Of a DNA stretch of 64,000 nt, positions 1 to 64,000 are shown piece by piece. The number at the start of each line of letters is the position of its first letter. Positions within the stretch are counted from its first letter, which is position 1. Origin of the DNA: Lysinibacillus pakistanensis (GTDB lineage Bacteria; Bacillota; Bacilli; Bacillales_A; Planococcaceae); NCBI RefSeq assembly GCF_030123245.1, contig NZ_CP126101.1, positions 1,300,501 through 1,364,500 of the forward strand, in the 5' to 3' direction. The notes under the pieces were generated by a model. It was not told where the DNA came from and did not search any database. It saw nothing but the letters and a program-made list of their open reading frames with translations. The position numbers were made by a program, and so were the translations under genes.

Positions 1-528
1 TATGAATATGCACGTAAAGGGGAAACCGTTGAAAGACCGACACGTCAGGTTACAATTTATGCTTTAGAGCTTTTAGATGAGATCGAACTATATGAAGGAC
101 AAGAAATTACGTTTCCAGTTCGCATAGCTTGTAGTAAGGGCACATATATCCGCACATTAGCCGTACAAATAGGGGAAGCACTTGGTTATCCTGCACATAT
201 GCAAGAGCTTGTACGCACAGCCTCAGGCACATTTACACAAGAAAATTGCTTTACATTGGGACAGGTAGCTGAGCTGATGGAAGCTGAACAAATTGATAGA
301 TGTATTTTACCAGTTGAGTATGCATTAACAGACTTTCCATATATTGAAATTACTGCTGCTAATGAAAAAGAAATTTTCAATGGACAAGTGCTTCCGGCAG
401 ATACATTATTAAAGATACATGATAAAATTGTTTTTGGAATCAATGGGAAAGCAATGGCGGTTTATCAACCACATCCAACGAAGGAAGGGTTGATGAAACC
501 ACATAAAATGTTTCCGACGATAGAGTAG
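1..528 (+). CDS. truB: tRNA pseudouridine(55) synthase TruB, C-terminal part
   Basis: The frame is open from the first base of the window, so the N-terminal catalytic part lies upstream. The visible 175 residues contain the conserved TruB stretch CSKGTYIRTLA followed by GYPAHMQELVRTASG, then the C-terminal PUA-like tail. TruB isomerises U55 in the T-loop of tRNA. It is followed after 12 bp by ribF, the normal Bacillus order (rbfA-truB-ribF-rpsO), so the two are probably cotranscribed. The catalytic Asp is not in the window, so identity rests on the C-terminal half and on context. Confidence 0.93.
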   Translation, partial: YEYARKGETVERPTRQVTIYALELLDEIELYEGQEITFPVRIACSKGTYIRTLAVQIGEALGYPAHMQELVRTASGTFTQENCFTLGQVAELMEAEQIDRCILPVEYALTDFPYIEITAANEKEIFNGQVLPADTLLKIHDKIVFGINGKAMAVYQPHPTKEGLMKPHKMFPTIE

Positions 529-540
529 GAGGATTTTTGT

Positions 541-1491
541 ATGGAGGTCATTCATTTAAAATACCCGCATCAACTACAGCAACGAGAAAGCATGCAGCCT
601 TATTCATTAGCAATTGGCTTTTTTGATGGTGTACATAGAGGGCATCAGGCAGTTATCAAGGCAGCGAAGGAAGAAGGGGACAAGCGTCAAATTTCGACTG
701 CAGTGATGACATTTGATCCACATCCTTCTATAGTCCTTGGTGGACGAAACGAAAAGGTTTTTTATATTACATTGCTACAGCAAAAATTGCAACTGTTTCA
801 AGAACAAGGCGTGGATACGGTATTTGTCGTACATTTTACTTCAGACTTTGCCAAGCTTTCTCCAGCAGCCTTTATTGATACGTTTATCCGTGGATTAAAT
901 ATCCAACATGTTACAGCAGGCTTTGATTTCTCCTTTGGTGCATTTGGAAAGGGCACAATGGAGGAGATGCGTGCTTTGAGTAATGGCGATTATGGTGTGA
1001 CGATTGTTGAAAAGAAAACGGATGATATTGAAAAAATTAGCTCTACACGAATTCGTAAACTTTTACAGGAGGGTGACATGGAAGCTGCAAGAATGCTGCT
1101 AGGTCGACCTTTTGAAATCGCAGGTATTGTTATACATGGTGATAAGCGAGGACGTACTATAGGCTTCCCTACTGCAAATGTTCAAGCACTAGAGGGCACT
1201 TATATTCCAGCAAGCGGTGTCTATGCTGTCCGTTTATTTGTACAAAATAATTGGTATGATGGCGTATGTAATGTGGGCTACAAACCAACATTTAAAGACC
1301 CAAATGATAAGCAATTATCCATTGAGGTCCATATATTAAACTTCGAAAAGAGCATCTATGGCGAAGAAGTACATGTTGCTTGGTATAAACGTATTCGAAG
1401 TGAACGTAAATTTGATGGTATTGAAGCATTAAAGGCACAAATTGAAAAGGATAAACAGGAAGCGATCGACTATTTTAATGCTTTCCAATAA
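541..1491 (+). CDS. ribF: Bifunctional riboflavin kinase / FAD synthetase
   Basis: The protein has 316 residues, the usual length for the family. The N-terminal nucleotidyltransferase half carries GFFDGVHRGH (about residues 26-35), the adenylyltransferase signature. The C-terminal flavokinase half carries GDKRGRTIGFPTANV (about 200-214). The enzyme phosphorylates riboflavin to FMN and adenylylates FMN to FAD in the cytoplasm. The start ATG follows GGAGG in the truB-ribF gap. No FMN riboswitch is visible before it, as expected for a gene read through from truB. Confidence 0.97.
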   Translation: MEVIHLKYPHQLQQRESMQPYSLAIGFFDGVHRGHQAVIKAAKEEGDKRQISTAVMTFDPHPSIVLGGRNEKVFYITLLQQKLQLFQEQGVDTVFVVHFTSDFAKLSPAAFIDTFIRGLNIQHVTAGFDFSFGAFGKGTMEEMRALSNGDYGVTIVEKKTDDIEKISSTRIRKLLQEGDMEAARMLLGRPFEIAGIVIHGDKRGRTIGFPTANVQALEGTYIPASGVYAVRLFVQNNWYDGVCNVGYKPTFKDPNDKQLSIEVHILNFEKSIYGEEVHVAWYKRIRSERKFDGIEALKAQIEKDKQEAIDYFNAFQ

Positions 1492-1559
1492 TAACAGTTA
1501 AACATGGTCAATGTGCTGTGTTTTTCTGCTTCGGTATTTGAATAGAATTACGTTATCAC

Positions 1560-1588
1560 TTGCTTGACCTTTTGATTTATGGTAACAT
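1560..1588 (+). promoter_or_regulatory. Candidate SigA promoter for rpsO
   Basis: TTGCTT, a 17-nt spacer and TAACAT lie about 100 nt before rpsO. That leaves a transcribed leader of roughly 90 nt, long enough for the S15-binding leaders known in Firmicutes, but I could not recognise a specific S15 leader fold by eye. Confidence 0.45.
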
Positions 1589-1686
1589 TCATAAGTGCAT
1601 AATGCTTAACCTTAGCTCGGTATATCGATGACTCCAACGTGTACTGTGCTAATGGGGATTTATTATAATTTAGGAGGTCCATACAA

Positions 1687-1956
1687 ATGGCTATTTCAAA
1701 AGAACGTAAAAACGAAATTATCGCTGAGTACCGCACCCACGAAAGTGACACTGGTTCACCAGAAGTACAAGTTGCAGTGTTAACAGAGGAAATTAATGCT
1801 CTAAACACACACTTACGTACTCACAAAAAAGATTTCCACTCTGAGCGTGGTCTTCTAAAAATGGTAGGTCGTCGTCGTCACTTATTAAAATTTCTTCGTG
1901 AAACTGACGTACAACGTTACCGTGAACTAATTAACCGTTTAGGCTTACGTCGCTAA
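1687..1956 (+). CDS. rpsO: 30S ribosomal protein S15
   Basis: The protein has 89 residues, the exact family length, with the hallmark stretch [16 protein letters not shown] and the basic [10 protein letters not shown] segment that binds the 16S rRNA three-way junction. A strong AGGAGGT ribosome-binding site precedes the ATG. It is flanked by a candidate promoter upstream and a strong terminator downstream, so it can form its own unit between ribF and pnp, as in B. subtilis. Confidence 0.98.
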
Positions 1957-1983
1957 TTTAAAAGCGGGATTGCTCCTGTTTTA

Positions 1984-2020
1984 GACTATAGACAACTTTG
2001 TTTGTCTATGGTCTTTTTTG
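1984..2020 (+). terminator. Rho-independent terminator of rpsO
   Basis: The arm GACTATAGACAA and its near-complement TTGTCTATGGTC form a stem with a short loop, followed directly by TTTTTT. Confidence 0.9.
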
Positions 2021-2578
2021 TTTTTTAGTCAGGTTAGTAACAAAAATATTACACTTGAAAAAGGAAATATTTCGCAACTAAATTGAGAGGTTATCAACAT
2101 AACATAATGAGTTAGTCATAAAAGTCCTTATTCCCTGGAAAGAATTTGCTCAGGGTCGATTCATATGTTGCATTTTTACAATGGTCATGATCCTATTGGA
2201 TTGGGCCGCTTCATCATGCCAATCTTTTTTATACTTCTTTGGTTATCTATGCTTAAACTTTACTATGCACCTAACTTTCATTATACTAGAAAGATGTGGT
2301 ATGATAACCTATTGTGTAAACCTGCAGTTGAAAATAATGTTTTATCCATTATTTCCTATCAGGAAGGATTATTTTAAGTCAAATTCATATAACAAAAGTA
2401 TAAAAGTGCTTTTTCAATAAAATATAAAAATAAATCTTAAATAAATTGGCAATAATTGATTTTAAATGTATGATTATTTCATGAAATATTTTTTAGCATA
2501 GAACAAGCATTTTTGGTACACTTACTATTAGTACATACAGACGAAGTAAGTGTTTTATAATAGAGAGGGGTTCATTGA
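2021..2578. other. AT-rich gap between rpsO and pnp
   Basis: About 560 bases without a convincing gene. Short overlapping ORFs at 2165-2377 and 2181-2420 have no ribosome-binding site, no recognisable product and AT-rich composition like the rest of the gap. Near the pnp end there is an inverted repeat and a TATAAT (2556-2561). A T-rich stretch near 2225-2300 looks like degraded sequence, but I cannot identify its source. Confidence 0.6.
2518..2561 (+). promoter_or_regulatory. Inverted repeat plus TATAAT upstream of pnp
   Basis: ACACTTACT (2518-2526) is perfectly complementary to AGTAAGTGT (2545-2553), and TATAAT follows at 2556-2561, only 18 bp before the pnp start codon. No good -35 is seen at 17 bp. 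The repeat could be an operator, or, if transcription starts upstream, a 5' hairpin of the type used for PNPase autoregulation in enterobacteria. Both readings are inference. Confidence 0.4.
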
Positions 2579-4693
2579 ATGAACGAGAAGAAAGTCTATT
2601 CCTACGAATGGGCTGGCCGTCCACTTGTAATTGAAGTTGGACAGTTAGCAAAACAAGCAAATGGAGCTGTATTAGTACGCTATGGCGATACTTCAGTACT
2701 TTCAACAGCAACAATGTCAAAATCACCAAAACCACTTGATTTCTTCCCATTAACAGTAAACTATGAAGAACGCCTATATGCTGCAGGTAAAATTCCTGGC
2801 GGCTTTATTAAACGTGAAGGTCGTCCATCTGAAAAAGCGATTCTTGCAAGCCGTCTAATCGACCGTCCTATTCGTCCGATGTTCCCAGATGGGTTCCGTA
2901 ATGAAGTCCAAGTAATTTCAATGGTTATGTCCAATGATCCGAATTGTACGTCTGAAATGGCAGCTATGGTTGGTTCCTCATTAGCATTAGCTGTTTCCGA
3001 TATCCCATTCGATGGACCGATAGCAGGTGTACAAGTTGGCTATATTGATGGAGAATTCATCGTGAACCCAACAGTGGAACAATCTAATCATTCAACTATT
3101 CATTTATCTGTAGCTGGAAACAAAGATGCTATCAACATGGTTGAAGCAGGTGCACTTGAAGTTCCAGAGGAGGTAATGTTAGAGGCCATCATGTTTGGTC
3201 ATGAAGAAATTAAAAAAATTATTGCTTTCCAAGAGCAAATTGTTGCTGAAGTAGGAAAAGAAAAATTACCAGTAACATTATTTGAAATTAATGAAGAGAT
3301 TCAAGCAGATATAAAGGCAGCTTGTGAGTCTGACATGCATGATGCCATTCAAACAGCGGAAAAACATGCTCGTGATGAAGCGATTCAAGCAGTAAAAGAT
3401 CGTGTTATTGCTTCTTACGAAGAGCAAGAAGCTGATGATGAAACAATGAAGCAGGTTTATACGATTCTAGATAAGATGGTAAAGGATGAAGTACGCCGTC
3501 AAATTACAGAAGATAAAATTCGTCCAGATGGTCGTAAACTTGATGAGATTCGTCCACTTTCATCAGAAACAGGATTATTACAGCGTACGCATGGTTCAGC
3601 ACTATTTACACGTGGACAAACACAAGCATTGTCAATTTGTACTCTAGGGGCACTTGGAGATGTGCAAATTATTGATGGATTAGGTGTGGAAGAATCTAAA
3701 CGTTTCATGCATCATTATAACTTCCCTCAATTCTCAGTTGGGGAAACAGGACCGATTCGTGGACCAGGTCGTCGTGAAATCGGACATGGAGCGCTAGGAG
3801 AACGTGCACTTGAAGCGGTTATTCCAGATGAATCTGTATTCCCATATACGATTCGTTGTGTATCGGAAGTGCTTGAATCGAATGGTTCTACTTCTCAGGC
3901 TTCTATCTGTGCCTCCACGTTAGCAATGATGGATGCGGGTGTTCCATTAAAAGCACCTGTAGCAGGTATTGCAATGGGTCTTATTAAAAAAGGTGAGTAT
4001 TACTCCATCTTAACAGATATTCAAGGAATGGAAGATCACCTTGGAGATATGGACTTTAAGGTTGCAGGTACAGCTAAAGGTGTAACGGCTCTACAAATGG
4101 ACATTAAAATCGATGGATTATCTCGCAATATTTTAGAAGAAGCATTAACACAAGCTAAAATTGGGCGCATGCATATTTTAGAATCAATGCTTGCGACACT
4201 TGCTGAACCACGTGAAAAATTATCTGAATTTGCACCGAAAATTGTCATTGTGAAAATTAACCCTGATAAAATCCGTGATGTCATTGGACCAGGCGGTAAA
4301 CAAATTAACAAAATTATTGAAGAAACTGGGGTAAAAATTGATACAGAGCAAGACGGTACAATTTACATCTCTTCTGCAGATGAAGAAATGAATGCACGTG
4401 CAAAACAAATTATTGAAGATATCGTACGTGAAGCAAAAGTAGGGGAGTACTACTTATCGACAGTGAAGCGTATTGAAAAATTCGGTGCATTCTGTGAAAT
4501 CTTCCCAGGTAAGGATGGTTTACTTCATATCTCTGAAATCCAAGAGGAACGTACAAAGCAGGTAGAAGATGTTTTAAAACTTGGTGATCAATTACTTGTA
4601 AAAGTGATTGAAATCGACAAGCAAGGACGTGTGAATTTATCTCGTAAAGTTGTTATTCAAGAGGAAAAAGAGCGCGCTGAGCAAGGTAAATAA
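2579..4693 (+). CDS. pnp: Polyribonucleotide nucleotidyltransferase (PNPase)
   Basis: The 704-residue protein has the full PNPase architecture: two RNase PH domains separated by an alpha-helical linker, a KH domain (about 560-615, [17 protein letters not shown]) and an S1 domain (about 621-690, [19 protein letters not shown]). It degrades RNA 3' to 5' phosphorolytically and is a core partner in the Gram-positive RNA degradation network with RNase Y and RNase J, both also encoded in this window. The start ATG sits behind GAGAGGGG. A terminator follows, so it is likely monocistronic. Confidence 0.98.
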
Positions 4694-4704
4694 TAGGGAA
4701 TAGC

Positions 4705-4736
4705 AAAGGCTGCGTATGTTGCGCAGCCTTTTTTAA
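4705..4736 (+). terminator. Terminator of pnp
   Basis: AAAGGCTGCG and CGCAGCCTTT form a perfect 10-bp stem around a short loop, followed by a T run. Confidence 0.92.
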
Positions 4737-4756
4737 ATCAAGATGGAGGGAATTTT

Positions 4757-5980
4757 ATGGTACAAGTACATACATGTGACAATGGTGTGCGTATTGTGTC
4801 TGAGCAAATTGATCATGTAAGATCAGTAGCTTTAGGCATTTTTGTGAATGCAGGTTCTCGCTATGAATTACCTGAAGAAAATGGAATTACTCATTTTATT
4901 GAACACATGCTGTTTAAAGGAACAGCAACGCGCACTGCTCGTCAAATTGCTGAGGAATTTGATCGTATTGGTGGAGAATTAAATGCTTTTACCTCTAAGG
5001 AAAATACATGCTATTATGCAAAAGTTTTAGATCATCATGCTGAGCTTGCAGTCACAATACTTGCTGATATGTTCTTCAACTCTACATTTGCAGAAGAAGA
5101 GTTAGAGAAGGAACGACAAGTCGTATTAGAGGAAATCTTAATGAGTGAAGATGCACCAGATGACGATGTACATGAAAAGCTATGGGAAGTAATGTATCCG
5201 AATGATGCGCTTGGTCGTCCAATACTAGGCACTGCTGCTACGTTAAAAACATTTACAGCAGATATGATTCGCGCTTATATGGCTAAACATTATGGCCCGA
5301 AATCAGTAGTTATTTCATTAGCAGGCAATATTTCCGAAAAACTCCTACAAACAATAATTGATTTATTTGGACAATACCAAGCATCTCCTCTTGAAGTTGC
5401 ACCAGTATTAACAAACCCGCAATTTCATCCAGGAGAGATAACAAAAATACGTGATACAGAGCAAGCACATGTAGCTATCTCTTACCCAGCAATCGGTGTA
5501 AAAGATCCAGATATGTATAGTTTTATTGCTCTTAATAATATTATTGGGGGCAATATGAGCTCTCGCTTATTCCAGGAAGTTCGTGAGGAACGAGGCTTGG
5601 CTTATACGATTTTTTCCTACCAATCCTGCTATGCTGACGTCGGAGCATTTACGATTTACGGTAGTACAAGTCGTCAACAATTATCACAGCTCCAGCACAC
5701 AATTGATGCGACATTACTTGATATTGTAGCTGGTGGCGTAACAGAGGAGGAGCTTGATAATGCTAAGGAGCAGCTTAAGGGCAGTTTTGTGCTTGGATTA
5801 GAGGGGACTGGTGCTCGAATGAATCGTAATGGTACAAGTGAACTGGTACATGGAAAGCATCGCTCTGTGGACGAGGTACTAACAGCTATTGATGCAGTTT
5901 CAATGGAGTCAGTAGAACGCCTAATTGCGAAAATATTAAAAGCGGAGCCAGCCATCGCCATAATTGGCCCTAAGGCATAA
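4757..5980 (+). CDS. mlpA: M16 family zinc peptidase MlpA/YmxG
   Basis: The 407-residue protein carries the inverted zinc motif HFIEH (residues 46-50) within NGITHFIEHMLFKGT, and the downstream acidic cluster (about residues 115-130) that supplies the third ligand. This is the catalytic, processing-peptidase-like single-repeat form. It is the ortholog of B. subtilis mlpA (ymxG), which sits between pnp and ymxH. Here the ymxH neighbour has been displaced by a minus-strand transporter operon. No signal peptide is visible, so it is probably cytosolic. Confidence 0.93.
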   Translation: MVQVHTCDNGVRIVSEQIDHVRSVALGIFVNAGSRYELPEENGITHFIEHMLFKGTATRTARQIAEEFDRIGGELNAFTSKENTCYYAKVLDHHAELAVTILADMFFNSTFAEEELEKERQVVLEEILMSEDAPDDDVHEKLWEVMYPNDALGRPILGTAATLKTFTADMIRAYMAKHYGPKSVVISLAGNISEKLLQTIIDLFGQYQASPLEVAPVLTNPQFHPGEITKIRDTEQAHVAISYPAIGVKDPDMYSFIALNNIIGGNMSSRLFQEVREERGLAYTIFSYQSCYADVGAFTIYGSTSRQQLSQLQHTIDATLLDIVAGGVTEEELDNAKEQLKGSFVLGLEGTGARMNRNGTSELVHGKHRSVDEVLTAIDAVSMESVERLIAKILKAEPAIAIIGPKA

Positions 5981-6048
5981 ATATTCCGAAATTAATAAAA
6001 GAGTATTAGCTCATATAACTAAGATAAGCTTCCGTTTTTAAGGGCACT

Positions 6049-6097
6049 AAAAAAGTCGATTTGTCACAAAAAAATGTGATGCAAATCGACTTTTTTT
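6049..6097. terminator. Bidirectional terminator between mlpA and the minus-strand ABC operon
   Basis: AAAAAAGTCGATTTG pairs perfectly with CAAATCGACTTTTTT, with an inner TCACA/TGTGA stem. A and T runs on both sides allow termination on both strands. AGGGCACT (6041-6048) and AGTGCCCT (6152-6159) form a wider inverted repeat around it. It separates convergent genes. Confidence 0.88.
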
Positions 6098-6188
6098 GGT
6101 TTTTTCAACTTTAACTAAAGACAGATTTCTACTATAAAAAATGAAATGGTCAGTGCCCTCTCGTTTTGGTAGCCTATTTCTATCTCTT

Positions 6189-6803
6189 TTAATAAACTTC
6201 TTTTGCTAAATACAATGTCAAGCTTTTATGGAAAATAAAAATGCTAATGATAAGACTGATAATTGTTGGGACTAAAATGATCAATAAATTGGCTGCTACT
6301 AGTGATAAATAGTAATGAATTGGAAAATTGATGATAAAAATAATGAGAATAGCAATGATCATCTTAAAATTACGTATCCCTTTCGTCTCTTCTAGATGAT
6401 GGATATAAAACTGTGTACAGATGAGCAGAGAGGCACTGCTAATATAAGCAAAATACATGGCGAAATGCTCTGAGAAATTTTCGTTCGCAGCGGTTTGTGA
6501 AAAATAAGCTGGTGCCATTAGGAAAAATAGCAATATTACGATTCCATAGCAATATAGATAATCAGCCTGAAGCTGTGTTTTTTTAGTTAACGGGAGACTA
6601 TTAACAAACAATTCCCAGTTAATTTTATAATCACTATCATATAGTCCCCCAACAATGGAAGCGGAAAAAACAACCGCAAAAATGCCTATTGAGGGATTGT
6701 CTAAATAAGGTATATCCAAGAAACTGATAATAGCACTTATGATAAATACCAAAAAAATTGACCATTTTTGTACCATTATTCTTTGTAAAAGTAGAGCTTG
6801 CAT
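6189..6803 (-). CDS. ABC-2 type permease, subunit 2
   Basis: The 204-residue protein is strongly hydrophobic, with about six predicted membrane segments and no soluble domain. It resembles ABC-2 permeases of the YtrC/ABC2_membrane_5 kind; the motif-like WELFVNSLPLTKKTQL occurs at the cytoplasmic loop where such proteins carry a conserved SLP..K segment. The gene is the last of the four-gene operon ytrA-like, ATPase, permease, permease, with a 12-bp gap to its upstream neighbour. The substrate is unknown; related B. subtilis systems respond to cell-wall-active antibiotics. Confidence 0.8.
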   Translation of the reverse strand: MQALLLQRIMVQKWSIFLVFIISAIISFLDIPYLDNPSIGIFAVVFSASIVGGLYDSDYKINWELFVNSLPLTKKTQLQADYLYCYGIVILLFFLMAPAYFSQTAANENFSEHFAMYFAYISSASLLICTQFYIHHLEETKGIRNFKMIIAILIIFIINFPIHYYLSLVAANLLIILVPTIISLIISIFIFHKSLTLYLAKEVY

Positions 6804-6815
6804 GAACTCCCTCCT

Positions 6816-7451
6816 CTAAAATTCTTTTTGTTTATAAATGGCTGTCGAGATAAGAGAGGATAGCCATAGGATTAGAAGTCCAGCAAAAGGTGCCAAAAAC
6901 ATAAATTGTTTAATGTTTGTTAAAACTAAAAACATATCAGGTGATTGCTTGTTAATGAGGCTAAATAAAAAGCCCGGGATGAAGCAGATCGCAATAAGAA
7001 CCATTCTTCCTTTAATGGAACCAAATTTAATGTAGATGGGTAATAATATGGCTAGCATACAAAAGGCTAATGTTACTATTAGATTGAATGTTAGAAAAAA
7101 TTCTGCTGATGCCCAGTTATTCGGCGTAAAACGATGAATAATCCATACAATCGGTAGTGCAAAAATAAGCCCCATAATCATAAGAAGGATACTAAGTATA
7201 TATTTACTAAGTACGATGTCCCCTTTTGGAATAGGTAAAGTATTTGCATATTTATCCCAGCCACTTTGTTCATCATAGGTAATAGCAGTTATCGCCTGAA
7301 AAGTAACCATAATTATAACAAGTGAAAAGAGCATTGAACCTTGTTGTACAATGAAAGACATAAATAGGAAGAAAATCAACACAAAAGCTTGTGTCTTCAT
7401 TTGACGCTGAATCGTCATTAAATCTTTTAATATAAGACCTACCATGCTCAT
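6816..7451 (-). CDS. ABC-2 type permease, subunit 1
   Basis: The 211-residue protein has about six membrane segments. The cytosolic segment DEQSGWDKYANTLPIPKGDI is typical of the ABC2_membrane_5 family (DExxgw..y..sLPvsr). It overlaps the ATPase gene by 4 bp, indicating translational coupling. Together with the 6189-6803 product it would form a heterodimeric membrane domain. A second Met two codons in gives an equally plausible start. Confidence 0.85.
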   Translation of the reverse strand: MSMVGLILKDLMTIQRQMKTQAFVLIFFLFMSFIVQQGSMLFSLVIIMVTFQAITAITYDEQSGWDKYANTLPIPKGDIVLSKYILSILLMIMGLIFALPIVWIIHRFTPNNWASAEFFLTFNLIVTLAFCMLAILLPIYIKFGSIKGRMVLIAICFIPGFLFSLINKQSPDMFLVLTNIKQFMFLAPFAGLLILWLSSLISTAIYKQKEF

Positions 7452-8290
7452 ACACTACCTTTCACATAAAATAGCATAATGTCTTCAATAGAAGGCTTTT
7501 CAAAAGAAAATACTTCGTTTACTTCATTTTTTAGCACTAATGCTTCTACACCAAAAGCTCCATTACGTTTTCTTAAAATGGCATGCTCTGGAATGGCACT
7601 TATATCCTCTTTACTACCTTTAAATATTCCATACTCATAGAGTAATACATCCTTACCCTCACTAAATAAAACCTCACCATTATGGATAAAAGTAATATAG
7701 TCTGCAATCTTTTCTAAATCACTTGTTATATGGGAAGAAAATAAAATGCTGTGTGTTTCATCTTGCATAAATGCTAAAAATAAATCGAGAATTTCATCAC
7801 GAATAATCGGATCTAACCCACTTGTTGGTTCATCTAAAATTAACAGCTTTGGATGATGTGCCAGTGCCAATGCAATAGACAGCTTCATCCTCATACCTCG
7901 CGATAATTCTTTTACCCTCTTCTTCTCAGGAATTTTAAATTGTCTCAATCGCTCAAAATAATAGCTTGAATCCCACGTTTTAAATACTTTTTTCATAAAT
8001 TTGTCAAGTTGTGTCGCATTAAGCGTTTCAGGTATGTGTAAATCGTCAAAAACTACACCGATGTCGTTTTTTATCGATAATTCATGTTCGACAATATCCT
8101 TGCCAAATAGTAAAATTTCGCCATATTCCTTTTTTAATAAATTGAGCATGCATTTTATCGTTGTTGATTTTCCAGCACCGTTTTCTCCGACAAATCCCAT
8201 CACTGTGCCTTGGGGTACAGAAAAGCTTACATCTTTAAGGGAAAACCCTTCAAAGCTTTTATGTAAATCATGAATTTCAATCGCATTCAT
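7448..8290 (-). CDS. ABC transporter ATP-binding protein (YtrB-like)
   Basis: The 280-residue protein has Walker A GENGAGKST (about 35-43), the signature LSRGMRMKLS, and Walker B LLILDEPTSGLDP, all in the expected order. The C-terminal 70 residues form a small extra domain common in exporters of the CcmA/YtrB type. It lies directly after the GntR gene (no gap) and overlaps the permease gene, so regulator, ATPase and permeases form one unit. Export, rather than import, is inferred from the absence of a binding protein. Confidence 0.93.
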   Translation of the reverse strand: MNAIEIHDLHKSFEGFSLKDVSFSVPQGTVMGFVGENGAGKSTTIKCMLNLLKKEYGEILLFGKDIVEHELSIKNDIGVVFDDLHIPETLNATQLDKFMKKVFKTWDSSYYFERLRQFKIPEKKRVKELSRGMRMKLSIALALAHHPKLLILDEPTSGLDPIIRDEILDLFLAFMQDETHSILFSSHITSDLEKIADYITFIHNGEVLFSEGKDVLLYEYGIFKGSKEDISAIPEHAILRKRNGAFGVEALVLKNEVNEVFSFEKPSIEDIMLFYVKGSV

Positions 8291-8668
8291 TTAGTTGCCC
8301 TCCTCTAAAATCATTGTTAATAATTCCTGTAGCTCCTCATTAGTTAGTCCAGCCGTTTTAGCAGTTTTGACTGCTTTTTGCATATGCTCTTCAACCTGAC
8401 GTAATAATTCTTCGCGTAGAAAATCTTGATTTCGTTCTGTGACAAAGCTACCTTTTCCAGCGACGGTTTCGATAAAGCCATCTCGCTCTAAATCAGCATA
8501 AGCGCGTTTTGTTGTCATCACACTTATCTTTAAATCCTTTGCAAGTGCACGGATAGAGGGTAGTGCATCACCAGCCTGTAATTTATTTGCTAAAATTGCT
8601 TCCTTTAGCTGTATGGTAATTTGCTCATAGATGGGTTTATCACTGGCATTGCTTAAATGGATATGCAC
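8291..8668 (-). CDS. GntR-family transcriptional regulator, YtrA subfamily
   Basis: The 125-residue protein has an N-terminal winged helix (PIYEQITIQLKEAI, then GDALPSIRALAKDLKISVMT) and only a short C-terminal helical region, which is the YtrA architecture without a large effector domain. The start is GTG with GAGGTGAG about 7 nt upstream. As the first gene of the operon, next to a palindrome overlapping its -10, it very probably represses its own transporter. Its ligand cannot be read from sequence. Confidence 0.92.
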   Translation of the reverse strand: MHIHLSNASDKPIYEQITIQLKEAILANKLQAGDALPSIRALAKDLKISVMTTKRAYADLERDGFIETVAGKGSFVTERNQDFLREELLRQVEEHMQKAVKTAKTAGLTNEELQELLTMILEEGN

Positions 8669-8688
8669 AAATTTCTCACCTCACTCAA

Positions 8689-8729
8689 CTGTATATATAC
8701 AGTATATACAGCGTGTTTGTGAAATGCAA
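8689..8729 (-). promoter_or_regulatory. Promoter and operator of the GntR-ABC operon
   Basis: On the minus strand TTGCAT (8729-8724), a 17-nt spacer and TATACT (8706-8701) form a strong SigA promoter. The perfect 14-bp palindrome CTGTATATATACAG (8689-8702) overlaps the -10, with a further half-site TATATACAG to 8711. A repressor bound here would block RNA polymerase, matching autoregulation by the adjacent GntR protein. Confidence 0.82.
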
Positions 8730-8753
8730 CATATTCCTACTTAAGGTAGGGGC

Positions 8754-8781
8754 ACGATTTGCAAAAACTCGGCATATATTG
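8754..8781 (+). promoter_or_regulatory. Candidate SigK-type promoter before ymxH-dpaAB
   Basis: AC at 8754-8755 and CATATATTG at 8773-8781, 17 nt apart, resemble the mother-cell SigK consensus (AC, then CATAnnnTA). Dipicolinate synthase is a SigK-dependent function in B. subtilis. The match is short, so this is suggestive only. Confidence 0.4.
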
Positions 8782-8810
8782 GGGTAACGGTTCAAGGAGG
8801 GAGATGAGGG

Positions 8811-9074
8811 ATGCTACTATCAGAGATGGTGGATAAGGAGTTAATTCAAGTTGAGGGTGGCGTACACTTTGGCATATTAGCACATACGGAATGTCTATTA
8901 GATGTGCAAACAGGAAAGATACATGGTTTTGAGATTGTCAAAGATAAATTACCATTCCAAAAAAAGAAAGTAAAAGTTAGTGAAATGATACCTTGGCATG
9001 AAATTATATTAATTGGAGAAGATCGAATTTTATTTAACAAAACAACGACAGTACAGTCAGAATTTTTACAGTGA
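8811..9074 (+). CDS. ymxH: YlmC/YmxH family sporulation protein (PRC-barrel-like)
   Basis: The 87-residue protein begins MLLSEMVDKELIQVEGG and is a single small beta-barrel of the YlmC/YmxH family, whose members are conserved in endospore formers. It directly precedes dpaA, as ymxH does in B. subtilis. Its molecular function is not established. A GGGAGATGAGGG segment precedes the ATG. The 9-bp gap to dpaA suggests one transcript. Confidence 0.88.
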   Translation: MLLSEMVDKELIQVEGGVHFGILAHTECLLDVQTGKIHGFEIVKDKLPFQKKKVKVSEMIPWHEIILIGEDRILFNKTTTVQSEFLQ

Positions 9075-9083
9075 GGTGAGCTT

Positions 9084-9863
9084 TTGGAAAACGAAAAGTG
9101 GCTTGTTATCGGTGAAGACTCACGATTAAAGGAATTAGCGACAATGTTAAGAAGCCCATCGAGAACGGTATTTTATAAAAGAACATCTGTTTGGAACGAA
9201 GAATTAAATAAACTAGTTTTAGAATTCCAGCCAAATAAAATTATTCTTCCTATACTTCCATTAAAGATTGAAGTAGAACAACTATATGGAATATCTCAGG
9301 TGAAGTTTTATACAGGGCGTTTAACTATGCATTGGAAGCAATTGCTAGAGAGAAATGAAACGAATTGCTATTTACAGCAAGAGTCTTTTATTTGGCAAAA
9401 TGCAAGATTGACAGCAGAGGGATTTATCGCCACGTTTTACGGACTCGAGCAGAAATGTATTTACGGACAAAACTTTACAATCGCAGGATTTGGGCGCATC
9501 GCCAAAATGCTCGCTTCTTTACTTGTCAAGATGGGCGCTAATGTCCATATTGTAGCGCGTTCGGTTGTACAAGTGAGTGAAGCAAAAGCATATGGTTACA
9601 AAGCGACCAATTTAGATGATCGCAAATGGTCCATTAACGATAGTATTTTTATCAACACGATTCCAGCTAAGTGGATTACAGAGTCTTTTATAGAGCATGT
9701 CCCAGCAGTTTTATATGATCTAGCCTCGGAGCCAGGCTGTTTAGATATAGATGCTGAGCAACTACAAACATATGTACTATTGCCATCATTACCTGGGAAA
9801 TACTTTGCACATGATGCTGCTGAAATATTGTGCAAGGCAATAGAGGAGGAAGAAAATTGCTAA
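9084..9863 (+). CDS. dpaA: Dipicolinate synthase subunit A
   Basis: The 259-residue protein has a Rossmann NAD(P)-binding segment around residue 135 (IAGFGRIAKMLASLLVKMG), followed by HIVAR. With subunit B it converts the lysine-pathway intermediate dihydrodipicolinate to dipicolinic acid in the mother cell, for spore-core dehydration. The start is TTG, preceded by GAGGTGAG. It is somewhat shorter than the roughly 297 residues of B. subtilis DpaA. It overlaps the start of dpaB. Confidence 0.93.
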   Translation: MENEKWLVIGEDSRLKELATMLRSPSRTVFYKRTSVWNEELNKLVLEFQPNKIILPILPLKIEVEQLYGISQVKFYTGRLTMHWKQLLERNETNCYLQQESFIWQNARLTAEGFIATFYGLEQKCIYGQNFTIAGFGRIAKMLASLLVKMGANVHIVARSVVQVSEAKAYGYKATNLDDRKWSINDSIFINTIPAKWITESFIEHVPAVLYDLASEPGCLDIDAEQLQTYVLLPSLPGKYFAHDAAEILCKAIEEEENC

Positions 9864-10447
9864 CGGGGAAACGAATTGGTTTAGGTATTACGGCCTCACA
9901 CTGTACGTATGAGGATGTGATACCTAAAATTCAGAATTTCATCGATGTAGGAGCAACTGTTATCCCTATTATTACTCATTCTGTATTACATGCAGCTACA
10001 CGTTTTGGTACTGGTGAGGAATGGATTGCTAAAATTGAGGCATTGACAGGCGAAAGAGTTATTTCTTCTATTAAAGAGGCAGAACCTTTTGGACCATCTA
10101 ATCCTTTAGATGCCATGGTCATTGCACCAATGACTGGCAATAGTATTAGTAAATTTGCTAATGCTGCAACAGATAGTCCAGTACTAATGGCTGCGAAGGC
10201 AACATTGCGTAACGGCTCACCTGTGATTTTAGGCATTTCAACAAATGATGCACTTGGTTTAAATGGTATCAATATTATGAAGCTGCTTAATGCTAAAAAT
10301 ATTTATTTTATTCCATTTGGTCAGGATTCTCCACATTCAAAACCTAATTCACTCATTGCTGATTTCGATCAAATGGTTGCGACTGTTCAAGAAGCAATTA
10401 CGCAAAAAAAGCAATTACAACCACTGTTGATACAATATTTCAAATAA
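9857..10447 (+). CDS. dpaB: Dipicolinate synthase subunit B
   Basis: A flavoprotein-like 196-residue subunit (LTGKRIGLGITASHCTYEDV at the N-terminus, VIAPMTGNSISKFANA in the middle), matching the usual DpaB length. I chose the TTG at 9857 because GGAGGAAG lies just upstream. The frame is open further 5' to 9830, but that extension would start inside dpaA with no ribosome-binding site. The stop codon of dpaA overlaps this start, implying coupled translation of the two subunits. Confidence 0.93.
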   Translation: MLTGKRIGLGITASHCTYEDVIPKIQNFIDVGATVIPIITHSVLHAATRFGTGEEWIAKIEALTGERVISSIKEAEPFGPSNPLDAMVIAPMTGNSISKFANAATDSPVLMAAKATLRNGSPVILGISTNDALGLNGINIMKLLNAKNIYFIPFGQDSPHSKPNSLIADFDQMVATVQEAITQKKQLQPLLIQYFK

Positions 10448-10479
10448 ATCAGGAATTACACACAATTTTCAGTATTTTT

Positions 10480-10490
10480 ATGATACAATA
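10480..10490 (+). promoter_or_regulatory. Candidate extended -10 promoter of asd
   Basis: TGATACAAT (10481-10489) matches the extended -10 form TGnTATAAT, in the 82-bp gap before asd. The -35 at 17 bp (CACAAT) is poor. A separate vegetative promoter here would let asd-dapA be expressed in growing cells while dpaAB is sporulation-specific. Confidence 0.45.
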
Positions 10491-10529
10491 GCACACATTA
10501 TGGAACTTGTATTCAAGGAGAGATGATAG

Positions 10530-11567
10530 ATGACAAAGCAGTTAACAGTTGCAGTTGTTGGGGCAACAGGGGCAGTAGGAACAAAAATGATGGAGCAACT
10601 AATTAAACGAAATTTTCCGATTGGCGCTATAAAGTTCTTAGCTTCTGCACGTTCAGCAGGAAAACCAATCGAATTTAATGGGAAGACATATACAATAGAA
10701 GAAGCGACACCTGAAGCTTTTGAAGGCGTCAATGTCGCTTTATTCTCCGCTGGTGGATCAGTATCAGCTGTATTAGCACCCGAAGCTGCAAACCGTGGTG
10801 CTGTTGTTATTGATAATACGAGCCATTTCCGCATGGATCCAGAGGTACCATTGGTTGTACCTGAAGTAAACAGAGAAGATTTAGCGAAGCATAAAGGAAT
10901 TATTGCTAATCCAAACTGCTCTACAATTCAAATGGTTGCTGCACTTGAGCCTATTCGCAATGCATTTGGTCTAACAAAAGTGATTGTTTCAACGTATCAA
11001 GCTGTTTCAGGGGCAGGTATTACAGCTATTCAAGAATTAAAGACACAGAGCGCAAATTGGGAAGCAGGTAAGAATGTAGAAGCAAATATTTTACCTTCTG
11101 GTAGTGATAAACGTCATTATCCAATTGCACGTAATGTTATTCCACAAATCGATAAATTCACAGATAATGGATTTACATACGAAGAGATGAAAATGATTAA
11201 TGAAACGAAAAAGATTATGCATGCACCAGAGTTAAAAGTAGCTGCAACTTGCGTTCGTGTACCAGTCGTTTCAGGACACTCTGAATCTGTTTATATTGAA
11301 GTAGAAAAAGAAACAACAGTACAAGAAATCTTTGACGTATTACGCAATGCACCTGGCATTGTTTTACAAGATGATATTACAACACAAACTTACCCAATGC
11401 CAATTTATGCAGAAGGAGAAGACGCTACTTTTGTAGGACGTATCCGTCAAGATTTAGATAATAATAAAGGATTCCACCTATGGATTGTTTCCGATAATTT
11501 ATTAAAAGGCGCTGCATTAAACTCTATCCAAATTGCAGAAGCAATGCTTGAGGATAACTTACTATAA
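10530..11567 (+). CDS. asd: Aspartate-semialdehyde dehydrogenase
   Basis: The 345-residue protein carries the N-terminal NADP-binding GATGAVGTKMM and the catalytic cysteine in NPNCSTIQM (about residue 130). It reduces aspartyl phosphate to aspartate semialdehyde, the branch point to lysine, diaminopimelate, threonine and methionine. GGAGAG precedes the ATG. In B. subtilis asd is followed by dapG (aspartokinase I); here dapA follows immediately, with a 13-bp gap. Confidence 0.97.
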   Translation: MTKQLTVAVVGATGAVGTKMMEQLIKRNFPIGAIKFLASARSAGKPIEFNGKTYTIEEATPEAFEGVNVALFSAGGSVSAVLAPEAANRGAVVIDNTSHFRMDPEVPLVVPEVNREDLAKHKGIIANPNCSTIQMVAALEPIRNAFGLTKVIVSTYQAVSGAGITAIQELKTQSANWEAGKNVEANILPSGSDKRHYPIARNVIPQIDKFTDNGFTYEEMKMINETKKIMHAPELKVAATCVRVPVVSGHSESVYIEVEKETTVQEIFDVLRNAPGIVLQDDITTQTYPMPIYAEGEDATFVGRIRQDLDNNKGFHLWIVSDNLLKGAALNSIQIAEAMLEDNLL

Positions 11568-11580
11568 GAGGGGTGTAAGG

Positions 11581-12498
11581 ATGAATTTAGGTCGAATTGG
11601 AACGGCTATGATTACTCCGTTCAAAGAGGATGGCACGATAAATTACCCAGAATTAGAACGAATTATTAATCACTTAATAAACAACGGTACAGATTGTATT
11701 GTTGCATGTGGCACAACCTCTGAAAATCCAACGATGTCCACAGAAGAAAAAATCGAAGTTGTCCGCTTTACCGTTGAAAAAGTGGCAGGGCGTGTACCTG
11801 TTATTGCAGGGACAGGGGATAACGAAACAGCTTATTCCATTGCAATGACACATAAGGCTGAAGAAAATGGTGCAGATGGTATTATGCTTGTAGCGCCATA
11901 CTATAATAAGCCAAACCAACGAGGTATTTTCGCACACTTTGAAACCATTGCAAAAGAAACAAGTCTGCCTGTTATGCTTTATAATGTACCTGGACGTACT
12001 GGAGTCAATGTTGCTTACGAAACATCTGTTGCACTAAGTAAGATTCCAAATATCGCTTGGATAAAAGAGGCGAGCGGCAATTTAGATCAAATGGGCGATA
12101 TTATTGAGAATGTAGACGCAGATGACAATTTCTTAGTATATAGTGGTGATGATGGTTTAACACTGCCACTACTAGCAATCGGCGGCGCAGGTATTATTTC
12201 AGTTGCTGCTCATGTTGTTGGTAATGATATGCAATTAATGATTAAGGCGTTTGAAGAAGGAAATCACAAGCTAGCAGCCAAAATTCATCGAGCATTACTG
12301 CCACTAGTACGTGCACTATTTGCTCAACCAAATCCTTCACCTGTCAAATATGCAATGACAAAATTAGGCTTTGATACACTTAATGTTCGTTTACCAATGA
12401 TGGAGATGACAGATGAGGAAAAAGCTAATTTTGATCGAATTTGGGATACGTATCAAGAAAAAGCGAGAGGCTTTAGAGAATTAAATAGCTTTACTTAA
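11581..12498 (+). CDS. dapA: 4-hydroxy-tetrahydrodipicolinate synthase
   Basis: The 305-residue TIM-barrel protein has the Schiff-base lysine in WIKEASGN (about residue 160) and the catalytic tyrosine in YNVPGRTGVN. It condenses pyruvate with aspartate semialdehyde, feeding both diaminopimelate/lysine and dipicolinate. The start at 11581 (MNLGRIGTAMITPF) follows AGAGGGGTG; an upstream in-frame extension into asd is not supported. It ends at a strong terminator. Confidence 0.97.
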   Translation: MNLGRIGTAMITPFKEDGTINYPELERIINHLINNGTDCIVACGTTSENPTMSTEEKIEVVRFTVEKVAGRVPVIAGTGDNETAYSIAMTHKAEENGADGIMLVAPYYNKPNQRGIFAHFETIAKETSLPVMLYNVPGRTGVNVAYETSVALSKIPNIAWIKEASGNLDQMGDIIENVDADDNFLVYSGDDGLTLPLLAIGGAGIISVAAHVVGNDMQLMIKAFEEGNHKLAAKIHRALLPLVRALFAQPNPSPVKYAMTKLGFDTLNVRLPMMEMTDEEKANFDRIWDTYQEKARGFRELNSFT

Positions 12499-12504
12499 GC
12501 ATCA

Positions 12505-12546
12505 AAGACTTTAGTCAAATTTTAAATTTGTCTAAAGTCTTTTTAC
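12505..12546 (+). terminator. Terminator of asd-dapA
   Basis: AAAGACTTTAG...CAAATTT pairs with AAATTTG...CTAAAGTCTTT across a single mismatch, giving a 19-bp arm followed by TTTTT. Confidence 0.92.
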
Positions 12547-12555
12547 TTTTTAAAG

Positions 12556-13070
12556 GTGTTGCTCCTCTTAATTGTCATCATAGTTGGGAGTGCTCAGGTA
12601 AAGGCATTATCCGCTCAGGTGAAGGAGAAAACTGCTCAGGTAACAGCACTATCCGCTCGGATGAGAGAGAAAGTCGCTCAGGTAACGGCATTATCCGCTC
12701 AGTTGAGAGGGAAAACTGCTCAGTCAACAGCATTATCCGGTCAGATGAGAGGGAAAACTGCTCAGTCAACAGCATTATCCGCTCAGATGAGAGAGAAAGT
12801 CGCTCAGTCAACGGCATTATCCGCTCAGGTGAGGGAGAAAATCGCTCAGTCAACGGATTATCCGCTCAGGTGAGGGAGAAAGTCGCTCGGTCAACGGCAT
12901 TATCCGCTCAGGTGAGGGAGAAAATCGCTCAGTCAACAGAATTATCTGCTCAGGTGAGAGAGAAAACTGCTCAGTCAACAGCACTAACTGCTCAGGTAGC
13001 ATCCCATTCCGCTCAGGTAGGAGAAACCCCGCAAGTAGAAAAGAAAACCGCTTTAGAAGATAGTCCCTAG
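12556..13070 (+). pseudogene. Possible frameshifted ORF with signal-like start spanning the minisatellite
   Basis: A GTG at 12556 (after AAAG, with weak ribosome-binding potential) opens a frame encoding a hydrophobic start (LLLLIVIIVGS), then 14-residue repeats of the type AQSTALSAQMREKV. The frame stops at 12873. One unit (12844-12884) is 41 bp rather than 42, and restoring the missing base near 12855 would let the protein run on to the stop at 13070, ending EKKTALEDSP. Either this is a broken repetitive membrane/secreted protein, or the repeats are non-coding and all frames are open because 42 is a multiple of three. I cannot decide; the minus strand is open over the same repeats. Confidence 0.3.
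12592..13034. repeat. 42-bp tandem repeat (minisatellite), about 9.5 units
   Basis: Units begin at 12592, 12634, 12676, 12718, 12760, 12802, 12844 (41 bp), 12885 and 12927, with a partial and degenerate end from 12969. Each unit consists of two related 21-bp halves that both open with GCTCAG: one continues TCAACGGCATTATCC, the other GTGAGGGAGAAAATC or similar. Units differ at a few fixed positions, so the array is not a very recent expansion. It fills most of the gap between the dapA terminator and rnjB. There are no unique spacers, so it is not a CRISPR array. Confidence 0.93.
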
Positions 13071-13293
13071 ACAACTTTAAAATCAAATAGTTTTCACATC
13101 TAGTAGTCAAAATTTTAGACCTTCATCTATGTAAGACTTTTACCTTTCCTTCCATCTAAGAGCAACAGGGATTTGTAATAAATTTTTTGTTTCCATCATG
13201 AAACATGTATTTTTAATTTGTGCAAAAGCTTTGCAAACCGTATAATGAAAATTAAGTGGTTGCTGTTCGGGATATCTTTTAGGAGGAAATAAA

Positions 13294-14961
13294 TTGACAA
13301 AAAAGAAAAATGAATTAATTCGTATCATTCCACTGGGTGGTGTGGGCGAAATTGGTAAAGCAATGTACGTAGTAGAAATTGATGAGGAGCTATTTGTAGT
13401 AGATAGCGGCTTAATGTTCCCGGAAGACGAAATGCTGGGCATTGATATTGTAATTCCAGATATTACGTATTTAGAAGAAAATAAAGAACGTGTGAAAGGC
13501 ATTTTCTTAACGCATGGCCATGAAGATGCGATTGGCTCGATTGCCTATGTATTACAAAAAGTAAAAGCACCTGTGTATGGATCGAAGCTAACAATTGCAC
13601 TTGCTAAGGAACATTTAAAGGAATTACCTGCACCACATCAGGTGAAATTCTTTGAGGTTACCAATCGCAGTCGCATGAATTTCAACTCAACGTATGTAAC
13701 ATTCTTCCATACAACACATAGTATTCCCGATTCGTTAGGGGTAGTGTTCCATACATCTGAAGGAGCAATTGTTCATACAGGTGAGTTTAAATTCGATCAA
13801 TCCGCAACAGGTAAATTTAAGCCTGATTTAGCTAAGATGGCACACTTAGGAGAAGAAGGCGTTTTTATTTTGCTATCTGAGTCATGTGAAGCGGAGCGAC
13901 CAGGTTATACGACATCTGAGATTGTAATTGAAGAGCAATTATCAAAAACATTCCATTCAGCACCAGGTCGTATTTTAGTGGCTGTGTATGCATCGAATTT
14001 TATTCGCATTCAGCAAGTGTTTACGCAAGCTCAAAAATCATTCCGTAAAGTTGTCATTGTTGGGAAACCATTAGAAAAGGCTGTGGATTTAGGTGTACAG
14101 CTAGGTTATTTAACAGTTGAAGACGAAACAATTATTCCTATTTCAGAAATGCATAAATATCAAGATGATGAGATTATTATAATTGCCACTGGTAATCGGG
14201 GAGAGCCGCTTGATGCGCTTGAAAAAATTGTACGTAAGCATCATCGAGACATTAAAATTAAGCAGGATGATACAGTCTTAATTACTTTTACACCCTCACC
14301 TGGCATGGAAGTACAGATGGCTAATACCATGAACTCTATTTCAAAAGCAGGTGCTGAAATTTTGACATCTAGTAAAAATGTTCATGTATCAGGTCACGGA
14401 AGCCAAGAAGATTTAAAGCTAATGCTTAACTTGATGCAACCGAAATACTTTATTCCTGTACAAGGGGAGTACCGTATGCTGATTGCGCATTCTAAACTTG
14501 CTCAACAACTGGGTATGCAAAAATCCCAAATTTTTATCGCTGATAAAGGGGATATCGTTGAGTACAAGAATGGTAAAATGCGTATGAGCGGGCGTGTACA
14601 AGCTGGTAATGTTTTAATTGATGGTATTGGTGTTGGCGACGTAGGTAACATTGTTCTGCGTGATCGTAAATTATTATCACAGGATGGTATTTTCATTGTA
14701 GTTGTCACATTAAACCGTGCTCAAAAGAAAATTGCATCTGGACCAGAAATTTTATCACGCGGTTTCGTTTACGTTCGTGAATCAGAGGAGTTAATGGTGG
14801 AGGCTTCTGATATTGCGAAGAATGTTATAGAAAAATATGTTGGTAAAGATACATTTGAATGGACAAACATTAAACAAGATATTCGAGATACACTGAACAC
14901 ATATTTATTCCAGAAAACAAAGCGCCGCCCAATGATTATCCCAATCATTATGGAATATTAA
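13294..14961 (+). CDS. rnjB: Ribonuclease J2
   Basis: The 555-residue protein has a metallo-beta-lactamase/beta-CASP fold. The metal motif reads HGHEDA (about residue 74) where the RNase J1 type has HGHEDH, and the position between dapA and spoIIIE is that of rnjB; both point to the J2 paralog. RNase J2 forms a complex with J1 and modulates 5' to 3' exonuclease and endonuclease activity in mRNA decay. The start is TTG behind AGGAGGA. In B. subtilis tepA and ylzJ lie between rnjB and spoIIIE; neither is seen here. Confidence 0.92.
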   Translation: MTKKKNELIRIIPLGGVGEIGKAMYVVEIDEELFVVDSGLMFPEDEMLGIDIVIPDITYLEENKERVKGIFLTHGHEDAIGSIAYVLQKVKAPVYGSKLTIALAKEHLKELPAPHQVKFFEVTNRSRMNFNSTYVTFFHTTHSIPDSLGVVFHTSEGAIVHTGEFKFDQSATGKFKPDLAKMAHLGEEGVFILLSESCEAERPGYTTSEIVIEEQLSKTFHSAPGRILVAVYASNFIRIQQVFTQAQKSFRKVVIVGKPLEKAVDLGVQLGYLTVEDETIIPISEMHKYQDDEIIIIATGNRGEPLDALEKIVRKHHRDIKIKQDDTVLITFTPSPGMEVQMANTMNSISKAGAEILTSSKNVHVSGHGSQEDLKLMLNLMQPKYFIPVQGEYRMLIAHSKLAQQLGMQKSQIFIADKGDIVEYKNGKMRMSGRVQAGNVLIDGIGVGDVGNIVLRDRKLLSQDGIFIVVVTLNRAQKKIASGPEILSRGFVYVRESEELMVEASDIAKNVIEKYVGKDTFEWTNIKQDIRDTLNTYLFQKTKRRPMIIPIIMEY

Positions 14962-14998
14962 AAAACTCATCGTTCAAGCTTTGAGTGAGAAATGAATG

Positions 14999-15046
14999 AA
15001 AAAGGATTTTCTAGCCGAGTGTACACGGTGGAAAATCCTTTTTTTT
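14999..15046 (+). terminator. Terminator of rnjB
   Basis: AAAAAGGATTTTC pairs with GAAAATCCTTTTT; the inner CCG/CGG extends the stem, and a run of eight T follows. Confidence 0.9.
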
Positions 15047-15116
15047 GAAATAATTAAGTTCTACATGCTAGGATTCATTTCATATATAGAATGGATTGTA
15101 AAAGAGGGTGAAATAG

Positions 15117-17402
15117 ATGGCGACTAGTAAAAGAAGAAAAGTCACTAAAGGAAAAGGAACAACCGAAAAAAAAGAGATGCATCCGCTGATGTTTGAAATT
15201 TTAGGACTCATCTTAATTGCAATTGCCGTTATTATCATTTTTGAATATGGCATGATTGGACGTTTTCTAACAACGATAGCAATGTTTCTTTTAGGAAATT
15301 TGTATTTTGCTGTGCCATTTATGCTTATATTTGTTGCATTATTGCTAATGATTGGTCGGAAAAAAGTAAGTTTGAAGGACCGTCTAATTTTAGGAATGTT
15401 CCTAATTGTTATGAGTTTAACAATTTTTAGTCATGGAATACTTTTTGAACAATTATCAAAATCAGGTGGTTTATTATCAGAATCTGTATTGCGAGAATCC
15501 TGGCGTATTTTAATTAATACAGAGGGTGTTGTTCAGCGAAGTAGTGCACTTGGCGGAGGAATGATTGGTGCCCTCCTATTTAGTATGCTACATGTTTTGT
15601 TTGAGGCTTCAGGGGCTAAGGTTGTTGCATGGGTGATTTTCTTTATAGGGTTAATTTTAGTTACGGGAAAAGCACTTGTGCCTTATTTAGCTGAAAAAAT
15701 GCCTGCTCTTTTTGGTAAATGGCAAAAAAAACAAAAAGAGAAGAAAAAGAATGAACCAAAGAAACCTAAAAATCGCCGATCAACAAGAGACACAATGGAA
15801 GAAATCGCTGCTGTTGATCTTACTAATGAAATACAAGAAGAAGAGGAAATTTCCCATGAACCTATTATCTCAGCCTTTACTCAAAATGTTTCTCATGAAC
15901 GAGAAGTGTTTGAGAGTAATGACTTTGAGGGTATTGAACATGGAGAGATCGTAGATGATGTCCATATCCAAGGCGCTGATGCAGTGGAAAATGCAGATTA
16001 TCAACTTCCCTCTTATAATTTATTACAATTGCCACCGCAACATGACCAAAGTGGTGAATATTCAGTAATTCAGGCAAATGCAAAAAAACTAGAGCAAACG
16101 CTGCAAAGTTTTGGTGTAAAGGCAAAAGTTACGCAAGTTCATTTAGGACCAGCAGTAACTAAATACGAGATATTGCCAGACATTGGCGTAAAAGTAAGTA
16201 AAATTGTAAACCTTCAGGATGATCTTGCATTAGCGCTTGCTGCAAAGGATATACGGATGGAAGCACCTATCCCTGGAAAATCTGCAATTGGTATTGAAGT
16301 ACCGAACAGTGAGGTAGCCATTGTCACATTACGGGAAGTATTAGAGTCGAAGGATGGAGCGAAGCCAGAAGCTTTATTGCAAGTTGCGTTTGGCCGTGAC
16401 ATTACAGGACAAGCTGTACTTGCTGAGCTTAATAAAATGCCACATTTACTTGTTGCTGGTTCAACTGGTAGTGGTAAGAGTGTGTGTATAAATGGCATTG
16501 TTGTATCCATACTAATGCGTACAAAACCACATGAGGTCAAATTGATGATGATTGATCCAAAGATGGTGGAATTAAATGTTTATAATGGGATTCCTCACCT
16601 TTTAGCGCCGGTTGTTACGGATGCGCGAAAAGCATCTCAAGCATTAAAAAAAGTCGTTGCAGAAATGGAACGTCGCTATGATTTGTTTTCACATACGGGT
16701 ACACGAAATATCGAAGGCTATAATAACCACATCCAAAAGGTTAATGAACAAACTGATGAAAAACACCCAAAATTACCTTATATTGTTGTGATTGTGGATG
16801 AGTTAGCGGATTTAATGATGGTTGCCTCAAGTGATGTCGAGGATTCGATTACTCGTCTAGCGCAAATGGCACGTGCTGCTGGAATTCATTTAATTATTGC
16901 CACTCAACGTCCAAGTGTAGATGTACTTACAGGTGTCATAAAAGCAAATATTCCTTCCCGAATTGCCTTTGCAGTATCTTCCGCAATTGATTCCAGAACG
17001 ATATTAGATATGGGTGGCGCTGAGCGATTATTAGGTCGAGGGGATATGCTATTTTTACCTGCTGGTGCCTCAAAGCCAAAACGTGTACAAGGTGCCTTTT
17101 TATCAGATCAGGAAGTAGAGTCAGTTGTAAGCTTTGTTATAGAACAGCAAAAAGCGCAGTACCAGGAAGAGATGATCCCAACAGAAGAAGATACGATTCT
17201 TGAGGAAACAGATGAATTATTTGATGAGGCTGTGCAATTGGTTGTAAGTATGCAGACGGCTTCTGTTTCCATGCTACAGCGCCGCTTCCGAATTGGCTAT
17301 TCGAGAGCAGCTCGCATTGTCGATCAGATGGAACAACGAGGAATCGTCGGCCCTTCGGAGGGAAGTAAACCCCGACAAGTACTTGTTCATCAATACGATT
17401 AA
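15117..17402 (+). CDS. spoIIIE: DNA translocase SpoIIIE/FtsK
   Basis: The 761-residue protein has four N-terminal membrane segments (about 20-190), a charged low-complexity linker (about 200-300), a RecA-like motor with Walker [10 protein letters not shown] (about residue 448) and Walker [12 protein letters not shown], and a C-terminal winged-helix gamma domain (about 695-755, [22 protein letters not shown]) that reads the polar skew motifs. It pumps chromosomal DNA through the division septum, essential for forespore chromosome translocation. Length and position match B. subtilis SpoIIIE. A 155-bp gap after rnjB suggests its own promoter. Confidence 0.96.
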
Positions 17403-17495
17403 TCAACATAATTGCGGATATTGTTGTATATTTAGCAAGTTGTTTAGAATGTACAAATACAATTCAAAATTGATAGTAATTACGCTAAGGTGTAA

Positions 17496-17524
17496 TTGAT
17501 TTCAGTCTGCAAAAATGTTATATT
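17496..17524 (+). promoter_or_regulatory. Candidate SigA promoter of ymfC and the nucleoside importer genes
   Basis: TTGATT (17496-17501), a 17-nt spacer and TATATT (17519-17524) form a good promoter, with an upstream TG giving an extended -10. It lies 65 bp before the ymfC start. Confidence 0.65.
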
Positions 17525-17551
17525 TATGAACGATTAGTAGGAATGTTGTAC

Positions 17552-17565
17552 ATCAGATGTCTGAT
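17552..17565. promoter_or_regulatory. Candidate GntR operator before ymfC
   Basis: ATCAGA and TCTGAT form a dyad with a 2-bp centre, placed between the promoter and the ribosome-binding site of the GntR gene; CTCTGAT repeats just after. The location suits autorepression by roadblock or occlusion. Confidence 0.5.
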
Positions 17566-17588
17566 CTCTGATATTGGTGGTGATATAT

Positions 17589-18317
17589 GTGACTATTAAA
17601 GCAGATCATCGTCATCTCTATCTTCAAGTAATTGATCGTTTAAAGTCTGACATTGAAACAGGCGTTTTCAAGGAAAATGAAAAATTGCCTTCAGAATTTG
17701 AATTATCTAAATCACTAGGAGTCAGTCGAGCAACACTTCGTGAGGCGCTTCGACTGTTGGAAGAGGAAAATGTAATTGTGCGTCGACATGGGGTAGGTAC
17801 GTTTGTCAACCCCAAGCCATTGTTTACATCAGGCATCGAGCATTTATCGAGCATTTCTTCCATGATTGAGACAGCTGGTATGGAGCCCGGTTCCCGCTTT
17901 TTAAAGGCGACCGAAAACATACCTTCTGAGGAAGATTTAAAACGCTTCCAATGCGATGACGAAGATAAAATACTCACGATTGAACGTGTCAGAACAGCCG
18001 ATGGGGAGCCTGTAGTTTATTGTATAGACAGATTACCGGCTAGCTTTCTGCCAACTGATTTTGTAGAAAAAAAAGAGGTTTCACTCTTCTCTGCACTTGA
18101 ACAATCTGGGAAAATTCATGTGGCCTATGCTGTAACATATATAGATCCAGTAGGGTATCATGAGCAAGCGTCACCGATTTTAAATTGTGGCCGTGAAACA
18201 GCTCTTTTAGTATTAAAGCAGTTACACTACGATGATCATGATCAAGTAGTGCTCTATTCAAAAAATTATTTCCGAGCTGATAAATTCAGCTTCCATGTAG
18301 TTCGTAAACGGGTGTAG
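17589..18317 (+). CDS. ymfC: GntR-family (HutC/UbiC-type) regulator YmfC
   Basis: The 242-residue protein has an N-terminal GntR winged helix ([28 protein letters not shown]) and a C-terminal UTRA-like effector domain. I take the GTG at 17589 as start because GGTGGTGAT precedes it; the frame extends five codons further upstream. It is the ortholog of ymfC, which follows spoIIIE in B. subtilis, and is followed 54 bp later by the nucleoside-importer genes. The context suggests it controls that importer, but the effector is unknown. Confidence 0.85.
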
Positions 18318-18371
18318 AACATTTCTAAATATTTTTCCTGCTAATTACATTACCTTTGGGGGGTTAACACA

Positions 18372-19457
18372 ATGAAAAAACGTAAATTTGGCTTAGTATT
18401 ATCATCAGTTTTAGCGGCGAGTGCTATTCTTGGTGCATGTGGCGCGAAGGAAGAAAAACCAGCAAAAGAAAATGAAAATGCATCATCAGGCGAAAATAAC
18501 AGCGAAGAAGCATTCTCAGTAGCAATGGTTACAGACGTAGGTGGTGTGGATGATAAATCATTCAACCAATCTGCATGGGAAGGTGTTAAAGCCTACGGTA
18601 AAGAACATGGCCTTTCAAGAGGTGAAGGTGGTTTTGAATACCTACAATCAAAAACAGATGCTGACTATGAAACAAACCTAAACAACTTAATTCGCCGTAA
18701 TTTTGACTTAGTTTTCGGTATTGGCTTCATGATGGCTGACGCTGTGGAAGCAGTTGCTGCAGATAACCCAGATAATCATTTCGCATTAATTGATGCAGAA
18801 GTAGAAGCTGACAATGTAGTAAATGTTATGTTCAAAGAGCAAGAAGGTGCTTTCCTAGCAGGTGTTGCTGCTGCGAAAATGACTAAAACAGGTAAAATAG
18901 GCTTTGTAGGTGGCGTAGATATCCCAGTTATTAACCGTTTCGAAGCTGGTTTTATAGCGGGAGCAAAGGCTATAAATCCTGATATTGAAATCCAAGATAA
19001 ATATACTGCTGCATTTGATAAAGCGGATCTTGGTAAAATCACAGCGAACAGCATGTACTCTTCAGGTGTAGATATTATTTTCCATGCTGCGGGTGCCACT
19101 GGTAACGGTGTTTTCTCTGAAGCAAAAGAGCGTAAAGCGAAAGATCCTAATGCAAATGTATGGGTAATCGGTGTAGATGCTGACCAATACGATGAAGGTA
19201 AAGTAGACGATAAAACAAATGTAACGTTAACTTCTATGTTAAAAGGTGTTAATACAGCAGTAGTAGATATTTCTAATAAAGCGAAAAACGGTAAATTCCC
19301 AGGTGGTCAAACACTTACTTACGGTTTAGCTGAGGATGGTGTAAAACTTGCGGATTCTCGTGGCGCAATCCCAGAGGATGTACAAGCAGTAATTGACGAA
19401 TATAAAGGAAAAATTGCTAGCGGTGAAATCGTCGTTCCAGAAAAAGTGGAAAAATAA
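18372..19457 (+). CDS. BMP-family nucleoside-binding lipoprotein of an ABC importer
   Basis: The 361-residue protein has a lipoprotein signal (MKKRKFGLVLSS..., lipobox LGAC, Cys about residue 23), a short acidic/Glu-Asn linker, and the BMP domain opening VAMVTDVGGVDDKSFNQSAW, the signature of PnrA/NupN-type purine nucleoside receptors. It is anchored outside the membrane and delivers ligand to the permeases at 21537-23544. A terminator and a 540-bp gap separate it from the ATPase gene, so the receptor is probably made in excess over the transporter core. Confidence 0.93.
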   Translation: MKKRKFGLVLSSVLAASAILGACGAKEEKPAKENENASSGENNSEEAFSVAMVTDVGGVDDKSFNQSAWEGVKAYGKEHGLSRGEGGFEYLQSKTDADYETNLNNLIRRNFDLVFGIGFMMADAVEAVAADNPDNHFALIDAEVEADNVVNVMFKEQEGAFLAGVAAAKMTKTGKIGFVGGVDIPVINRFEAGFIAGAKAINPDIEIQDKYTAAFDKADLGKITANSMYSSGVDIIFHAAGATGNGVFSEAKERKAKDPNANVWVIGVDADQYDEGKVDDKTNVTLTSMLKGVNTAVVDISNKAKNGKFPGGQTLTYGLAEDGVKLADSRGAIPEDVQAVIDEYKGKIASGEIVVPEKVEK

Positions 19458-19468
19458 TTCATCTCTTG

Positions 19469-19511
19469 ATCATCATAAGGGACTTTTAGCAGACCCTTAT
19501 GATGATTTTTC
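19469..19511 (+). terminator. Terminator (partial) after the BMP lipoprotein gene
   Basis: ATCATCATAAGGG and CCCTTATGATGAT form a perfect 13-bp stem, followed by TTTTT. It sits inside the importer gene set and would reduce readthrough to the ATPase and permease genes. Confidence 0.88.
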
Positions 19512-19657
19512 AATCTATCGTTATATTTCGACTATTTATACTATTTGATTATTTTAAGATAGAGCTAGTATTTCAAAATATAATCGCGAGTTTATGAGTA
19601 TTGATGGAAACAAATTAATAGAAGAAAGGTTTCTAACGATGACCTTTCCTGTATTAA

Positions 19658-19760
19658 TTTATCTTCATTCAGCAGAAGACTCCTACCTCTACAGGTGGTG
19701 AGATGAATGCGGTTTTGGTATGGATCTTCATTCAGAAAAATACTGACCTCTATTGACAGG
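19658..19760 (+). repeat. Dispersed hairpin element, copy A (degenerate)
   Basis: Starts with the shared hairpin: outer arms CATTCA/TGAATG and inner arms about CTACCT/AGGTGG. A second, weaker ATTCAG...GACCTCTATTGACAGG follows at about 19730-19760. The later hairpins of the full element (see 32810-33028) are not recognisable. The rest of this 540-bp gap, to 19990, shows nothing I can identify. Confidence 0.75.
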
Positions 19761-19998
19761 GCAAAATATGAGTGAATTTTTTGTTAATTTGGAAAGCCTA
19801 TTGCCCACTGAGCGAAGATAGAAATATTGGCTATCATTACAATGATAGTAATATAGCTAGTATTAGAGTTAATACAAGTCTTCATATCATTTCAAAAACT
19901 GGACGTATTGCTTATCTGTATCAAAAGTCTAAGCATCAGATACGAATACGCCATAGCGAAATTTATTTACAAAAGTGCCTATTAAGGGAGTGACTAAA

Positions 19999-21537
19999 TT
20001 GGAACATGTGATTGAGATGCTAGGGATCCGTAAAGAATTCGGAGATTTCGTGGCGAATAATAATATCACCCTCCAACTGAAAAAAGGCGAAATCCATGCA
20101 TTGCTAGGCGAAAACGGTGCAGGTAAGTCGACTTTAATGAACGTCCTTTTTGGTTTGTATCAACCAGAGGGAGGCGAAATTCGAGTTCGTGGGAAGGCTG
20201 TTAAAATTACAAACCCGAATGTTGCCAATGATTTAGGTATTGGTATGGTGCATCAGCACTTTATGTTAGTGGAAAACTTTACAGTAACAGAGAACATTAT
20301 TTTAGGTACTGAACCAACTAAAATGGGGATTGTTAACATTAAGGATGCAGCTAAAAGTGTACAGGCTCTTTCTGAAAAATATGGTTTAGATGTTGATCCC
20401 TATGCGAAAATTGAGGATATAACGGTTGGGATGCAACAGCGTGTTGAAATCTTAAAAACTTTATATCGTGGAGCAGAAATTTTAATCTTTGATGAACCTA
20501 CTGCATCTCTAACACCTCAAGAAATTACTGAATTAATACAGATTATGCGTCGTTTAATTGCAGAGGGAAAATCTATTATTTTAATTACCCACAAACTAAA
20601 AGAGATTATGGAAGTTTCTGATCGTGTAACAATTATCCGCAAGGGTGAAGGCATCGGAACTGTTGTTACAAAAGAAACAAACCCAGAACAACTAGCAGAG
20701 ATGATGGTTGGGCGTCATGTAGAATTTAAAACAGTGAAAACAGAGGCTACACCTACAAAAGAAGTACTTTCCATTGAAAATGTGGTCGTTACAGACTACC
20801 GTAATATTGATAAAGTAAAAGGGCTTAACTTAAAGGTTCGTAAGGGTGAAATCGTTGGTATTGCAGGTATTGATGGCAATGGACAGTCCGAATTAATCGA
20901 AGCCATTACAGGTCTGCGTAAAATCAAAAGTGGTTCTGTGAAATTAAATGGTAAAGATATAACGAATATGAAGCCTCGAAAAATTACAGAGGCGGGTGTT
21001 GGGCATATTCCTCAAGACCGTCATAAGCATGGTTTAGTGTTAGATTTCCCAATTGGGCATAATATTGCCTTACAAACCTATTACCAGCCTCCAATTGCAA
21101 AGGGCTTTGTTATGGATTATAAAAAGGTATCTGAAAAAGCACAACAGGTTATTAAAGAGTATGATGTGCGTACAGGTAATGGTGAAATGACGCCAGCTCG
21201 TGCACTTTCTGGTGGTAATCAGCAAAAAGCGATTATTGGTCGTGAAATTGATCGTGATCCAGATTTATTAATCGCGGCATTACCAACGCGTGGCCTAGAT
21301 GTAGGGGCAATTGAATTTATTCACTCTCGCCTGATAGAACAACGTGATAAAGGAAAAGCTGTTCTGTTAATTTCATTTGAATTAGATGAAGTTATGAATG
21401 TTTCAGACCGTATTGCTGTTATTTATGAAGGACAGATTGTAGATGAATTAAATCCAAAAGAAACTTCAGAACAAGAGCTTGGCTTATTAATGGCAGGTCA
21501 AAGTAAAAAGAATCATACGAAGGAGGGGAACGACTAA
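19999..21537 (+). CDS. nupO: Nucleoside ABC importer, double ATP-binding protein (NupO-like)
   Basis: The 512-residue protein has two ABC domains. The first has a canonical Walker A (GENGAGKST) but a signature read as TVGMQQRVEI. The second has GIDGNGQSEL in place of Walker A and LSGGNQQKAIIG as its signature, the RbsA/NupO pattern with one degenerate site. I chose the TTG at 19999, behind AAGGGAGTGA; the frame extends eight codons upstream without a ribosome-binding site. It overlaps the first permease gene by one base (TAATG). Confidence 0.92.
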   Translation: MEHVIEMLGIRKEFGDFVANNNITLQLKKGEIHALLGENGAGKSTLMNVLFGLYQPEGGEIRVRGKAVKITNPNVANDLGIGMVHQHFMLVENFTVTENIILGTEPTKMGIVNIKDAAKSVQALSEKYGLDVDPYAKIEDITVGMQQRVEILKTLYRGAEILIFDEPTASLTPQEITELIQIMRRLIAEGKSIILITHKLKEIMEVSDRVTIIRKGEGIGTVVTKETNPEQLAEMMVGRHVEFKTVKTEATPTKEVLSIENVVVTDYRNIDKVKGLNLKVRKGEIVGIAGIDGNGQSELIEAITGLRKIKSGSVKLNGKDITNMKPRKITEAGVGHIPQDRHKHGLVLDFPIGHNIALQTYYQPPIAKGFVMDYKKVSEKAQQVIKEYDVRTGNGEMTPARALSGGNQQKAIIGREIDRDPDLLIAALPTRGLDVGAIEFIHSRLIEQRDKGKAVLLISFELDEVMNVSDRIAVIYEGQIVDELNPKETSEQELGLLMAGQSKKNHTKEGND

Positions 21538-22583
21538 TGTCAAATCGTGTCATTAATATACTCGTTCCTGTCATCTCTATTATTATCGGTTTAATTGTTG
21601 GAGCTATCGTAATGGTAGTCAGCGGCTATGATCCAATACAAGGTTATATCGCTCTTTGGACAGGTATTTTTGGAGATTCATATTCAATCGGGAACACAAT
21701 CCGTCAAATAACACCGTATCTTTTGGCAGGTCTTGCTGTAGCATTTGCCTTCCGTACAGGTTTATTCAATATTGGTGTTGAAGGTCAGTTAATTTTAGGT
21801 TGGCTCGCTGCCGCATGGGTAGGATATGCATTTGAATTACCTAAAATTATTCACTTACCATTAGCATTGCTTGCTGCAGCAGTTGCAGGTGCATTTTGGG
21901 CCTTTATTGCAGGTTTCTTAAAAGCGAAATTTAAAGTTCACGAAGTAATTGCGACAATTATGTTAAATTACACTGCGCTTTATATTGCGAACGCAGTGAT
22001 TAAAAGATTGTCAGATGGGAGCTTTAAAACAGAACGTATTCATGAATCAGCTTCATTACGTTCTCCGTTTTTAAGAGAGCTTACAGACAATTCAAGTCTT
22101 CACTATGGGATCATTGTTGCACTTTTAATGGTAGTCGTGATGTGGTTTATTTTAGAAAAAACAACACGTGGGTACGAGCTAAAAGCAGTAGGATTCAATA
22201 AAAATGCTGCCGAATATGCGGGTATGAGTGTCAATAAAAATATTATATTAGCAATGACGATTTCAGGTATGTTTGCTGGACTTGGCGGTGCGATGGAGGC
22301 ACTGGGTACTTTCCAAAACGCTTCTATTAAACCAGGCTTTACAGGTATAGGTTTCGATGGTATTGCTGTTGCCTTGCTTGGTGCGAACACGCCACTAGGG
22401 GTTGTGTTTGGAGCCTCATTATTCGGCTCACTTAAATATGGTGCGTTAAATATGCCAAACGCTGCAGGGATCCCAGAGGAAATTGTTTCTATTATTATCG
22501 CGTTAATTATTTTCTTTGTAGCTTCTGGCTACATTATTCGAGTTGGATTACAAAAGTTGAGTAAGAAAAAGGAGGGGCAATAA
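21537..22583 (+). CDS. nupP: Nucleoside ABC importer permease 1 (NupP-like)
   Basis: The 348-residue integral membrane protein of the BPD_transp_2 (RbsC/BmpC) family has about ten hydrophobic segments. FRTGLFNIGVEGQLILG and MFAGLGGAMEALGTF are the conserved family segments. It is translationally coupled to the ATPase gene and pairs with the next permease in the membrane. The best characterised relatives import purine nucleosides. Confidence 0.92.
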   Translation: MSNRVINILVPVISIIIGLIVGAIVMVVSGYDPIQGYIALWTGIFGDSYSIGNTIRQITPYLLAGLAVAFAFRTGLFNIGVEGQLILGWLAAAWVGYAFELPKIIHLPLALLAAAVAGAFWAFIAGFLKAKFKVHEVIATIMLNYTALYIANAVIKRLSDGSFKTERIHESASLRSPFLRELTDNSSLHYGIIVALLMVVVMWFILEKTTRGYELKAVGFNKNAAEYAGMSVNKNIILAMTISGMFAGLGGAMEALGTFQNASIKPGFTGIGFDGIAVALLGANTPLGVVFGASLFGSLKYGALNMPNAAGIPEEIVSIIIALIIFFVASGYIIRVGLQKLSKKKEGQ

Positions 22584-22584
22584 C

Positions 22585-23544
22585 ATGACCTTTTTAGAAA
22601 TGTTATATTTTATCATCCCTTCTGCGATTCTTTATGCAACACCATTAATCTTTACGGCCATCGGTGGTGTTTTCTCTGAACGCTCTGGTGTTGTTAACAT
22701 CGGGCTAGAAGGTTTAATGATAGTTGGAGCCTTTGTTGGTATATTTGTCAATTTAGAATTTGCTTCAACATTCGGTGCAGCAACTATTTGGGTGGCAATG
22801 CTTGCAGCTATCGTTGTAGGAGGTATCTTCTCACTTTTCCATGCTGTTGCCTCAATCTCCTTCCGTGCCGATCAAACGGTATCAGGGGTAGCCATCAACT
22901 TACTAGGTTTGGCTGCAACAGTCTTTTTAGTAAAAATGATTTATGATAAAGGTCAAACAGATATGATTGACCAACCTATTCGTCGTTTCGGAATCCCTTA
23001 TTTAGAGGATATTCCATTTTTGGGTCCTTTATTATTCAAAGAAGTTTATAGTACTTCTATATTAGCTTTTGTAGTAGCAATTGGCGCATGGTTTATCATC
23101 TATAAAACGCCATTTGGTTTACGTCTTCGCGCAGTCGGTGAGCACCCAATGGCAGCAGATACAATGGGTATAAATGTTAATAAAATGCGCTATATTGCAG
23201 TTGTGATCTCAGGAGCCCTTGGTGGTCTTGGTGGGGCTGTCTATGCCCAAACTATTACGCACGACTTCTCACATGCAACTATTGCTGGGCAAGGGTTTAT
23301 GGCTATTGCAGCAATGATTTTCGGGAAGTGGCATCCAATCGGTGCACTTGGTGCTGCATTATTCTTTGGATTAGCGCAAACGTTAAGTATCGCAGGGAAC
23401 CAAATGCCATATATCCAAGAGATTCCGGCAGTATACCTACAAATTTTACCTTATGTCTTAACAATCCTTGCATTAGCTGGCTTTATCGGTAAAGCAAGTG
23501 CACCAAAAGCTAGTGGACAGCCTTATATTAAAGGTAAACGTTAA
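22585..23544 (+). CDS. nupQ: Nucleoside ABC importer permease 2 (NupQ-like)
   Basis: The 319-residue protein is the second BPD_transp_2 permease. GVFSERSGVVNIGLEGLMIVG and SGALGGLGGAVYAQ are family hallmarks, and it has about nine membrane segments. It starts one base after the previous gene and ends the set at a strong terminator. The gene order receptor, ATPase, permease, permease matches nupNOPQ, although the locus (between ymfC and ymfF) differs from that of B. subtilis nupNOPQ. Confidence 0.92.
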   Translation: MTFLEMLYFIIPSAILYATPLIFTAIGGVFSERSGVVNIGLEGLMIVGAFVGIFVNLEFASTFGAATIWVAMLAAIVVGGIFSLFHAVASISFRADQTVSGVAINLLGLAATVFLVKMIYDKGQTDMIDQPIRRFGIPYLEDIPFLGPLLFKEVYSTSILAFVVAIGAWFIIYKTPFGLRLRAVGEHPMAADTMGINVNKMRYIAVVISGALGGLGGAVYAQTITHDFSHATIAGQGFMAIAAMIFGKWHPIGALGAALFFGLAQTLSIAGNQMPYIQEIPAVYLQILPYVLTILALAGFIGKASAPKASGQPYIKGKR

Positions 23545-23572
23545 ATAATAGGTAGCTAAATGTCTTAACACT

Positions 23573-23603
23573 AAAGACTGAGCGAAAATGCTCAGTCTTT
23601 TTC
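23573..23603 (+). terminator. Terminator of the nucleoside importer genes
   Basis: AAAGACTGAGC and GCTCAGTCTTT form a perfect 11-bp stem with a 6-nt loop and T run. Confidence 0.93.
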
Positions 23604-23697
23604 CTTGTACATATCTTAGATGTTTAGGAAAATAGAGATGTTGCACCATCATGCTAATGTAATTTTACACTTTTCAAATACATACTTTGGATTCTTT

Positions 23698-23727
23698 TTG
23701 CAATTATAGACAATAGCCATGTATAGT
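23698..23727 (+). promoter_or_regulatory. Candidate SigA promoter of ymfF
   Basis: TTGCAA, an 18-nt spacer and TATAGT, about 45 bp before the ymfF start codon. Confidence 0.55.
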
Positions 23728-23772
23728 ATGTGTAGTACATTGTTATATTAAGAAGGATAGGAGGGTTTCCAT

Positions 23773-25044
23773 ATGTTTAAAACAATACCTTTTGCAAAAG
23801 GTGTCAACTTGCATATCCGACAAACAACCCAATTTAAAACCGTAAATTTTTCAATTAAATGGAGAAGAGCATTAACGGCTCAAAATGCATCTGAACGTAC
23901 TGTATTAACAAATGTTTTGCAACATAGTAACGCCAAATATACAACGACTGCTGCATTCCGAAGCTTTTTGGATGATTTATATGGTACTGTGCTGTATTTT
24001 GACACTTCCAAACGTGGTAATGAGCATACGGTACTAATGAATATAGAGACTGTAAATGATCAATATTTAGCCAATACAAGTGTTTTAAATGAAGTACTAG
24101 GTATTATACACACAGCAATATTTGAACCTAATTTAGAAAACGGTGTATTTAAAGAATCCATTGTAGAACGAGAGAAGAAAATGGTCATTCAGCGTATTGA
24201 ATCCATCTTCGATGATAAATCCCGTTTTGCTCAGGTTCGCCTTCAGCAAATTTTACGTCCAAATGAACCGGCCTCTATTTCTGCTAACGGCACTGTCGAG
24301 GACATTCAAAAAATTACACCTACTTCATTACTGGAAGCATACCAATCCATGCTTGCCAACGATAAAATTGACATTTATGTTGCAGGGGATATTAATGAAG
24401 ACGAAATTATAGCGAAGCTGAAAAAAGCGCTACCATTTACGGATCGTACTCCAGAAGAAATTCCTGTTGTGCTACCACAGCAACATCCGCAAAATGATTA
24501 TGTTCGTGAACAACAAGAAATGAAGCAAGGAAAAATGCATATTGGCTTTAGTACACCTGTAAGATTTGGTGATGCAGATTTTGCAAAAATGCAAATCTTT
24601 AACGGCATCTTTGGTGGTTATCCACATGCTAAATTATTCATGAATGTTCGTGAAAAGGAAAGTCTGGCTTATTATGCATCTAGTTCATATGCATCACATT
24701 ATGGCTTATTGTTTGTTGTATCTGGAATTGAACCAAAGAATGAGGAAAAAGCCTTATCACTCATTAAAGAACAACTTGCTGTTATGCAAGCAGGCGAAAT
24801 TACAGATTTGGAATTAGAGCAAACAAAAGCTATGTTGACGAACCAATTAAAGGAATCATTAGATTCTGCCCGAGGACAAATAGAAATTTTTGACCAATAC
24901 AAAGATTTACCCGAGGAGTTCTCTGTTGAAACCTGGGCAAATAAGTGGAAAGCTGTGACGAAGGAAGATGTTGTTGAAATGGCAAAGCAAGTACAGCTAG
25001 AAGCGGTCTATTTCTTATGTGGGAAGGAGCAAGCCGCACAATGA
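23773..25044 (+). CDS. ymfF: M16 peptidase-like protein YmfF, apparently catalytically inactive
   Basis: The 423-residue protein has the M16 (insulinase/MPP) fold pattern with the C-terminal half segment MNVREKESLAYYASSSY, but the HxxEH zinc motif is absent from the N-terminal half. This matches YmfF, the non-catalytic partner of YmfH. The pair resembles the alpha/beta organisation of mitochondrial processing peptidase. The stop codon overlaps the ymfH start (ATGA), so the two are coupled and likely form a heterodimer. Confidence 0.88.
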   Translation: MFKTIPFAKGVNLHIRQTTQFKTVNFSIKWRRALTAQNASERTVLTNVLQHSNAKYTTTAAFRSFLDDLYGTVLYFDTSKRGNEHTVLMNIETVNDQYLANTSVLNEVLGIIHTAIFEPNLENGVFKESIVEREKKMVIQRIESIFDDKSRFAQVRLQQILRPNEPASISANGTVEDIQKITPTSLLEAYQSMLANDKIDIYVAGDINEDEIIAKLKKALPFTDRTPEEIPVVLPQQHPQNDYVREQQEMKQGKMHIGFSTPVRFGDADFAKMQIFNGIFGGYPHAKLFMNVREKESLAYYASSSYASHYGLLFVVSGIEPKNEEKALSLIKEQLAVMQAGEITDLELEQTKAMLTNQLKESLDSARGQIEIFDQYKDLPEEFSVETWANKWKAVTKEDVVEMAKQVQLEAVYFLCGKEQAAQ

Positions 25045-26342
25045 AAACAATTGAATTCAAGCAATTAGATGAAACACTTTACTATGAAAAACTTGAAAAC
25101 GGTCTAGATGTTTATATTTTACCGAAAAAAGGATTTTCTAAAACATTTGTCACTTTCACCACTAAGTATGGCTCTGTTGATCGTACATTTGTGCCGATTG
25201 GTGAAACAGAAAGCATTACAGTACCTGATGGCATTGCCCACTTTTTAGAGCATAAAATGTTTGAAAAAGAAGATGGAGATGTCTTCCAAAAATTTAGCGA
25301 ATTTGGTGCCTCTGCTAATGCTTTTACGTCATTTACACGGACTGCTTATTTATTTTCATCTACAGATAATATTTATAAAAGCACAGAAACGTTACTAAAT
25401 TTTGTGCAAGAGCCTTATTTTACTGAAGCAACAGTCAATAAGGAAAAGGGTATAATTGGACAGGAAATTACCATGTATGATGATCAACCAGATTGGCGTC
25501 TGTACTTTGGTACGATTGAAAATATGTTTCATACACACCCAGTAAAAATTGATATTGCTGGTACGATAGAGTCAATTGATGGAATTACAGCTGATCATTT
25601 ATATACGTGTTACAACACTTTCTATCACCCAGCTAACATGCTTTTATTTGTTATTGGGGCTGTAGATCCGAATGAGATGATAGCATTTATTCGCGAAAAT
25701 CAAACTAACAAAGAATTTCCTGAGCCAACACCTATTCAACGCTTTTTTGATCAAGAGCCAGTTGAAGTGGCGATAAAAGAACGTACATTGAATATGGATG
25801 TACAGAAGCCAAAGATGTATATAGGTTTAAAAGCAAAAGATACAAATCTTTCTGGACGTGATATGTTAAAGCATGAGCTATCTGTCCAAATTGCGCTAGA
25901 GCTTATTTTTGGCCGTACCTCAAGCTTTTATGAACGTGTTTATGATGAAGGTTTAATTGATGAGACCTATGCCTTTGATTTTACATTAGAAAAAGGCTTT
26001 GGCTTTGCTATGATCGGCTCTGATACAACAGAACCAGCTACATTGGAGAAAGCAATTAAGGAAGAATTAGCCAAGTATGATGGTAAGGGACAATTTGAGC
26101 CTACAGATTTAGAACGAGTAAAACGTAAGAAAATTGGATTCTTCCTACGTGCATTGAATTCCATTGAATTTATCGCTAACCAATTTACACGCTATTCGTT
26201 TAATGACATGAATTTATTCGATGTTGTGCCTGTATTAGAGGAACTGACGATTGAGGATTTGAAAAAAGCATTTACTTCGATTCAAGGTGAATCTCAACAA
26301 ACTGTTTTTAAAATCTTACCGGCAGAGAAGGGCGCACAGTGA
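25041..26342 (+). CDS. ymfH: M16 zinc peptidase YmfH
   Basis: The 433-residue M16 protein has an intact HFLEH motif (residues 67-71, in GIAHFLEHKMFE). The ATG at 25041 is preferred over an upstream in-frame codon because GGGAAGGAGC lies just before it and it overlaps the ymfF stop. It is probably the catalytic half of the YmfF-YmfH pair; relatives in streptococci and Bacillus process small exported peptides. It overlaps ymfI by 4 bp. Confidence 0.92.
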   Translation: MKTIEFKQLDETLYYEKLENGLDVYILPKKGFSKTFVTFTTKYGSVDRTFVPIGETESITVPDGIAHFLEHKMFEKEDGDVFQKFSEFGASANAFTSFTRTAYLFSSTDNIYKSTETLLNFVQEPYFTEATVNKEKGIIGQEITMYDDQPDWRLYFGTIENMFHTHPVKIDIAGTIESIDGITADHLYTCYNTFYHPANMLLFVIGAVDPNEMIAFIRENQTNKEFPEPTPIQRFFDQEPVEVAIKERTLNMDVQKPKMYIGLKAKDTNLSGRDMLKHELSVQIALELIFGRTSSFYERVYDEGLIDETYAFDFTLEKGFGFAMIGSDTTEPATLEKAIKEELAKYDGKGQFEPTDLERVKRKKIGFFLRALNSIEFIANQFTRYSFNDMNLFDVVPVLEELTIEDLKKAFTSIQGESQQTVFKILPAEKGAQ

Positions 26343-27067
26343 AAAAATTTGTCCTTGTACTAGGGGCATCAGGGGAGATTGGCCGTGCTATTTGCCAAAG
26401 TCTAGCTGCAGACGGATGGTCTATCTATGTCCATTATTCGAATAACGAGAAAGCTGCACAGGATTTATATGCTTCCCTATCAAAAAATTTTCCTGCACAG
26501 GAATTTATGCTTGTGCAAGGAGATTTTTCAAAAGAAACGGGTGCTGAGTCAGTTGCTTCACAAGTTTTTAATGTGCAGGCTATTGTTTTTTCAAGCGGTC
26601 AGGCGCATTATTCTCTCCTTGAAGATACGACAGTTGAAGATATGGATGCTTTATGGCGTGTCCATGTGCAAAATCCTATGCGTTTGACAGCATTACTTTC
26701 ATCCAAGCTTCGAGCTCATGATGTCAGCTATGTGCTTTTTATCGGCTCAATTTGGGGCGAGGCAGGCTCAGCTGGCGAAGCACTTTATGCTACGGTAAAG
26801 GGAGCTCAACACGCTTTTGTGAAATCCTATGCCAAGGAAGCTGCACTGTCACGAATTCGAGTGAATGCAATTGCTCCAGGATTTATTAACACTTCAATGA
26901 ATAGTCATTTAAGTAAAGAGGAGCTCAATTACATTTTAGAAGACATTCCGTTAGGTACTATTGGAGAAACCACAGATGTGGCTGAGATGGTGCGTTTCTA
27001 TCTTTCAGGAAAAGCAGATTATGTCACAGGACAAATAATTCGTTTAAATGGTGGCTGGTACATATAA
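26339..27067 (+). CDS. ymfI: Short-chain dehydrogenase/reductase YmfI
   Basis: The 242-residue SDR protein has the coenzyme motif GASGEIGRA near the N-terminus, the catalytic triad in the form S (FIGSIWGEAG) and YxxxK (YATVKGAQ), and a C-terminal GQIIRLNGGW typical of FabG-like enzymes. The start is GTG, overlapping the ymfH stop. The substrate is unknown; FabG-like 3-oxoacyl reduction is possible, but the genomic position points to YmfI. Confidence 0.9.
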   Translation: MKKFVLVLGASGEIGRAICQSLAADGWSIYVHYSNNEKAAQDLYASLSKNFPAQEFMLVQGDFSKETGAESVASQVFNVQAIVFSSGQAHYSLLEDTTVEDMDALWRVHVQNPMRLTALLSSKLRAHDVSYVLFIGSIWGEAGSAGEALYATVKGAQHAFVKSYAKEAALSRIRVNAIAPGFINTSMNSHLSKEELNYILEDIPLGTIGETTDVAEMVRFYLSGKADYVTGQIIRLNGGWYI

Positions 27068-27111
27068 TATTCTTTTTTGCACATACTACATGTGTAAAGG
27101 AGGAGGAACAT

Positions 27112-27369
27112 ATGACCATTTTAGAAAACTGGCAAAAATGGACATCGTTTTTAGGACAAAATGTTATGCAGGCAGAATCAACTGGTATGCCAAAGAAAAT
27201 GATTCAGCAAGCAGCTGTACAAATTGGCGAATATTTGGCGACAAATGTCGACCCTAAAAACGAACAAGAGCGAGTGCTGTCGGATTTATGGGGCGTTGCC
27301 TCTGAAGATGAAAAAGAAGCACTAGCGAATTGTGTCATTAAACTTGTGCAAAATAAGCATGTGCAGTAA
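27112..27369 (+). CDS. ymfJ: DUF3243 protein YmfJ
   Basis: The small, soluble, mainly helical protein of 85 residues (MTILENWQKWTSFLGQNVMQ) belongs to the DUF3243 family and has no known function. AAGGAGGAGG precedes the ATG. It closes the ymfF-H-I-J unit in front of a terminator, the same order as in B. subtilis. Confidence 0.87.
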   Translation: MTILENWQKWTSFLGQNVMQAESTGMPKKMIQQAAVQIGEYLATNVDPKNEQERVLSDLWGVASEDEKEALANCVIKLVQNKHVQ

Positions 27370-27396
27370 AAAAGAGGAGAGCTTTCTCCTCTTTTT
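27368..27396 (+). terminator. Terminator of ymfF-ymfJ
   Basis: AAAAAAGAGGAGA and TCTCCTCTTTTTT pair perfectly around a short loop, ending in a T run. Confidence 0.92.
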
Positions 27397-27587
27397 TCTA
27401 TATCAAAAACATTCTTCCTATCGAAAAGGGAACGTATGTAAGCCTATTTGGATGGCTTTTAAAAAAAATAGGAAGTTTTTAAAAATAACGAGGTATTTCC
27501 ATGTATTCTAACTTTCCATTACATAAAAAATCAGCTATGATGGAACTTATAAAGGATTTTTTACGTTAACTAATAGGAAGGGAACGA

Positions 27588-28382
27588 GTGTGTTTGAGCG
27601 ATTGGTACTTTGAATATGAAATTCAGGTGAATCGCCCTGGATTATTAGGAGATATTGCTTCACTTTTAGGGATGCTTCGTGTCAATATTATTTCAATTAA
27701 TGGTGTCGATGAGGATCGTCGTGGTATGTTAGTGCATACAGACAATGATGAGGCAATTGAGCGTTTTCGTACAATTGTTTCGACAATGGAACATATTAAC
27801 GTGACCAAATTTCGACAACCTAAACTCCGTGATCGTTTAGCCATTAGGCACGGTCATTATATTCCTCGAGATGCAGATGAAAAAAATACTTTCCGTTTCG
27901 TACGAGATGAACTCGGTATCTTGGTTGACTTTATGGCTGAACTTTTTAAAAAAGAGGGACATAAGCTCATAGGAATACGTGGTATGCCTCGTGTTGGAAA
28001 AACTGAATCGATTGTTGCGGCAAGCGTATGTGCTAATAAAAAGTGGATTTTTTTGTCGTCAACAATGATTAAGCAAACTGTCCGGAATAAACTCGCTGGT
28101 GATGAATTTAGTGACAATAATATTTTTATATTAGATGGTATTGTGACACGTCGCTCTTCTGATGAACGACATTTACAACTAGTGCGTGAAATGATGAATA
28201 TGCCTTCCATTAAGGTGGTAGAGCATCCAGACATGTTTGTTCAGCACTCAGAATATAAGATAGAGGATTTTGATTATATCATTGAACTACGTCATCACCC
28301 AGATGAAGAAATCACTTATGAAATAATGGAAAAAAATCATATGATGTCCGAATCCGATTCATTTGGAGGATTTAATTTTTAA
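27588..28382 (+). CDS. ymfK: DUF3388 / ACT-domain protein YmfK
   Basis: The 264-residue protein begins with an ACT-like domain (YEIQVNRPGLLGDIASLLGML, about residues 8-80). Its central part has the nucleotide-binding-like GMPRVGKTES and a downstream ILDG. It is the ortholog of YmfK, between ymfJ and ymfM; its function is unknown. The start is GTG behind AGGAAGGGAA. The P-loop-like GxxxxGKT suggests possible nucleotide binding, which is inference. Confidence 0.85.
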   Translation: MCLSDWYFEYEIQVNRPGLLGDIASLLGMLRVNIISINGVDEDRRGMLVHTDNDEAIERFRTIVSTMEHINVTKFRQPKLRDRLAIRHGHYIPRDADEKNTFRFVRDELGILVDFMAELFKKEGHKLIGIRGMPRVGKTESIVAASVCANKKWIFLSSTMIKQTVRNKLAGDEFSDNNIFILDGIVTRRSSDERHLQLVREMMNMPSIKVVEHPDMFVQHSEYKIEDFDYIIELRHHPDEEITYEIMEKNHMMSESDSFGGFNF

Positions 28383-28407
28383 TTTGATATTAAAGTAGGT
28401 GTTATGA

Positions 28408-29325
28408 GTGGCAGAATTAGGGACTCGACTAAAAGAGGCGAGGCTGTCTAAAGGCTACAGCTTAGACGATTTACAAGAAATAACAAAAATTCAAAAGCGT
28501 TATTTAGTAGGAATTGAAGAGGGTAATTATTCGATTATGCCTGGTTCGTTTTATGTACGAGCCTTCATTAAACAATATGCAGATGCTGTTGGTTTAAACG
28601 CAGAAGAGCTTTTAGAAACCTATAAAAGTGAGCTGCCAAGTACGCCGAACGATCAGGTCAGCCAATCTATTACGAATAGCCCAAGTAGAAGAAAAGTTTC
28701 AAAGGGCCCTTCCAATAAAATGATGGAGGCAATGCCGAAAATAATTGTTGGTTTATTTATCATTGTCATCATTGTCGTGATCTGGGTTTTAGTGCAATCT
28801 AAAAATAGCCCAGGAACAGACGGTGAGAACGATACGCCTTCAGAAATAGAATATGATTCAAAAGTAAAACCAATTGATAGTGAAAAAGAAAAAGCTGACG
28901 CTGAGAAAAAAGCTGAAAAGGACAAAAAAGATTCAGCAGATTCTACGGATTCAACAAAAGAAGAAACACCTGATGAAGATCAAACTGAAGAGGTTAAGCA
29001 ATCGATTTCAGCGGGTACTATAGAAGCGGATAGAGCTACAACTTCTTATACGTTAACAGGTACAGATACACTTAAAATACGTATTGAAGTGTCAGGTCCT
29101 ACATTCGTCGGTATTCGTAATCAACAGCAGCAAGAATTATTAGCAGATACTCGCGTCTATAATGCAGGAGAGGTAGTAGAATTTGATGCAACTTCTCAAA
29201 ACTATGTTCGCATTCGCTTAGGTAATTCACAACAGGCTAAGATATATATTAATGACGAGCTATTAACGTATGCACAGCAAATCGTAACGCAAAACATCGT
29301 CATCAATTTCAATAAAGAACAGTAG
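28408..29325 (+). CDS. ymfM: RodZ-like membrane protein with N-terminal HTH (YmfM)
   Basis: The 305-residue protein has a Cro/RodZ-type HTH (about 1-70, GTRLKEARLSKGYSLDDLQE), one membrane segment (about 110-130, IIVGLFIIVIIVVIWVLVQ), a charged Lys/Glu/Asp/Ser linker (about 140-195) and a DUF4115 beta-domain at the C-terminus. This is the RodZ layout: cytosolic contact with MreB and an extracytoplasmic domain, linking the elongasome to cell shape. The start is GTG behind TAAAGTAGGTG. Its stop codon lies inside the following terminator stem. Confidence 0.9.
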   Translation: MAELGTRLKEARLSKGYSLDDLQEITKIQKRYLVGIEEGNYSIMPGSFYVRAFIKQYADAVGLNAEELLETYKSELPSTPNDQVSQSITNSPSRRKVSKGPSNKMMEAMPKIIVGLFIIVIIVVIWVLVQSKNSPGTDGENDTPSEIEYDSKVKPIDSEKEKADAEKKAEKDKKDSADSTDSTKEETPDEDQTEEVKQSISAGTIEADRATTSYTLTGTDTLKIRIEVSGPTFVGIRNQQQQELLADTRVYNAGEVVEFDATSQNYVRIRLGNSQQAKIYINDELLTYAQQIVTQNIVINFNKEQ

Positions 29326-29350
29326 TCATCTAATGATGACTACTTTCTTT
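29321..29350 (+). terminator. Weak terminator between ymfM and pgsA
   Basis: AGTAGTCATC and GATGACTACT form a perfect 10-bp stem with loop TAAT, followed by TTCTTTC. The interrupted T tract suggests incomplete termination. Confidence 0.7.
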
Positions 29351-29372
29351 CATCATGAAAGGTGTTAGAAAA

Positions 29373-29951
29373 ATGAACATTCCAAATAAAATTACCATCT
29401 CTCGAATCTTACTTATTCCTTTTTTTGTCATTGTAATGATGTTTGATTTTGGCTGGGGAACAATGTCACTATTCGGTGCGAAGATGCCTGTTCATCACTT
29501 TGTAGGTGCTCTTATCTTTATCTTTGCATCAACAACTGATTGGGTGGATGGTTATTATGCACGTAAGTATAATCTTGTGACGACATTTGGGAAATTTTTA
29601 GACCCGCTAGCTGATAAATTGCTTGTTTCAGCAGCTTTTATTTTAATGGTGGAGCTTGGTATGGCGCCTGCTTGGATTATCATTGTCATCATCAGCCGTG
29701 AATTTGCTGTAACAGGTTTACGTTTAATTTTGGCTGGTGGAGGAGAAGTAGTTGCGGCAAATCAGCTTGGCAAGATTAAAACATGGGCACAAATTGTTGC
29801 TATCGCAGCAGCACTTTTACACAATACAATCTTTACGCTAATTGGTATTCCGTTCGATACAATAATGCTATATATTGCATTGTTCTTCACATTGTGGTCT
29901 GGATGGGATTATTTCTATCTAAATCGACGTGTTTTACTTGAGTCTAAATAA
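29373..29951 (+). CDS. pgsA: CDP-diacylglycerol-glycerol-3-phosphate 3-phosphatidyltransferase
   Basis: The 192-residue membrane protein carries the CDP-alcohol phosphotransferase motif, visible as DG-x2-AR...G-x3-D-x3-D in DWVDGYYARKYNLV and FGKFLDPLADK. It makes phosphatidylglycerol phosphate. I prefer the ATG at 29373 (MNIPNKITISR, the usual family start) with GAAAGGTG upstream, over the ATG at 29355. The protein is followed by cinA after 17 bp. Confidence 0.96.
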   Translation: MNIPNKITISRILLIPFFVIVMMFDFGWGTMSLFGAKMPVHHFVGALIFIFASTTDWVDGYYARKYNLVTTFGKFLDPLADKLLVSAAFILMVELGMAPAWIIIVIISREFAVTGLRLILAGGGEVVAANQLGKIKTWAQIVAIAAALLHNTIFTLIGIPFDTIMLYIALFFTLWSGWDYFYLNRRVLLESK

Positions 29952-29968
29952 GAAAGGTCTTGTGAATC

Positions 29969-31231
29969 ATGAATGCTGAAATTCTTGCAGTTGGTTCAGA
30001 ATTATTGCTAGGACAAATTACAAATACAAACGCGAAATTTATTTCTAATCAGCTGTCAGAGTTAGGGATAAATGTGTATTATCATACGGTTGTTGGGGAT
30101 AATGCCAAACGTTTAGAGGAAGCTATAACAATTGCGGAGTCTCGTGCAGATTTAATCATATTTTCTGGTGGGCTTGGACCTACAAAGGATGATTTAACGA
30201 AGGAAACAATCGCACGTCATCTTGATATTTCGCTTGAATTTGATGATGTCGCCCTAACGTATATTGAGCAGTTTTTTGCTAAACGAGGTCGTCCAATGAC
30301 TGAAAATAATCGTAAACAGGCATTAGTATTAGCTGGTTGTGAAGTACTAGCAAACCATCATGGAATGGCACCTGGCATGATACTAACAAAAGGTGGACGA
30401 ACGTATATCTTGCTACCTGGGCCACCGAAAGAGCTTGAGCCAATGTTTCAATTTGAGGCAAAGCCAAAGCTTGGTGCATTGTTAAATGCTGGAGGCGTTA
30501 TTGTCTCTCACGTTATGCGCTTTTATGGTATTGGGGAGGCAGAGCTGGAGGTTCGTGTTCAAGCTATTTTAGATACACAAACAAATCCTACTGTTGCACC
30601 GCTTGCCTCAGATGGTGAAGTGACATTGCGTGTAACTGCTAAAGCAGAAACAGTACAGGAGGCACAGCAGCTTATTGCGACTAAGGTAGCTGAGATTCAA
30701 GCACTTGTTGGCGAATATCAATACGGCGTAGATGACGATTCTCTTGCCTCTAAAACAGTAGAAATGTTACTTGATAATCAATTAACTATATCCGCTGCAG
30801 AAAGTTTAACTGCGGGGTTATTTCAATCAGAGCTGGCGGAAATTTCAGGAGTAGGGAATGCGCTTACTGGTGGCGTTGTCACGTATACAGAAGAGGCAAA
30901 AATAAGTCAGCTTGGCATTCCTAAACAATTACTAGATACACATGGCATTGTCAGCAGTGAATGCGCTGCGGCTATGGCTAGTGCCGTAAAGCAAAAATTT
31001 GGTACAAATATTGGTATTGGCTTAACTGGGGCAGCAGGACCAACAGCACACGATCACCAACCAGTTGGAACAGTTTGGATTGGTATCGCCATTGACGATG
31101 AAGAACCAATCACGTATTTACTTCATTTATCGGGTATGCGGAATACAAATCGACTTCGTGCAGTAAAGTTTACATGTCATTATCTAATGCAGCTTTTGGA
31201 AGAAAGAGGATATACTAAACGCTATAAATAG
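29969..31231 (+). CDS. cinA: CinA: competence/damage-inducible protein, NMN deamidase domain
   Basis: The 420-residue protein has an N-terminal MoCF-type domain (about 1-170, FSGGLGPTKDDLTKE) and a C-terminal CinA deamidase-like domain (about 255-415, AAESLTAGLFQSELAEISGV). It is the standard neighbour upstream of recA in Firmicutes, co-expressed with it during competence in streptococci. A terminator follows, so recA has an independent, LexA-controlled promoter here. Confidence 0.95.
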   Translation: MNAEILAVGSELLLGQITNTNAKFISNQLSELGINVYYHTVVGDNAKRLEEAITIAESRADLIIFSGGLGPTKDDLTKETIARHLDISLEFDDVALTYIEQFFAKRGRPMTENNRKQALVLAGCEVLANHHGMAPGMILTKGGRTYILLPGPPKELEPMFQFEAKPKLGALLNAGGVIVSHVMRFYGIGEAELEVRVQAILDTQTNPTVAPLASDGEVTLRVTAKAETVQEAQQLIATKVAEIQALVGEYQYGVDDDSLASKTVEMLLDNQLTISAAESLTAGLFQSELAEISGVGNALTGGVVTYTEEAKISQLGIPKQLLDTHGIVSSECAAAMASAVKQKFGTNIGIGLTGAAGPTAHDHQPVGTVWIGIAIDDEEPITYLLHLSGMRNTNRLRAVKFTCHYLMQLLEERGYTKRYK

Positions 31232-31243
31232 AGAAAAAGTAGG

Positions 31244-31279
31244 AATTTGGGTAGAGGAAAATTACCCAAATTTTTATTT
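31244..31279 (+). terminator. Terminator of cinA
   Basis: AATTTGGGTA and TACCCAAATT pair around a 9-nt loop, followed by TTTATTTT. Confidence 0.85.
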
Positions 31280-31290
31280 TGAAGAAAAAT

Positions 31291-31304
31291 CGAATAAACG
31301 TTCG
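31291..31304. promoter_or_regulatory. LexA (SOS) box of recA
   Basis: CGAATAAACGTTCG matches the Bacillus SOS box (CGAAC-n4-GTTCG) at all but one position, and closely resembles the recA box of B. subtilis. It lies just upstream of the recA -35. Confidence 0.9.
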
Positions 31305-31312
31305 CTTTTTTC

Positions 31313-31341
31313 TTGCGTGTTCTCTCAAAAACAAGTATAGT
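31313..31341 (+). promoter_or_regulatory. SigA promoter of recA
   Basis: TTGCGT, a 17-nt spacer and TATAGT, 46 bp before the recA start codon and 9 bp after the LexA box, so a bound repressor would abut RNA polymerase. Confidence 0.8.
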
Positions 31342-31386
31342 AGAGATAGAGAAAAACAGTGAACAGTTTTCGAAGGAGGAAAATAA

Positions 31387-32451
31387 ATGAGTGATCGTAA
31401 AGCAGCCTTAGAACAGGCGTTAAAACAAATTGAAAAGAACTTTGGTAAAGGTTCAATTATGAAACTTGGCGAAAAAACCGATTTAGAAATTGCTACATCA
31501 TCAAGCGGTTCGCTAGCACTTGATGCTGCACTAGGTGTTGGTGGTTATCCACGTGGGCGAATTATTGAAGTTTATGGTCCAGAATCATCAGGTAAAACAA
31601 CGGTTGCTCTCCATGCAATTGCAGAGGTGCAAGCAACTGGAGGACAAGCAGCATTTATCGATGCTGAGCATGCATTAGATCCAATTTATGCACAAAAATT
31701 AGGTGTTAATATTGATGAACTACTATTATCGCAGCCGGACACAGGTGAGCAAGCCCTTGAAATTGCCGAAGCATTAGTTCGTAGTGGTGCAATTGATATT
31801 ATCGTTATTGACTCAGTGGCTGCATTAGTGCCTAAAGCTGAAATTGAGGGGGATATGGGTGATTCCCATGTCGGTTTACAGGCACGTTTAATGTCTCAGG
31901 CATTACGTAAACTTTCTGGTGCTATTAATAAATCGAAAACGATTGCTATTTTCATTAACCAAGTACGTGAAAAAATTGGTGTAATGTTCGGAAATCCAGA
32001 AACAACACCAGGTGGACGTGCTCTTAAGTTCTATAGCTCTGTTCGTTTAGAGGTTCGCCGCGCAGAAGCCATTAAACAAGGCAATGATATTATGGGGAAT
32101 CGCACAAAAGTGAAGATTGTGAAAAACAAAGTTGCACCACCTTTCCGTACAGCTGAGGTAGATATTATGTATGGAGAAGGGATTTCAAAAGAGGGCGAAA
32201 CAGTTGATTTAGGTGTTGAGCTAGACATCGTTCAAAAAAGCGGCTCTTGGTATGCTTATGGTGATGAACGTTTGGGGCAAGGACGCGAAAACGCAAAACA
32301 ATATTTAAAAGAGAATCCTGCCGTTATGGAGGAAATTGCTAATAAGATTCGTTCCTCTTATGGTATCGCTGCATCTTCATACACAATCGCTGCTCATGAT
32401 GAGGAAGAAGAAATGGATGAAGAATTAATGCTTCTTCTTGAAGATGAATAA
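31387..32451 (+). CDS. recA: Recombinase RecA
   Basis: The 354-residue protein has Walker A GPESSGKT (about residue 64), the MAW motif region, the conserved loop [18 protein letters not shown], and an acidic C-terminal tail ([16 protein letters not shown]). It polymerises on ssDNA for strand exchange and triggers LexA self-cleavage. AAGGAGGAAA precedes the ATG. There is no sign of an intein or other insertion. Confidence 0.99.
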
Positions 32452-32453
32452 TA

Positions 32454-32502
32454 AAAATGCATTGTTCCCACTCTAATTTGAGCAGGAACAATGCATTTTT
32501 TT
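32454..32502 (+). terminator. Terminator of recA
   Basis: AAAAATGCATTGTTCC and GGAACAATGCATTTTT form a perfect 16-bp stem with T run. Confidence 0.94.
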
Positions 32503-32652
32503 GTCTATATTCCATATAAAGGTGGGTATACTCATGTAGATACCATCATGATTCTAATGAGAGTGTAAAATAAAAAATTATATCCATAGTACTGTTTATT
32601 CCTAATTATGTAAAACAGATAAATGTAATTCTAGTGTAAAAGTATTAGGAAC

Positions 32653-32682
32653 TTTATCTTTATTCAGCAGAATACTCCCACC
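32653..32682 (+). repeat. Dispersed hairpin element, 5' fragment
   Basis: Matches the first 30 bases of the element (ATTCAGCAGAATACTCCCACC) and then diverges. It lies 130 bp before a longer copy in the same gap. The remaining bases of the 636-bp recA-rny gap outside the two copies show nothing I recognise. Confidence 0.65.
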
Positions 32683-32809
32683 ACTATGAATTACTTTTTT
32701 TCTGGAGAGGGGCGAACAGGTGCCCGACTATCCTTGACAGAGTTTGAGGCTAGCTATACAATTAAATATGTATAATTTCTGAATTATGACTTTAAATAGG
32801 CAGTACATT

Positions 32810-33028
32810 TTATCTTCATTCAGTAGAAAACTCCCACCTCTAAAGGCGGTGAGATGAATACGGATGTAGTTCCTTTTCAGTGAGTGTTTAAACACCTATT
32901 GAATGGAGCTAAAGCCTTTGGCGGATGTCACAGATTTTGAAAGAAATGAATAAAAGGATGTTTGTCTAAAACCTTCCATCCTGCAGGCCTAAGCAAATTC
33001 AAAATCTGAACGCAATTATGCCAAGGCG
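32810..33028 (+). repeat. Dispersed multi-hairpin element, copy B (fullest)
   Basis: Three hairpins in series. The first has outer arms TTCATTCA/TGAATA and inner arms CCACCT/AGGCGG. The second, TTCAGTGAGTGTTTAAACAC, pairs its ends ATTCAG/TTGAAT around a GTGTTTAAACAC palindrome. The third pairs GCCTTTGGC...CAGATTTTGA (32913-32940) with TCAAAATCTG...GCCAAGGC (about 32999-33027), with a longer loop than in copy C. The same order is seen at 58278-58460. Confidence 0.85.
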
Positions 33029-33087
33029 AAATGGATGTATGCGCCGACTGAAACTGTATTACCCAAATAGCAAGAGGAGGTGTTCAT

Positions 33088-34647
33088 ATGGATGGAATTA
33101 CTATCATCTCCGCTTTGCTTGGAATCATCGTTGGTGCCGCTGTTAGCTATATCTACATGAAAAAAGTGAATGACTCAAAAATCACTGGTGCTAAACATGT
33201 TGCTGAAACAATCGTTGAAGAAGGAAAACGAGAAGCGGAGGCATTAAAAAAGGAAGCACTACTTGAAGCCAAAGATGAAACTCACAAATTTCGTACTGAA
33301 GCTGAAAATGACATTCGTGAACGTCGTTTAGAACTTCAAAAACAAGAGAACCGTTTATTGCAAAGAGAAGAGAATCTTGATCGCAAAGATGATGCTCTAA
33401 ATAAGAGAGAAGCTGGCTTAGAGCGTAAAGAACAAGCTCTTGCCGAAAGACAACAGCATATTGAACAGATGGAAAGCAAAGTGGACGAGCTCGTTGCCTC
33501 GCAAAAAGCAGAGCTAGAGCGAATTTCTGCTTTAACTAGAGATGAAGCAAAGACTATTATCTTAGGGGAAGTAGAAAAAGAGCTAGCAACTGATATTGCT
33601 GTGATGACGAAGGAATCAGAAACACGTGCGAAAGAAGAATCAGATAAAAAAGCACGTGAAATTTTATCATTAGCATTACAACGTTTTGCTGCGGACCACG
33701 TTGCAGAAACAACGGTGTCTGTCGTGAACTTGCCAAATGATGAAATGAAGGGTCGAATTATTGGTCGTGAAGGACGAAATATCCGTACATTGGAAACGCT
33801 AACAGGTATAGATTTAATTATTGATGATACACCAGAAGCGGTTATTTTATCTGGCTTTGACCCAATTCGTCGTGAAACGGCTCGACTTGCACTTGAAAAG
33901 CTTGTACAGGATGGCCGCATTCACCCTGCTCGAATTGAGGAAATGGTGGAAAAAGCTCGTCGTGAAGTGGATGAACAAATCCGTGAAACAGGTGAGCAAA
34001 CAACATTTGAAATTGGCATTCATAACTTACATCCTGATTTAATGAAAATTTTAGGCCGTATGAAATATCGTACAAGCTATGGGCAAAACGTCCTAAAACA
34101 TTCAATTGAAGTCGCATATTTGGCAGGATTATTAGCTGCTGAACTTGGTGAAGATGTAGCATTAGCTCGTCGCGCAGGCTTATTACATGATATTGGTAAA
34201 GCAATTGACCATGAAGTTGAAGGTAGCCATGTCGAAATCGGTGTGGAATTAGCAACAAAATATAAAGAACATCCAGTAGTCATTAATAGTATTGCTTCTC
34301 ACCATGGTGATACAGAAGCAACATCTGTCATTGCAGTATTAGTGGCTGCAGCTGATGCATTATCGGCTGCTCGTCCAGGTGCTCGCAGTGAGACACTCGA
34401 AAACTATATCCGCAGGCTTGAAAAATTAGAAGAAATTTCAGAGAGCTATGAAGGTGTAGAAAAATCCTATGCAATTCAAGCTGGTCGTGAAATTCGAATT
34501 ATTGTCCAACCTGAAAAAATTGATGACTTAGCTTCACATCGCTTAGCACGAGATATCCGTAAGCGAATTGAAGAAGAGCTCGATTATCCAGGTCATATCA
34601 AAGTTACTGTCATTCGTGAAACACGTGCTGTGGAGTACGCGAAATAA
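33088..34647 (+). CDS. rny: Ribonuclease Y
   Basis: The 519-residue protein has one N-terminal membrane anchor (about 4-25), a long Lys/Glu-rich coiled coil (about 30-200), a KH domain (about 210-270, [16 protein letters not shown]) and an HD domain with [10 protein letters not shown] (about 338) and [10 protein letters not shown] (about 366). It is the membrane-bound endonuclease that initiates mRNA decay in Gram-positives. Its RicA partner is encoded at 57766-58203 in this window. AGGAGGTG precedes the ATG. Confidence 0.98.
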
Positions 34648-34658
34648 TATTGAATGTT

Positions 34659-34699
34659 AGAGGTTTCTCAAGATGATTATCTAGAGGACCTCTTTTTTA
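34659..34699 (+). terminator. Probable terminator of rny
   Basis: AGAGGT and ACCTCT are the outer arms, with a large, partly paired interior loop, followed by TTTTTT. The stem is weaker than others in the window. Confidence 0.6.
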
Positions 34700-34847
34700 C
34701 TGTCAATGAATCGCAATATACAGCTTTGTAGTCAAAAAGCGTCAAGAGCCTGTACTGATTAAACTGTAATCAAAAGGATATTGAAGCACACTTGAAATAT
34801 GCACCTCCTATACTAAAACGCTACAATCACAATATTTAATATTTTTT

Positions 34848-34876
34848 TTGCTTAATACTCTTACTGAGGTTACAAT
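34848..34876 (+). promoter_or_regulatory. SigA promoter of ymdB
   Basis: TTGCTT (34848-34853), a 17-nt spacer and TACAAT (34871-34876) give a strong match about 100 bp before the start codon. Between the rny terminator and this promoter (34700-34847) I see nothing else. Confidence 0.7.
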
Positions 34877-34976
34877 TAATGATGTTATAGAGCCAGTCAT
34901 TAAAAAGGGCTTCATAAAGCTCCAACTTATAGCAATAAAATGGCAGCGTAATTGATAGAAAGAGGCGTATGTAAAA

Positions 34977-35774
34977 ATGAAAGTATTGTTTATAGGAGAT
35001 ATTGTCGGTTCGATTGGTAGAGACGCAGTAGAAAAATATTTACCACGCTTAAAGAAAAAATGGAATCCAGACGTTGTAATCGCAAATGGTGAAAATGCAG
35101 CGGCAGGTCGTGGCATTACTCGTAATATTTATAATGACTTATTACAAATGGGTGTGGATGTCATTACGATGGGAAATCATACATGGGATAATAAAGATAT
35201 TTTTGATTTTATTGATGATGCGGATTATTTGATTCGTCCCGCAAATTTCTCAAGCGAGGCTCCTGGTAAAGGGATGGTGCAGATTTCAAAAAACGGAGTG
35301 ACCATATCTGTGATTAATCTGCATGGCCGTGTGTTTTTACCTCCTCATGAGGACCCATTTGCAATGGCAGAGAAATTAATCGAAGAAGCACATAAAACGT
35401 CACCACTGGTATTTGTAGATTTTCATGCAGAGGCGACAAGTGAAAAAATTGCACTTGGTTGGCATTTAGATGGCAAGGCATCGGCAGTTGTAGGCACTCA
35501 TACTCATGTACAGACAGCTGATGCACGTATTTATCCAAATGGAACAGCCTATATTACAGACGTTGGAATGACGGGTCCTTACGATGAAATTTTAGGAATG
35601 ACAAAAGAAAGTGTTATTTATAAATTTCAAACAAATATGCCATCTCGTTTTGAGGTGCCCAAAAAAGGACGCGATGTGCTAAGTGGCTTTTTTGTAGACA
35701 TTGATAATCAAACAGGAAAAGCACTGCATTGCGAGCGTATCTATATAAATGAAGATTATCCATTTCAGGTGTGA
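34977..35774 (+). CDS. ymdB: Metallophosphoesterase YmdB (2',3'-cyclic nucleotide phosphodiesterase family)
   Basis: The 265-residue calcineurin-like phosphoesterase has metal ligands visible in GDIVGSIGRDA, ANGENAAAGRG, GNHTWDN, DFHAEATSEK and GTHTHVQTADARI. B. subtilis YmdB hydrolyses 2',3'-cAMP and influences RNase Y activity, biofilm formation and cell fate. Its position directly after rny fits that link. The start codon has GAAAGAGGCG upstream. Confidence 0.96.
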   Translation: MKVLFIGDIVGSIGRDAVEKYLPRLKKKWNPDVVIANGENAAAGRGITRNIYNDLLQMGVDVITMGNHTWDNKDIFDFIDDADYLIRPANFSSEAPGKGMVQISKNGVTISVINLHGRVFLPPHEDPFAMAEKLIEEAHKTSPLVFVDFHAEATSEKIALGWHLDGKASAVVGTHTHVQTADARIYPNGTAYITDVGMTGPYDEILGMTKESVIYKFQTNMPSRFEVPKKGRDVLSGFFVDIDNQTGKALHCERIYINEDYPFQV

Positions 35775-35776
35775 GG

Positions 35777-35820
35777 GAAAAAACTATTGTGTATGTTCTA
35801 AATGCACGATAGTTTTTTCC
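35777..35820 (+). terminator. Terminator of ymdB
   Basis: GAAAAAACTAT and ATAGTTTTTTC pair perfectly, with an inner TGTG/CACG extension and T run. Confidence 0.82.
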
Positions 35821-35999
35821 TATTCTATTGACAATAAAAAGTCATTCTTTTTTGATTGTTTGCAATATATCAGAAATGAAAATAGTCTATTTTCTTCTCG
35901 CCGAGCATAAAATGACCTATCGACAATAACTTGAGGTCCAAAAGGGGGACGTTTAGTTGTTGAGCGTAAACACTATTCGCGAAACGGGGAGGAATAATT

Positions 36000-36266
36000 G
36001 TGGATTCATTAAAAGTATCATCACGCTCTAATCCAAATTCAGTTGCAGGTGCATTAGTCGCGGTAATCAGAGAAAAAGGGCAGGCAGAAATGCAAGCAGT
36101 TGGGGCAGGTGCACTTAACCAAGCCGTGAAAGCAGTGGCCATTGCACGCGGATTTGTAGCGCCAAGTGGCACAGATTTAATTTGCGCACCGGCGTTTGCC
36201 GATATTTTAATTGCTGGTGAGGAACGTACAGCTTTGAAACTTCTAGTAGAAAAACGTATTCGATAA
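36000..36266 (+). CDS. spoVS: Stage V sporulation protein S
   Basis: The 88-residue protein contains the near-invariant segment GAGALNQAVKAVAIARGFVA, a small Alba-like fold. Its loss in B. subtilis blocks sporulation at stage V, and it also affects septation. The start is GTG behind GGGGAGGAA. It follows ymdB, as in B. subtilis. Confidence 0.97.
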   Translation: MDSLKVSSRSNPNSVAGALVAVIREKGQAEMQAVGAGALNQAVKAVAIARGFVAPSGTDLICAPAFADILIAGEERTALKLLVEKRIR

Positions 36267-36280
36267 AAATGGAATGAAGT

Positions 36281-36316
36281 AAAATGCCTTGCACATTTTT
36301 AGTGCAGGCATTTTTT
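36281..36316 (+). terminator. Terminator of spoVS
   Basis: AAAATGCC...TGCAC pairs with GTGCA...GGCATTTT, followed by TT runs. Confidence 0.9.
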
Positions 36317-36695
36317 CATTATTTGTAGGAACATCTAGTTACATAATTTCGGAAAAATCACTCATCCTTAAATATGTTAACTGTCACTTGAAAATAGCAA
36401 GTTAATTTTTTATACTGCATTAATAGACCATATTGATGTAAACCGAAAATTACCCAGAAATTTAGTGAAAACAAGAAGTGAAGTGAGGGAATAATTGCGA
36501 CTTATGACTGATTAGTGGAGAGTGGAAAAAACTTTTACTTTAGTATTTCGATAATTACAATTTATTGAACGGGATTTTCAGTCAAAGGTCTGATTTTCGG
36601 TTAAATCGTGGAATAACAATAGTGCAGACCGTTTCTTCGTGTTAAACTTATGAAGGAAAAATAGTAGTACACATTGGATTTAAGGAGTTGTTGAC
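36317..36695 (+). promoter_or_regulatory. korAB upstream region with a candidate promoter
   Basis: This 380-bp gap has no plausible gene. TTTACT (36534-36539), a 16-nt spacer and TACAAT (36556-36561) form a moderate promoter with a leader of about 130 nt. GGTCTG (about 36587) and CAGACC (about 36625) form a loose inverted repeat in that leader. Nothing else stands out. Confidence 0.35.
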
Positions 36696-38435
36696 ATGTT
36701 ACATCAGCTTTCATGGAAAGTCGGTGGGCAACAGGGTGAAGGGATTGAAAGTACAGGTGAGATTTTCTCAATGGCAATGAATCGTTTAGGTTATTTCCTA
36801 TACGGTTATCGTCACTTCTCTTCTCGAATTAAAGGTGGCCATACGAATAATAAAATTACAGTTCGTCCAACAGAGGTACGATCTATTGCGGATGATTTAG
36901 ATATTTTAGTAGCGTTTGACCAAGAAACAATTGACGTTAATTATAAAGAATTAACGGAAAAAGGCGTTATTTTAGCGGATTCTAAATTTGAGCCAGTGAA
37001 GCCGGAAGATTCAAAGGCACCATTATTTGCCGTACCATTTACAGAAGTAGCAGCAGAGTTAGGTACTTCGTTAATGAAAAATATGGTGGCAATTGGAGCA
37101 ACTGCGTCATTGTTAAATTTAGAAAACGAAGTATTCCAAAATGTTGTTGATGATATTTTTGGTAAAAAAGGTGAAGAAGTTGTTCAGAAAAATATGGAGG
37201 CCATTGCACGTGGTCGACAAATCATGAATGACCTGTTAGGTAATCGTGTAGGCGAATGGGAATTAGCTCCAGCTGATGGGAAACGCCGCATGTTTATGAT
37301 TGGTAATGATGCTATTGCACTTGGAGCACTTGCAGCTGGGACACGCTTTATGGCAGCCTATCCAATTACGCCAGCTTCTGAAATTATGGAATACCTAATT
37401 AAAAAATTACCGAAATTCGGTGGTACAGTTATCCAAACAGAAGATGAGATTGCTGCAGCGACAATGGCAATTGGTGCAAACTTCGGTGGTGTTCGTTCCT
37501 TTACAGCTTCAGCTGGACCGGGTCTTTCGTTAATGATGGAAGCAATTGGTCTTTCAGGTATGACAGAGCAGCCACTAGTTGTTGTTGATACACAGCGTGG
37601 TGGTCCATCAACAGGATTACCAACAAAGCAAGAGCAATCAGATTTGATGGCAATGTTATATGGTACGCATGGCGAAATTCCTAAAGTAGTGATTGCACCT
37701 TCAACAATGGAGGAAGCATTTTTTGATACAATCCAAGCCTTTAACATTGCAGAGGAATTACAATTACCAGTTATTCTAATGACTGATTTACAATTATCTC
37801 TAGGTAAACAATCTGTTGAACCATTTGATTACAATAAAATTGAAATCCGTCGCGGGAAAATGGTCATTGATGACATTGAAGAGGCGGCAGATAAAGCTTA
37901 TTTCAAACGTTATGAAAATTCAGAAGATGGTATTTCACCGCGCGTGCTACCTGGTACATTAAATGGTATTCACCATGTAACTGGTGTCGAGCATGATGAA
38001 ACAGGAAAGCCATCGGAAGCAACTGGTAATCGTCAAACACAAATGGATAAACGATTCCGTAAGCTAGCTTCATTAACATTTGATCAGCCAGTTTATATAA
38101 ATGCACCACATGAGGAAGCAGATATTTTACTAGTGGGCTTTAACTCAACACGTGGAGCGATAGAGGAAGTACAAGAACGATTAAATGCTGAGGGCATGAA
38201 GGTAAACCATGCGCATATTCGTTTAATTCATCCATTCCCATCTAAAGAAATAGCACCTTTAGTAGCGACAGCGAAAAAGGTAATTGTTGTGGAAAATAAC
38301 TATACTGGCCAATTAGCCAATATTATGAAAATGAATGTTGGTGGTCACGATAAAATTGAGACGATTACAAAATATAATGGTACACCATTCTTGCCAGGTG
38401 AATTAGAAAATCGTGTGAAGGAGTTGACTCACTAA
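36696..38435 (+). CDS. korA: 2-oxoacid:ferredoxin oxidoreductase, fused gamma-alpha subunit
   Basis: The 579-residue protein has an N-terminal gamma domain (about 1-190, KVGGQQGEGIESTGEIFSMA) fused to the alpha domain (about 195-575, AAYPITPASEIMEYL). This is the KorA type found in Bacillus and actinobacteria. With KorB it oxidatively decarboxylates 2-oxoglutarate (or pyruvate) to the acyl-CoA, reducing ferredoxin. It overlaps korB by one base (TAATG). The exact 2-oxoacid preference cannot be read from the sequence. Confidence 0.93.
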   Translation: MLHQLSWKVGGQQGEGIESTGEIFSMAMNRLGYFLYGYRHFSSRIKGGHTNNKITVRPTEVRSIADDLDILVAFDQETIDVNYKELTEKGVILADSKFEPVKPEDSKAPLFAVPFTEVAAELGTSLMKNMVAIGATASLLNLENEVFQNVVDDIFGKKGEEVVQKNMEAIARGRQIMNDLLGNRVGEWELAPADGKRRMFMIGNDAIALGALAAGTRFMAAYPITPASEIMEYLIKKLPKFGGTVIQTEDEIAAATMAIGANFGGVRSFTASAGPGLSLMMEAIGLSGMTEQPLVVVDTQRGGPSTGLPTKQEQSDLMAMLYGTHGEIPKVVIAPSTMEEAFFDTIQAFNIAEELQLPVILMTDLQLSLGKQSVEPFDYNKIEIRRGKMVIDDIEEAADKAYFKRYENSEDGISPRVLPGTLNGIHHVTGVEHDETGKPSEATGNRQTQMDKRFRKLASLTFDQPVYINAPHEEADILLVGFNSTRGAIEEVQERLNAEGMKVNHAHIRLIHPFPSKEIAPLVATAKKVIVVENNYTGQLANIMKMNVGGHDKIETITKYNGTPFLPGELENRVKELTH

Positions 38436-39301
38436 TGGCAACATTTAAGGATTTTCGAAATACAGTAAAACCAAATTGGTGCCCAGGTTGTGGCGACTTC
38501 TCTGTACAAGCGGCCATTCAACGCGCTGCGGCGAACGTTGGCATCGAGCCAAATGAGCTAGCTGTAATTTCTGGGATTGGCTGTTCGGGCCGTATTTCAG
38601 GCTACATTAATTCTTATGGTTTCCATGGTATCCATGGTCGTGCACTACCGATTGCACAAGGCTTAAAAATGGCGAACCGTGATTTACATGTTATCGCTTC
38701 AGGTGGTGATGGCGATGGCTTTGCAATTGGTATGGGGCATACAATTCATGCAATCCGCCGTAATATTGACATTACTTATATTGTTATGGATAACCAAATT
38801 TACGGTTTAACAAAGGGGCAAACCTCTCCACGTTCAGCGGCAGGCTTTATTACAAAATCTACACCAGGTGGTGCGATTGAGCCTTCCTTAAAACCATTAG
38901 AAGTAGCTTTAACAAGTGGCGCAACTTTTGTCGCACAAGGTTTCTCAACGGATATAAAAGAGTTAACCGCTTTAATTGAAGCAGGTATTAATCATAAAGG
39001 CTTCTCATTCATCAACGTATTCTCACCTTGTGTTACGTATAACAAAGTGAACACGTACGATTGGTTTAAAGAAAACTTAACGAAGCTTGCTGATATCGAA
39101 GGCTATAATAATTCTGACCGTGGTATGGCAATGCGTACAGTGATGGAGCATGAGGGCTTAGTAACAGGTATTATTTATCAAGATACTGAAACAGCTTCAT
39201 ATCAAGAAAAAGTACCAGGCTACTCAGAGCTACCATTAACAGATATTGATATTAAAATGAGCGAAAATGATTTTAATGAATTAGTAAAAGAATTTATGTA
39301 A
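38435..39301 (+). CDS. korB: 2-oxoacid:ferredoxin oxidoreductase, beta subunit
   Basis: The 288-residue beta subunit begins with NWCPGCGDFSVQAA and has GGDGDGFAIGMGHTIHA followed by MDNQIYGLTKGQ, the thiamine-diphosphate/Mg motif. The Cys residues of WCPGC and of SGIGCSG are consistent with an iron-sulfur cluster. It is translationally coupled to korA and closed by a terminator. In several Bacillus genomes this pair is followed directly by miaB; here about 17 kb intervenes. Confidence 0.94.
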   Translation: MATFKDFRNTVKPNWCPGCGDFSVQAAIQRAAANVGIEPNELAVISGIGCSGRISGYINSYGFHGIHGRALPIAQGLKMANRDLHVIASGGDGDGFAIGMGHTIHAIRRNIDITYIVMDNQIYGLTKGQTSPRSAAGFITKSTPGGAIEPSLKPLEVALTSGATFVAQGFSTDIKELTALIEAGINHKGFSFINVFSPCVTYNKVNTYDWFKENLTKLADIEGYNNSDRGMAMRTVMEHEGLVTGIIYQDTETASYQEKVPGYSELPLTDIDIKMSENDFNELVKEFM

Positions 39302-39310
39302 ATCAATAAC

Positions 39311-39345
39311 AAAGCGTATTTAAGAGAGTCTTAAATACGCTTTTT
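39311..39345. terminator. Terminator of korAB, probably bidirectional
   Basis: AAAGCGTATTTAAGA and TCTTAAATACGCTTT pair perfectly with a tiny loop; T run on the plus strand and a shorter one on the minus strand, between convergent genes. Confidence 0.9.
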
Positions 39346-39372
39346 GCATGTTAAAAATCAGCAAGAGACACA

Positions 39373-39696
39373 TTATTGCCCCCAAGGCTGTTCACCATAT
39401 CTTTTGAGCATTACGACTTCGCCATCATTCTTTTTAATACGATTATATACATACTTAATTTTGTATTTATTGTATTTTTCCAATTCGATTTTGTCGTAAA
39501 AATCCTTTGGTAGAGCTAACTCCCGTTCATTAATTAAAAGATAGTGATCTCCGTTCTTCTCCATTATATTTTGTTCATCAATTTTAAAGGTACTTTCGAT
39601 TTGCACATCATTTAAAGTATAAAAACCTACAGCAAACAAGCCTATAAATAAGAGTGATAAACAGATAGCTATCCAATTACCTTTTCTCAAGACCAT
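39373..39696 (-). CDS. Small membrane-anchored protein, unknown function
   Basis: The 107-residue protein has one N-terminal membrane segment (about 10-29, AICLSLLFIGLFAVGFYTL) and a soluble, charged C-terminal part with no motif I recognise. AAGGAGGAG sits only 1-2 bases before the ATG at 39696, so translation may start at the TTG two codons downstream (39690). It is divergent from the ABC transporter genes that follow, and its relation to them is unknown. Confidence 0.65.
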   Translation of the reverse strand: MVLRKGNWIAICLSLLFIGLFAVGFYTLNDVQIESTFKIDEQNIMEKNGDHYLLINERELALPKDFYDKIELEKYNKYKIKYVYNRIKKNDGEVVMLKRYGEQPWGQ

Positions 39697-39787
39697 CTCC
39701 TCCTTTTTTTATCTTTATCTTTTATACGAATAATCCATAAGATAGTTTCAAATTCTCCCGTTATTACGACTAACAACAATAAAAAAT

Positions 39788-39826
39788 TTAAATCCTTATT
39801 AAATCCTTATAATTATTTTCTACATT
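39788..39826 (+). promoter_or_regulatory. 11-bp tandem repeat and promoter: candidate response-regulator site
   Basis: TTAAATCCTTA occurs twice head to tail with no gap (39788-39798, 39799-39809). TACATT at 39821-39826 is a plausible -10, which puts the second repeat over the -35 where no good hexamer exists. An 11-bp period is what tandem OmpR-family dimers such as SpaR bind. The response regulator encoded at 42074 is the obvious candidate. Confidence 0.7.
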
Positions 39827-39854
39827 AAAGTCATCGAAAGGATGATGACTTTAA

Positions 39855-40562
39855 ATGGATACTATTATTTTAAAAACCGAAAATCTGAGTAAAAGCTTTA
39901 AGGGACAAAAAATTGTAGAGGATTTGTCGCTGAGGATACCACGCAATACTGTCTATGGCTTACTAGGCCCTAATGGAGCTGGAAAATCAACAACATTAAA
40001 AATGATGACTGGTATGCTGCGTCCAAGTACAGGTAAAATATTATTTAATGGACATGAATGGAATCGCAATGATTTACATGATATTGGTGTATTAATTGAA
40101 ACACCGCCCCTATATGAAAATTTAACGGCAAGAGAAAATCTGAAAGTCCGAACGATTGCGCTTGGATTACCAGCATCACGTATTGATGAGGTATTAAGGA
40201 TTGTTGATTTGACCAATACAGGGAAAAAAAGAGCCGGACAATTTTCCTTAGGCATGAAACAGCGTTTAGGAATAGCTATTGCACTGTTAAACTATCCAAA
40301 GCTTTTAATTCTAGACGAACCAACGAATGGGCTTGATCCAATTGGCATTCAAGAGCTAAGAAAATTAATTCGATCATTTCCAGAGCTGGGTATTACAGTC
40401 ATATTATCAAGCCACATCCTGTCAGAAGTGGAGCAGGTCGTTGATGAAATAGGGATTATTGCAGGAGGAAAATTAGGCTATCAGGGAGCTGCACCACAGG
40501 GACAGGAATTAGAAGCATTATTTATGCAGGTAGTGTCTGCTAGTAGAAAGGCAGGCAATTAG
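39855..40562 (+). CDS. Lantibiotic-protection type ABC transporter, ATP-binding subunit (LanF/BcrA/CprA-like)
   Basis: The 235-residue ATPase has Walker A GPNGAGKST, the signature FSLGMKQRLGIA and Walker B LLILDEPTNGLDP. The short C-terminus and the HEWNRNDLHDIGVLIETPPLY Q-loop region are typical of the bacitracin/lantibiotic immunity group. It leads a five-gene set: ATPase, two dissimilar permeases, response regulator, kinase. No lantibiotic precursor or modification gene is nearby, so the role is likely defence against external peptides. ATPase and first permease are separated by one base. Confidence 0.92.
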   Translation: MDTIILKTENLSKSFKGQKIVEDLSLRIPRNTVYGLLGPNGAGKSTTLKMMTGMLRPSTGKILFNGHEWNRNDLHDIGVLIETPPLYENLTARENLKVRTIALGLPASRIDEVLRIVDLTNTGKKRAGQFSLGMKQRLGIAIALLNYPKLLILDEPTNGLDPIGIQELRKLIRSFPELGITVILSSHILSEVEQVVDEIGIIAGGKLGYQGAAPQGQELEALFMQVVSASRKAGN

Positions 40563-40563
40563 T

Positions 40564-41292
40564 ATGATTTCCATAGTGAGGGCTGAAAGATTAAAATGGA
40601 AAAAGACATTTATTGTTAAATTAGTTTGGCTAGCACCCATAGTGGCGATAGTACTCACTGCATTATTAATGGGAGGAAGCTTTTTTCAAAAGGGTGCTTA
40701 TAATTGGTGGTATACAATGCTCTTACCAGGTGCTCTGACGATATGTTGTGCAATAGTGATGGAAAAAGATGCTAAATTGAAATATCATAGTATTCTCGCA
40801 CTGCCGATTGATCTGAAGAAGATCTGGTTTGGCAAAATACTTGCATGCAGTGCCTGGTTGTTATTAATTTCACTTATTTTCTTTGCAGGAATTACTGCTG
40901 GTGGAATACTTTTTGGCAATAGCTTTTCTTTCATAAATAGTCTTACAGGTAGTTTATTAATTTTTGTCACATTTTTATGGCAAATTCCACTTTGTTTATT
41001 CCTTGCGGCAAAATTAGGAACTTATATGGCGATTTTTATAAATATAGTTGGCAATCTTGCTGGTATGATTGCATTTGCAAATGGAGAGTTTTGGTATAGA
41101 GTTCCTTATGCCATTACAGCAAGACTAATTTGTCCAACTCTTGAGATTTTACCAAATGGTTTGCCAGTGCCTGAGGGCAGCCCGTTATTAAGCATGTCGG
41201 TTATAGTTCCTGGCATTGTAATTGCTTTAGCATGGTTTGCATTAATCAGCTTCTTCACTGCCCGTTGGTTTCAGAAAAGGGAGGCGAAATAG
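40564..41292 (+). CDS. Lantibiotic-protection ABC transporter permease, LanE/MutE-like
   Basis: The 242-residue protein has six predicted membrane segments. The start ISIVRAERLKWKKTF and PGALTICCAIVMEKDAKLKYHSILALP are characteristic of the MutE/EpiE family. Forms the membrane channel with the LanG-like partner encoded next (3-bp gap). The identification as MutE/EpiE type is based on pattern recognition, not on an alignment. Confidence 0.85.
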   Translation: MISIVRAERLKWKKTFIVKLVWLAPIVAIVLTALLMGGSFFQKGAYNWWYTMLLPGALTICCAIVMEKDAKLKYHSILALPIDLKKIWFGKILACSAWLLLISLIFFAGITAGGILFGNSFSFINSLTGSLLIFVTFLWQIPLCLFLAAKLGTYMAIFINIVGNLAGMIAFANGEFWYRVPYAITARLICPTLEILPNGLPVPEGSPLLSMSVIVPGIVIALAWFALISFFTARWFQKREAK

Positions 41293-41295
41293 TAT

Positions 41296-42051
41296 ATGGT
41301 AATGTTAAGATTACTGAGAGCTGAGTTTGTTAAAGTAAAAAGAACGCCATTTTTACTAACTCATTTCCTTGTACCGATTATTATTTCCGGGTTGTTTTTA
41401 GCATACTATTCTTATTCACCATGGAATTTTGATTGGAAAATATCCGGTTATTTTCAGGCTCTTTCATGTGGGTTTCCAATTATTATTGGATTAGTTTGTG
41501 CAATGGCTGCGGAGCAAGAAGCAAAGGCAGGACATTTTCAGGAGATGCTAACAGCTACTAAAACAAAAATAATTGCCTATTTAAGCAAGTTGCTACTGTT
41601 ATTGTTATTTAGTTTTGGAGCAATATTACTGTCCTTCGGTATTTTTAGTGTTGGTTTTATTGAACTTTTGCATGAAGATACTTTTGGTTATCAATTTTAT
41701 TTCATAGCTGGATGTATTCTATTTGTTAGCTTTGCATTTTTATATATTTTACATTTTTTTGTTAGTCTTCAATTTGGTAAAGGTGCCTCAATCGGATTAG
41801 GTATTGTGGGATCGCTATTAGTAGCCTTACTCCTCACTGGACTAGGTGATGGTATTTGGTCATTTATACCTTATGGTTGGGGTGGTCACTTTGTTTCATT
41901 GTGGGCAATGAAGGAGTCCGGGCTTGATCTATCGACGGTAGAAATAGGACTCCAGGAAGGTATTATTGCTTCAGTTTGCGGAACATTGCTAGCGTTAGTC
42001 CTATCTTGTTTATGGTTCTGGAGATGGGAAGGAAGAAAAACAGAAAGCTAG
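41296..42051 (+). CDS. Lantibiotic-protection ABC transporter permease, LanG/MutG-like
   Basis: The 251-residue protein has six membrane segments. RLLRAEFVKVKRTPFLLTHFLVP at the N-terminus and AAEQEAKAGHFQEMLTATKTK in the first loop fit the MutG/EpiG family. LanE and LanG usually appear together, which strengthens both calls. The ATG at 41302 is a close alternative start. The response regulator follows after 22 bp. Confidence 0.85.
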   Translation: MVMLRLLRAEFVKVKRTPFLLTHFLVPIIISGLFLAYYSYSPWNFDWKISGYFQALSCGFPIIIGLVCAMAAEQEAKAGHFQEMLTATKTKIIAYLSKLLLLLLFSFGAILLSFGIFSVGFIELLHEDTFGYQFYFIAGCILFVSFAFLYILHFFVSLQFGKGASIGLGIVGSLLVALLLTGLGDGIWSFIPYGWGGHFVSLWAMKESGLDLSTVEIGLQEGIIASVCGTLLALVLSCLWFWRWEGRKTES

Positions 42052-42073
42052 GGAAAATGATGAGGATAGAAGT

Positions 42074-42736
42074 ATGGCAAAAATATTAGCAGTGGATGAT
42101 GAAAAAGATATTTTAGTATTGATAAAAAATGCATTACTAAAAGACGAACATTTAGTAACGGCAGTCTCTGATGCGACAGAAGTAAGTAAAATGAATCTTG
42201 GTGCTTTCGATTTAATTTTATTGGATGTGATGATGCCCGAAATGGATGGATTTACTTTATGTGGCCAAATACGTCATGCTGTAGATTGTCCTATCCTTTT
42301 TTTAACGGCTAAATCGTTGGAGGAGGATCTAATGTATGGTCTAGGTCTTGGTGCAGATGATTATATTATCAAGCCGTTTGGAATTGGGGAGCTGCGTGCA
42401 AGAGTGAATGCGCATTTGAGACGTGAAAAAAGAGAAAGACGTAGCATTCTTTTTGTAGATAACGTTCACTTCAATCTATCTGGCAAAGAGCTGTTTGTAA
42501 ATGAAGTTAAGGTAATGCTGACAAAAAGCGAATATGAAATATGCGAATTTCTAGCTCGAAATCGGGGACAGGTGTTTTCTAAAGAAAAGATTTATGAAAC
42601 TATTTTTGGGTTTGATGGGAAAAGTGACAGTACAGCAATCACTGAGCATATTAAAAATATTCGTTCGAAGCTTCATGCCTTTGATGTGGACGCCATTGAC
42701 ACTGTTTGGGGGATTGGATATAAGTGGAGACAATGA
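42074..42736 (+). CDS. OmpR/PhoB-family response regulator of the ABC transporter
   Basis: The 220-residue protein has a receiver domain with acidic pocket D8-D9, phosphoacceptor D51 (LLDVMMPEMDGF) and a conserved LTAKS, and a C-terminal winged helix ending in DTVWGIGYKWRQ. It is closest in pattern to the NisR/SpaR/CprR group. The gene overlaps the kinase gene by 4 bp if that starts at 42733. It probably binds the 11-bp tandem repeat upstream of the ATPase gene. Confidence 0.92.
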   Translation: MAKILAVDDEKDILVLIKNALLKDEHLVTAVSDATEVSKMNLGAFDLILLDVMMPEMDGFTLCGQIRHAVDCPILFLTAKSLEEDLMYGLGLGADDYIIKPFGIGELRARVNAHLRREKRERRSILFVDNVHFNLSGKELFVNEVKVMLTKSEYEICEFLARNRGQVFSKEKIYETIFGFDGKSDSTAITEHIKNIRSKLHAFDVDAIDTVWGIGYKWRQ

Positions 42737-44094
42737 GGCCTAATAAAGGAATACGTTTACATACTTTTTTTCTTCGATATCTCTTTTTCCTAAGTTTAGG
42801 TGTCATTCTGTTAGTAGTACTACTGCTCGGTTTAACGTTGTTTGCACTTTCTACCAATATCGTATTACCAGCAAATTATGCAGAAACTCAAATTTCGTTA
42901 TCAAGGGATCGTATTGCATCTAGTAGTTCAGTTACAGCTGATATGATCCCGGATCTTGTTGATTACGCAGTCTTTTCTAAAGAAGGTAAATTTCTTGCAG
43001 GAAATCTTTCAAATAAGGAAGCTTTTAAAGCTTGGGATGCAATGACAAAAAAGCATTCTCAAAGTATCACTCATTTTTATTCGTTTATAGAGCGGGAAAA
43101 TGAGATTTGTATATTACGGTATGATTTAGTGCCACAGTATCGTTCGGCTATTATGAGGAAGTATTTACCCAATCCACAACTATTAGATATTCTATTGTTT
43201 ATTATAGGGGTTATAACTATAGCAACTGTCCTTGCAATCCATTTTGGAAGAAAGCTAAAGAAAAAAATGTTTAGCTTGCAGGAAGCTATTGAAAAAATAC
43301 AAAATCAAAATTTAGATTTTAGTATTAACTCAACAGGAATTCGTGAAATTGATGATATATCCATCTCACTAGAGCAGATGAAAAGAGCGTTAAACAACTC
43401 ATTAAAGCAGCAATGGGATTTAGAGCGAGCACGAAGAGAACAAATATCAGCTCTTGCTCATGATTTGAAAACACCTCTTACCATTATTCGAGGAAATGCA
43501 GAGCTTTTACAGGACACTGTCCAAGATGAGACACAAAAAGAATATAATGACTATATTTTAAAAAATACGATAGAAATTGAAAAGTTTACAAAACAGCTAA
43601 TAGATTTATCGAAAATGGAGCAAAAAGTTGTTAGTGAAAAAGTGAATGTAGAAATGGATGCATTTATTCTACAGCTAGAACATCAAATGAAGGCTCTGTC
43701 TTTAGAAAAATGCCTTGAAGTGATTGTTGAAAAGAACAATCTTCCAGCTTCAATCTTTATGGATAAAGAGCTTTTTTATCGAGCAATGTTGAATCTGATT
43801 GTCAATGCAGTAGAGCATTCGCCAATTAAAAGTAAAGTCATATTATTTGTTCAAGGAGAGATGAATTTCGTTCATTTTACTGTAGTCGATAGTGGTGCTG
43901 GTTTTTCAGCAAAAGATTTAAAGGAAGCCACAAAGCAGTTTTATCGAGGAGATCCAAGTAGAAACTCAGCAAATCATCATGGTATGGGGCTTTATATTGC
44001 CCAATCTATCATTACTAAACATGGTGGAACGTTGACACTCGAAAATGATTCAATGTCTGGTGGAGGTAAGGTAACCATTACGATTCCAATCTAA
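42733..44094 (+). CDS. Sensor histidine kinase of the ABC transporter
   Basis: The 453-residue kinase has two membrane segments (about 12-38 and 147-168), an extracytoplasmic sensor of about 105 residues, a HAMP-like linker, H243 in ALAHDLKTPLTIIRGN, and an ATPase domain with N, G1 (DSGAGFS) and G2 (HGMGLYIAQ) boxes. The DLKTPL H-box and the roughly 100-residue extracellular loop match the SpaK/NisK/CprK group, which senses lantibiotics. The ATG at 42733 overlaps the regulator stop; a GTG three codons upstream is possible. Confidence 0.9.
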   Translation: MRPNKGIRLHTFFLRYLFFLSLGVILLVVLLLGLTLFALSTNIVLPANYAETQISLSRDRIASSSSVTADMIPDLVDYAVFSKEGKFLAGNLSNKEAFKAWDAMTKKHSQSITHFYSFIERENEICILRYDLVPQYRSAIMRKYLPNPQLLDILLFIIGVITIATVLAIHFGRKLKKKMFSLQEAIEKIQNQNLDFSINSTGIREIDDISISLEQMKRALNNSLKQQWDLERARREQISALAHDLKTPLTIIRGNAELLQDTVQDETQKEYNDYILKNTIEIEKFTKQLIDLSKMEQKVVSEKVNVEMDAFILQLEHQMKALSLEKCLEVIVEKNNLPASIFMDKELFYRAMLNLIVNAVEHSPIKSKVILFVQGEMNFVHFTVVDSGAGFSAKDLKEATKQFYRGDPSRNSANHHGMGLYIAQSIITKHGGTLTLENDSMSGGGKVTITIPI

Positions 44095-44100
44095 CCTTAA

Positions 44101-44137
44101 AAAGAATGAATTTAGCGTAGAGCTAAATTCATTCTTT
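44101..44137 (+). terminator. Hairpin terminator of the kinase gene (left copy of an inverted pair)
   Basis: AAAGAATGAATTTAGC and GCTAAATTCATTCTTT form a perfect 16-bp stem with loop GTAGA. A related hairpin occurs at 44834-44873 with flanks in opposite orientation. Confidence 0.85.
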
Positions 44138-44197
44138 CATAGTGTTGAAAAACTAAATGGTCAAGGGACTCTTTGTGAATATTTAGTCAAAAAGAAG

Positions 44198-44328
44198 GTG
44201 ATTTCCGTTCCAGGCTACTCGCTTTCCAGTGGGCGAGCGACGAGCCGCTTCCTGCGCTGACGCTCCGTGCAGGGTCTCGTCTGTCTCGCTATCCCACGGG
44301 AGTCGAGTAGCCTTGCACTCCAATCAGC
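44198..44328. repeat. Long imperfect inverted-repeat element, Bacillaceae-type
   Basis: Ends GGCTACTCG and CGAGTAGCC are perfectly complementary, and outer sequences (GATTTCCGTTCCA and TGCACTCCAATC) continue the pairing imperfectly. The GC-rich centre (CGCTTTCCAGTGGGCG ... CTCGTCTGTCTCGC) also pairs with itself, so the whole 130 bp folds into one hairpin. It is much GC-richer than its surroundings. I recall similar sequences dispersed in Bacillaceae genomes, but cannot verify that here. Confidence 0.75.
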
Positions 44329-44491
44329 AATAGTGTAGAACTTTAAATATTTTCTTTCCTCAAAAGTAATGTAAAAGCATGTTACTCACCATCATTAAAT
44401 GGATAGAATAGTGGTACAATTCTATAGCTGTCAACCTACATTTTATGCATAAAACTACTTTGTAACTTTACAAAAGTCACTTATTAAAATG

Positions 44492-44527
44492 TAACCATCA
44501 CTATTTTGCGCAAAATAGTGATGGTTA
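44492..44527. repeat. Perfect 36-bp palindrome
   Basis: The left arm TAACCATCACTATTTTGC is exactly the reverse complement of the right arm. No T run follows on either strand, so it does not look like a terminator. It may be a protein-binding site or a stem in a transcribed region. It lies midway between two repeat elements. Confidence 0.9.
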
Positions 44528-44589
44528 AGACTTCAAAATTTATCACTATACTTTTATGTGAAATGCCAGAAGAAAATACTATGAGCAGT

Positions 44590-44768
44590 GGTTTATTGGA
44601 GTGTAGACTGAGTGACTTCTTGGGGATTCAACGTCACAGATGAGGCCTGGAGCTTCACAACGCGAGTGAAGCGGTTCATCGGAAGCCCCCAGGAAGCTCT
44701 GCTCAGCGCGAAAGCGAAGCGTCAGCGGCAAAGCATTCAGTCGGAACAGAGATCAACCCCTTGTTTTA
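44590..44768. repeat. Second GC-rich hairpin-type repeat element
   Basis: Begins TTGGAGTGTAGACTGAGTGA and ends TCGGAACAGAGATCAACC. Internal arms such as CTTGGGGA / CCCCCAGG and TTCAC/GTGAA pair. An apparent ORF across it (44612-44815) has biased, repeat-like composition and no ribosome-binding site. Related to the 44198-44328 element in its ends (TTGGAGTG versus CACTCCAA), but not the same sequence. Confidence 0.65.
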
Positions 44769-44833
44769 AAAAAGGCTATGCTTTTTATTTTGTCACCTTG
44801 ATTTCATTGACATAACAGTATTTCAACAACATG

Positions 44834-44876
44834 AAAGAATGAATTTAGCGTAGAGCTAAATTCATTCTTTTTTCTC
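44834..44876 (+). terminator. Hairpin with T run, right copy of an inverted pair
   Basis: AAAGAATGAATTTAGC / GCTAAATTCATTCTTT again, with loop GTAGA, followed by TTTTTTCTC. No gene precedes it in the plus orientation for about 740 bp. The gap to 45131 downstream contains no recognisable feature beyond AT-rich DNA. Confidence 0.75.
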
Positions 44877-45131
44877 TTTATTTTGGACAGCGTAGTGTTA
44901 TACAGTTCATTAGGCCATATGTACAGATTGGCGTTTAATTAGATATAAAGAAAACAATTAACATTCCTCAATGGTGAGGGGCTATAAAAGTTTTTATAAT
45001 AAAACAGCTTTCCATTAAATGCTTTAGTTTAAATAGCTGACAACTATTCACTTCAGCAAAGTTGTTTTCAAATGCCTGTACACCAATGATATAACAGTGA
45101 TTTAGTATAGAATTTTAAAAGGAGGAATGCT

Positions 45132-48100
45132 ATGAGCAAAATATGGAAGTCGGCAGTATCCTTTTTCGCCATCTATTTGTTATTCACACAGACTATATTT
45201 GGCAGTGTATCTGTGCTAGCAGAGTCAAATGGCAGTCCACAGCCAATACTCAACACCATCATGACATCGGATGGGCAGCCCTATAAAGAGGGTGACATCG
45301 CTACAAGTCCTGTTACGATTCAAGTCACAACGTCCACAGCCGATAGTGCCAGTATACAGCTAGAGCTATCCAAGGACAAAGGTGATTCGTGGGAGGAATT
45401 GGATAGCATGGCACCCCTTGTGCTAACTGAGGAGGGTGACTATTATCTTTGGTTTAGAATCAAGGGACAGCAAGCCATCAACAAGCATCATGTTCGTATC
45501 ATACCACGGTTCACTGTATTAGCTGGAAATCATCCGATTTATGTAAATGCAGCATCAACTGGAGGTAATGATGGTAGTAGCTGGAGTAATGCCTTCAAAG
45601 ATTTACAATCAGCACTCAATGCAGCTCAAACAGGGGATGAAATTTGGATTGCCACTGGAACCTATACACCCACAAAGAAGATTTCTGCAAATGATCCACG
45701 TACGGCAACCTTCCAAATGAAAAATGGAGTAGCAATTTATGGAGGCTTTCAGGGAACAGAAACCAAATTGGCTGAGCGTAATGTTCAAGTAAACCCAACA
45801 ATATTAAATGGTCTAGGGGATATTTACCATGTATTTTATCACCCAAATGGCTTGTATTTAGATAGTTCAGCTGTACTTGATGGAGTGACGATTACAGGAG
45901 GGGATGCCAATGGAAGCTTGGAGCATATGTATGGAGGCGGTATGTACAACTGGAGGAGTAGTCCAACCATAACGAATGTAACATTCAATGAGAATAAGGC
46001 AAGCATTGGTGGTGGCATGTACAATGACAACGATAGTAGTCCAACCATAACGAATGTGGGGTTTAGTGAAAATGAGGCAGACTTTGGTGGTGGGATGCAC
46101 AATAATAACTATAGTAGTCCAACCATAACAAACGTGGTGTTTAATGGAAACGAGGCCACCGAAGGAGGGGGAATGTACAATTATCAGAAAAGTAACCCAT
46201 CCTTAACAAACGTAACATTCAATGGAAATAAGGCAAACGTTGGAGGTGGCATGTTCAGTAATACCGCTAGTAACCCAAACTTAACGAGTGTAACATTCAG
46301 TGGAAATAAAGCAAACGCTGGAGGTGGCATGTACAACTGGAGTAGTAGCCCATCCATAACGAATGTAACATTCAATAGGAATGAGGTAACTGCTGATGGT
46401 GGAGGCATATTCAATTATGATAGTAACCCGACACTAACGAATGTAGAGTTTAGTGACAATACAGCAAATTATGGAGGAGTCTTGTACAATATTAATAGTA
46501 GCTTGACACTATTGAATGTAACAATCAGCGGGAATCAGTTGAAGGGAGAGAAAGGTGCAATCGTTGGTGGGAATTCTCAAAGTAAAATTCAAAATAGTAT
46601 TATCGTTGGTAACCATAATAAACCTGCTCTTTCTAACTATACGGGCACGATTGCCAATAGCTTATTGGATGTAGAGGAAAATGGGACTGTACTAGCTAAA
46701 TTTCACAAGTCAAAATCAGATGTAGAAACGGACACTTATCAACCTGAAGATTTATTTATCAATCCAAGTCAGTCTGATTATCGACTAAGAGCAAACTCAC
46801 CAGCTATTAACAAAGGGAACAATAGTGATATTACGATATTAACCGACCTTTCTGGCAATCCTCGTATTCAAGGAGTGAAAATTGATTTAGGTGCATATGA
46901 GGCATTTCCTTATACGGTGACATATCAGGAAAATCGAGCGATAAATGGGGACGTACCAATTGATAAGGAAACATATGATCAAGGACATTCAGTAATTGTA
47001 CAAAGCAATAGTGGCAATCTTGAGAGAGCAGGCTATACGTTTAAAGGTTGGAATACACAAGCGGATGGAAAAGGCACACTTTATGCAGAAAATACAACAT
47101 TCCCAATGGGCAAAGCGGATGTCACATTGTATGCAGAGTGGATGGTGAATCCAACCTACCAAGTTCAATATGATAAGAACGGTGCAACAGGTGGTCAAGT
47201 GCCACAGGATCACAACGAGTATGAAGAAAACGAAATGGTAACAGTCCAAAGCAATAGCGGCAAGCTTGTGAGGGCGGGTTATACGTTCAAGGGCTGGAAC
47301 ACACAAGCAGATGGAAAAGGCACATTCTATGCAGAAAATACAACATTCCCAATGGGTAAAGGGAATGTCACACTGTATGCAGAGTGGACTAAAAAACCAA
47401 CCTATACCGTCACATATGATGCGAACGGTGCAACAGGTGGTCAAGTGCCACAAGATCACAACGAGTATGAAGAAAATGAAATGGTAATGATACAAAGCAA
47501 TAGTGGCAAGCTTATGAGGGAAGGCTATACATTCAATGGCTGGAATACACAAGCAGATGGAAAAGGCACCCCCTACACTGAAAACGCAACGTTCCCAATA
47601 GGCAAAGCAAATGTCACGCTGTATGCAGAGTGGACAAAAAACCAAACCTATACCGTCACATATAATGCGAACGGCGCAACAGGTGGTCAAGTGCCACAAG
47701 ATAATAGCGAGTATGAAGAAAACGAAATGGTAACGGTCCAAAGCAATAGTGGAAAGCTTGTGAGGGAAGGCTATACGTTTAAGGGCTGGAATACACAGGC
47801 AGATGGAAAAGGCACCCCCTACATGGAAAGCGCAATCTTCCCAATGGGTAAAACAAATATCACATTATATGCACAGTGGACAGTAAACCCACCAACAACT
47901 GGTGGAAGCACTACATATCCATCAACATCAAACGACAATGATTTTTCCCCACCAGCACCTGTGAAAATTACGTTTCATACAAATGGTGGCACAACACTAG
48001 CGCCAATCGAGCTTGCATACAATACAAAAGCAAAAGATTTGCCTATCCCAACAAGAGAGGGTTTCTGTTTTGATGGTTGGTATCGGGATGTAACGTTAAC

Positions 48101-48761
48101 CACACTGTGGGCTGAAGATACGCTTGTGAGGGAAAATCTCAAGCTGTATGCGAAATGGACAGTATTGCCAGAAGAAGAATTGGAAAAACCAATAGAACCA
48201 ATAGAACCAATAGAGCCCCACCAGCCATCTGTGGTAACTTTCCAGGATATTGAAAACCATTGGGCCAGAGAAATGATTGCGGCATTAGCAACGCTGGGCA
48301 TTATTAAAGGCTATAAAGATGATACTTTCCGTCCAGATGAGCCGATTAGTCGTCAGCATGTGATGGCACTCTTTTCACGCGCCTTTGAGTTCGAAACAAT
48401 TCGTCCTGCAACTGTCTTTTCTGATGTAGCACCAAATCATATATATTATGATGAGATTATGACCATGCAGAGAGCAGGGATTATCGACGGCACAAATGGT
48501 ATATTCGCGCCAGCAGCCTATCTTACAAGAGCACAGTTAGCAAAAGTTTTAGTGGGTACATTGCGTCTAACACCTGAAGGTAGTAGCTCGTTCAAGGATG
48601 TATCCAGTTCACATTGGAGTGCAGGCTATATTGCAGCACTAGAACGAAGAGGAATTGCCTTGGGGGATAATGGCTATTTCCGTCCTGAGGCTCCTGTTAC
48701 AAGAGCACAATTAGCAGCCTTTTTATACCGAGCAATGCAGCAAGGGACGTCTGAATTTTAA
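45132..48761 (+). CDS. Secreted SLH-anchored beta-helix / InlB-repeat surface protein
   Basis: The 1209-residue protein has a signal peptide (about 1-31, ending SVSVLA-ES), an N-terminal Ig-like segment, a start-of-helix module (about 136-260, IYVNAASTGGNDGSSWSNAF and AIYGGFQGTETKLAERNVQ), a right-handed beta-helix of roughly 25-residue coils (about 265-480, units like GGGMYNxxSSPTITNVTFNxN), four near-identical InlB B-type repeats (about 594-916, ending TLYAEW), a fifth divergent one (about 944-1012), a Pro/Glu linker and three SLH domains (about 1037-1203). SLH domains bind pyruvylated secondary wall polymer. It is likely a surface adhesin or glycan-binding protein. AAAGGAGGAA precedes the ATG. 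Confidence 0.9.
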   Translation: MSKIWKSAVSFFAIYLLFTQTIFGSVSVLAESNGSPQPILNTIMTSDGQPYKEGDIATSPVTIQVTTSTADSASIQLELSKDKGDSWEELDSMAPLVLTEEGDYYLWFRIKGQQAINKHHVRIIPRFTVLAGNHPIYVNAASTGGNDGSSWSNAFKDLQSALNAAQTGDEIWIATGTYTPTKKISANDPRTATFQMKNGVAIYGGFQGTETKLAERNVQVNPTILNGLGDIYHVFYHPNGLYLDSSAVLDGVTITGGDANGSLEHMYGGGMYNWRSSPTITNVTFNENKASIGGGMYNDNDSSPTITNVGFSENEADFGGGMHNNNYSSPTITNVVFNGNEATEGGGMYNYQKSNPSLTNVTFNGNKANVGGGMFSNTASNPNLTSVTFSGNKANAGGGMYNWSSSPSITNVTFNRNEVTADGGGIFNYDSNPTLTNVEFSDNTANYGGVLYNINSSLTLLNVTISGNQLKGEKGAIVGGNSQSKIQNSIIVGNHNKPALSNYTGTIANSLLDVEENGTVLAKFHKSKSDVETDTYQPEDLFINPSQSDYRLRANSPAINKGNNSDITILTDLSGNPRIQGVKIDLGAYEAFPYTVTYQENRAINGDVPIDKETYDQGHSVIVQSNSGNLERAGYTFKGWNTQADGKGTLYAENTTFPMGKADVTLYAEWMVNPTYQVQYDKNGATGGQVPQDHNEYEENEMVTVQSNSGKLVRAGYTFKGWNTQADGKGTFYAENTTFPMGKGNVTLYAEWTKKPTYTVTYDANGATGGQVPQDHNEYEENEMVMIQSNSGKLMREGYTFNGWNTQADGKGTPYTENATFPIGKANVTLYAEWTKNQTYTVTYNANGATGGQVPQDNSEYEENEMVTVQSNSGKLVREGYTFKGWNTQADGKGTPYMESAIFPMGKTNITLYAQWTVNPPTTGGSTTYPSTSNDNDFSPPAPVKITFHTNGGTTLAPIELAYNTKAKDLPIPTREGFCFDGWYRDVTLTTLWAEDTLVRENLKLYAKWTVLPEEELEKPIEPIEPIEPHQPSVVTFQDIENHWAREMIAALATLGIIKGYKDDTFRPDEPISRQHVMALFSRAFEFETIRPATVFSDVAPNHIYYDEIMTMQRAGIIDGTNGIFAPAAYLTRAQLAKVLVGTLRLTPEGSSSFKDVSSSHWSAGYIAALERRGIALGDNGYFRPEAPVTRAQLAAFLYRAMQQGTSEF

Positions 48762-48778
48762 GGCGTCTCTTTTTTTAT
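48744..48778 (+). terminator. Terminator of the surface-protein gene
   Basis: GGGACGTC and GGCGTCTC pair with two G-U pairs across a short loop that includes the stop codon, followed by seven T. Confidence 0.75.
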
Positions 48779-48912
48779 CCCATTCACGAGTATTCAGTTA
48801 TATAAATTATTGTGTAGTATATTGCGGGAAAATACATAAATAAGCGCTTCCCGTACAGGAAAACTTCCTATAAAAAATGCTACAATAAAAGAAAAAAGAA
48901 GAGGCGATGCAC

Positions 48913-49284
48913 GTGAGTAACGTCATTGATTTTATTGCAAAGAAAAAAGAACGTGAAGAAAGGCAGCGTGTTCAAGAATTAGAGCACTATGTTGCAACGC
49001 AGTGTAACTTTGAGCATCCCAGGAACATTGACGCACTTGTTGATGAAAAAATAATCGAAGTGAAAGATCATTCGCTATTTCTAGGTTTTCTATCCATTTT
49101 AAAGGATGAGCAAATTGATCCTCTTGATATTTTTCAGGATGTGTTTACTTTCGAGCCAGCTCACTTTGAGGTGTCCTATAATATGAGATGGTGGTCAGTT
49201 GTCCAGCTTGCCTTTACATTTTTAACAATCCTCAAGGAAAACGAGCCGCATACATATGCAGATTTTCTTGGTTTATCCGAATAA
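48913..49284 (+). CDS. Small soluble protein of unknown function
   Basis: The protein has 123 residues from the GTG at 48913, which has GAGGCGAT at good spacing; the ATG six bases earlier lies too close to that site. The N-terminus is a charged helix (FIAKKKEREERQRVQELEHYV), then a mixed domain with a Trp pair (RWWSVVQLAFTFLTILKEN). No membrane segment or motif is recognised. TACAAT lies about 20 bp upstream of the ribosome-binding site. Its own unit, between the surface protein and the transport operon. Confidence 0.65.
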   Translation: MSNVIDFIAKKKEREERQRVQELEHYVATQCNFEHPRNIDALVDEKIIEVKDHSLFLGFLSILKDEQIDPLDIFQDVFTFEPAHFEVSYNMRWWSVVQLAFTFLTILKENEPHTYADFLGLSE

Positions 49285-49450
49285 CTAGAGTGTGTGCACG
49301 TCTTCAAATGCTATCAAAACGTGCGCATACGCCACTTGGTTTCCCCAATAGTCAACCCCAAACCATTTTAACTTTACAATTCTACCATTCTCAAAATAAA
49401 AATTCATATATTTTATAATTCCTCAATAATTTTTACCGAATATTTTAAAG

Positions 49451-49528
49451 CCCTCCATACTTGCTTAATGTTTGTTTTATAACATTATCGTTGTAAGCAA
49501 ATAAAAATAAACAAAAACAAATGGAGGG
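49451..49528 (+). promoter_or_regulatory. Nested inverted repeats before the organophosphate-type operon
   Basis: CCCTCCAT (49451-49458) is the exact complement of ATGGAGGG (49521-49528), which contains the Shine-Dalgarno sequence of the first gene. Inside it, TTGCTTA (49461-49467) pairs with TAAGCAA (49494-49500), and TGTTTGTTTTAT mirrors ATAAACAAAAACA approximately. TTGCTT and CATTAT (16 nt apart) could be a promoter. T/A-rich GTTT-containing sequences of this kind are common operators of DeoR-family regulators, and one is encoded in the operon. Confidence 0.5.
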
Positions 49529-49536
49529 TCCAACTC

Positions 49537-50625
49537 ATGGCAATGCGAAAGTTGTGGAAGAAAGGTCTTATTGGTGCATTAGCAATTTCAATGTTGGCAG
49601 CTTGTTCTGATAGTTCTTCTGGTTCTAATGAAGTTAATAGTGATTTAACACTTGAAGAAATTACGAAAAAAGCAAAGGAAGAAGGAAACGTTAATTCAGT
49701 CGGTATGCCAGATACATGGGCAAACTGGGTGGAGACTTGGGAAGAGCTTGGTACGGAATATAGCTTAAAGCATAAGGATACAGATATGTCGAGTGCTGAG
49801 GAGCTGGCGAAGTTTGAAGCGGAAAAGGAGGATGCAACTGCCGATATCGGTGATGTAGGAATTGCCTTTGGTCCAATTGCCAAGGATAAGGGCTTAACAT
49901 TACCATTCAAAACGTCTTATTGGGATGAAATACCAGACTGGGCAAAGGATGATGAAGGACACTGGATTGTGGGTTATACGGGAACTATTTCATTTTTAAC
50001 AGATAAAAACAATGTAAAAAACGCTCCTACTTCTTGGGATGACCTTAAAAACGGTGATTATAATGTTAGCATTGGCGATGCACTAACTGCGAATCAAGCA
50101 CAGTTCGCCATTTTAGCAGCTGCGATGGCATTTGGTGGAGATGAATCGAATATTCAGCCAGGGATAGACTTTTTTGCAGACCTAGCAAAGCAGGGGCGTT
50201 TGCAGGGTGATCCTTCTGTGGCGAATTTAGAAAAAGGTGAAATTGATGTAGCCATCCTTTGGGATTTTAATGCGCTAGGCTATCGACACCAAATTGATGA
50301 GCAACGCTTTGATGTAGTTATTCCCTCTGAAGGTTCTGTCACATCAGGCTATGCAACGATTATAAACAAATACGCTAAAAATCCTCATGCTGCAATGCTA
50401 GCGCGTGAATATATTTTATCTGATGCAGGGCAAGAAAATTTGGCGAAAGGATACGCTCGTCCGATTCGTGACAAGGTTCAATTATCAGACGATGTGAAGC
50501 AGCTACTACTACCTTCGAATATGTACAAAAACGCACAGCCAGTGAAAGATCAAAAGAAATGGGAAGAAACAACAAAGCAGATTCCACAACTCTATCAGGA
50601 GCAGGTATTAATTCATGCAAAATAA
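49537..50625 (+). CDS. ABC transporter substrate-binding lipoprotein
   Basis: The 362-residue protein has a lipoprotein signal (lipobox LAAC, Cys about residue 23), a Ser/Asn linker, and a type 2 periplasmic-binding fold of the iron(III)/2-aminoethylphosphonate/spermidine class (LTLEEITKKAKEEGNVNSVG, IGDVGIAFGPIAKDKGL, ILSDAGQENLAKGYARPIRD). Begins a seven-gene set with a phosphodiesterase-like enzyme, permeases, ATPase, DeoR regulator and PHP enzyme. The ligand is not determined by sequence; phosphonate or phosphodiester is suggested by the neighbours. Confidence 0.85.
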   Translation: MAMRKLWKKGLIGALAISMLAACSDSSSGSNEVNSDLTLEEITKKAKEEGNVNSVGMPDTWANWVETWEELGTEYSLKHKDTDMSSAEELAKFEAEKEDATADIGDVGIAFGPIAKDKGLTLPFKTSYWDEIPDWAKDDEGHWIVGYTGTISFLTDKNNVKNAPTSWDDLKNGDYNVSIGDALTANQAQFAILAAAMAFGGDESNIQPGIDFFADLAKQGRLQGDPSVANLEKGEIDVAILWDFNALGYRHQIDEQRFDVVIPSEGSVTSGYATIINKYAKNPHAAMLAREYILSDAGQENLAKGYARPIRDKVQLSDDVKQLLLPSNMYKNAQPVKDQKKWEETTKQIPQLYQEQVLIHAK

Positions 50626-51451
50626 TAAAGTTGTCTTAATAGTCGTAGATGCACTTCGTTTTGATACAGCCTGTACCCATATGGGATTTATGCAACATTT
50701 AGTGGAACGTAAAATTGCCGCACGCTATAAGGTTTGCTCTGAGGTTCCATCATTATCAAGACCTTTATATGAGACGATTTTAACAGGAACACCACCTATT
50801 GTGCATGGTGTCACAAGCAATATGACAGTACGTCTATCCACTCAAAACAGCCTATTTCATTTGGCGAAAGAAAATGGTTTGACTACAGCAGCCGCAGCCT
50901 ATTATTGGGTTAGTGAGCTTTATAATCGAGCACCATTTATGCATATGGAGGACAGGCTACAATTAGATACACAACTACCTATCGAAAACGGCTTGTTCTA
51001 CTTCGAGGATCATTATCCTGACAGTCATTTATTTGCAGATGCTGCTTGGCTAATGGATCAAAAGCAACCTGATTTTCTCTATATTCATCCAATGAATGTA
51101 GATGATGACGGTCATAAATTTACAGCAGATTCTGCACAATATCGAAATCGTGTGTTATCAGTTGATGCATTATTATCATTATTTATTCCAAAATGTCTTG
51201 CACAGGGCTATGAGGTGATTGTCACTGCAGATCATGGTATGACGAGTGATGGGAATCATGGAGGCACAACAGTAGAGGATCGTCATGTACCGATGTTTGT
51301 TATGTCTAAGCGAGTGAAGGCAGGTATAAAGGATGAGATTGTCTCTCAGCTTCAAATAGCACCACTTTGCTGTTATTTATTAGGAATAGAACCTTCCGAT
51401 GAAATGGTTTCACTGTTATTAGAGGGCGTACAGTCCTTAAAAAAAGTTTAG
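50615..51451 (+). CDS. Alkaline-phosphatase-superfamily phosphodiesterase/phosphonate hydrolase-like enzyme
   Basis: The 278-residue protein has the NPP/PhnA-type metal-site pattern: D12 in VLIVVDALRFD, a likely Ser nucleophile (S48 in PSLSRPLYETILTG), NVDDDGHKF, VTADHGM and RHVPMF. There is no signal peptide, so it acts in the cytoplasm on imported substrate. The start overlaps the binding-protein gene by 11 bp. Relatives cleave nucleotide or phosphodiester bonds, or phosphonoacetate. Which bond this one cuts is unknown. Confidence 0.8.
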   Translation: MQNNKVVLIVVDALRFDTACTHMGFMQHLVERKIAARYKVCSEVPSLSRPLYETILTGTPPIVHGVTSNMTVRLSTQNSLFHLAKENGLTTAAAAYYWVSELYNRAPFMHMEDRLQLDTQLPIENGLFYFEDHYPDSHLFADAAWLMDQKQPDFLYIHPMNVDDDGHKFTADSAQYRNRVLSVDALLSLFIPKCLAQGYEVIVTADHGMTSDGNHGGTTVEDRHVPMFVMSKRVKAGIKDEIVSQLQIAPLCCYLLGIEPSDEMVSLLLEGVQSLKKV

Positions 51452-51460
51452 TATGTATGA

Positions 51461-51505
51461 AATATTCGCGCCTTGTACAGGGTCAAGGTTAGAGGCGCGA
51501 ATATT
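51461..51505 (+). other. Intercistronic hairpin without T run
   Basis: AATATTCGCGCCT and AGGCGCGAATATT are perfectly complementary (13 bp), with a further CCTTG/CAAGG inside the loop. ACTACAGG follows instead of T residues. It lies in the 99-bp gap between the phosphoesterase and permease genes and may stabilise the upstream mRNA segment rather than terminate. Confidence 0.7.
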
Positions 51506-51550
51506 ACTACAGGAAACAGCCGCGATTAATTATAGAAAGAAGTGATTGTA

Positions 51551-52384
51551 TTGATATCGAAGCGGCAATCGATTGCCTGGCTATCTCCCTTTGTTGTACT
51601 AGTATTGCTATTTTTTTTAGTGCCGTTGCTGTATATGCTTATCACAAGCTTTCAAAATAGTGATGGATTTACACTTGCACAATATCAATCTGTCCTGACG
51701 AATGGTTATATTTTACAAGGCTTTAAAAATAGTATTACCCTGTCTGTTATTTCAGCAGTGATTGCATTAATCGTTACATTGTTTGCTGTCTATGCAATGA
51801 TGAGGTTTTCTCCGTCAATGAGGGAGAAGATTTTAATACTGACAAACTTAACATCTAATTTTTCAGGTATTCCACTAGCGTTTGCCTTTATTGTTTTACT
51901 TGGTAATAGTGGGTTGTTTACATTGCTATTCGACAAATGGGGTATCGACACACTCTCCTCCTTTTCACTTTATAGCTGGGGTGGCCTGCTACTGATTTAT
52001 ATCTATTTTCAGCTACCGTTAGCATTAATGCTACTTTACCCAATCTATGATGGAATCCAACAACAATGGAAGGAAGCAGCCGCATTGCTTGGAGCTTCTA
52101 CCTGGCAATTTTGGAAAAAGATTGGCATTCCGGTTATGCTTCCTGGGATTGTAGGAACATTTAGTGTGCTTTTTGCTAATGCAATGGGGGCATATGCATC
52201 AGCCTATGCGCTGACAAGCAGTAATTACAATTTGGTGGCCATACGAATTGGTTCACTAATTAAAGGAGATATTTTTGCACAGCCAGAGCTAGCCAGTGCT
52301 ATTGCTGTATTACTTGCGGTAACGATGGTGACGGCAATGTTGTTAAGTGAATGGAGTATTTCAAAAACTAGGAGGAAGCTGTAA
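51551..52384 (+). CDS. ABC transporter permease 1 (CysU/PotB-like)
   Basis: The protein has 277 residues from the TTG at 51551, which has AGAAGTGAT correctly spaced; the GTG three codons earlier overlaps that site. Six membrane segments, and the EAA loop EAAALLGASTWQFWKKIGIP that docks to the ATPase. It is followed directly by permease 2 (TAATG overlap). Belongs to the BPD_transp_1 family used for inorganic and organic anions and polyamines. Confidence 0.88.
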   Translation: MISKRQSIAWLSPFVVLVLLFFLVPLLYMLITSFQNSDGFTLAQYQSVLTNGYILQGFKNSITLSVISAVIALIVTLFAVYAMMRFSPSMREKILILTNLTSNFSGIPLAFAFIVLLGNSGLFTLLFDKWGIDTLSSFSLYSWGGLLLIYIYFQLPLALMLLYPIYDGIQQQWKEAAALLGASTWQFWKKIGIPVMLPGIVGTFSVLFANAMGAYASAYALTSSNYNLVAIRIGSLIKGDIFAQPELASAIAVLLAVTMVTAMLLSEWSISKTRRKL

Positions 52385-53169
52385 TGAAAAAAAGAGGCTT
52401 TGCAGATTTATTTTTCCTCCTGCTTGCACTGTATTTAGTGTTGCCAGTTGTGGCCACAATGCTTTATGCCTTTGCAACGAAATGGAATAAGACGATTTTG
52501 CCAGAAGGACTAACCTTTAAATGGCTAGCAACATTATTTCAAGATGCTGAATTTATACAGGCATTTGGACGCTCTGTTTTATTGTCCTGTGGGGCAGTTT
52601 TGGTTGCGTTGCTCGTCATTGTTCCAGCTATCTTTGTAATTGTCTTGTATTTTCCAAAATATGAGAAGTGGATACAAGTGGCGGTTGTCATGGTCTATTC
52701 ATTTCCAGGCATTATTTTAGCAGTTGGATTAATCCGTGTTTATAGCAAATTAGGTGTCTCCATGATTTTAGTAGTGTTAGGTGCCTATGTGATTGGCATA
52801 CTTCCTTACATTTATCAGGGAACACGCAATAGTTTACGAAATGTAGATGCACGCCAGCTATTAGATGCAGCACAAATATTGGGTGCCTCTAAGTTTCAGG
52901 CATTTACCAAAATATTATTACCAACTGTTTATCCTGGCTTATTTGCTGGTGCGTTATTATCGTTTTCCGTCCTCTTTGGAGAATTTGTATTGATCAATCT
53001 AGTGGTTGGGTCTCGCTTTGAAACCGTGCAAATTTATTTAATGAAAAAGCTTAGTACAAGCGGGCATATTGCCAGTGCAGTTGTTTTTATTTATATCGTT
53101 CTAATGGGAGTATTAACGTTCATTATTGCAAAATTAACGAAACAATCGAAAGGTGCTACAAATGGATGA
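52384..53169 (+). CDS. ABC transporter permease 2 (PotC/PhnU-like)
   Basis: The 261-residue protein has six membrane segments, with EAA-loop DAAQILGASKFQAFTKILLP. It is coupled to permease 1 by a one-base overlap and to the ATPase by ATGA. The pair would form the heterodimeric membrane domain of the importer. Confidence 0.88.
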   Translation: MKKRGFADLFFLLLALYLVLPVVATMLYAFATKWNKTILPEGLTFKWLATLFQDAEFIQAFGRSVLLSCGAVLVALLVIVPAIFVIVLYFPKYEKWIQVAVVMVYSFPGIILAVGLIRVYSKLGVSMILVVLGAYVIGILPYIYQGTRNSLRNVDARQLLDAAQILGASKFQAFTKILLPTVYPGLFAGALLSFSVLFGEFVLINLVVGSRFETVQIYLMKKLSTSGHIASAVVFIYIVLMGVLTFIIAKLTKQSKGATNG

Positions 53170-54167
53170 GTTATATTGTAATTGAAGGACTTCATAAAAA
53201 ATATGGACAATCCACTGTTTTATCAAATATTGAGATGAGTATCGAAAAGGGCGAGTTTATCACGCTTTTAGGTCCTAGCGGCTGTGGGAAAAGTACCATT
53301 TTACGAATTTTAGCAGGCTTAACCGATGCATCTGCAGGGAAAATTCTAATTGAAGGAAAAGATATGCATGATGTTCAACCAAAGGATCGTCAAGTTGGGA
53401 TGGTGTTTCAATCCTATGCACTGTTTCCTAATATGACAGTTAAGGACAATGTTGCTTTCGGCTTGCGAATGCAAAAAATGACTTCCGCTGAGATTGAACA
53501 ACGTGTACAAGAAATGCTAGAGACTGTGCATTTATCAGAAAAGGCACAGGCTTATCCAAAGGAATTATCAGGCGGTCAACAGCAGCGTGTAGCTCTAGCG
53601 CGTGCGTTAATTGTTCGACCAAAGGTATTACTATTGGATGAGCCATTAAGTGCATTAGATGCTCAAATTCGCAAGAAACTGCAGGCAGATTTAAGAGATA
53701 TTCAGCAAAAATTAGGCATTACCATGATTTTAGTCACACACGATCAAGAAGAGGCCATGGCTGTTTCTGACAGAATTTTTGTGATGAATAATGGGATGAT
53801 TGCACAAAGTGGAACACCGACTGCCATTTATACAAGACCGGAAAGTGAGTTTATTGCAAGCTTTATTGGTCATTACAATGTTTTTACACGGCAAACTTTA
53901 GAGAAAATGGTAGGTGAGTTGTTACCCCAAGGTTACTCAAAGTTCGCCATCCGTCCAGAGGCCATCCACCTAGATAGGAGACAGGGGGATGTATCCATGG
54001 CTGGTGTGGCTAAGCAGTCATTTATGAGCGGCAATGTGATTCGTACAATGTTTGAGGGTGACTGCCTCTTTACGATGGAGCAGCTTCACGAGCGAGAGCA
54101 ACAAATCAAAATAAATGAAAAATATATGTGCTATGTGGCAAGGGAAGATGTGATTGCATTATCATGA
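53166..54167 (+). CDS. ABC transporter ATP-binding protein (PotA/PhnT-like)
   Basis: The 333-residue ATPase has Walker A GPSGCGKST, the Q-loop MVFQSYALFPNMT, the signature LSGGQQQRVALA and Walker B LLLDEPLSALD. The C-terminal region after residue 235 is a TOBE-like domain (IRPEAIHL). It is a typical importer ATPase of the spermidine/2-aminoethylphosphonate/iron class. Overlaps permease 2 and the DeoR regulator by 4 bp each. Confidence 0.92.
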   Translation: MSYIVIEGLHKKYGQSTVLSNIEMSIEKGEFITLLGPSGCGKSTILRILAGLTDASAGKILIEGKDMHDVQPKDRQVGMVFQSYALFPNMTVKDNVAFGLRMQKMTSAEIEQRVQEMLETVHLSEKAQAYPKELSGGQQQRVALARALIVRPKVLLLDEPLSALDAQIRKKLQADLRDIQQKLGITMILVTHDQEEAMAVSDRIFVMNNGMIAQSGTPTAIYTRPESEFIASFIGHYNVFTRQTLEKMVGELLPQGYSKFAIRPEAIHLDRRQGDVSMAGVAKQSFMSGNVIRTMFEGDCLFTMEQLHEREQQIKINEKYMCYVAREDVIALS

Positions 54168-54946
54168 CGTATGCAAAAATTGAACGATTCGAATTTATTT
54201 TAAAACAATTAGAGACAGATGGAAAAATTATTGTTGCCAATATTGCGGAAGAGCTACAGGTGGCCCCAGAAACAATACGTAGAGATTTTGATGAGCTAGA
54301 GCAACAACATTTATTAACGCGTGTCCATGGTGGCGCCATTAAGTATACGAATGTGAGAAATGAACCGGCATTTTTGCGCAAGCTGCAAATGCAAAAAGAA
54401 GCAAAGCGCAATATCGCACGCTTAGCAGCAAGGCGTATTTGTGATGGGGATACGATTGCTGTTGATACAGGGACAACGACAGTGCATATAGCAGATTTCA
54501 TCATGGCAGTTAATGATATTACAGTCGTTACGAATTCCATTGCTGCAGCCGTACAGTTTAATTTGGCGATTGAAGAACGGCGAATGACAGGGAAAGTCAT
54601 ACTGCTAGGAGGTACCACAAATCCAAGACAATCCTCAGTTGCAGGTGCGATGACCCTAGAACTGTTAGGGAATATGAATTTTGATAAAGCGTTTTTATCC
54701 TGTGGTGGCATTAGTGAGGGCGTTATTTACGATTATGATTTGGATGAATCACTGATTTCTAAAAAAATGCTTGATCATAGTAAAATGAATTATTTATTAG
54801 CGGATGCCTCTAAATTAAATGGTAGATCCTTTTATCAAATTTGCCATATTGAGGAGTGTACAGAAATTTTTTGTGATATAGCTTGTCCGCTAGAGTGGCT
54901 TGCCTTTGAGGAAAAATGGACGGAATGCAATGGAGGGAAAAGCTAA
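54164..54946 (+). CDS. DeoR-family transcriptional regulator
   Basis: The 260-residue protein has an N-terminal DeoR HTH (IIVANIAEELQVAPETIRRDF and HGGAI) and a C-terminal sugar-phosphate-binding DeoRC domain (DGDTIAVDTGTTTVHIADFI, then VTNSI). DeoR repressors usually respond to phosphorylated sugars or polyols, so the operon probably releases such a compound. I take the ATG at 54164, overlapping the ATPase stop, rather than upstream in-frame codons. Confidence 0.9.
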   Translation: MTYAKIERFEFILKQLETDGKIIVANIAEELQVAPETIRRDFDELEQQHLLTRVHGGAIKYTNVRNEPAFLRKLQMQKEAKRNIARLAARRICDGDTIAVDTGTTTVHIADFIMAVNDITVVTNSIAAAVQFNLAIEERRMTGKVILLGGTTNPRQSSVAGAMTLELLGNMNFDKAFLSCGGISEGVIYDYDLDESLISKKMLDHSKMNYLLADASKLNGRSFYQICHIEECTEIFCDIACPLEWLAFEEKWTECNGGKS

Positions 54947-55953
54947 TGATTGATTATCATGTACATCTAGAGGAGGGGCCTTACTCATTCCGTTGGCTAG
55001 AGCGTACTTCTCAAGCAATGGCATTTTTTAAAGATGAGGATGTTGGAAAAGGATCCAAGGCATCTATAGAAAAGACAATGCAACAGCTGACTAGTCGACT
55101 GCAAAGTGGATGTTATAGTGAGCAATGGCTGGATTTATATTTACAGCAAGCTAAGAAGCTAGGTTTGCGTGAGGTAGGCATTGTAGATCATTTATATCGC
55201 TTTAAGGAGACGCGAGACTATTTCGAGCGTTATATGCAGTTAGACAATACCGAGACAATTGGAAAGATGCAGCGTTACTGGCTAGATAATGTGATGACCG
55301 AGAGTATCGATAATTTTGTGTCAGCAATTATTCGTGCAAAGGAAAAGTGGTGTCAGCATGGGATTGCTTTAAAGCTTGGCATCGAGGCAGATTACTTTGG
55401 TGGAGGTGAGGAAGAATTAGCATCATTCTTGCATAGGTATCCATGGGACTATGTAATTGGCTCCGTTCATTTTGTGGATGGCTGGGGATTTGATAATCCA
55501 CAGACTCAATATATATTTGAGAATATGGATGAGGCTGCATTACAGCAAAGCTATGAGCGATTCTTTGCAACGGTTGAGAAAATGATCCATTCCAAAATGT
55601 TCGATTTTGTAGCGCATTTGGACAATTTTAAAGTATTTGACTATCAAGTGAAAGATGTGGCTTTTCTTGATTCTTGGTATGAGCGAATTGCAAGGGCACT
55701 TGTGGCGGCACAAACAGCGACAGAAATAAATGCTGGCTTATATTATCGCTATCCCGTGAAAGAAATGTGCCCAGGTCCTCGTTTCTTAGATGCATTAATT
55801 AAGCATGGAGTTACTTTTACTGTTTCCTCAGATGCACATTTCCCGGACGATTTAGGAAAGCATACATTTGCCAACGCAGATTTACTAAAAAGTTATGGTG
55901 TTCAATCAATTGTTGGGTTTAATCAACGTCATAAACAATATATAAAATTATAA
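54946..55953 (+). CDS. PHP-domain phosphoesterase (histidinol-phosphatase-like)
   Basis: The 335-residue protein has PHP metal ligands in order: H5 and H7 (DYHVH), VDH (about 84-86), LGIEADY, GSVHFVD, VAHLDNFK, and SSDAHFPDD. This is the trinuclear-metal phosphatase fold of HisJ and YcdX. The start at 54946 overlaps the DeoR stop and follows GGAGGG. Although HisJ-like, it is not beside other his genes, so histidinol phosphate is unlikely; more probably it dephosphorylates the product made by the operon's phosphodiesterase. Confidence 0.82.
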   Translation: MIDYHVHLEEGPYSFRWLERTSQAMAFFKDEDVGKGSKASIEKTMQQLTSRLQSGCYSEQWLDLYLQQAKKLGLREVGIVDHLYRFKETRDYFERYMQLDNTETIGKMQRYWLDNVMTESIDNFVSAIIRAKEKWCQHGIALKLGIEADYFGGGEEELASFLHRYPWDYVIGSVHFVDGWGFDNPQTQYIFENMDEAALQQSYERFFATVEKMIHSKMFDFVAHLDNFKVFDYQVKDVAFLDSWYERIARALVAAQTATEINAGLYYRYPVKEMCPGPRFLDALIKHGVTFTVSSDAHFPDDLGKHTFANADLLKSYGVQSIVGFNQRHKQYIKL

Positions 55954-55959
55954 TGAAGG

Positions 55960-55991
55960 TCGCCGTTGATGAAATCATCGGTGATTTTTTA
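55960..55991 (+). terminator. Terminator of the organophosphate-type operon
   Basis: TCGCCGTTGAT and ATCATCGGTGA pair with two mismatched or G-U positions around a GAA loop, followed by TTTTTT. Confidence 0.72.
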
Positions 55992-55997
55992 TTAGGG

Positions 55998-56100
55998 GTA
56001 AGTGACGGATAGAAATAGCGAACTGGTGGATAGAATCATTTAAATGACGGATAAAAGCGACGAAGTGATGGAAAGCCCTCTCAATTGAGCGAAAGCGTAA
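55998..56100. repeat. Degenerate short tandem repeats
   Basis: About four loosely similar segments of 20-25 bases (AGTGACGGATAGAAA, GGTGGATAGAATC, TGACGGATAAAAG, GTGATGGAAAG). A hairpin CTCTCAATTGAG follows near 56078. Function unknown; possibly remains of an intergenic minisatellite. Confidence 0.45.
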
Positions 56101-56134
56101 TTAAGTCTAAACCACGACATTTAGTACGCAAACC

Positions 56135-56164
56135 TTGTAGGATATAGCAATTATTCAGTATAAT
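56135..56164 (+). promoter_or_regulatory. Candidate SigA promoter of miaB-ricA
   Basis: TTGTAG, an 18-nt spacer and a perfect TATAAT, 57 bp before the miaB start. Confidence 0.65.
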
Positions 56165-56220
56165 AATAAAATGGGAATTCAAATGCATGGAATTCGTTTG
56201 AAAGGAGTTACCTGATTACG

Positions 56221-57765
56221 ATGAATGAGGAACAACGCTTAGCTAATCAACAGATCAATCAACCAAAACATAAAGACAAGCCTGAAAAGGATTATAGTAA
56301 ATATTTTGAAACGGTCTTTACCGCCCCTTCGTTAAAGGATGCAAAAAAACGAGGAAAAGAAGAGGTAAAGTACCATAAGGACTTTAAAATTGCTCAAGAA
56401 TTTGCGGGAATGGGTGTTGATCGTACCTTTTATATTCGTACGTATGGCTGTCAAATGAATGAGCATGATACAGAGGTAATGGCTGGGATTTTTATGCAGC
56501 TTGGTTACACGCCAACGGATAAGATAGAGGAAGCCGATGTCGTGTTGTTGAATACGTGTGCAATCCGTGAAAATGCAGAAAACAAAGTATTTGGAGAGCT
56601 TGGTTTCTTGCTGAAATATAAACGTAAAAATCCAGAAATGCTAATTGGTGTTTGTGGCTGTATGTCACAGGAGGAATCCGTTGTCAATAAAATTTTAAGA
56701 AGCTATCCACATGTTGATATGGTATTTGGTACACATAATATTCACCGTTTACCGAACATTTTAAAAGAAGCCTATATGTCTAAGGAAATGGTCATTGAAG
56801 TTTGGTCTAAAGAAGGCGATGTAATTGAGAATCTGCCGAAGAAACGTCTTGGCTCCATCAAGGCATGGGTAAATATTATGTACGGCTGTGACAAGTTTTG
56901 TACATATTGTATCGTACCATATACACGTGGAAAGGAACGTAGCCGTCGTCCAGAAGAAATTATAGCTGAAGTTCGTGAACTAGCGGCAGCAGGCTATAAG
57001 GAGATTATGCTACTTGGACAAAATGTCAACGCTTACGGCAAGGATTTTGATGATATTGAATATCGATTAGGGGACTTAATGGAAGAATTACGAAAAATCG
57101 ATATTCCGCGGATTCGCTTTACAACGAGTCACCCTCGTGATTTCGATGATCATTTAATTGAAATACTTGCTAAGCGTGGCAATCTAGTGGAGCATATCCA
57201 CTTACCTGTTCAATCTGGTTCCAATGACGTCTTAAAAATTATGGCGCGTAAATATACACGTGAGCATTTCCTTGAACTAGTGGCAAGGATTAAGGCAGCT
57301 ATTCCTGAAGTGACGCTGACAACAGATATTATTGTTGGCTATCCAAATGAAACAGAGGAGCAGTTTGAGGAAACGCTTTCCTTATACCGTGAAGTTGGCT
57401 TTGAATCAGCCTTTACGTACATTTATTCTCCTCGTGAGGGTACACCTGCTGCAAAAATGGTGGATAATGTACCTGAGGAAGTAAAAAAACAGCGTCTTCA
57501 ACGATTAAATGAGGTTGTAGCGGAATATTCTCGTAAATCATTAGAGGGCTTGAAGGGTCAGATAGTAGAAGTATTGGTCGAAGGGACAAGTAAAAGACGC
57601 GAGGATGTACTAGCTGGCTATACGCGTAAAAATCGTCTTGTCAACTTTAAAGCACCAGCGCATTTAATTGGACAATTAGTAAATGTAAAAATAATTGAGG
57701 CTTCCTCGTATTCATTAAGTGGTGAATTTGTTGAAGTCGTAAAAAATGAAAAGGTGGAAATATAA
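56221..57765 (+). CDS. miaB: tRNA-2-methylthio-N6-dimethylallyladenosine synthase MiaB
   Basis: The 514-residue methylthiotransferase has an N-terminal UPF0004 domain with its three cluster Cys ([23 protein letters not shown]), a radical-SAM domain with C223-x3-C227-x2-C230 (GCDKFCTYC) and a C-terminal TRAM domain. It methylthiolates i6A37 of tRNAs in two SAM-dependent steps. The N-terminal extension of about 65 residues is typical of the Bacillus protein. It is followed by ricA with no gap. Confidence 0.97.
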
Positions 57766-58203
57766 ATGACACAAATTTTATATACAAAAGATGATTTAAT
57801 TAAGAAATCTCATGAAATTGCACATATGATTGCCAATACGCCAGAAGTTGAATTTTTCAAAAAGGCAGAAGCACAAATAAATGAAAACCAGCATGTACGT
57901 GAGCGTATTGCAAGCTTAAAGAGCTTACAAAAGCAAGCTGTTAACTTCCAGCACTTGGGAAAAGAAAAAGCGCTGAAATTGATTGAAGATAAAATTGCAA
58001 AAATTGAAGAAGAAATTAATGCGATTCCAGTTGTTCAGCAATTTAAGGAATCTCAAGGCGATGTTAACGATTTACTACAATTAGTTTCAAACACAATCGC
58101 TAACAATGTGACAAATGAGATTATACGTTCAACAGGCGGCGACGTACTACGCGGAGAAACAGGCTCATATGTAGCTAACACAAAGCCAGGCAGCTGCTCA
58201 TAA
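57766..58203 (+). CDS. ricA: RicA (YmcA), RNase Y-specificity complex subunit
   Basis: The 145-residue helical protein (VEFFKKAEAQINENQHVRER, LLQLVSNTIANNVTNEII) belongs to the YlbF/YmcA family. RicA with RicF and RicT forms an iron-sulfur complex that directs RNase Y and influences sporulation, competence and biofilm formation. It retains a C-terminal Cys (PGSCS) near the position of a cluster ligand in B. subtilis. It is immediately downstream of miaB, as in B. subtilis (tmcB-ricA). Confidence 0.93.
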   Translation: MTQILYTKDDLIKKSHEIAHMIANTPEVEFFKKAEAQINENQHVRERIASLKSLQKQAVNFQHLGKEKALKLIEDKIAKIEEEINAIPVVQQFKESQGDVNDLLQLVSNTIANNVTNEIIRSTGGDVLRGETGSYVANTKPGSCS

Positions 58204-58246
58204 ATATAATTATCCAGAAATGCACAAGCTTAATATCGGTATATCA

Positions 58247-58279
58247 TAGCTCGAATGATTTTATTCGGGCTATTTTTTA
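58247..58279 (+). terminator. Terminator of miaB-ricA
   Basis: TAGCTCGAAT and ATTCGGGCTA pair with one G-U, followed by TTTTTT. Confidence 0.85.
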
Positions 58280-58460
58280 TTTTTATTCAGCAGATTACTT
58301 CCACCTCTATAGGCGGCGAGTTGAATGCGGTTTTTTCCTATTCAGTGAACGTACAAACGCCCGCTGAATCAAGATAACGCCCCTGGCAGATGTCACGGAT
58401 TTTGAAGAGGAGTTTTCGAGCGAGCTCGAAAAAAATCTGGACGCAATTACGCTGGGGCGT
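58278..58460 (+). repeat. Dispersed multi-hairpin element, copy C
   Basis: Same three-hairpin order as copy B. The first has ATTCAGCAG...CCACCTCTATAGGCGG...TTGAATG. The second has ATTCAGTG...GCTGAAT. The third pairs CGCCCCTGGC...CGGATTTTGA with AAATCTGGACGC...GCTGGGGCG, with the loop TTTTCGAGCGAGCTCGAAAA itself palindromic. It starts inside the T run of the ricA terminator. Between the element and cotE (58461-58638) there is only AT-rich DNA and the candidate promoter below. Confidence 0.85.
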
Positions 58461-58581
58461 CATTGATGCTTTCTTTCTATGGCAATCCCGTAAATCCCCA
58501 ATCTTCAAGTCATTTAGATAAAATTCTATGAAAAGGAATGTTATGCCGAGGCATAATTGATTTCTATAAAAATATATGTTC

Positions 58582-58609
58582 ACCCAATGGGCGCTACCTG
58601 CATATGATG
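58582..58609 (+). promoter_or_regulatory. Candidate sporulation-sigma promoter of cotE
   Basis: AC (58582-58583) and CATATGATG (58601-58609), 17 nt apart, resemble SigK; CATATGAT also resembles a SigE -10. B. subtilis cotE uses both. The match is weak. Confidence 0.35.
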
Positions 58610-58638
58610 GAGTGAAAAGAGTCGAAGGAGGAATTGCG

Positions 58639-59229
58639 CTGAAACGTTTACGACATATCGTGACGAGAGCAGTAGTTGCCAAAGGGAAGAAGAAAACGGA
58701 AGAACGTGTAACATTAAGTCCATCAAATAAACCGACAAGTATTCTTGGATGCTGGGTTATTAACCATACTTGCTCCGCAAAAAAAGTCGGTAAATTTGTA
58801 GAAGTATCAGGGAAATTTGATGTTAATGTATGGTATGCCTATAGTAATCATTCGAAAACAGCAGTGTTTTCTGAAACGGTTCACTATAAAGACAAAGTGA
58901 AGCTTCATTTTAGAGATGGCGATGTAAGTGCTGGTGATGATGTTCGTGTACGTGTTATTCAAGAGCCAAATTGCATAGAGGCTATCATCTCTCCATGCGG
59001 CACGAAATTTGAAATCGTTGTTGAGCGTGAAGTAGTTGTAGAGGTTATGGGAGAAACGACAATTTGTATTAGTGTACATCCACTAGATTTTGAAGAAGAA
59101 TGGAACTTTAATGATGAGAGTTCATCCTCATCTTCCTCTAGCTCCAGTTCCAGCTCATCGTCTAGCTCGAGTGGAGAAGGAAGGTATGTTTTAGAGTCCT
59201 CATCGTTTCCTGATGAAAGACCAAGATAA
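58639..59229 (+). CDS. cotE: Spore outer coat morphogenetic protein CotE, apparent CTG start
   Basis: CotE directs assembly of the outer spore coat. The product, 196 residues from 58639, has conserved segments ITxAVVAKG-like (HIVTRAVVAKG), SILGCWVINH, KVGKFVEVSGKFDVNVWY and VRVRVIQEPNC. AAGGAGG (58625-58631) is 7 nt before CTG at 58639, and starting there aligns the N-terminus exactly with B. subtilis CotE length. No ATG, GTG or TTG lies in frame near that site; the ATG at 58576 has no ribosome-binding site. The C-terminus has 18 consecutive serines. Confidence 0.85.
   Translation: MKRLRHIVTRAVVAKGKKKTEERVTLSPSNKPTSILGCWVINHTCSAKKVGKFVEVSGKFDVNVWYAYSNHSKTAVFSETVHYKDKVKLHFRDGDVSAGDDVRVRVIQEPNCIEAIISPCGTKFEIVVEREVVVEVMGETTICISVHPLDFEEEWNFNDESSSSSSSSSSSSSSSSSSGEGRYVLESSSFPDERPR
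59119..59172 (+). repeat. Run of 18 serine codons in cotE
   Basis: Codons TCA, TCC, TCT, TCG, AGC and AGT are mixed with no simple DNA period, so the run is not microsatellite slippage but is maintained at protein level. It replaces part of the acidic tail found in B. subtilis CotE. Confidence 0.9.
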
Positions 59230-59250
59230 TATTCAAAACGATAAGTTATT

Positions 59251-59312
59251 GATACATGCGAAACGCTAACATCTTATAAAAGATGAATGAAGCGTTTCGC
59301 ATGTATCTTTTG
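59251..59312 (+). terminator. Terminator of cotE
   Basis: GATACATGCGAAACGCT and AGCGTTTCGCATGTATC are perfect 17-bp arms with an internal loop that also pairs (ATCTT/AGAT), followed by TTTTG. Confidence 0.9.
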
Positions 59313-59319
59313 TTATAAT
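59310..59319 (+). promoter_or_regulatory. Candidate extended -10 of mutSL
   Basis: TGTTATAAT (59311-59319) is a perfect extended -10, but no -35 is found and the upstream region is the cotE terminator stem. Confidence 0.4.
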
Positions 59320-59357
59320 AAAAATATCTATATGGCAAGAGCGAGGGAAATTTTATT

Positions 59358-61925
59358 ATGACTACATATACACCAATGATGCAACAATATTTGCAGGTAA
59401 AAGAAGATTACAAGGATGCCTTTTTATTTTTTAGATTAGGTGATTTTTATGAGATGTTTTTTGAGGATGCGATTAATGCCTCACAACTGTTGGAAATAAC
59501 ATTAACAAGCCGAGATGCAGGTGCAAAAGAACGTATCCCGATGTGCGGTGTTCCGCATCATTCAGCGAAAAATTATATTGAAACACTGGTGCAAAAGGGG
59601 TACAAGGTTGCTATTTGTGAGCAAACAGAAGATCCAAAGCAAGCAAAAGGTGTAGTGAAGCGAGAAGTTGTGCAGCTTATTACACCAGGAACGATAATGG
59701 AGGGTAAATCCCTAGAAGGAAAATCCAATCATTTTATTGGTGCAGCTGAGCAGCTTGATGATACGACGTTTGGTTATGCCTATTTAGATCTCTCTACTGG
59801 TGAAGCAGTCGTCTCCTCCATCGAGGGAGATGGTCGGGCACTTTTACTACAAATGCAGGCATATGGAGTGCGTGAACTGATTGTGACGGAAAGTTTACAG
59901 CTTTTATTGGCGGAGCATGCAGTCAATGCTGGAATCGTACTATCTGTTGAAACTGATGAAATGACAATGGATAAAGCTACAAACTATTTACAAGCTGTAC
60001 CAAGTGAATTACAAGTTGCATGCTTACGTTTGCTGGCTTATATCGATAAAACTCAAATGCGTTCATTATCACATATTCAAGCATTTACCTATAATGAAAT
60101 GAAAAATTACTTACGCATTGATTCTAGTTCAAAGCGTAATTTAGAGCTTATTCAATCAATACGAGGTGGCGATCAAAAAGGTACACTCTTATGGTTATTA
60201 GATGATACGGTAACAGCCATGGGTGGGCGAAAGCTTAAGCAATGGTTACATCAGCCCCTTGCCACACGTTCAGCCATAGAGGCTAGACAGGACATTGTGT
60301 CAGTCTTATTAGAAGAATATTTTGTTCGAACAGAGCTACAGGCTTCCTTAAAGCAAGTATATGATTTAGAGCGTTTAGCGGGGCGTGTTGCTTTTGGAAA
60401 TGTAGGGGGACGTGACTTAGCACAGCTTCGTGATTCGTTACGTCAGGTACCGATTATTCAGCAACAATTGCTAAGTGCCAATAAAGAAACCCTACAAAAA
60501 CTTGGCGCTGCACTGGATACATGCGCAGATGTAGAGACATTGTTAGCTCATGCGATTACAGATAACCCACCGATTACAATTAAAGAGGGTGACGTCATTC
60601 GTGACGGCTATGATGAACGCTTGGATGAGCTACGTTTTGCTTCACGAAATGGCAAGGATTGGATTGCGCAGCTAGAGCAAGAGGAGCGAGCGAAAACAGG
60701 TATTAAAAACTTAAAAATCGGCTATAACCGAATTTTTGGTTATTATATCGAAATAACAAAATCAAATATTCATCTAGCTGATTTAACACGCTATGAACGC
60801 AAGCAAACTTTAGCGAATGCAGAACGATATATTACGCAGGAGTTAAAGGAAAAAGAAGCATTAATTTTAAACGCAGAAGAAGAAAGTCTAACATTAGAGT
60901 ATAACTTGTTCGTGGAAATTCGTGATCAATTAAAGGCATTTATTCCACGGGTACAAGCACTGGCAGCAAGCATTAGTGAGATAGATGTGTTAGTCAGTTT
61001 TGCGAGTGTTTCTGAGAAATATCGCTTTACAAAGCCTGAATTCCACGGTGGTCGCTCCTTAGAAATTATAGAAGGGCGTCATCCTGTAGTAGAGAAAATG
61101 CTCAACAAGCAAATGTATGTGCCTAATGATTGTGTGCTTGAGGAAAATAATAATATGATGCTCATTACAGGTCCGAATATGTCTGGTAAAAGCACCTATA
61201 TGCGTCAAGTTGCACTGATTGTCGTTATGGCGCAAATGGGCTGCTATGTGCCTGCTGAAAGAGCGAGATTGCCTATTACAGATCAGATTTTTACACGCAT
61301 TGGGGCAGCGGATGATTTAGCAGCAGGGCAATCAACGTTTATGGTAGAGATGCTAGAATCTCAACATGCCATTATGCATGCTACGAAAAATAGTTTAATG
61401 CTGTTTGATGAAATTGGGCGAGGTACTTCCACTTATGATGGTATGAGCCTTGCGCAATCCATGATGGAGTATATCCATGATAAAATTGGAGCAAATACGC
61501 TGTTCTCTACTCATTATCATGAATTAACAGCACTTGAGAAGGAACTTACACGTCTACAAAATGTTCATGTTTCAGCTACTGAAAAAAGTGGAACAGTTGT
61601 CTTTTTACACAAGGTCAAAAAGGGGGCAGCTGATAAATCGTATGGTATTCATGTAGCACAGCTTGCTCAATTACCAGAGGAAATTTTATCGAGGGCACGT
61701 GTGCTGCTTGAAAACTTTGAGGCCGGGAAGGAAATAACTACCCCTCAGGAAATTAACGAACAGCCCGTTCAAATGACGCTATTCTCAGAGGAGGAACCAA
61801 TTTCATCTGCCGAAGCAGAGGTGCTAAAAAATTTAGAAAAAGTAAATATTCTAGGCACTTCACCCATGCAGGCAATGAATATTTTATATGAGCTACAGCA
61901 GCAGCTAGTAAATGCTAAAAAATAA
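59358..61925 (+). CDS. mutS: DNA mismatch repair protein MutS
   Basis: The 855-residue protein has the mismatch-binding N-terminus (LFFRLGDFYEMFFEDA, including the Phe-x-Glu motif), connector, core and clamp domains, and a C-terminal ATPase with Walker A GPNMSGKST (about residue 606) and LFDEIGRGTSTYDG. It recognises mismatches and recruits MutL. A MutL-like order with a 14-bp gap shows cotranscription with mutL. Confidence 0.98.
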   Translation: MTTYTPMMQQYLQVKEDYKDAFLFFRLGDFYEMFFEDAINASQLLEITLTSRDAGAKERIPMCGVPHHSAKNYIETLVQKGYKVAICEQTEDPKQAKGVVKREVVQLITPGTIMEGKSLEGKSNHFIGAAEQLDDTTFGYAYLDLSTGEAVVSSIEGDGRALLLQMQAYGVRELIVTESLQLLLAEHAVNAGIVLSVETDEMTMDKATNYLQAVPSELQVACLRLLAYIDKTQMRSLSHIQAFTYNEMKNYLRIDSSSKRNLELIQSIRGGDQKGTLLWLLDDTVTAMGGRKLKQWLHQPLATRSAIEARQDIVSVLLEEYFVRTELQASLKQVYDLERLAGRVAFGNVGGRDLAQLRDSLRQVPIIQQQLLSANKETLQKLGAALDTCADVETLLAHAITDNPPITIKEGDVIRDGYDERLDELRFASRNGKDWIAQLEQEERAKTGIKNLKIGYNRIFGYYIEITKSNIHLADLTRYERKQTLANAERYITQELKEKEALILNAEEESLTLEYNLFVEIRDQLKAFIPRVQALAASISEIDVLVSFASVSEKYRFTKPEFHGGRSLEIIEGRHPVVEKMLNKQMYVPNDCVLEENNNMMLITGPNMSGKSTYMRQVALIVVMAQMGCYVPAERARLPITDQIFTRIGAADDLAAGQSTFMVEMLESQHAIMHATKNSLMLFDEIGRGTSTYDGMSLAQSMMEYIHDKIGANTLFSTHYHELTALEKELTRLQNVHVSATEKSGTVVFLHKVKKGAADKSYGIHVAQLAQLPEEILSRARVLLENFEAGKEITTPQEINEQPVQMTLFSEEEPISSAEAEVLKNLEKVNILGTSPMQAMNILYELQQQLVNAKK

Positions 61926-61939
61926 AGGAGTGATGCGCA

Positions 61940-63808
61940 ATGGGAAAAATACAAATTATGGACGAATGGCTGTCCAATAAAATCGCTGCCGGGGAAGTAG
62001 TTGAAAGACCAGCCTCTGTTGTGAAAGAGCTTGTGGAAAATGCCATAGATGCAGGTAGTACGTCCATCGATGTTTTTTTACTAGAAGCGGGTCTCACTTC
62101 AATTCAGGTTATTGATAATGGAAGTGGAATGGATGAAGAGGATGCATTGATATCATACTCTCGGCATGCGACAAGTAAAATCCATCAAGAGCATGATTTA
62201 TTCCGCATTCGAACACTGGGCTTTCGAGGTGAAGCATTAGCCTCGATAGCTTCAGTTTCTAAAATGACACTTATTACATCTAATGGAGAATCAGGTACGT
62301 ATTTAGAGCTAGAGGGTGGGCATGTGGTGACAAATAAGCCTGGTCCACTGAGAAAAGGAACAGATATAACGGTGGCACAGTTATTTTTCAATACACCTGC
62401 ACGTTTAAAATATATGAAAACGATACAAACCGAGCTTGGACATACAATCGATTTGATGAACCGTCTTGCGCTTGGCAATCCACAAATTGCGTTCAGATTG
62501 CTACATAATGGTCAGCAATTGCTACAAACAAATGGACGAGGTGATGTGCAGCAAGTATTAGCGGCAATTTACGGTGTGCATAATGCCAAGAAAATGGTGC
62601 CTTTTGAGGGAGAATCGCATGATTATAAAGTTACAGGCTTCGTATCCTTACCTGAAGTGACACGTGCTTCGAAAAATTATATGTCCCTCTTTGTCAATGG
62701 TCGTTGGGTCAAGCATTATTTAGTGCAAAAAGCGATTGTCGATGCTTACCATACGTATTTACCAATTGAGCGTTTCCCTATAGTGGCTCTCTTTATAGAG
62801 GGTGACCCCTACTTAACAGACGTCAATGTTCATCCTGCCAAACATCAAATCCGTTTAAGTAAGGAACCAGAGCTCCTTAAACTTATTGAGGAAACCATTC
62901 GGGAAACTATACGACATGTTATCAGAGTGCCACAAATGGAAAAGAAGGAAAAGGTTGTGAAGTCTACAGCAGAGCAGTTAAATATCTGGAAGCCAGCTCC
63001 GAAGCTAGATGTGGAGAAAATGAATGCCATTGTAGAAAAGCTATATGATGTGCAAACCGTTCAGGAATCAAGCATGCTAGAGCCAATAAAATCATTACAA
63101 GAATCATCCCCTACTCCTGTTGAAGATAGCTTTGAACATACACAGCCAATCGAGGAAAAATCAATTCAAAATGTGGTAGATGAGGAAGTAAAGCAATATT
63201 CAATGGAAAAGTCTACAAAAGAACCATTTCCTGCACTAGAAGTAGTGGGTCAAATTCATGGCACATATATTGTTGCACAGATGGAGGATGGCTTTTATTT
63301 AATTGATCAGCATGCAGCTCAGGAACGTATTAAATATGAATTTTTCCGAGAAAAGGTGGGTATGGTGAACCCAAATGAACGTCAGGCTTTACTGCTACCA
63401 TTAACCTTCCACTATGCCGCTGACGAGGCACTCTTATTAAGAGAGAACAAACAAGAATTAGAGGCTGTAGGGGTGTTTTTAGAGGAATTTGGACAGTCAT
63501 CATTTGTCGTAAGGGAGCATCCTAGCTGGTTTCCTAAAGGAGAAGAACAGGAAATTATTGAAGATTTAATTGAACAGGTACTCACCACGAAAAAGGCAGA
63601 CGTTAAGAAATTACGGGAGGCAGCGGCAATTATGATGAGCTGTAAAAAATCAATCAAGGCCAATCATTTTTTAACAAGGGAGCAAATGGTAACGCTATTG
63701 AATGATCTACGAAATGCTGATAATCCATTTACATGCCCACACGGACGTCCAGTACTCATTCATTTTACGACTTATGAAGTGGAAAAATTGTTTAAACGGG
63801 TTATGTAG
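61940..63808 (+). CDS. mutL: DNA mismatch repair protein MutL
   Basis: The 622-residue protein has an N-terminal GHKL ATPase (ELVENAIDAGS, DNGSGM, TLGFRGEALASI), a variable linker (about 340-425) and a C-terminal dimerisation/endonuclease domain with DQHAAQERIKYE (about 456), SCKKSIKANH and CPHGRP. The DQHA(x)2E(x)4E and CPHGRP motifs mark the latent endonuclease type found in organisms without MutH. Confidence 0.98.
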   Translation: MGKIQIMDEWLSNKIAAGEVVERPASVVKELVENAIDAGSTSIDVFLLEAGLTSIQVIDNGSGMDEEDALISYSRHATSKIHQEHDLFRIRTLGFRGEALASIASVSKMTLITSNGESGTYLELEGGHVVTNKPGPLRKGTDITVAQLFFNTPARLKYMKTIQTELGHTIDLMNRLALGNPQIAFRLLHNGQQLLQTNGRGDVQQVLAAIYGVHNAKKMVPFEGESHDYKVTGFVSLPEVTRASKNYMSLFVNGRWVKHYLVQKAIVDAYHTYLPIERFPIVALFIEGDPYLTDVNVHPAKHQIRLSKEPELLKLIEETIRETIRHVIRVPQMEKKEKVVKSTAEQLNIWKPAPKLDVEKMNAIVEKLYDVQTVQESSMLEPIKSLQESSPTPVEDSFEHTQPIEEKSIQNVVDEEVKQYSMEKSTKEPFPALEVVGQIHGTYIVAQMEDGFYLIDQHAAQERIKYEFFREKVGMVNPNERQALLLPLTFHYAADEALLLRENKQELEAVGVFLEEFGQSSFVVREHPSWFPKGEEQEIIEDLIEQVLTTKKADVKKLREAAAIMMSCKKSIKANHFLTREQMVTLLNDLRNADNPFTCPHGRPVLIHFTTYEVEKLFKRVM

Positions 63809-63832
63809 AACTGTATTAAAGGGGGAGAATGA

Positions 63833-64000
<168 letters not shown>

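Follow-up and report, generated by a model that had tools for sequence, protein, structure and literature searches.

A conserved seven-gene operon of Lysinibacillus pakistanensis with a proposed role in the import and cleavage of phosphodiesters of 2-amino alcohols

A seven-gene operon of Lysinibacillus pakistanensis appears, on balance, to encode an importer of a phosphodiester containing a 2-amino alcohol (of the ethanolamine, serine, or choline type), an NPP-type diesterase, and a phosphatase. The operon lies in a 64,000-nucleotide stretch of DNA referred to here as the window (Table 1). The most likely substrate is a deacylated phospholipid such as glycerophosphoethanolamine, with glycerophosphoserine and glycerophosphocholine as possible substrates. 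In the proposed pathway, the lipoprotein and the ABC importer would carry the intact diester inward, and the cytosolic NPP would cut the ester on the glycerol side to give an O-phosphorylated amino alcohol, e.g., phosphoethanolamine. The PHP enzyme would then strip off the phosphate to yield Pi and the amino alcohol, and the DeoR protein would be relieved by a pathway intermediate. The original prediction of import, internal cleavage, and dephosphorylation is partly supported. The gene content, its conservation, the intact catalytic residues, the associations with aminoethylphosphonate and D-serine enzymes, and the exchange of the second phosphatase are observed; the identity of the substrate, the direction of cleavage, and the inducer are what we infer.

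Table 1. Features of the operon and its flanks, in window coordinates.
Feature	Position	Strand	Evidence or detail
Upstream regulatory block: candidate DeoR operator and degenerate Pho-box-like stretch (49432-49470)	49432..49530	+	
Whole operon, seven co-directional genes	49537..55953	+	
Binding lipoprotein, SBP_bac_6, 362 aa	49537..50625	+	Profile match
NPP-type phosphodiesterase, alkaline phosphatase superfamily, 278 aa	50615..51451	+	PF01663, 79.7 bits
Intercistronic hairpin, NPP/permease 1 gap	51461..51505	+	13-bp perfect arms, 19-nt loop, no T-run
ABC permease 1	51542..52384	+	PF00528 (BPD_transp_1)
ABC permease 2	52384..53169	+	PF00528 (BPD_transp_1)
ABC ATPase	53166..54167	+	Best NCBIfam model PhnT2
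DeoR/GlpR-type regulator, ATG start 54164	54164..54946	+	PF08220 (HTH_DeoR) and PF00455 (DeoRC)
PHP phosphatase, HisJ family, ATG start 54946	54946..55953	+	NF005235, TIGR01856
Terminator-like hairpin 3' of last gene	55964..55983	+	Consensus scan

All seven open reading frames are intact, and profile searches returned the predicted families: SBP_bac_6, PF01663 (Phosphodiest), two BPD_transp_1 permeases, an ABC ATPase, DeoR, and PHP. With the ATG starts of the last two genes read from the sequence, the junctions measure -11, +90, -1, -4, -4, and -1 nt in order, so five of the six overlap by 1-11 bp, exactly as predicted. The sole non-overlapping junction, between the NPP and permease 1, contains a perfect 13-bp inverted repeat whose core pattern occurs exactly nowhere else in the genome. 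Hairpins of different sequence occupy this intergenic spot in some other Lysinibacillus loci, and others have none. The consensus scan found 10 terminator-like sites in the region versus 6.3 (sd 2.8) in shuffles. No riboswitch or other RNA family was matched in 48700-56300 at E 0.1 among the Rfam families listed by VIA-align.

The gene set was found to be conserved across Bacillales. All seven genes occurred within 7 kb in 70 of the 80 loci found through the NPP, a count that takes only best matches of >80 bits and scores the HisJ-bearing loci L067-L069 as lacking PHP. Sixty-three of the 70 complete loci keep the order of the window, four place the NPP after DeoR, and three place it first. The arrangement is far beyond chance, the operon is widespread, and the retention of all seven genes despite three orders favors an amino-alcohol diester as the substrate. 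Gene families beyond the seven are each found in at most 15 of the 80; most are unnamed, and the commonest sit in Lysinibacillus loci. In P. alvei (L040) tenA-thiM-thiE adjoins the cluster, and thiM lies nearby in L045. A Cohnella locus (L071) retains the NPP and the PHP alone. Beyond Bacillales, relatives of the NPP are present in 179 Enterococcus plasmid records (72,556 records searched; one context read) and alongside the same importer genes in Pseudomonas and Vibrio records.

The NPP, whose PF01663 match compares with a cut-off of 23 bits, belongs to the NPP/ENPP branch of the alkaline phosphatase superfamily, and its structural model (pLDDT 95.1) has the NPP/ENPP fold. The metal and nucleophile set (D12, S48, D163, H167, D206, H207, and H215) is identical in all 16 sequences compared, the window's included, which were hand-picked to span gene contexts. 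ENPP6 is described as a serine-nucleophile diesterase of the NPP fold that releases phosphocholine and is proposed to work ahead of a distinct phosphatase (PMC4757880, PMC7872340). The likeness of the window operon to the vertebrate ENPP6-PHOSPHO1 route (glycerophosphocholine to phosphocholine to Pi) is a diesterase followed by a phosphatase; unlike the operon, that route has no importer. Ser48 and Tyr52 of the NPP, identical in 16 of 16 sequences, align with Ser71 and Tyr75 of ENPP6, described as ENPP6-specific (PMC4757880), and this match favors an amino-alcohol substrate. However, Tyr72, Tyr188, and Glu190 of the ENPP6 choline pocket correspond to Arg49, His158, and Met160 in the window, and the bacterial family retains only one of the four alignable pocket residues, Tyr75. 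Nor does the fold single out ENPP6: the top Foldseek match, ENPP6 (E 1.4e-14), tied with Xac NPP (1.9e-14), and the ranking by itself was given no weight. Both observations weaken the amino-alcohol interpretation.

The PHP enzyme passes the cut-offs of NF005235 (PRK06740; 495.6 versus 442 bits) and TIGR01856 (98.1 versus 90.2). Of 73 sequences, at least 97% retain each of its residues H5, H7, H82, E147, H175, H224, D296, and H298, presumably metal ligands. The enzyme fails the model of histidine-biosynthetic HisJ (PRK08123, NF005996; 39.5 bits, cut-off 133), and a separate true HisJ (363.6 bits) is encoded at G000:C1:3926615, ~2.6 Mb off, in line with the prediction that the HisJ-like enzyme stands apart from histidine genes. 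The second phosphatase is exchangeable. In Sporolactobacillus (L067) the slot holds a HisJ (337.2 bits, cut-off 133) that is the sole match of its model in G611 and in G612. A PRK07329-type PHP (303.6 versus 303 bits) stands beside the E. faecium cluster, and an HAD-IB protein whose best named model is a histidinol-phosphatase (177 bits, below the cut-off of 280) stands in the Vibrio and P. aeruginosa clusters. Five further loci (L161-L165) carry a Cof-type HAD-IIB phosphatase in place of the PHP (199.9 and 208.9 bits, cut-off 137). The PhoA-type alkaline phosphatase encoded downstream of the ATPase in L139 was not counted as a slot filler because this type is usually secreted. Chemically, phosphoserine and histidinol phosphate are both phosphoethanolamines bearing a substituent, and the interchange of phosphatases, several of them histidinol-phosphatase-like, favors an amino-alcohol phosphate as the intermediate.

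Among the matches listed, neither the importer proteins nor the NPP reached an NCBIfam equivalog cut-off, and a function taken from a family name alone was therefore rejected. All importer proteins fall below the cut-offs of the PhnSTUV and PhnS2-T2-U2 importers of 2-aminoethylphosphonate (AEP). The lipoprotein scored 32.6 of 395.3 bits with PhnS and 32.7 of 392.75 with phnS2, and the ATPase 390 of 457.7 with PhnT2. The nearest models of permease 1 were PotC and PhnU2 (67.3 of 593.25 bits) and those of permease 2 were PotC and PhnV (66.5 of 358.7 bits), all below cut-off. The Ugp system (UgpBAEC with UgpQ/GlpQ) has another class of binding protein and a GDPD enzyme that yields glycerol-3-phosphate, whereas the window has an SBP_bac_6 protein and an NPP; the UgpC model gave only 313 of 432 bits. 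The lipoprotein has a solved but functionally unassigned homologue in Campylobacter jejuni, structure 5t1p, which we take to be Cj0727, and the cj0727-cj0732 operon presumably includes an NPP. That operon is described as having no assigned function (PMC7176700).

A closer parallel may be AepSTU of Pseudomonas putida BIRD-1, which supports growth on AEP in an auxiliary role (PMC8316502) and is termed phosphate-insensitive; the available parts of its descriptions mention neither an NPP nor a phosphatase in its operon (PMC8316502, PMC5082522). As given there, its binding protein PPUBIRD1_3891 carries pfam13343, the same domain as the window lipoprotein, and its locus numbers (GntR 3890, binding protein 3891, three genes unseen, ATPase 3895) match the gene order of a P. 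aeruginosa locus (L151) whose binding protein shares 58-61% identity with that of the window. AepSTU is probably the same importer, as judged from synteny and locus numbers rather than sequence; to our knowledge, AEP growth depending on it in strains that lack the other importers is known only for P. putida. A search of the open-licence literature found nothing on an NPP-phosphatase pair with this importer.

Further evidence comes from the contexts of the NPP elsewhere. The original prediction set the operon apart from phosphonate operons, which holds for the window; elsewhere, however, relatives of its NPP lie within such operons. One locus (L140) has the order SBP-permeases-ATPase-NPP-PhnX-PbfA-PhnW, with an NPP that shares 49% identity with that of the window and PhnX, PbfA, and PhnW scoring 345.9, 712.8, and 572.8 bits (cut-offs 220, 525, and 400.8). 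In another (L152), an NPP 34% identical to the window's overlaps TmpB downstream of TmpA (TmpA/TmpB neighbors, 351.8 and 577.5 bits; cut-offs 300 and 400). PhnW and PhnX also lie near the Mesobacillus cluster (L041), ending 2 kb ahead of it. The only role we see for an NPP in such loci is to hydrolyze an ester of AEP or of its trimethyl derivative, releasing the phosphonate. The phosphonate link is only occasional, since none of the PhnX plasmid records (best 25 of 50) reappeared in the NPP listings (40 of 204, 60 of 201, and 40 of 199), and its rarity weakens the amino-alcohol interpretation. In the order of G389, the NPP was matched in 2 of 22 genomes with no further phosphonate operon (L137 ends at a contig edge), and a phage search with the L140 NPP gave no match. 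Rhizobial relatives (L153-L157, L159, and L160; L154 and L155 are 32-33% identical to the window NPP) lie with an oligopeptide-size binding protein and a MocR-like regulator, or with uninformative neighbors, and were left out. Long NPP-domain proteins of other Bacillota (540-621 aa; L141-L144, L146, and L147) were also set aside, having no importer match alongside.

All five Cof-variant loci have a D-serine ammonia-lyase-like gene (446-453 aa) downstream on the same strand; the copy scored, that of L164, reached 714.1 bits (cut-off 246). Three of the five also encode two small, paired efflux proteins that score best against the model of SugE, a guanidinium exporter (76-121.5 bits, cut-off 126). 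No guanidine riboswitch, and no Rfam match at E 0.1 among the families listed by VIA-align, was found in these loci. The phosphonate and D-serine loci together favor an amino-alcohol diester, and the D-serine loci are the reason for putting the head group as a 2-amino alcohol, beyond ethanolamine and choline.

Regulatory evidence is mixed. In an alignment of the window with 18 Lysinibacillus/Metasolibacillus-type loci (L002-L019), the upstream block is conserved. L026, L028, and L033 have a strong dyad, TTTGTTTTGTAT-N12-ATACAAAACAAA; the window's own best upstream dyad did not exceed shuffles (97/100). Pho boxes were scored as tandem TTHACA boxes, as in the Pho regulon of Bacillales, upstream of 75 of the 80 loci (L046, L063, L065, and L071 lack the three anchor genes, and L077 has insufficient upstream sequence). 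A score of at least 19 occurred in 40% of these 75 regions versus 0.4% of 464 control regions. The upstream regions scored were taken from the first start codon of the ORF, and the control regions are partly coding, which makes shuffling the better comparison; 28 of the 75 outscored all 30 of their own shuffles. The window has no significant Pho box (score 17, a value that 70 of 200 shuffles also reached), which weakens the amino-alcohol interpretation. The Vibrio and P. aeruginosa clusters begin with PhnR-like regulators (269.7 and 283.5 bits, cut-off 296.75); these, AepSTU-supported growth on AEP, and the Pho-box enrichment across loci favor the interpretation.

Could the diester lack an amino group? 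A glycerophosphoglycerol, glycerophosphoinositol, or teichoic-acid fragment might be imported, with a phosphorylated polyol inducing DeoR and then being dephosphorylated by the PHP. Phosphorylated sugars or polyols are the usual signals of DeoR-type regulators, Bacillales walls contain glycerol-phosphate polymers, and the Cof-type substitute is nearest a sugar phosphatase. However, such a substrate would leave the AEP, trimethylaminoethylphosphonate, and D-serine enzyme links and the PhnR-like regulators unexplained, and we consider it unlikely. It is more doubtful still that the importer serves AEP itself or an amino-alcohol monophosphate, with the NPP acting on a monoester or as a PhnA-like C-P hydrolase. 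That idea draws on the growth of P. putida with AepSTU (PMC8316502) and on the PhnS-family matches of the binding protein. Against it, the PhnA model (TIGR02335) gives just 29.2 of 407.55 bits, and the NPP was rejected as a phosphonoacetate hydrolase. AepSTU has only an auxiliary role for AEP in that account, as would fit a side substrate. In L140, AEP is already broken down by PhnX and PhnW, so a C-P-cleaving NPP would be redundant there, and a second phosphatase stands beside the NPP in most clusters seen.

The nucleotide-pyrophosphatase fold would fit cleavage of an imported nucleotide-type ester (CDP-ethanolamine, CMP-aminoethylphosphonate, or nucleotide sugars), but no extra gene family, most of them unnamed, accompanies the cluster in more than 15 of 80 loci, and we know of no SBP_bac_6 importers of nucleotides; this explanation is improbable. 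Ferric or thiamine uptake, with hydrolases unrelated to it, is scarcely credible. An amino-alcohol diester remains the preferred substrate.

A possible, if tentative, extension is that the NPP and the importer together handle phospho- and phosphonodiesters of amino alcohols in general, each head group having its own enzyme downstream. PHP, HisJ, or HAD phosphatases would serve phospholipid remnants, PhnX-PbfA-PhnW or TmpA-TmpB would serve esterified aminoethylphosphonates such as deacylated phosphonolipids, and the Cof variant would be paired with D-serine ammonia-lyase and, in three of five loci, SugE-like efflux. Lombricine, an earthworm phosphagen, combines D-serine, a guanidino compound, and a phosphodiester; because the lyase, the efflux proteins, and the phosphodiester match this composition, the Cof variant might be a lombricine-eating operon, a speculative and rather unlikely idea. 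Much organic phosphorus is contained in phospholipid head groups and phosphonolipids. If the amino-alcohol interpretation is true, one substrate class would assign the Bacillales operon, the Enterococcus plasmid cluster, and the Pseudomonas/Vibrio and Campylobacter relatives. It would also account for AepSTU moving AEP only as an auxiliary importer and may provide an entry route for esterified natural phosphonates.

The seven-gene cluster of the window (G000:C1:1300501-1364500 in a 5.25-Mb genome) runs from an SBP_bac_6 lipoprotein (SBP) and a phosphodiesterase (NPP) through two permeases and an ATPase to a DeoR regulator and a HisJ-family PHP phosphatase. The ORF positions of the original prediction matched the sequence exactly, its gene families were confirmed by profile matches, and its close gene coupling was borne out by junctions of -11, +90, -1, -4, -4, and -1 nt, assuming starts at 54164 (DeoR) and 54946 (PHP). 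A large gene, presumably for a surface protein, and a small ORF with no family match lie 5' of the cluster, and a gene that we take to be miaB lies 3'. Upstream of the operon, 45132-48761 encodes a 1209-aa protein with repeated segments, presumably a surface protein with C-terminal SLH-like domains. An ORF at 58576-59229 with an 18-serine run at its end lies between what we take to be a ricA-like gene and mutS, and is presumably CotE-like by position.

Is the gene set inherited as a unit? An NPP alignment was used to pull 80 loci from GTDB contigs, all with titles read as Bacillales taxa, and a gene was counted as present if its best match exceeded 80 bits at most 7 kb from NPP. All seven genes occurred together in 70 of the 80 loci, in the window's order (63), with NPP after DeoR (4), or with NPP first (3). 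The remaining loci lacked PHP (8), DeoR (3), or each transporter gene (2); L071 (Cohnella) kept only NPP and PHP, and L063 (Neobacillus) only NPP. No family beyond the seven recurred in more than 15 of the 80 loci. The closest NPP relatives of the window's genome are Lysinibacillus. Within that genome's family, NPP (E 1e-20) turned up in 25 of 121 genomes, and in 21 of these an NF005235 PHP gene lies no more than ~5 kb away on the same contig; among the other four, the NF005235 search gave no match in G011, G015, and G072 and a weak unlinked one (46 bits) in G120. Five further genomes have the PHP gene, with NPP 4-5 kb away in four (G136, G172, G189, G192) and no NPP found in G083. This co-occurrence indicates that the set is patchy in distribution, but passed on as a unit.

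The phosphatase position is exchangeable. Most Bacillales loci have a PRK06740-type PHP there, and three of the eight PHP-less loci (L067-L069) have a HisJ-like gene at that place. In Sporolactobacillus L067 it is a true HisJ (PRK08123, 337.2 bits, cut-off 133) whose gene overlaps the ATPase gene; L068 likewise has a true HisJ, and each is its genome's sole match to that model. Beside the E. faecium cluster, in divergent orientation, lies a gene for a PRK07329-type PHP (303.6 bits, cut-off 303). In the Vibrio and P. aeruginosa clusters the enzyme is of HAD-IB type; among named models it matches the HAD-type histidinol-phosphatase NF052360 best, and its score below the cut-off (177 against 280 bits) points to kinship, not membership. 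In the clusters of the four PHP-less NPP genomes and the second cluster of G032 (L161-L165), a 288-297-aa HAD protein directly follows DeoR in all five, Cof-type HAD-IIB in both scanned copies (199.9 and 208.9 bits, cut-off 137). No PHP (>80 bits, at most 7 kb away) was found in L040, L059, L060, or L076, and no phosphatase among the scanned neighbours of L138. That several folds fill one slot means that conservation lies in the step catalysed, in which the NPP product loses its phosphate. In L040 (Paenibacillus alvei; 14720-17797), thiaminase II, thiM, and thiE follow a cluster with no PHP gene.

The Cof-type clusters come from three genera (g12, g14, g15), and their single-strand, closely spaced genes are operon-like. 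All five continue to a 446-453-aa gene with a near-identical N-terminus, which in L164 is D-serine ammonia-lyase (714.1 bits, cut-off 246). Three have two small multidrug-resistance-type proteins in between, with SugE as best model (110.4, 121.5, 112.5 and 76, 79.6, 76.9 bits; cut-off 126). Because G032 has one PHP-type and one Cof-type cluster, the two types probably serve different head groups. L161-L165 form a D-serine variant, with lombricine or another D-serine phosphodiester as candidate substrate.

Cof-type phosphatase with D-serine ammonia-lyase-like extension
Locus	Coordinates	SugE-like pair
L161	8502-11525	with
L162	894-3895	with
L163	8469-11513	with
L164	8637-10876	without
L165	8403-10807	without

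Phosphonate genes form a further set of neighbours. L140 (Bacillota) carries SBP-permease-permease-ATPase-NPP-PhnX-PbfA-PhnW on a single strand, the last three exceeding their model cut-offs. Its binding protein is divergent (35-45% identity to every other compared) and scores 76.5-86.6 bits with PhnS models versus 32.6-38.8 for the window's. L152 (Labrenzia) has TmpA-TmpB-NPP, with TmpA and TmpB above cut-off and a 4-bp TmpB/NPP overlap. In L041 (Mesobacillus), a PhnD-like protein, PhnW (534.5 bits, cut-off 400.8), and PhnX (362.1, cut-off 220) precede the seven-gene cluster, stopping 2 kb before it with one small ORF in the gap. Viewed from the phosphonate-gene side, the link to NPP is occasional: NPP occurs on three of eight TmpA plasmids (Labrenzia in each case, the NPPs identical) and on none of 25 PhnX plasmids among the matches listed.

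Distant copies of the module were found in plasmid records, with NPP 50.6% (E. faecium plasmid L149), 49% (Vibrio sp. L150), and 47% (P. aeruginosa L151) identical to the window's. L150 and L151 share the order regulator (divergent)-SBP-NPP-permease-permease-ATPase-HAD phosphatase. Except for L140, binding proteins of the compared Bacillota and Pseudomonadota clusters are 54-60% identical to each other, and such identity over this distance argues for a single ligand class. L151 is flanked by minCDE upstream and a carboxy-terminal protease downstream, neighbours by which we take it to be PA3249-PA3255 of PAO1. In L149 (E. faecium FB-1), the binding-protein frame (7897-8996) is broken into two overlapping, unannotated ORFs, and NPP, permease, and ATPase have open frames. 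In other Bacillota, L141:6882-8504 and L144:6183-8015 encode 540-621-aa proteins with an N-terminal NPP domain and no importer genes. AepS of P. putida BIRD-1 is described as binding protein 3891 of the auxiliary importer AepSTU, termed constitutive and phosphate-insensitive; a triple importer mutant lacking AepSTU lost growth on 2-aminoethylphosphonate as phosphorus source (PMC8316502; PMC9311074). By its locus numbers, AepSTU fits the order of L151 (regulator, binding protein, three genes, ATPase), and from this gene order we infer that it is probably the same system.

Alignment of the window with 18 loci shows strong conservation over the ~100 nt 5' of the start codon. The dyad TTTGTTTTGTAT-N12-ATACAAAACAAA is strong in L026, L028, and L033 (0-1 of 100 shuffles); in the window it is no better than shuffles (97 of 100). 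A tandem Pho box (four TTHACA units, period 11) scored on average 18.1 in 75 loci versus 16.0 in shuffles, beating every one of 30 shuffles in 28 loci; 40% of the loci versus 0.4% of 464 control regions scored at least 19. The window's score of 17 is within chance. Published data on probably related clusters give some hints: PA3250 is listed among major PAO1 exoproteins in phosphate starvation, a record of presence, not induction (PMC4899797). In P. putida BIRD-1, GntR regulator 3890 and ATPase 3895 are reported to be up in phosphate limitation and undetected in a phoBR mutant, and binding protein 3891 to be up too, with PhoBR not needed (PMC5082522). A perfect 13-bp inverted repeat (51461-51505) between NPP and permease 1 forms a hairpin that may set the SBP/NPP mRNA level. 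This gap is 36 to 564 nt across L002-L016, and Lysinibacillus L010, L013, and L014 have hairpins of other sequences there.

What does NPP cleave? Its predicted model (pLDDT 95.1) has the NPP/ENPP fold; Foldseek placed ENPP6 on top, tied with Xac NPP, and VIA-align scored Xac NPP 31.2, ENPP7 30.6, and ENPP6 27.7. ENPP6 is described as the sole ENPP with a serine nucleophile, Ser71 packed on Tyr75, and a choline pocket of Tyr72, Tyr75, Tyr157, Tyr188, and Glu190 (PMC4757880). Ser48 and Tyr52 of the window's NPP align to Ser71 and Tyr75 in a profile alignment, and all 16 sequences compared, phosphonate-linked ones included, share both. Unlike ENPP6, it has Arg49, His158, and Met160 at Tyr72, Tyr188, and Glu190 (the alignment does not cover Tyr157); the pocket role could fall to other acidic and aromatic residues that are conserved. 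Metal ligands are present in both NPP and PHP.

Aminoethylphosphonate, its trimethyl form, histidinol phosphate, and phosphoserine all have a 2-aminoethyl group adjoining phosphorus or phosphate. The common denominator of the neighbours' compounds is thus an ester-held 2-amino alcohol or its phosphonate analogue, and NPP would open that ester. Import followed by cleavage and dephosphorylation is very probable, and an amino-alcohol head group is rather likely. Since the window's operon lacks phosphonate and serine genes and its PHP belongs to the HisJ family, the simplest guess is that NPP would release phosphoethanolamine from glycerophosphoethanolamine, a specific assignment that is tentative. 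The operon type was already known; what is new is that an SBP_bac_6 importer and NPP are combined with downstream enzymes that can be exchanged, with a candidate substrate class that is testable.
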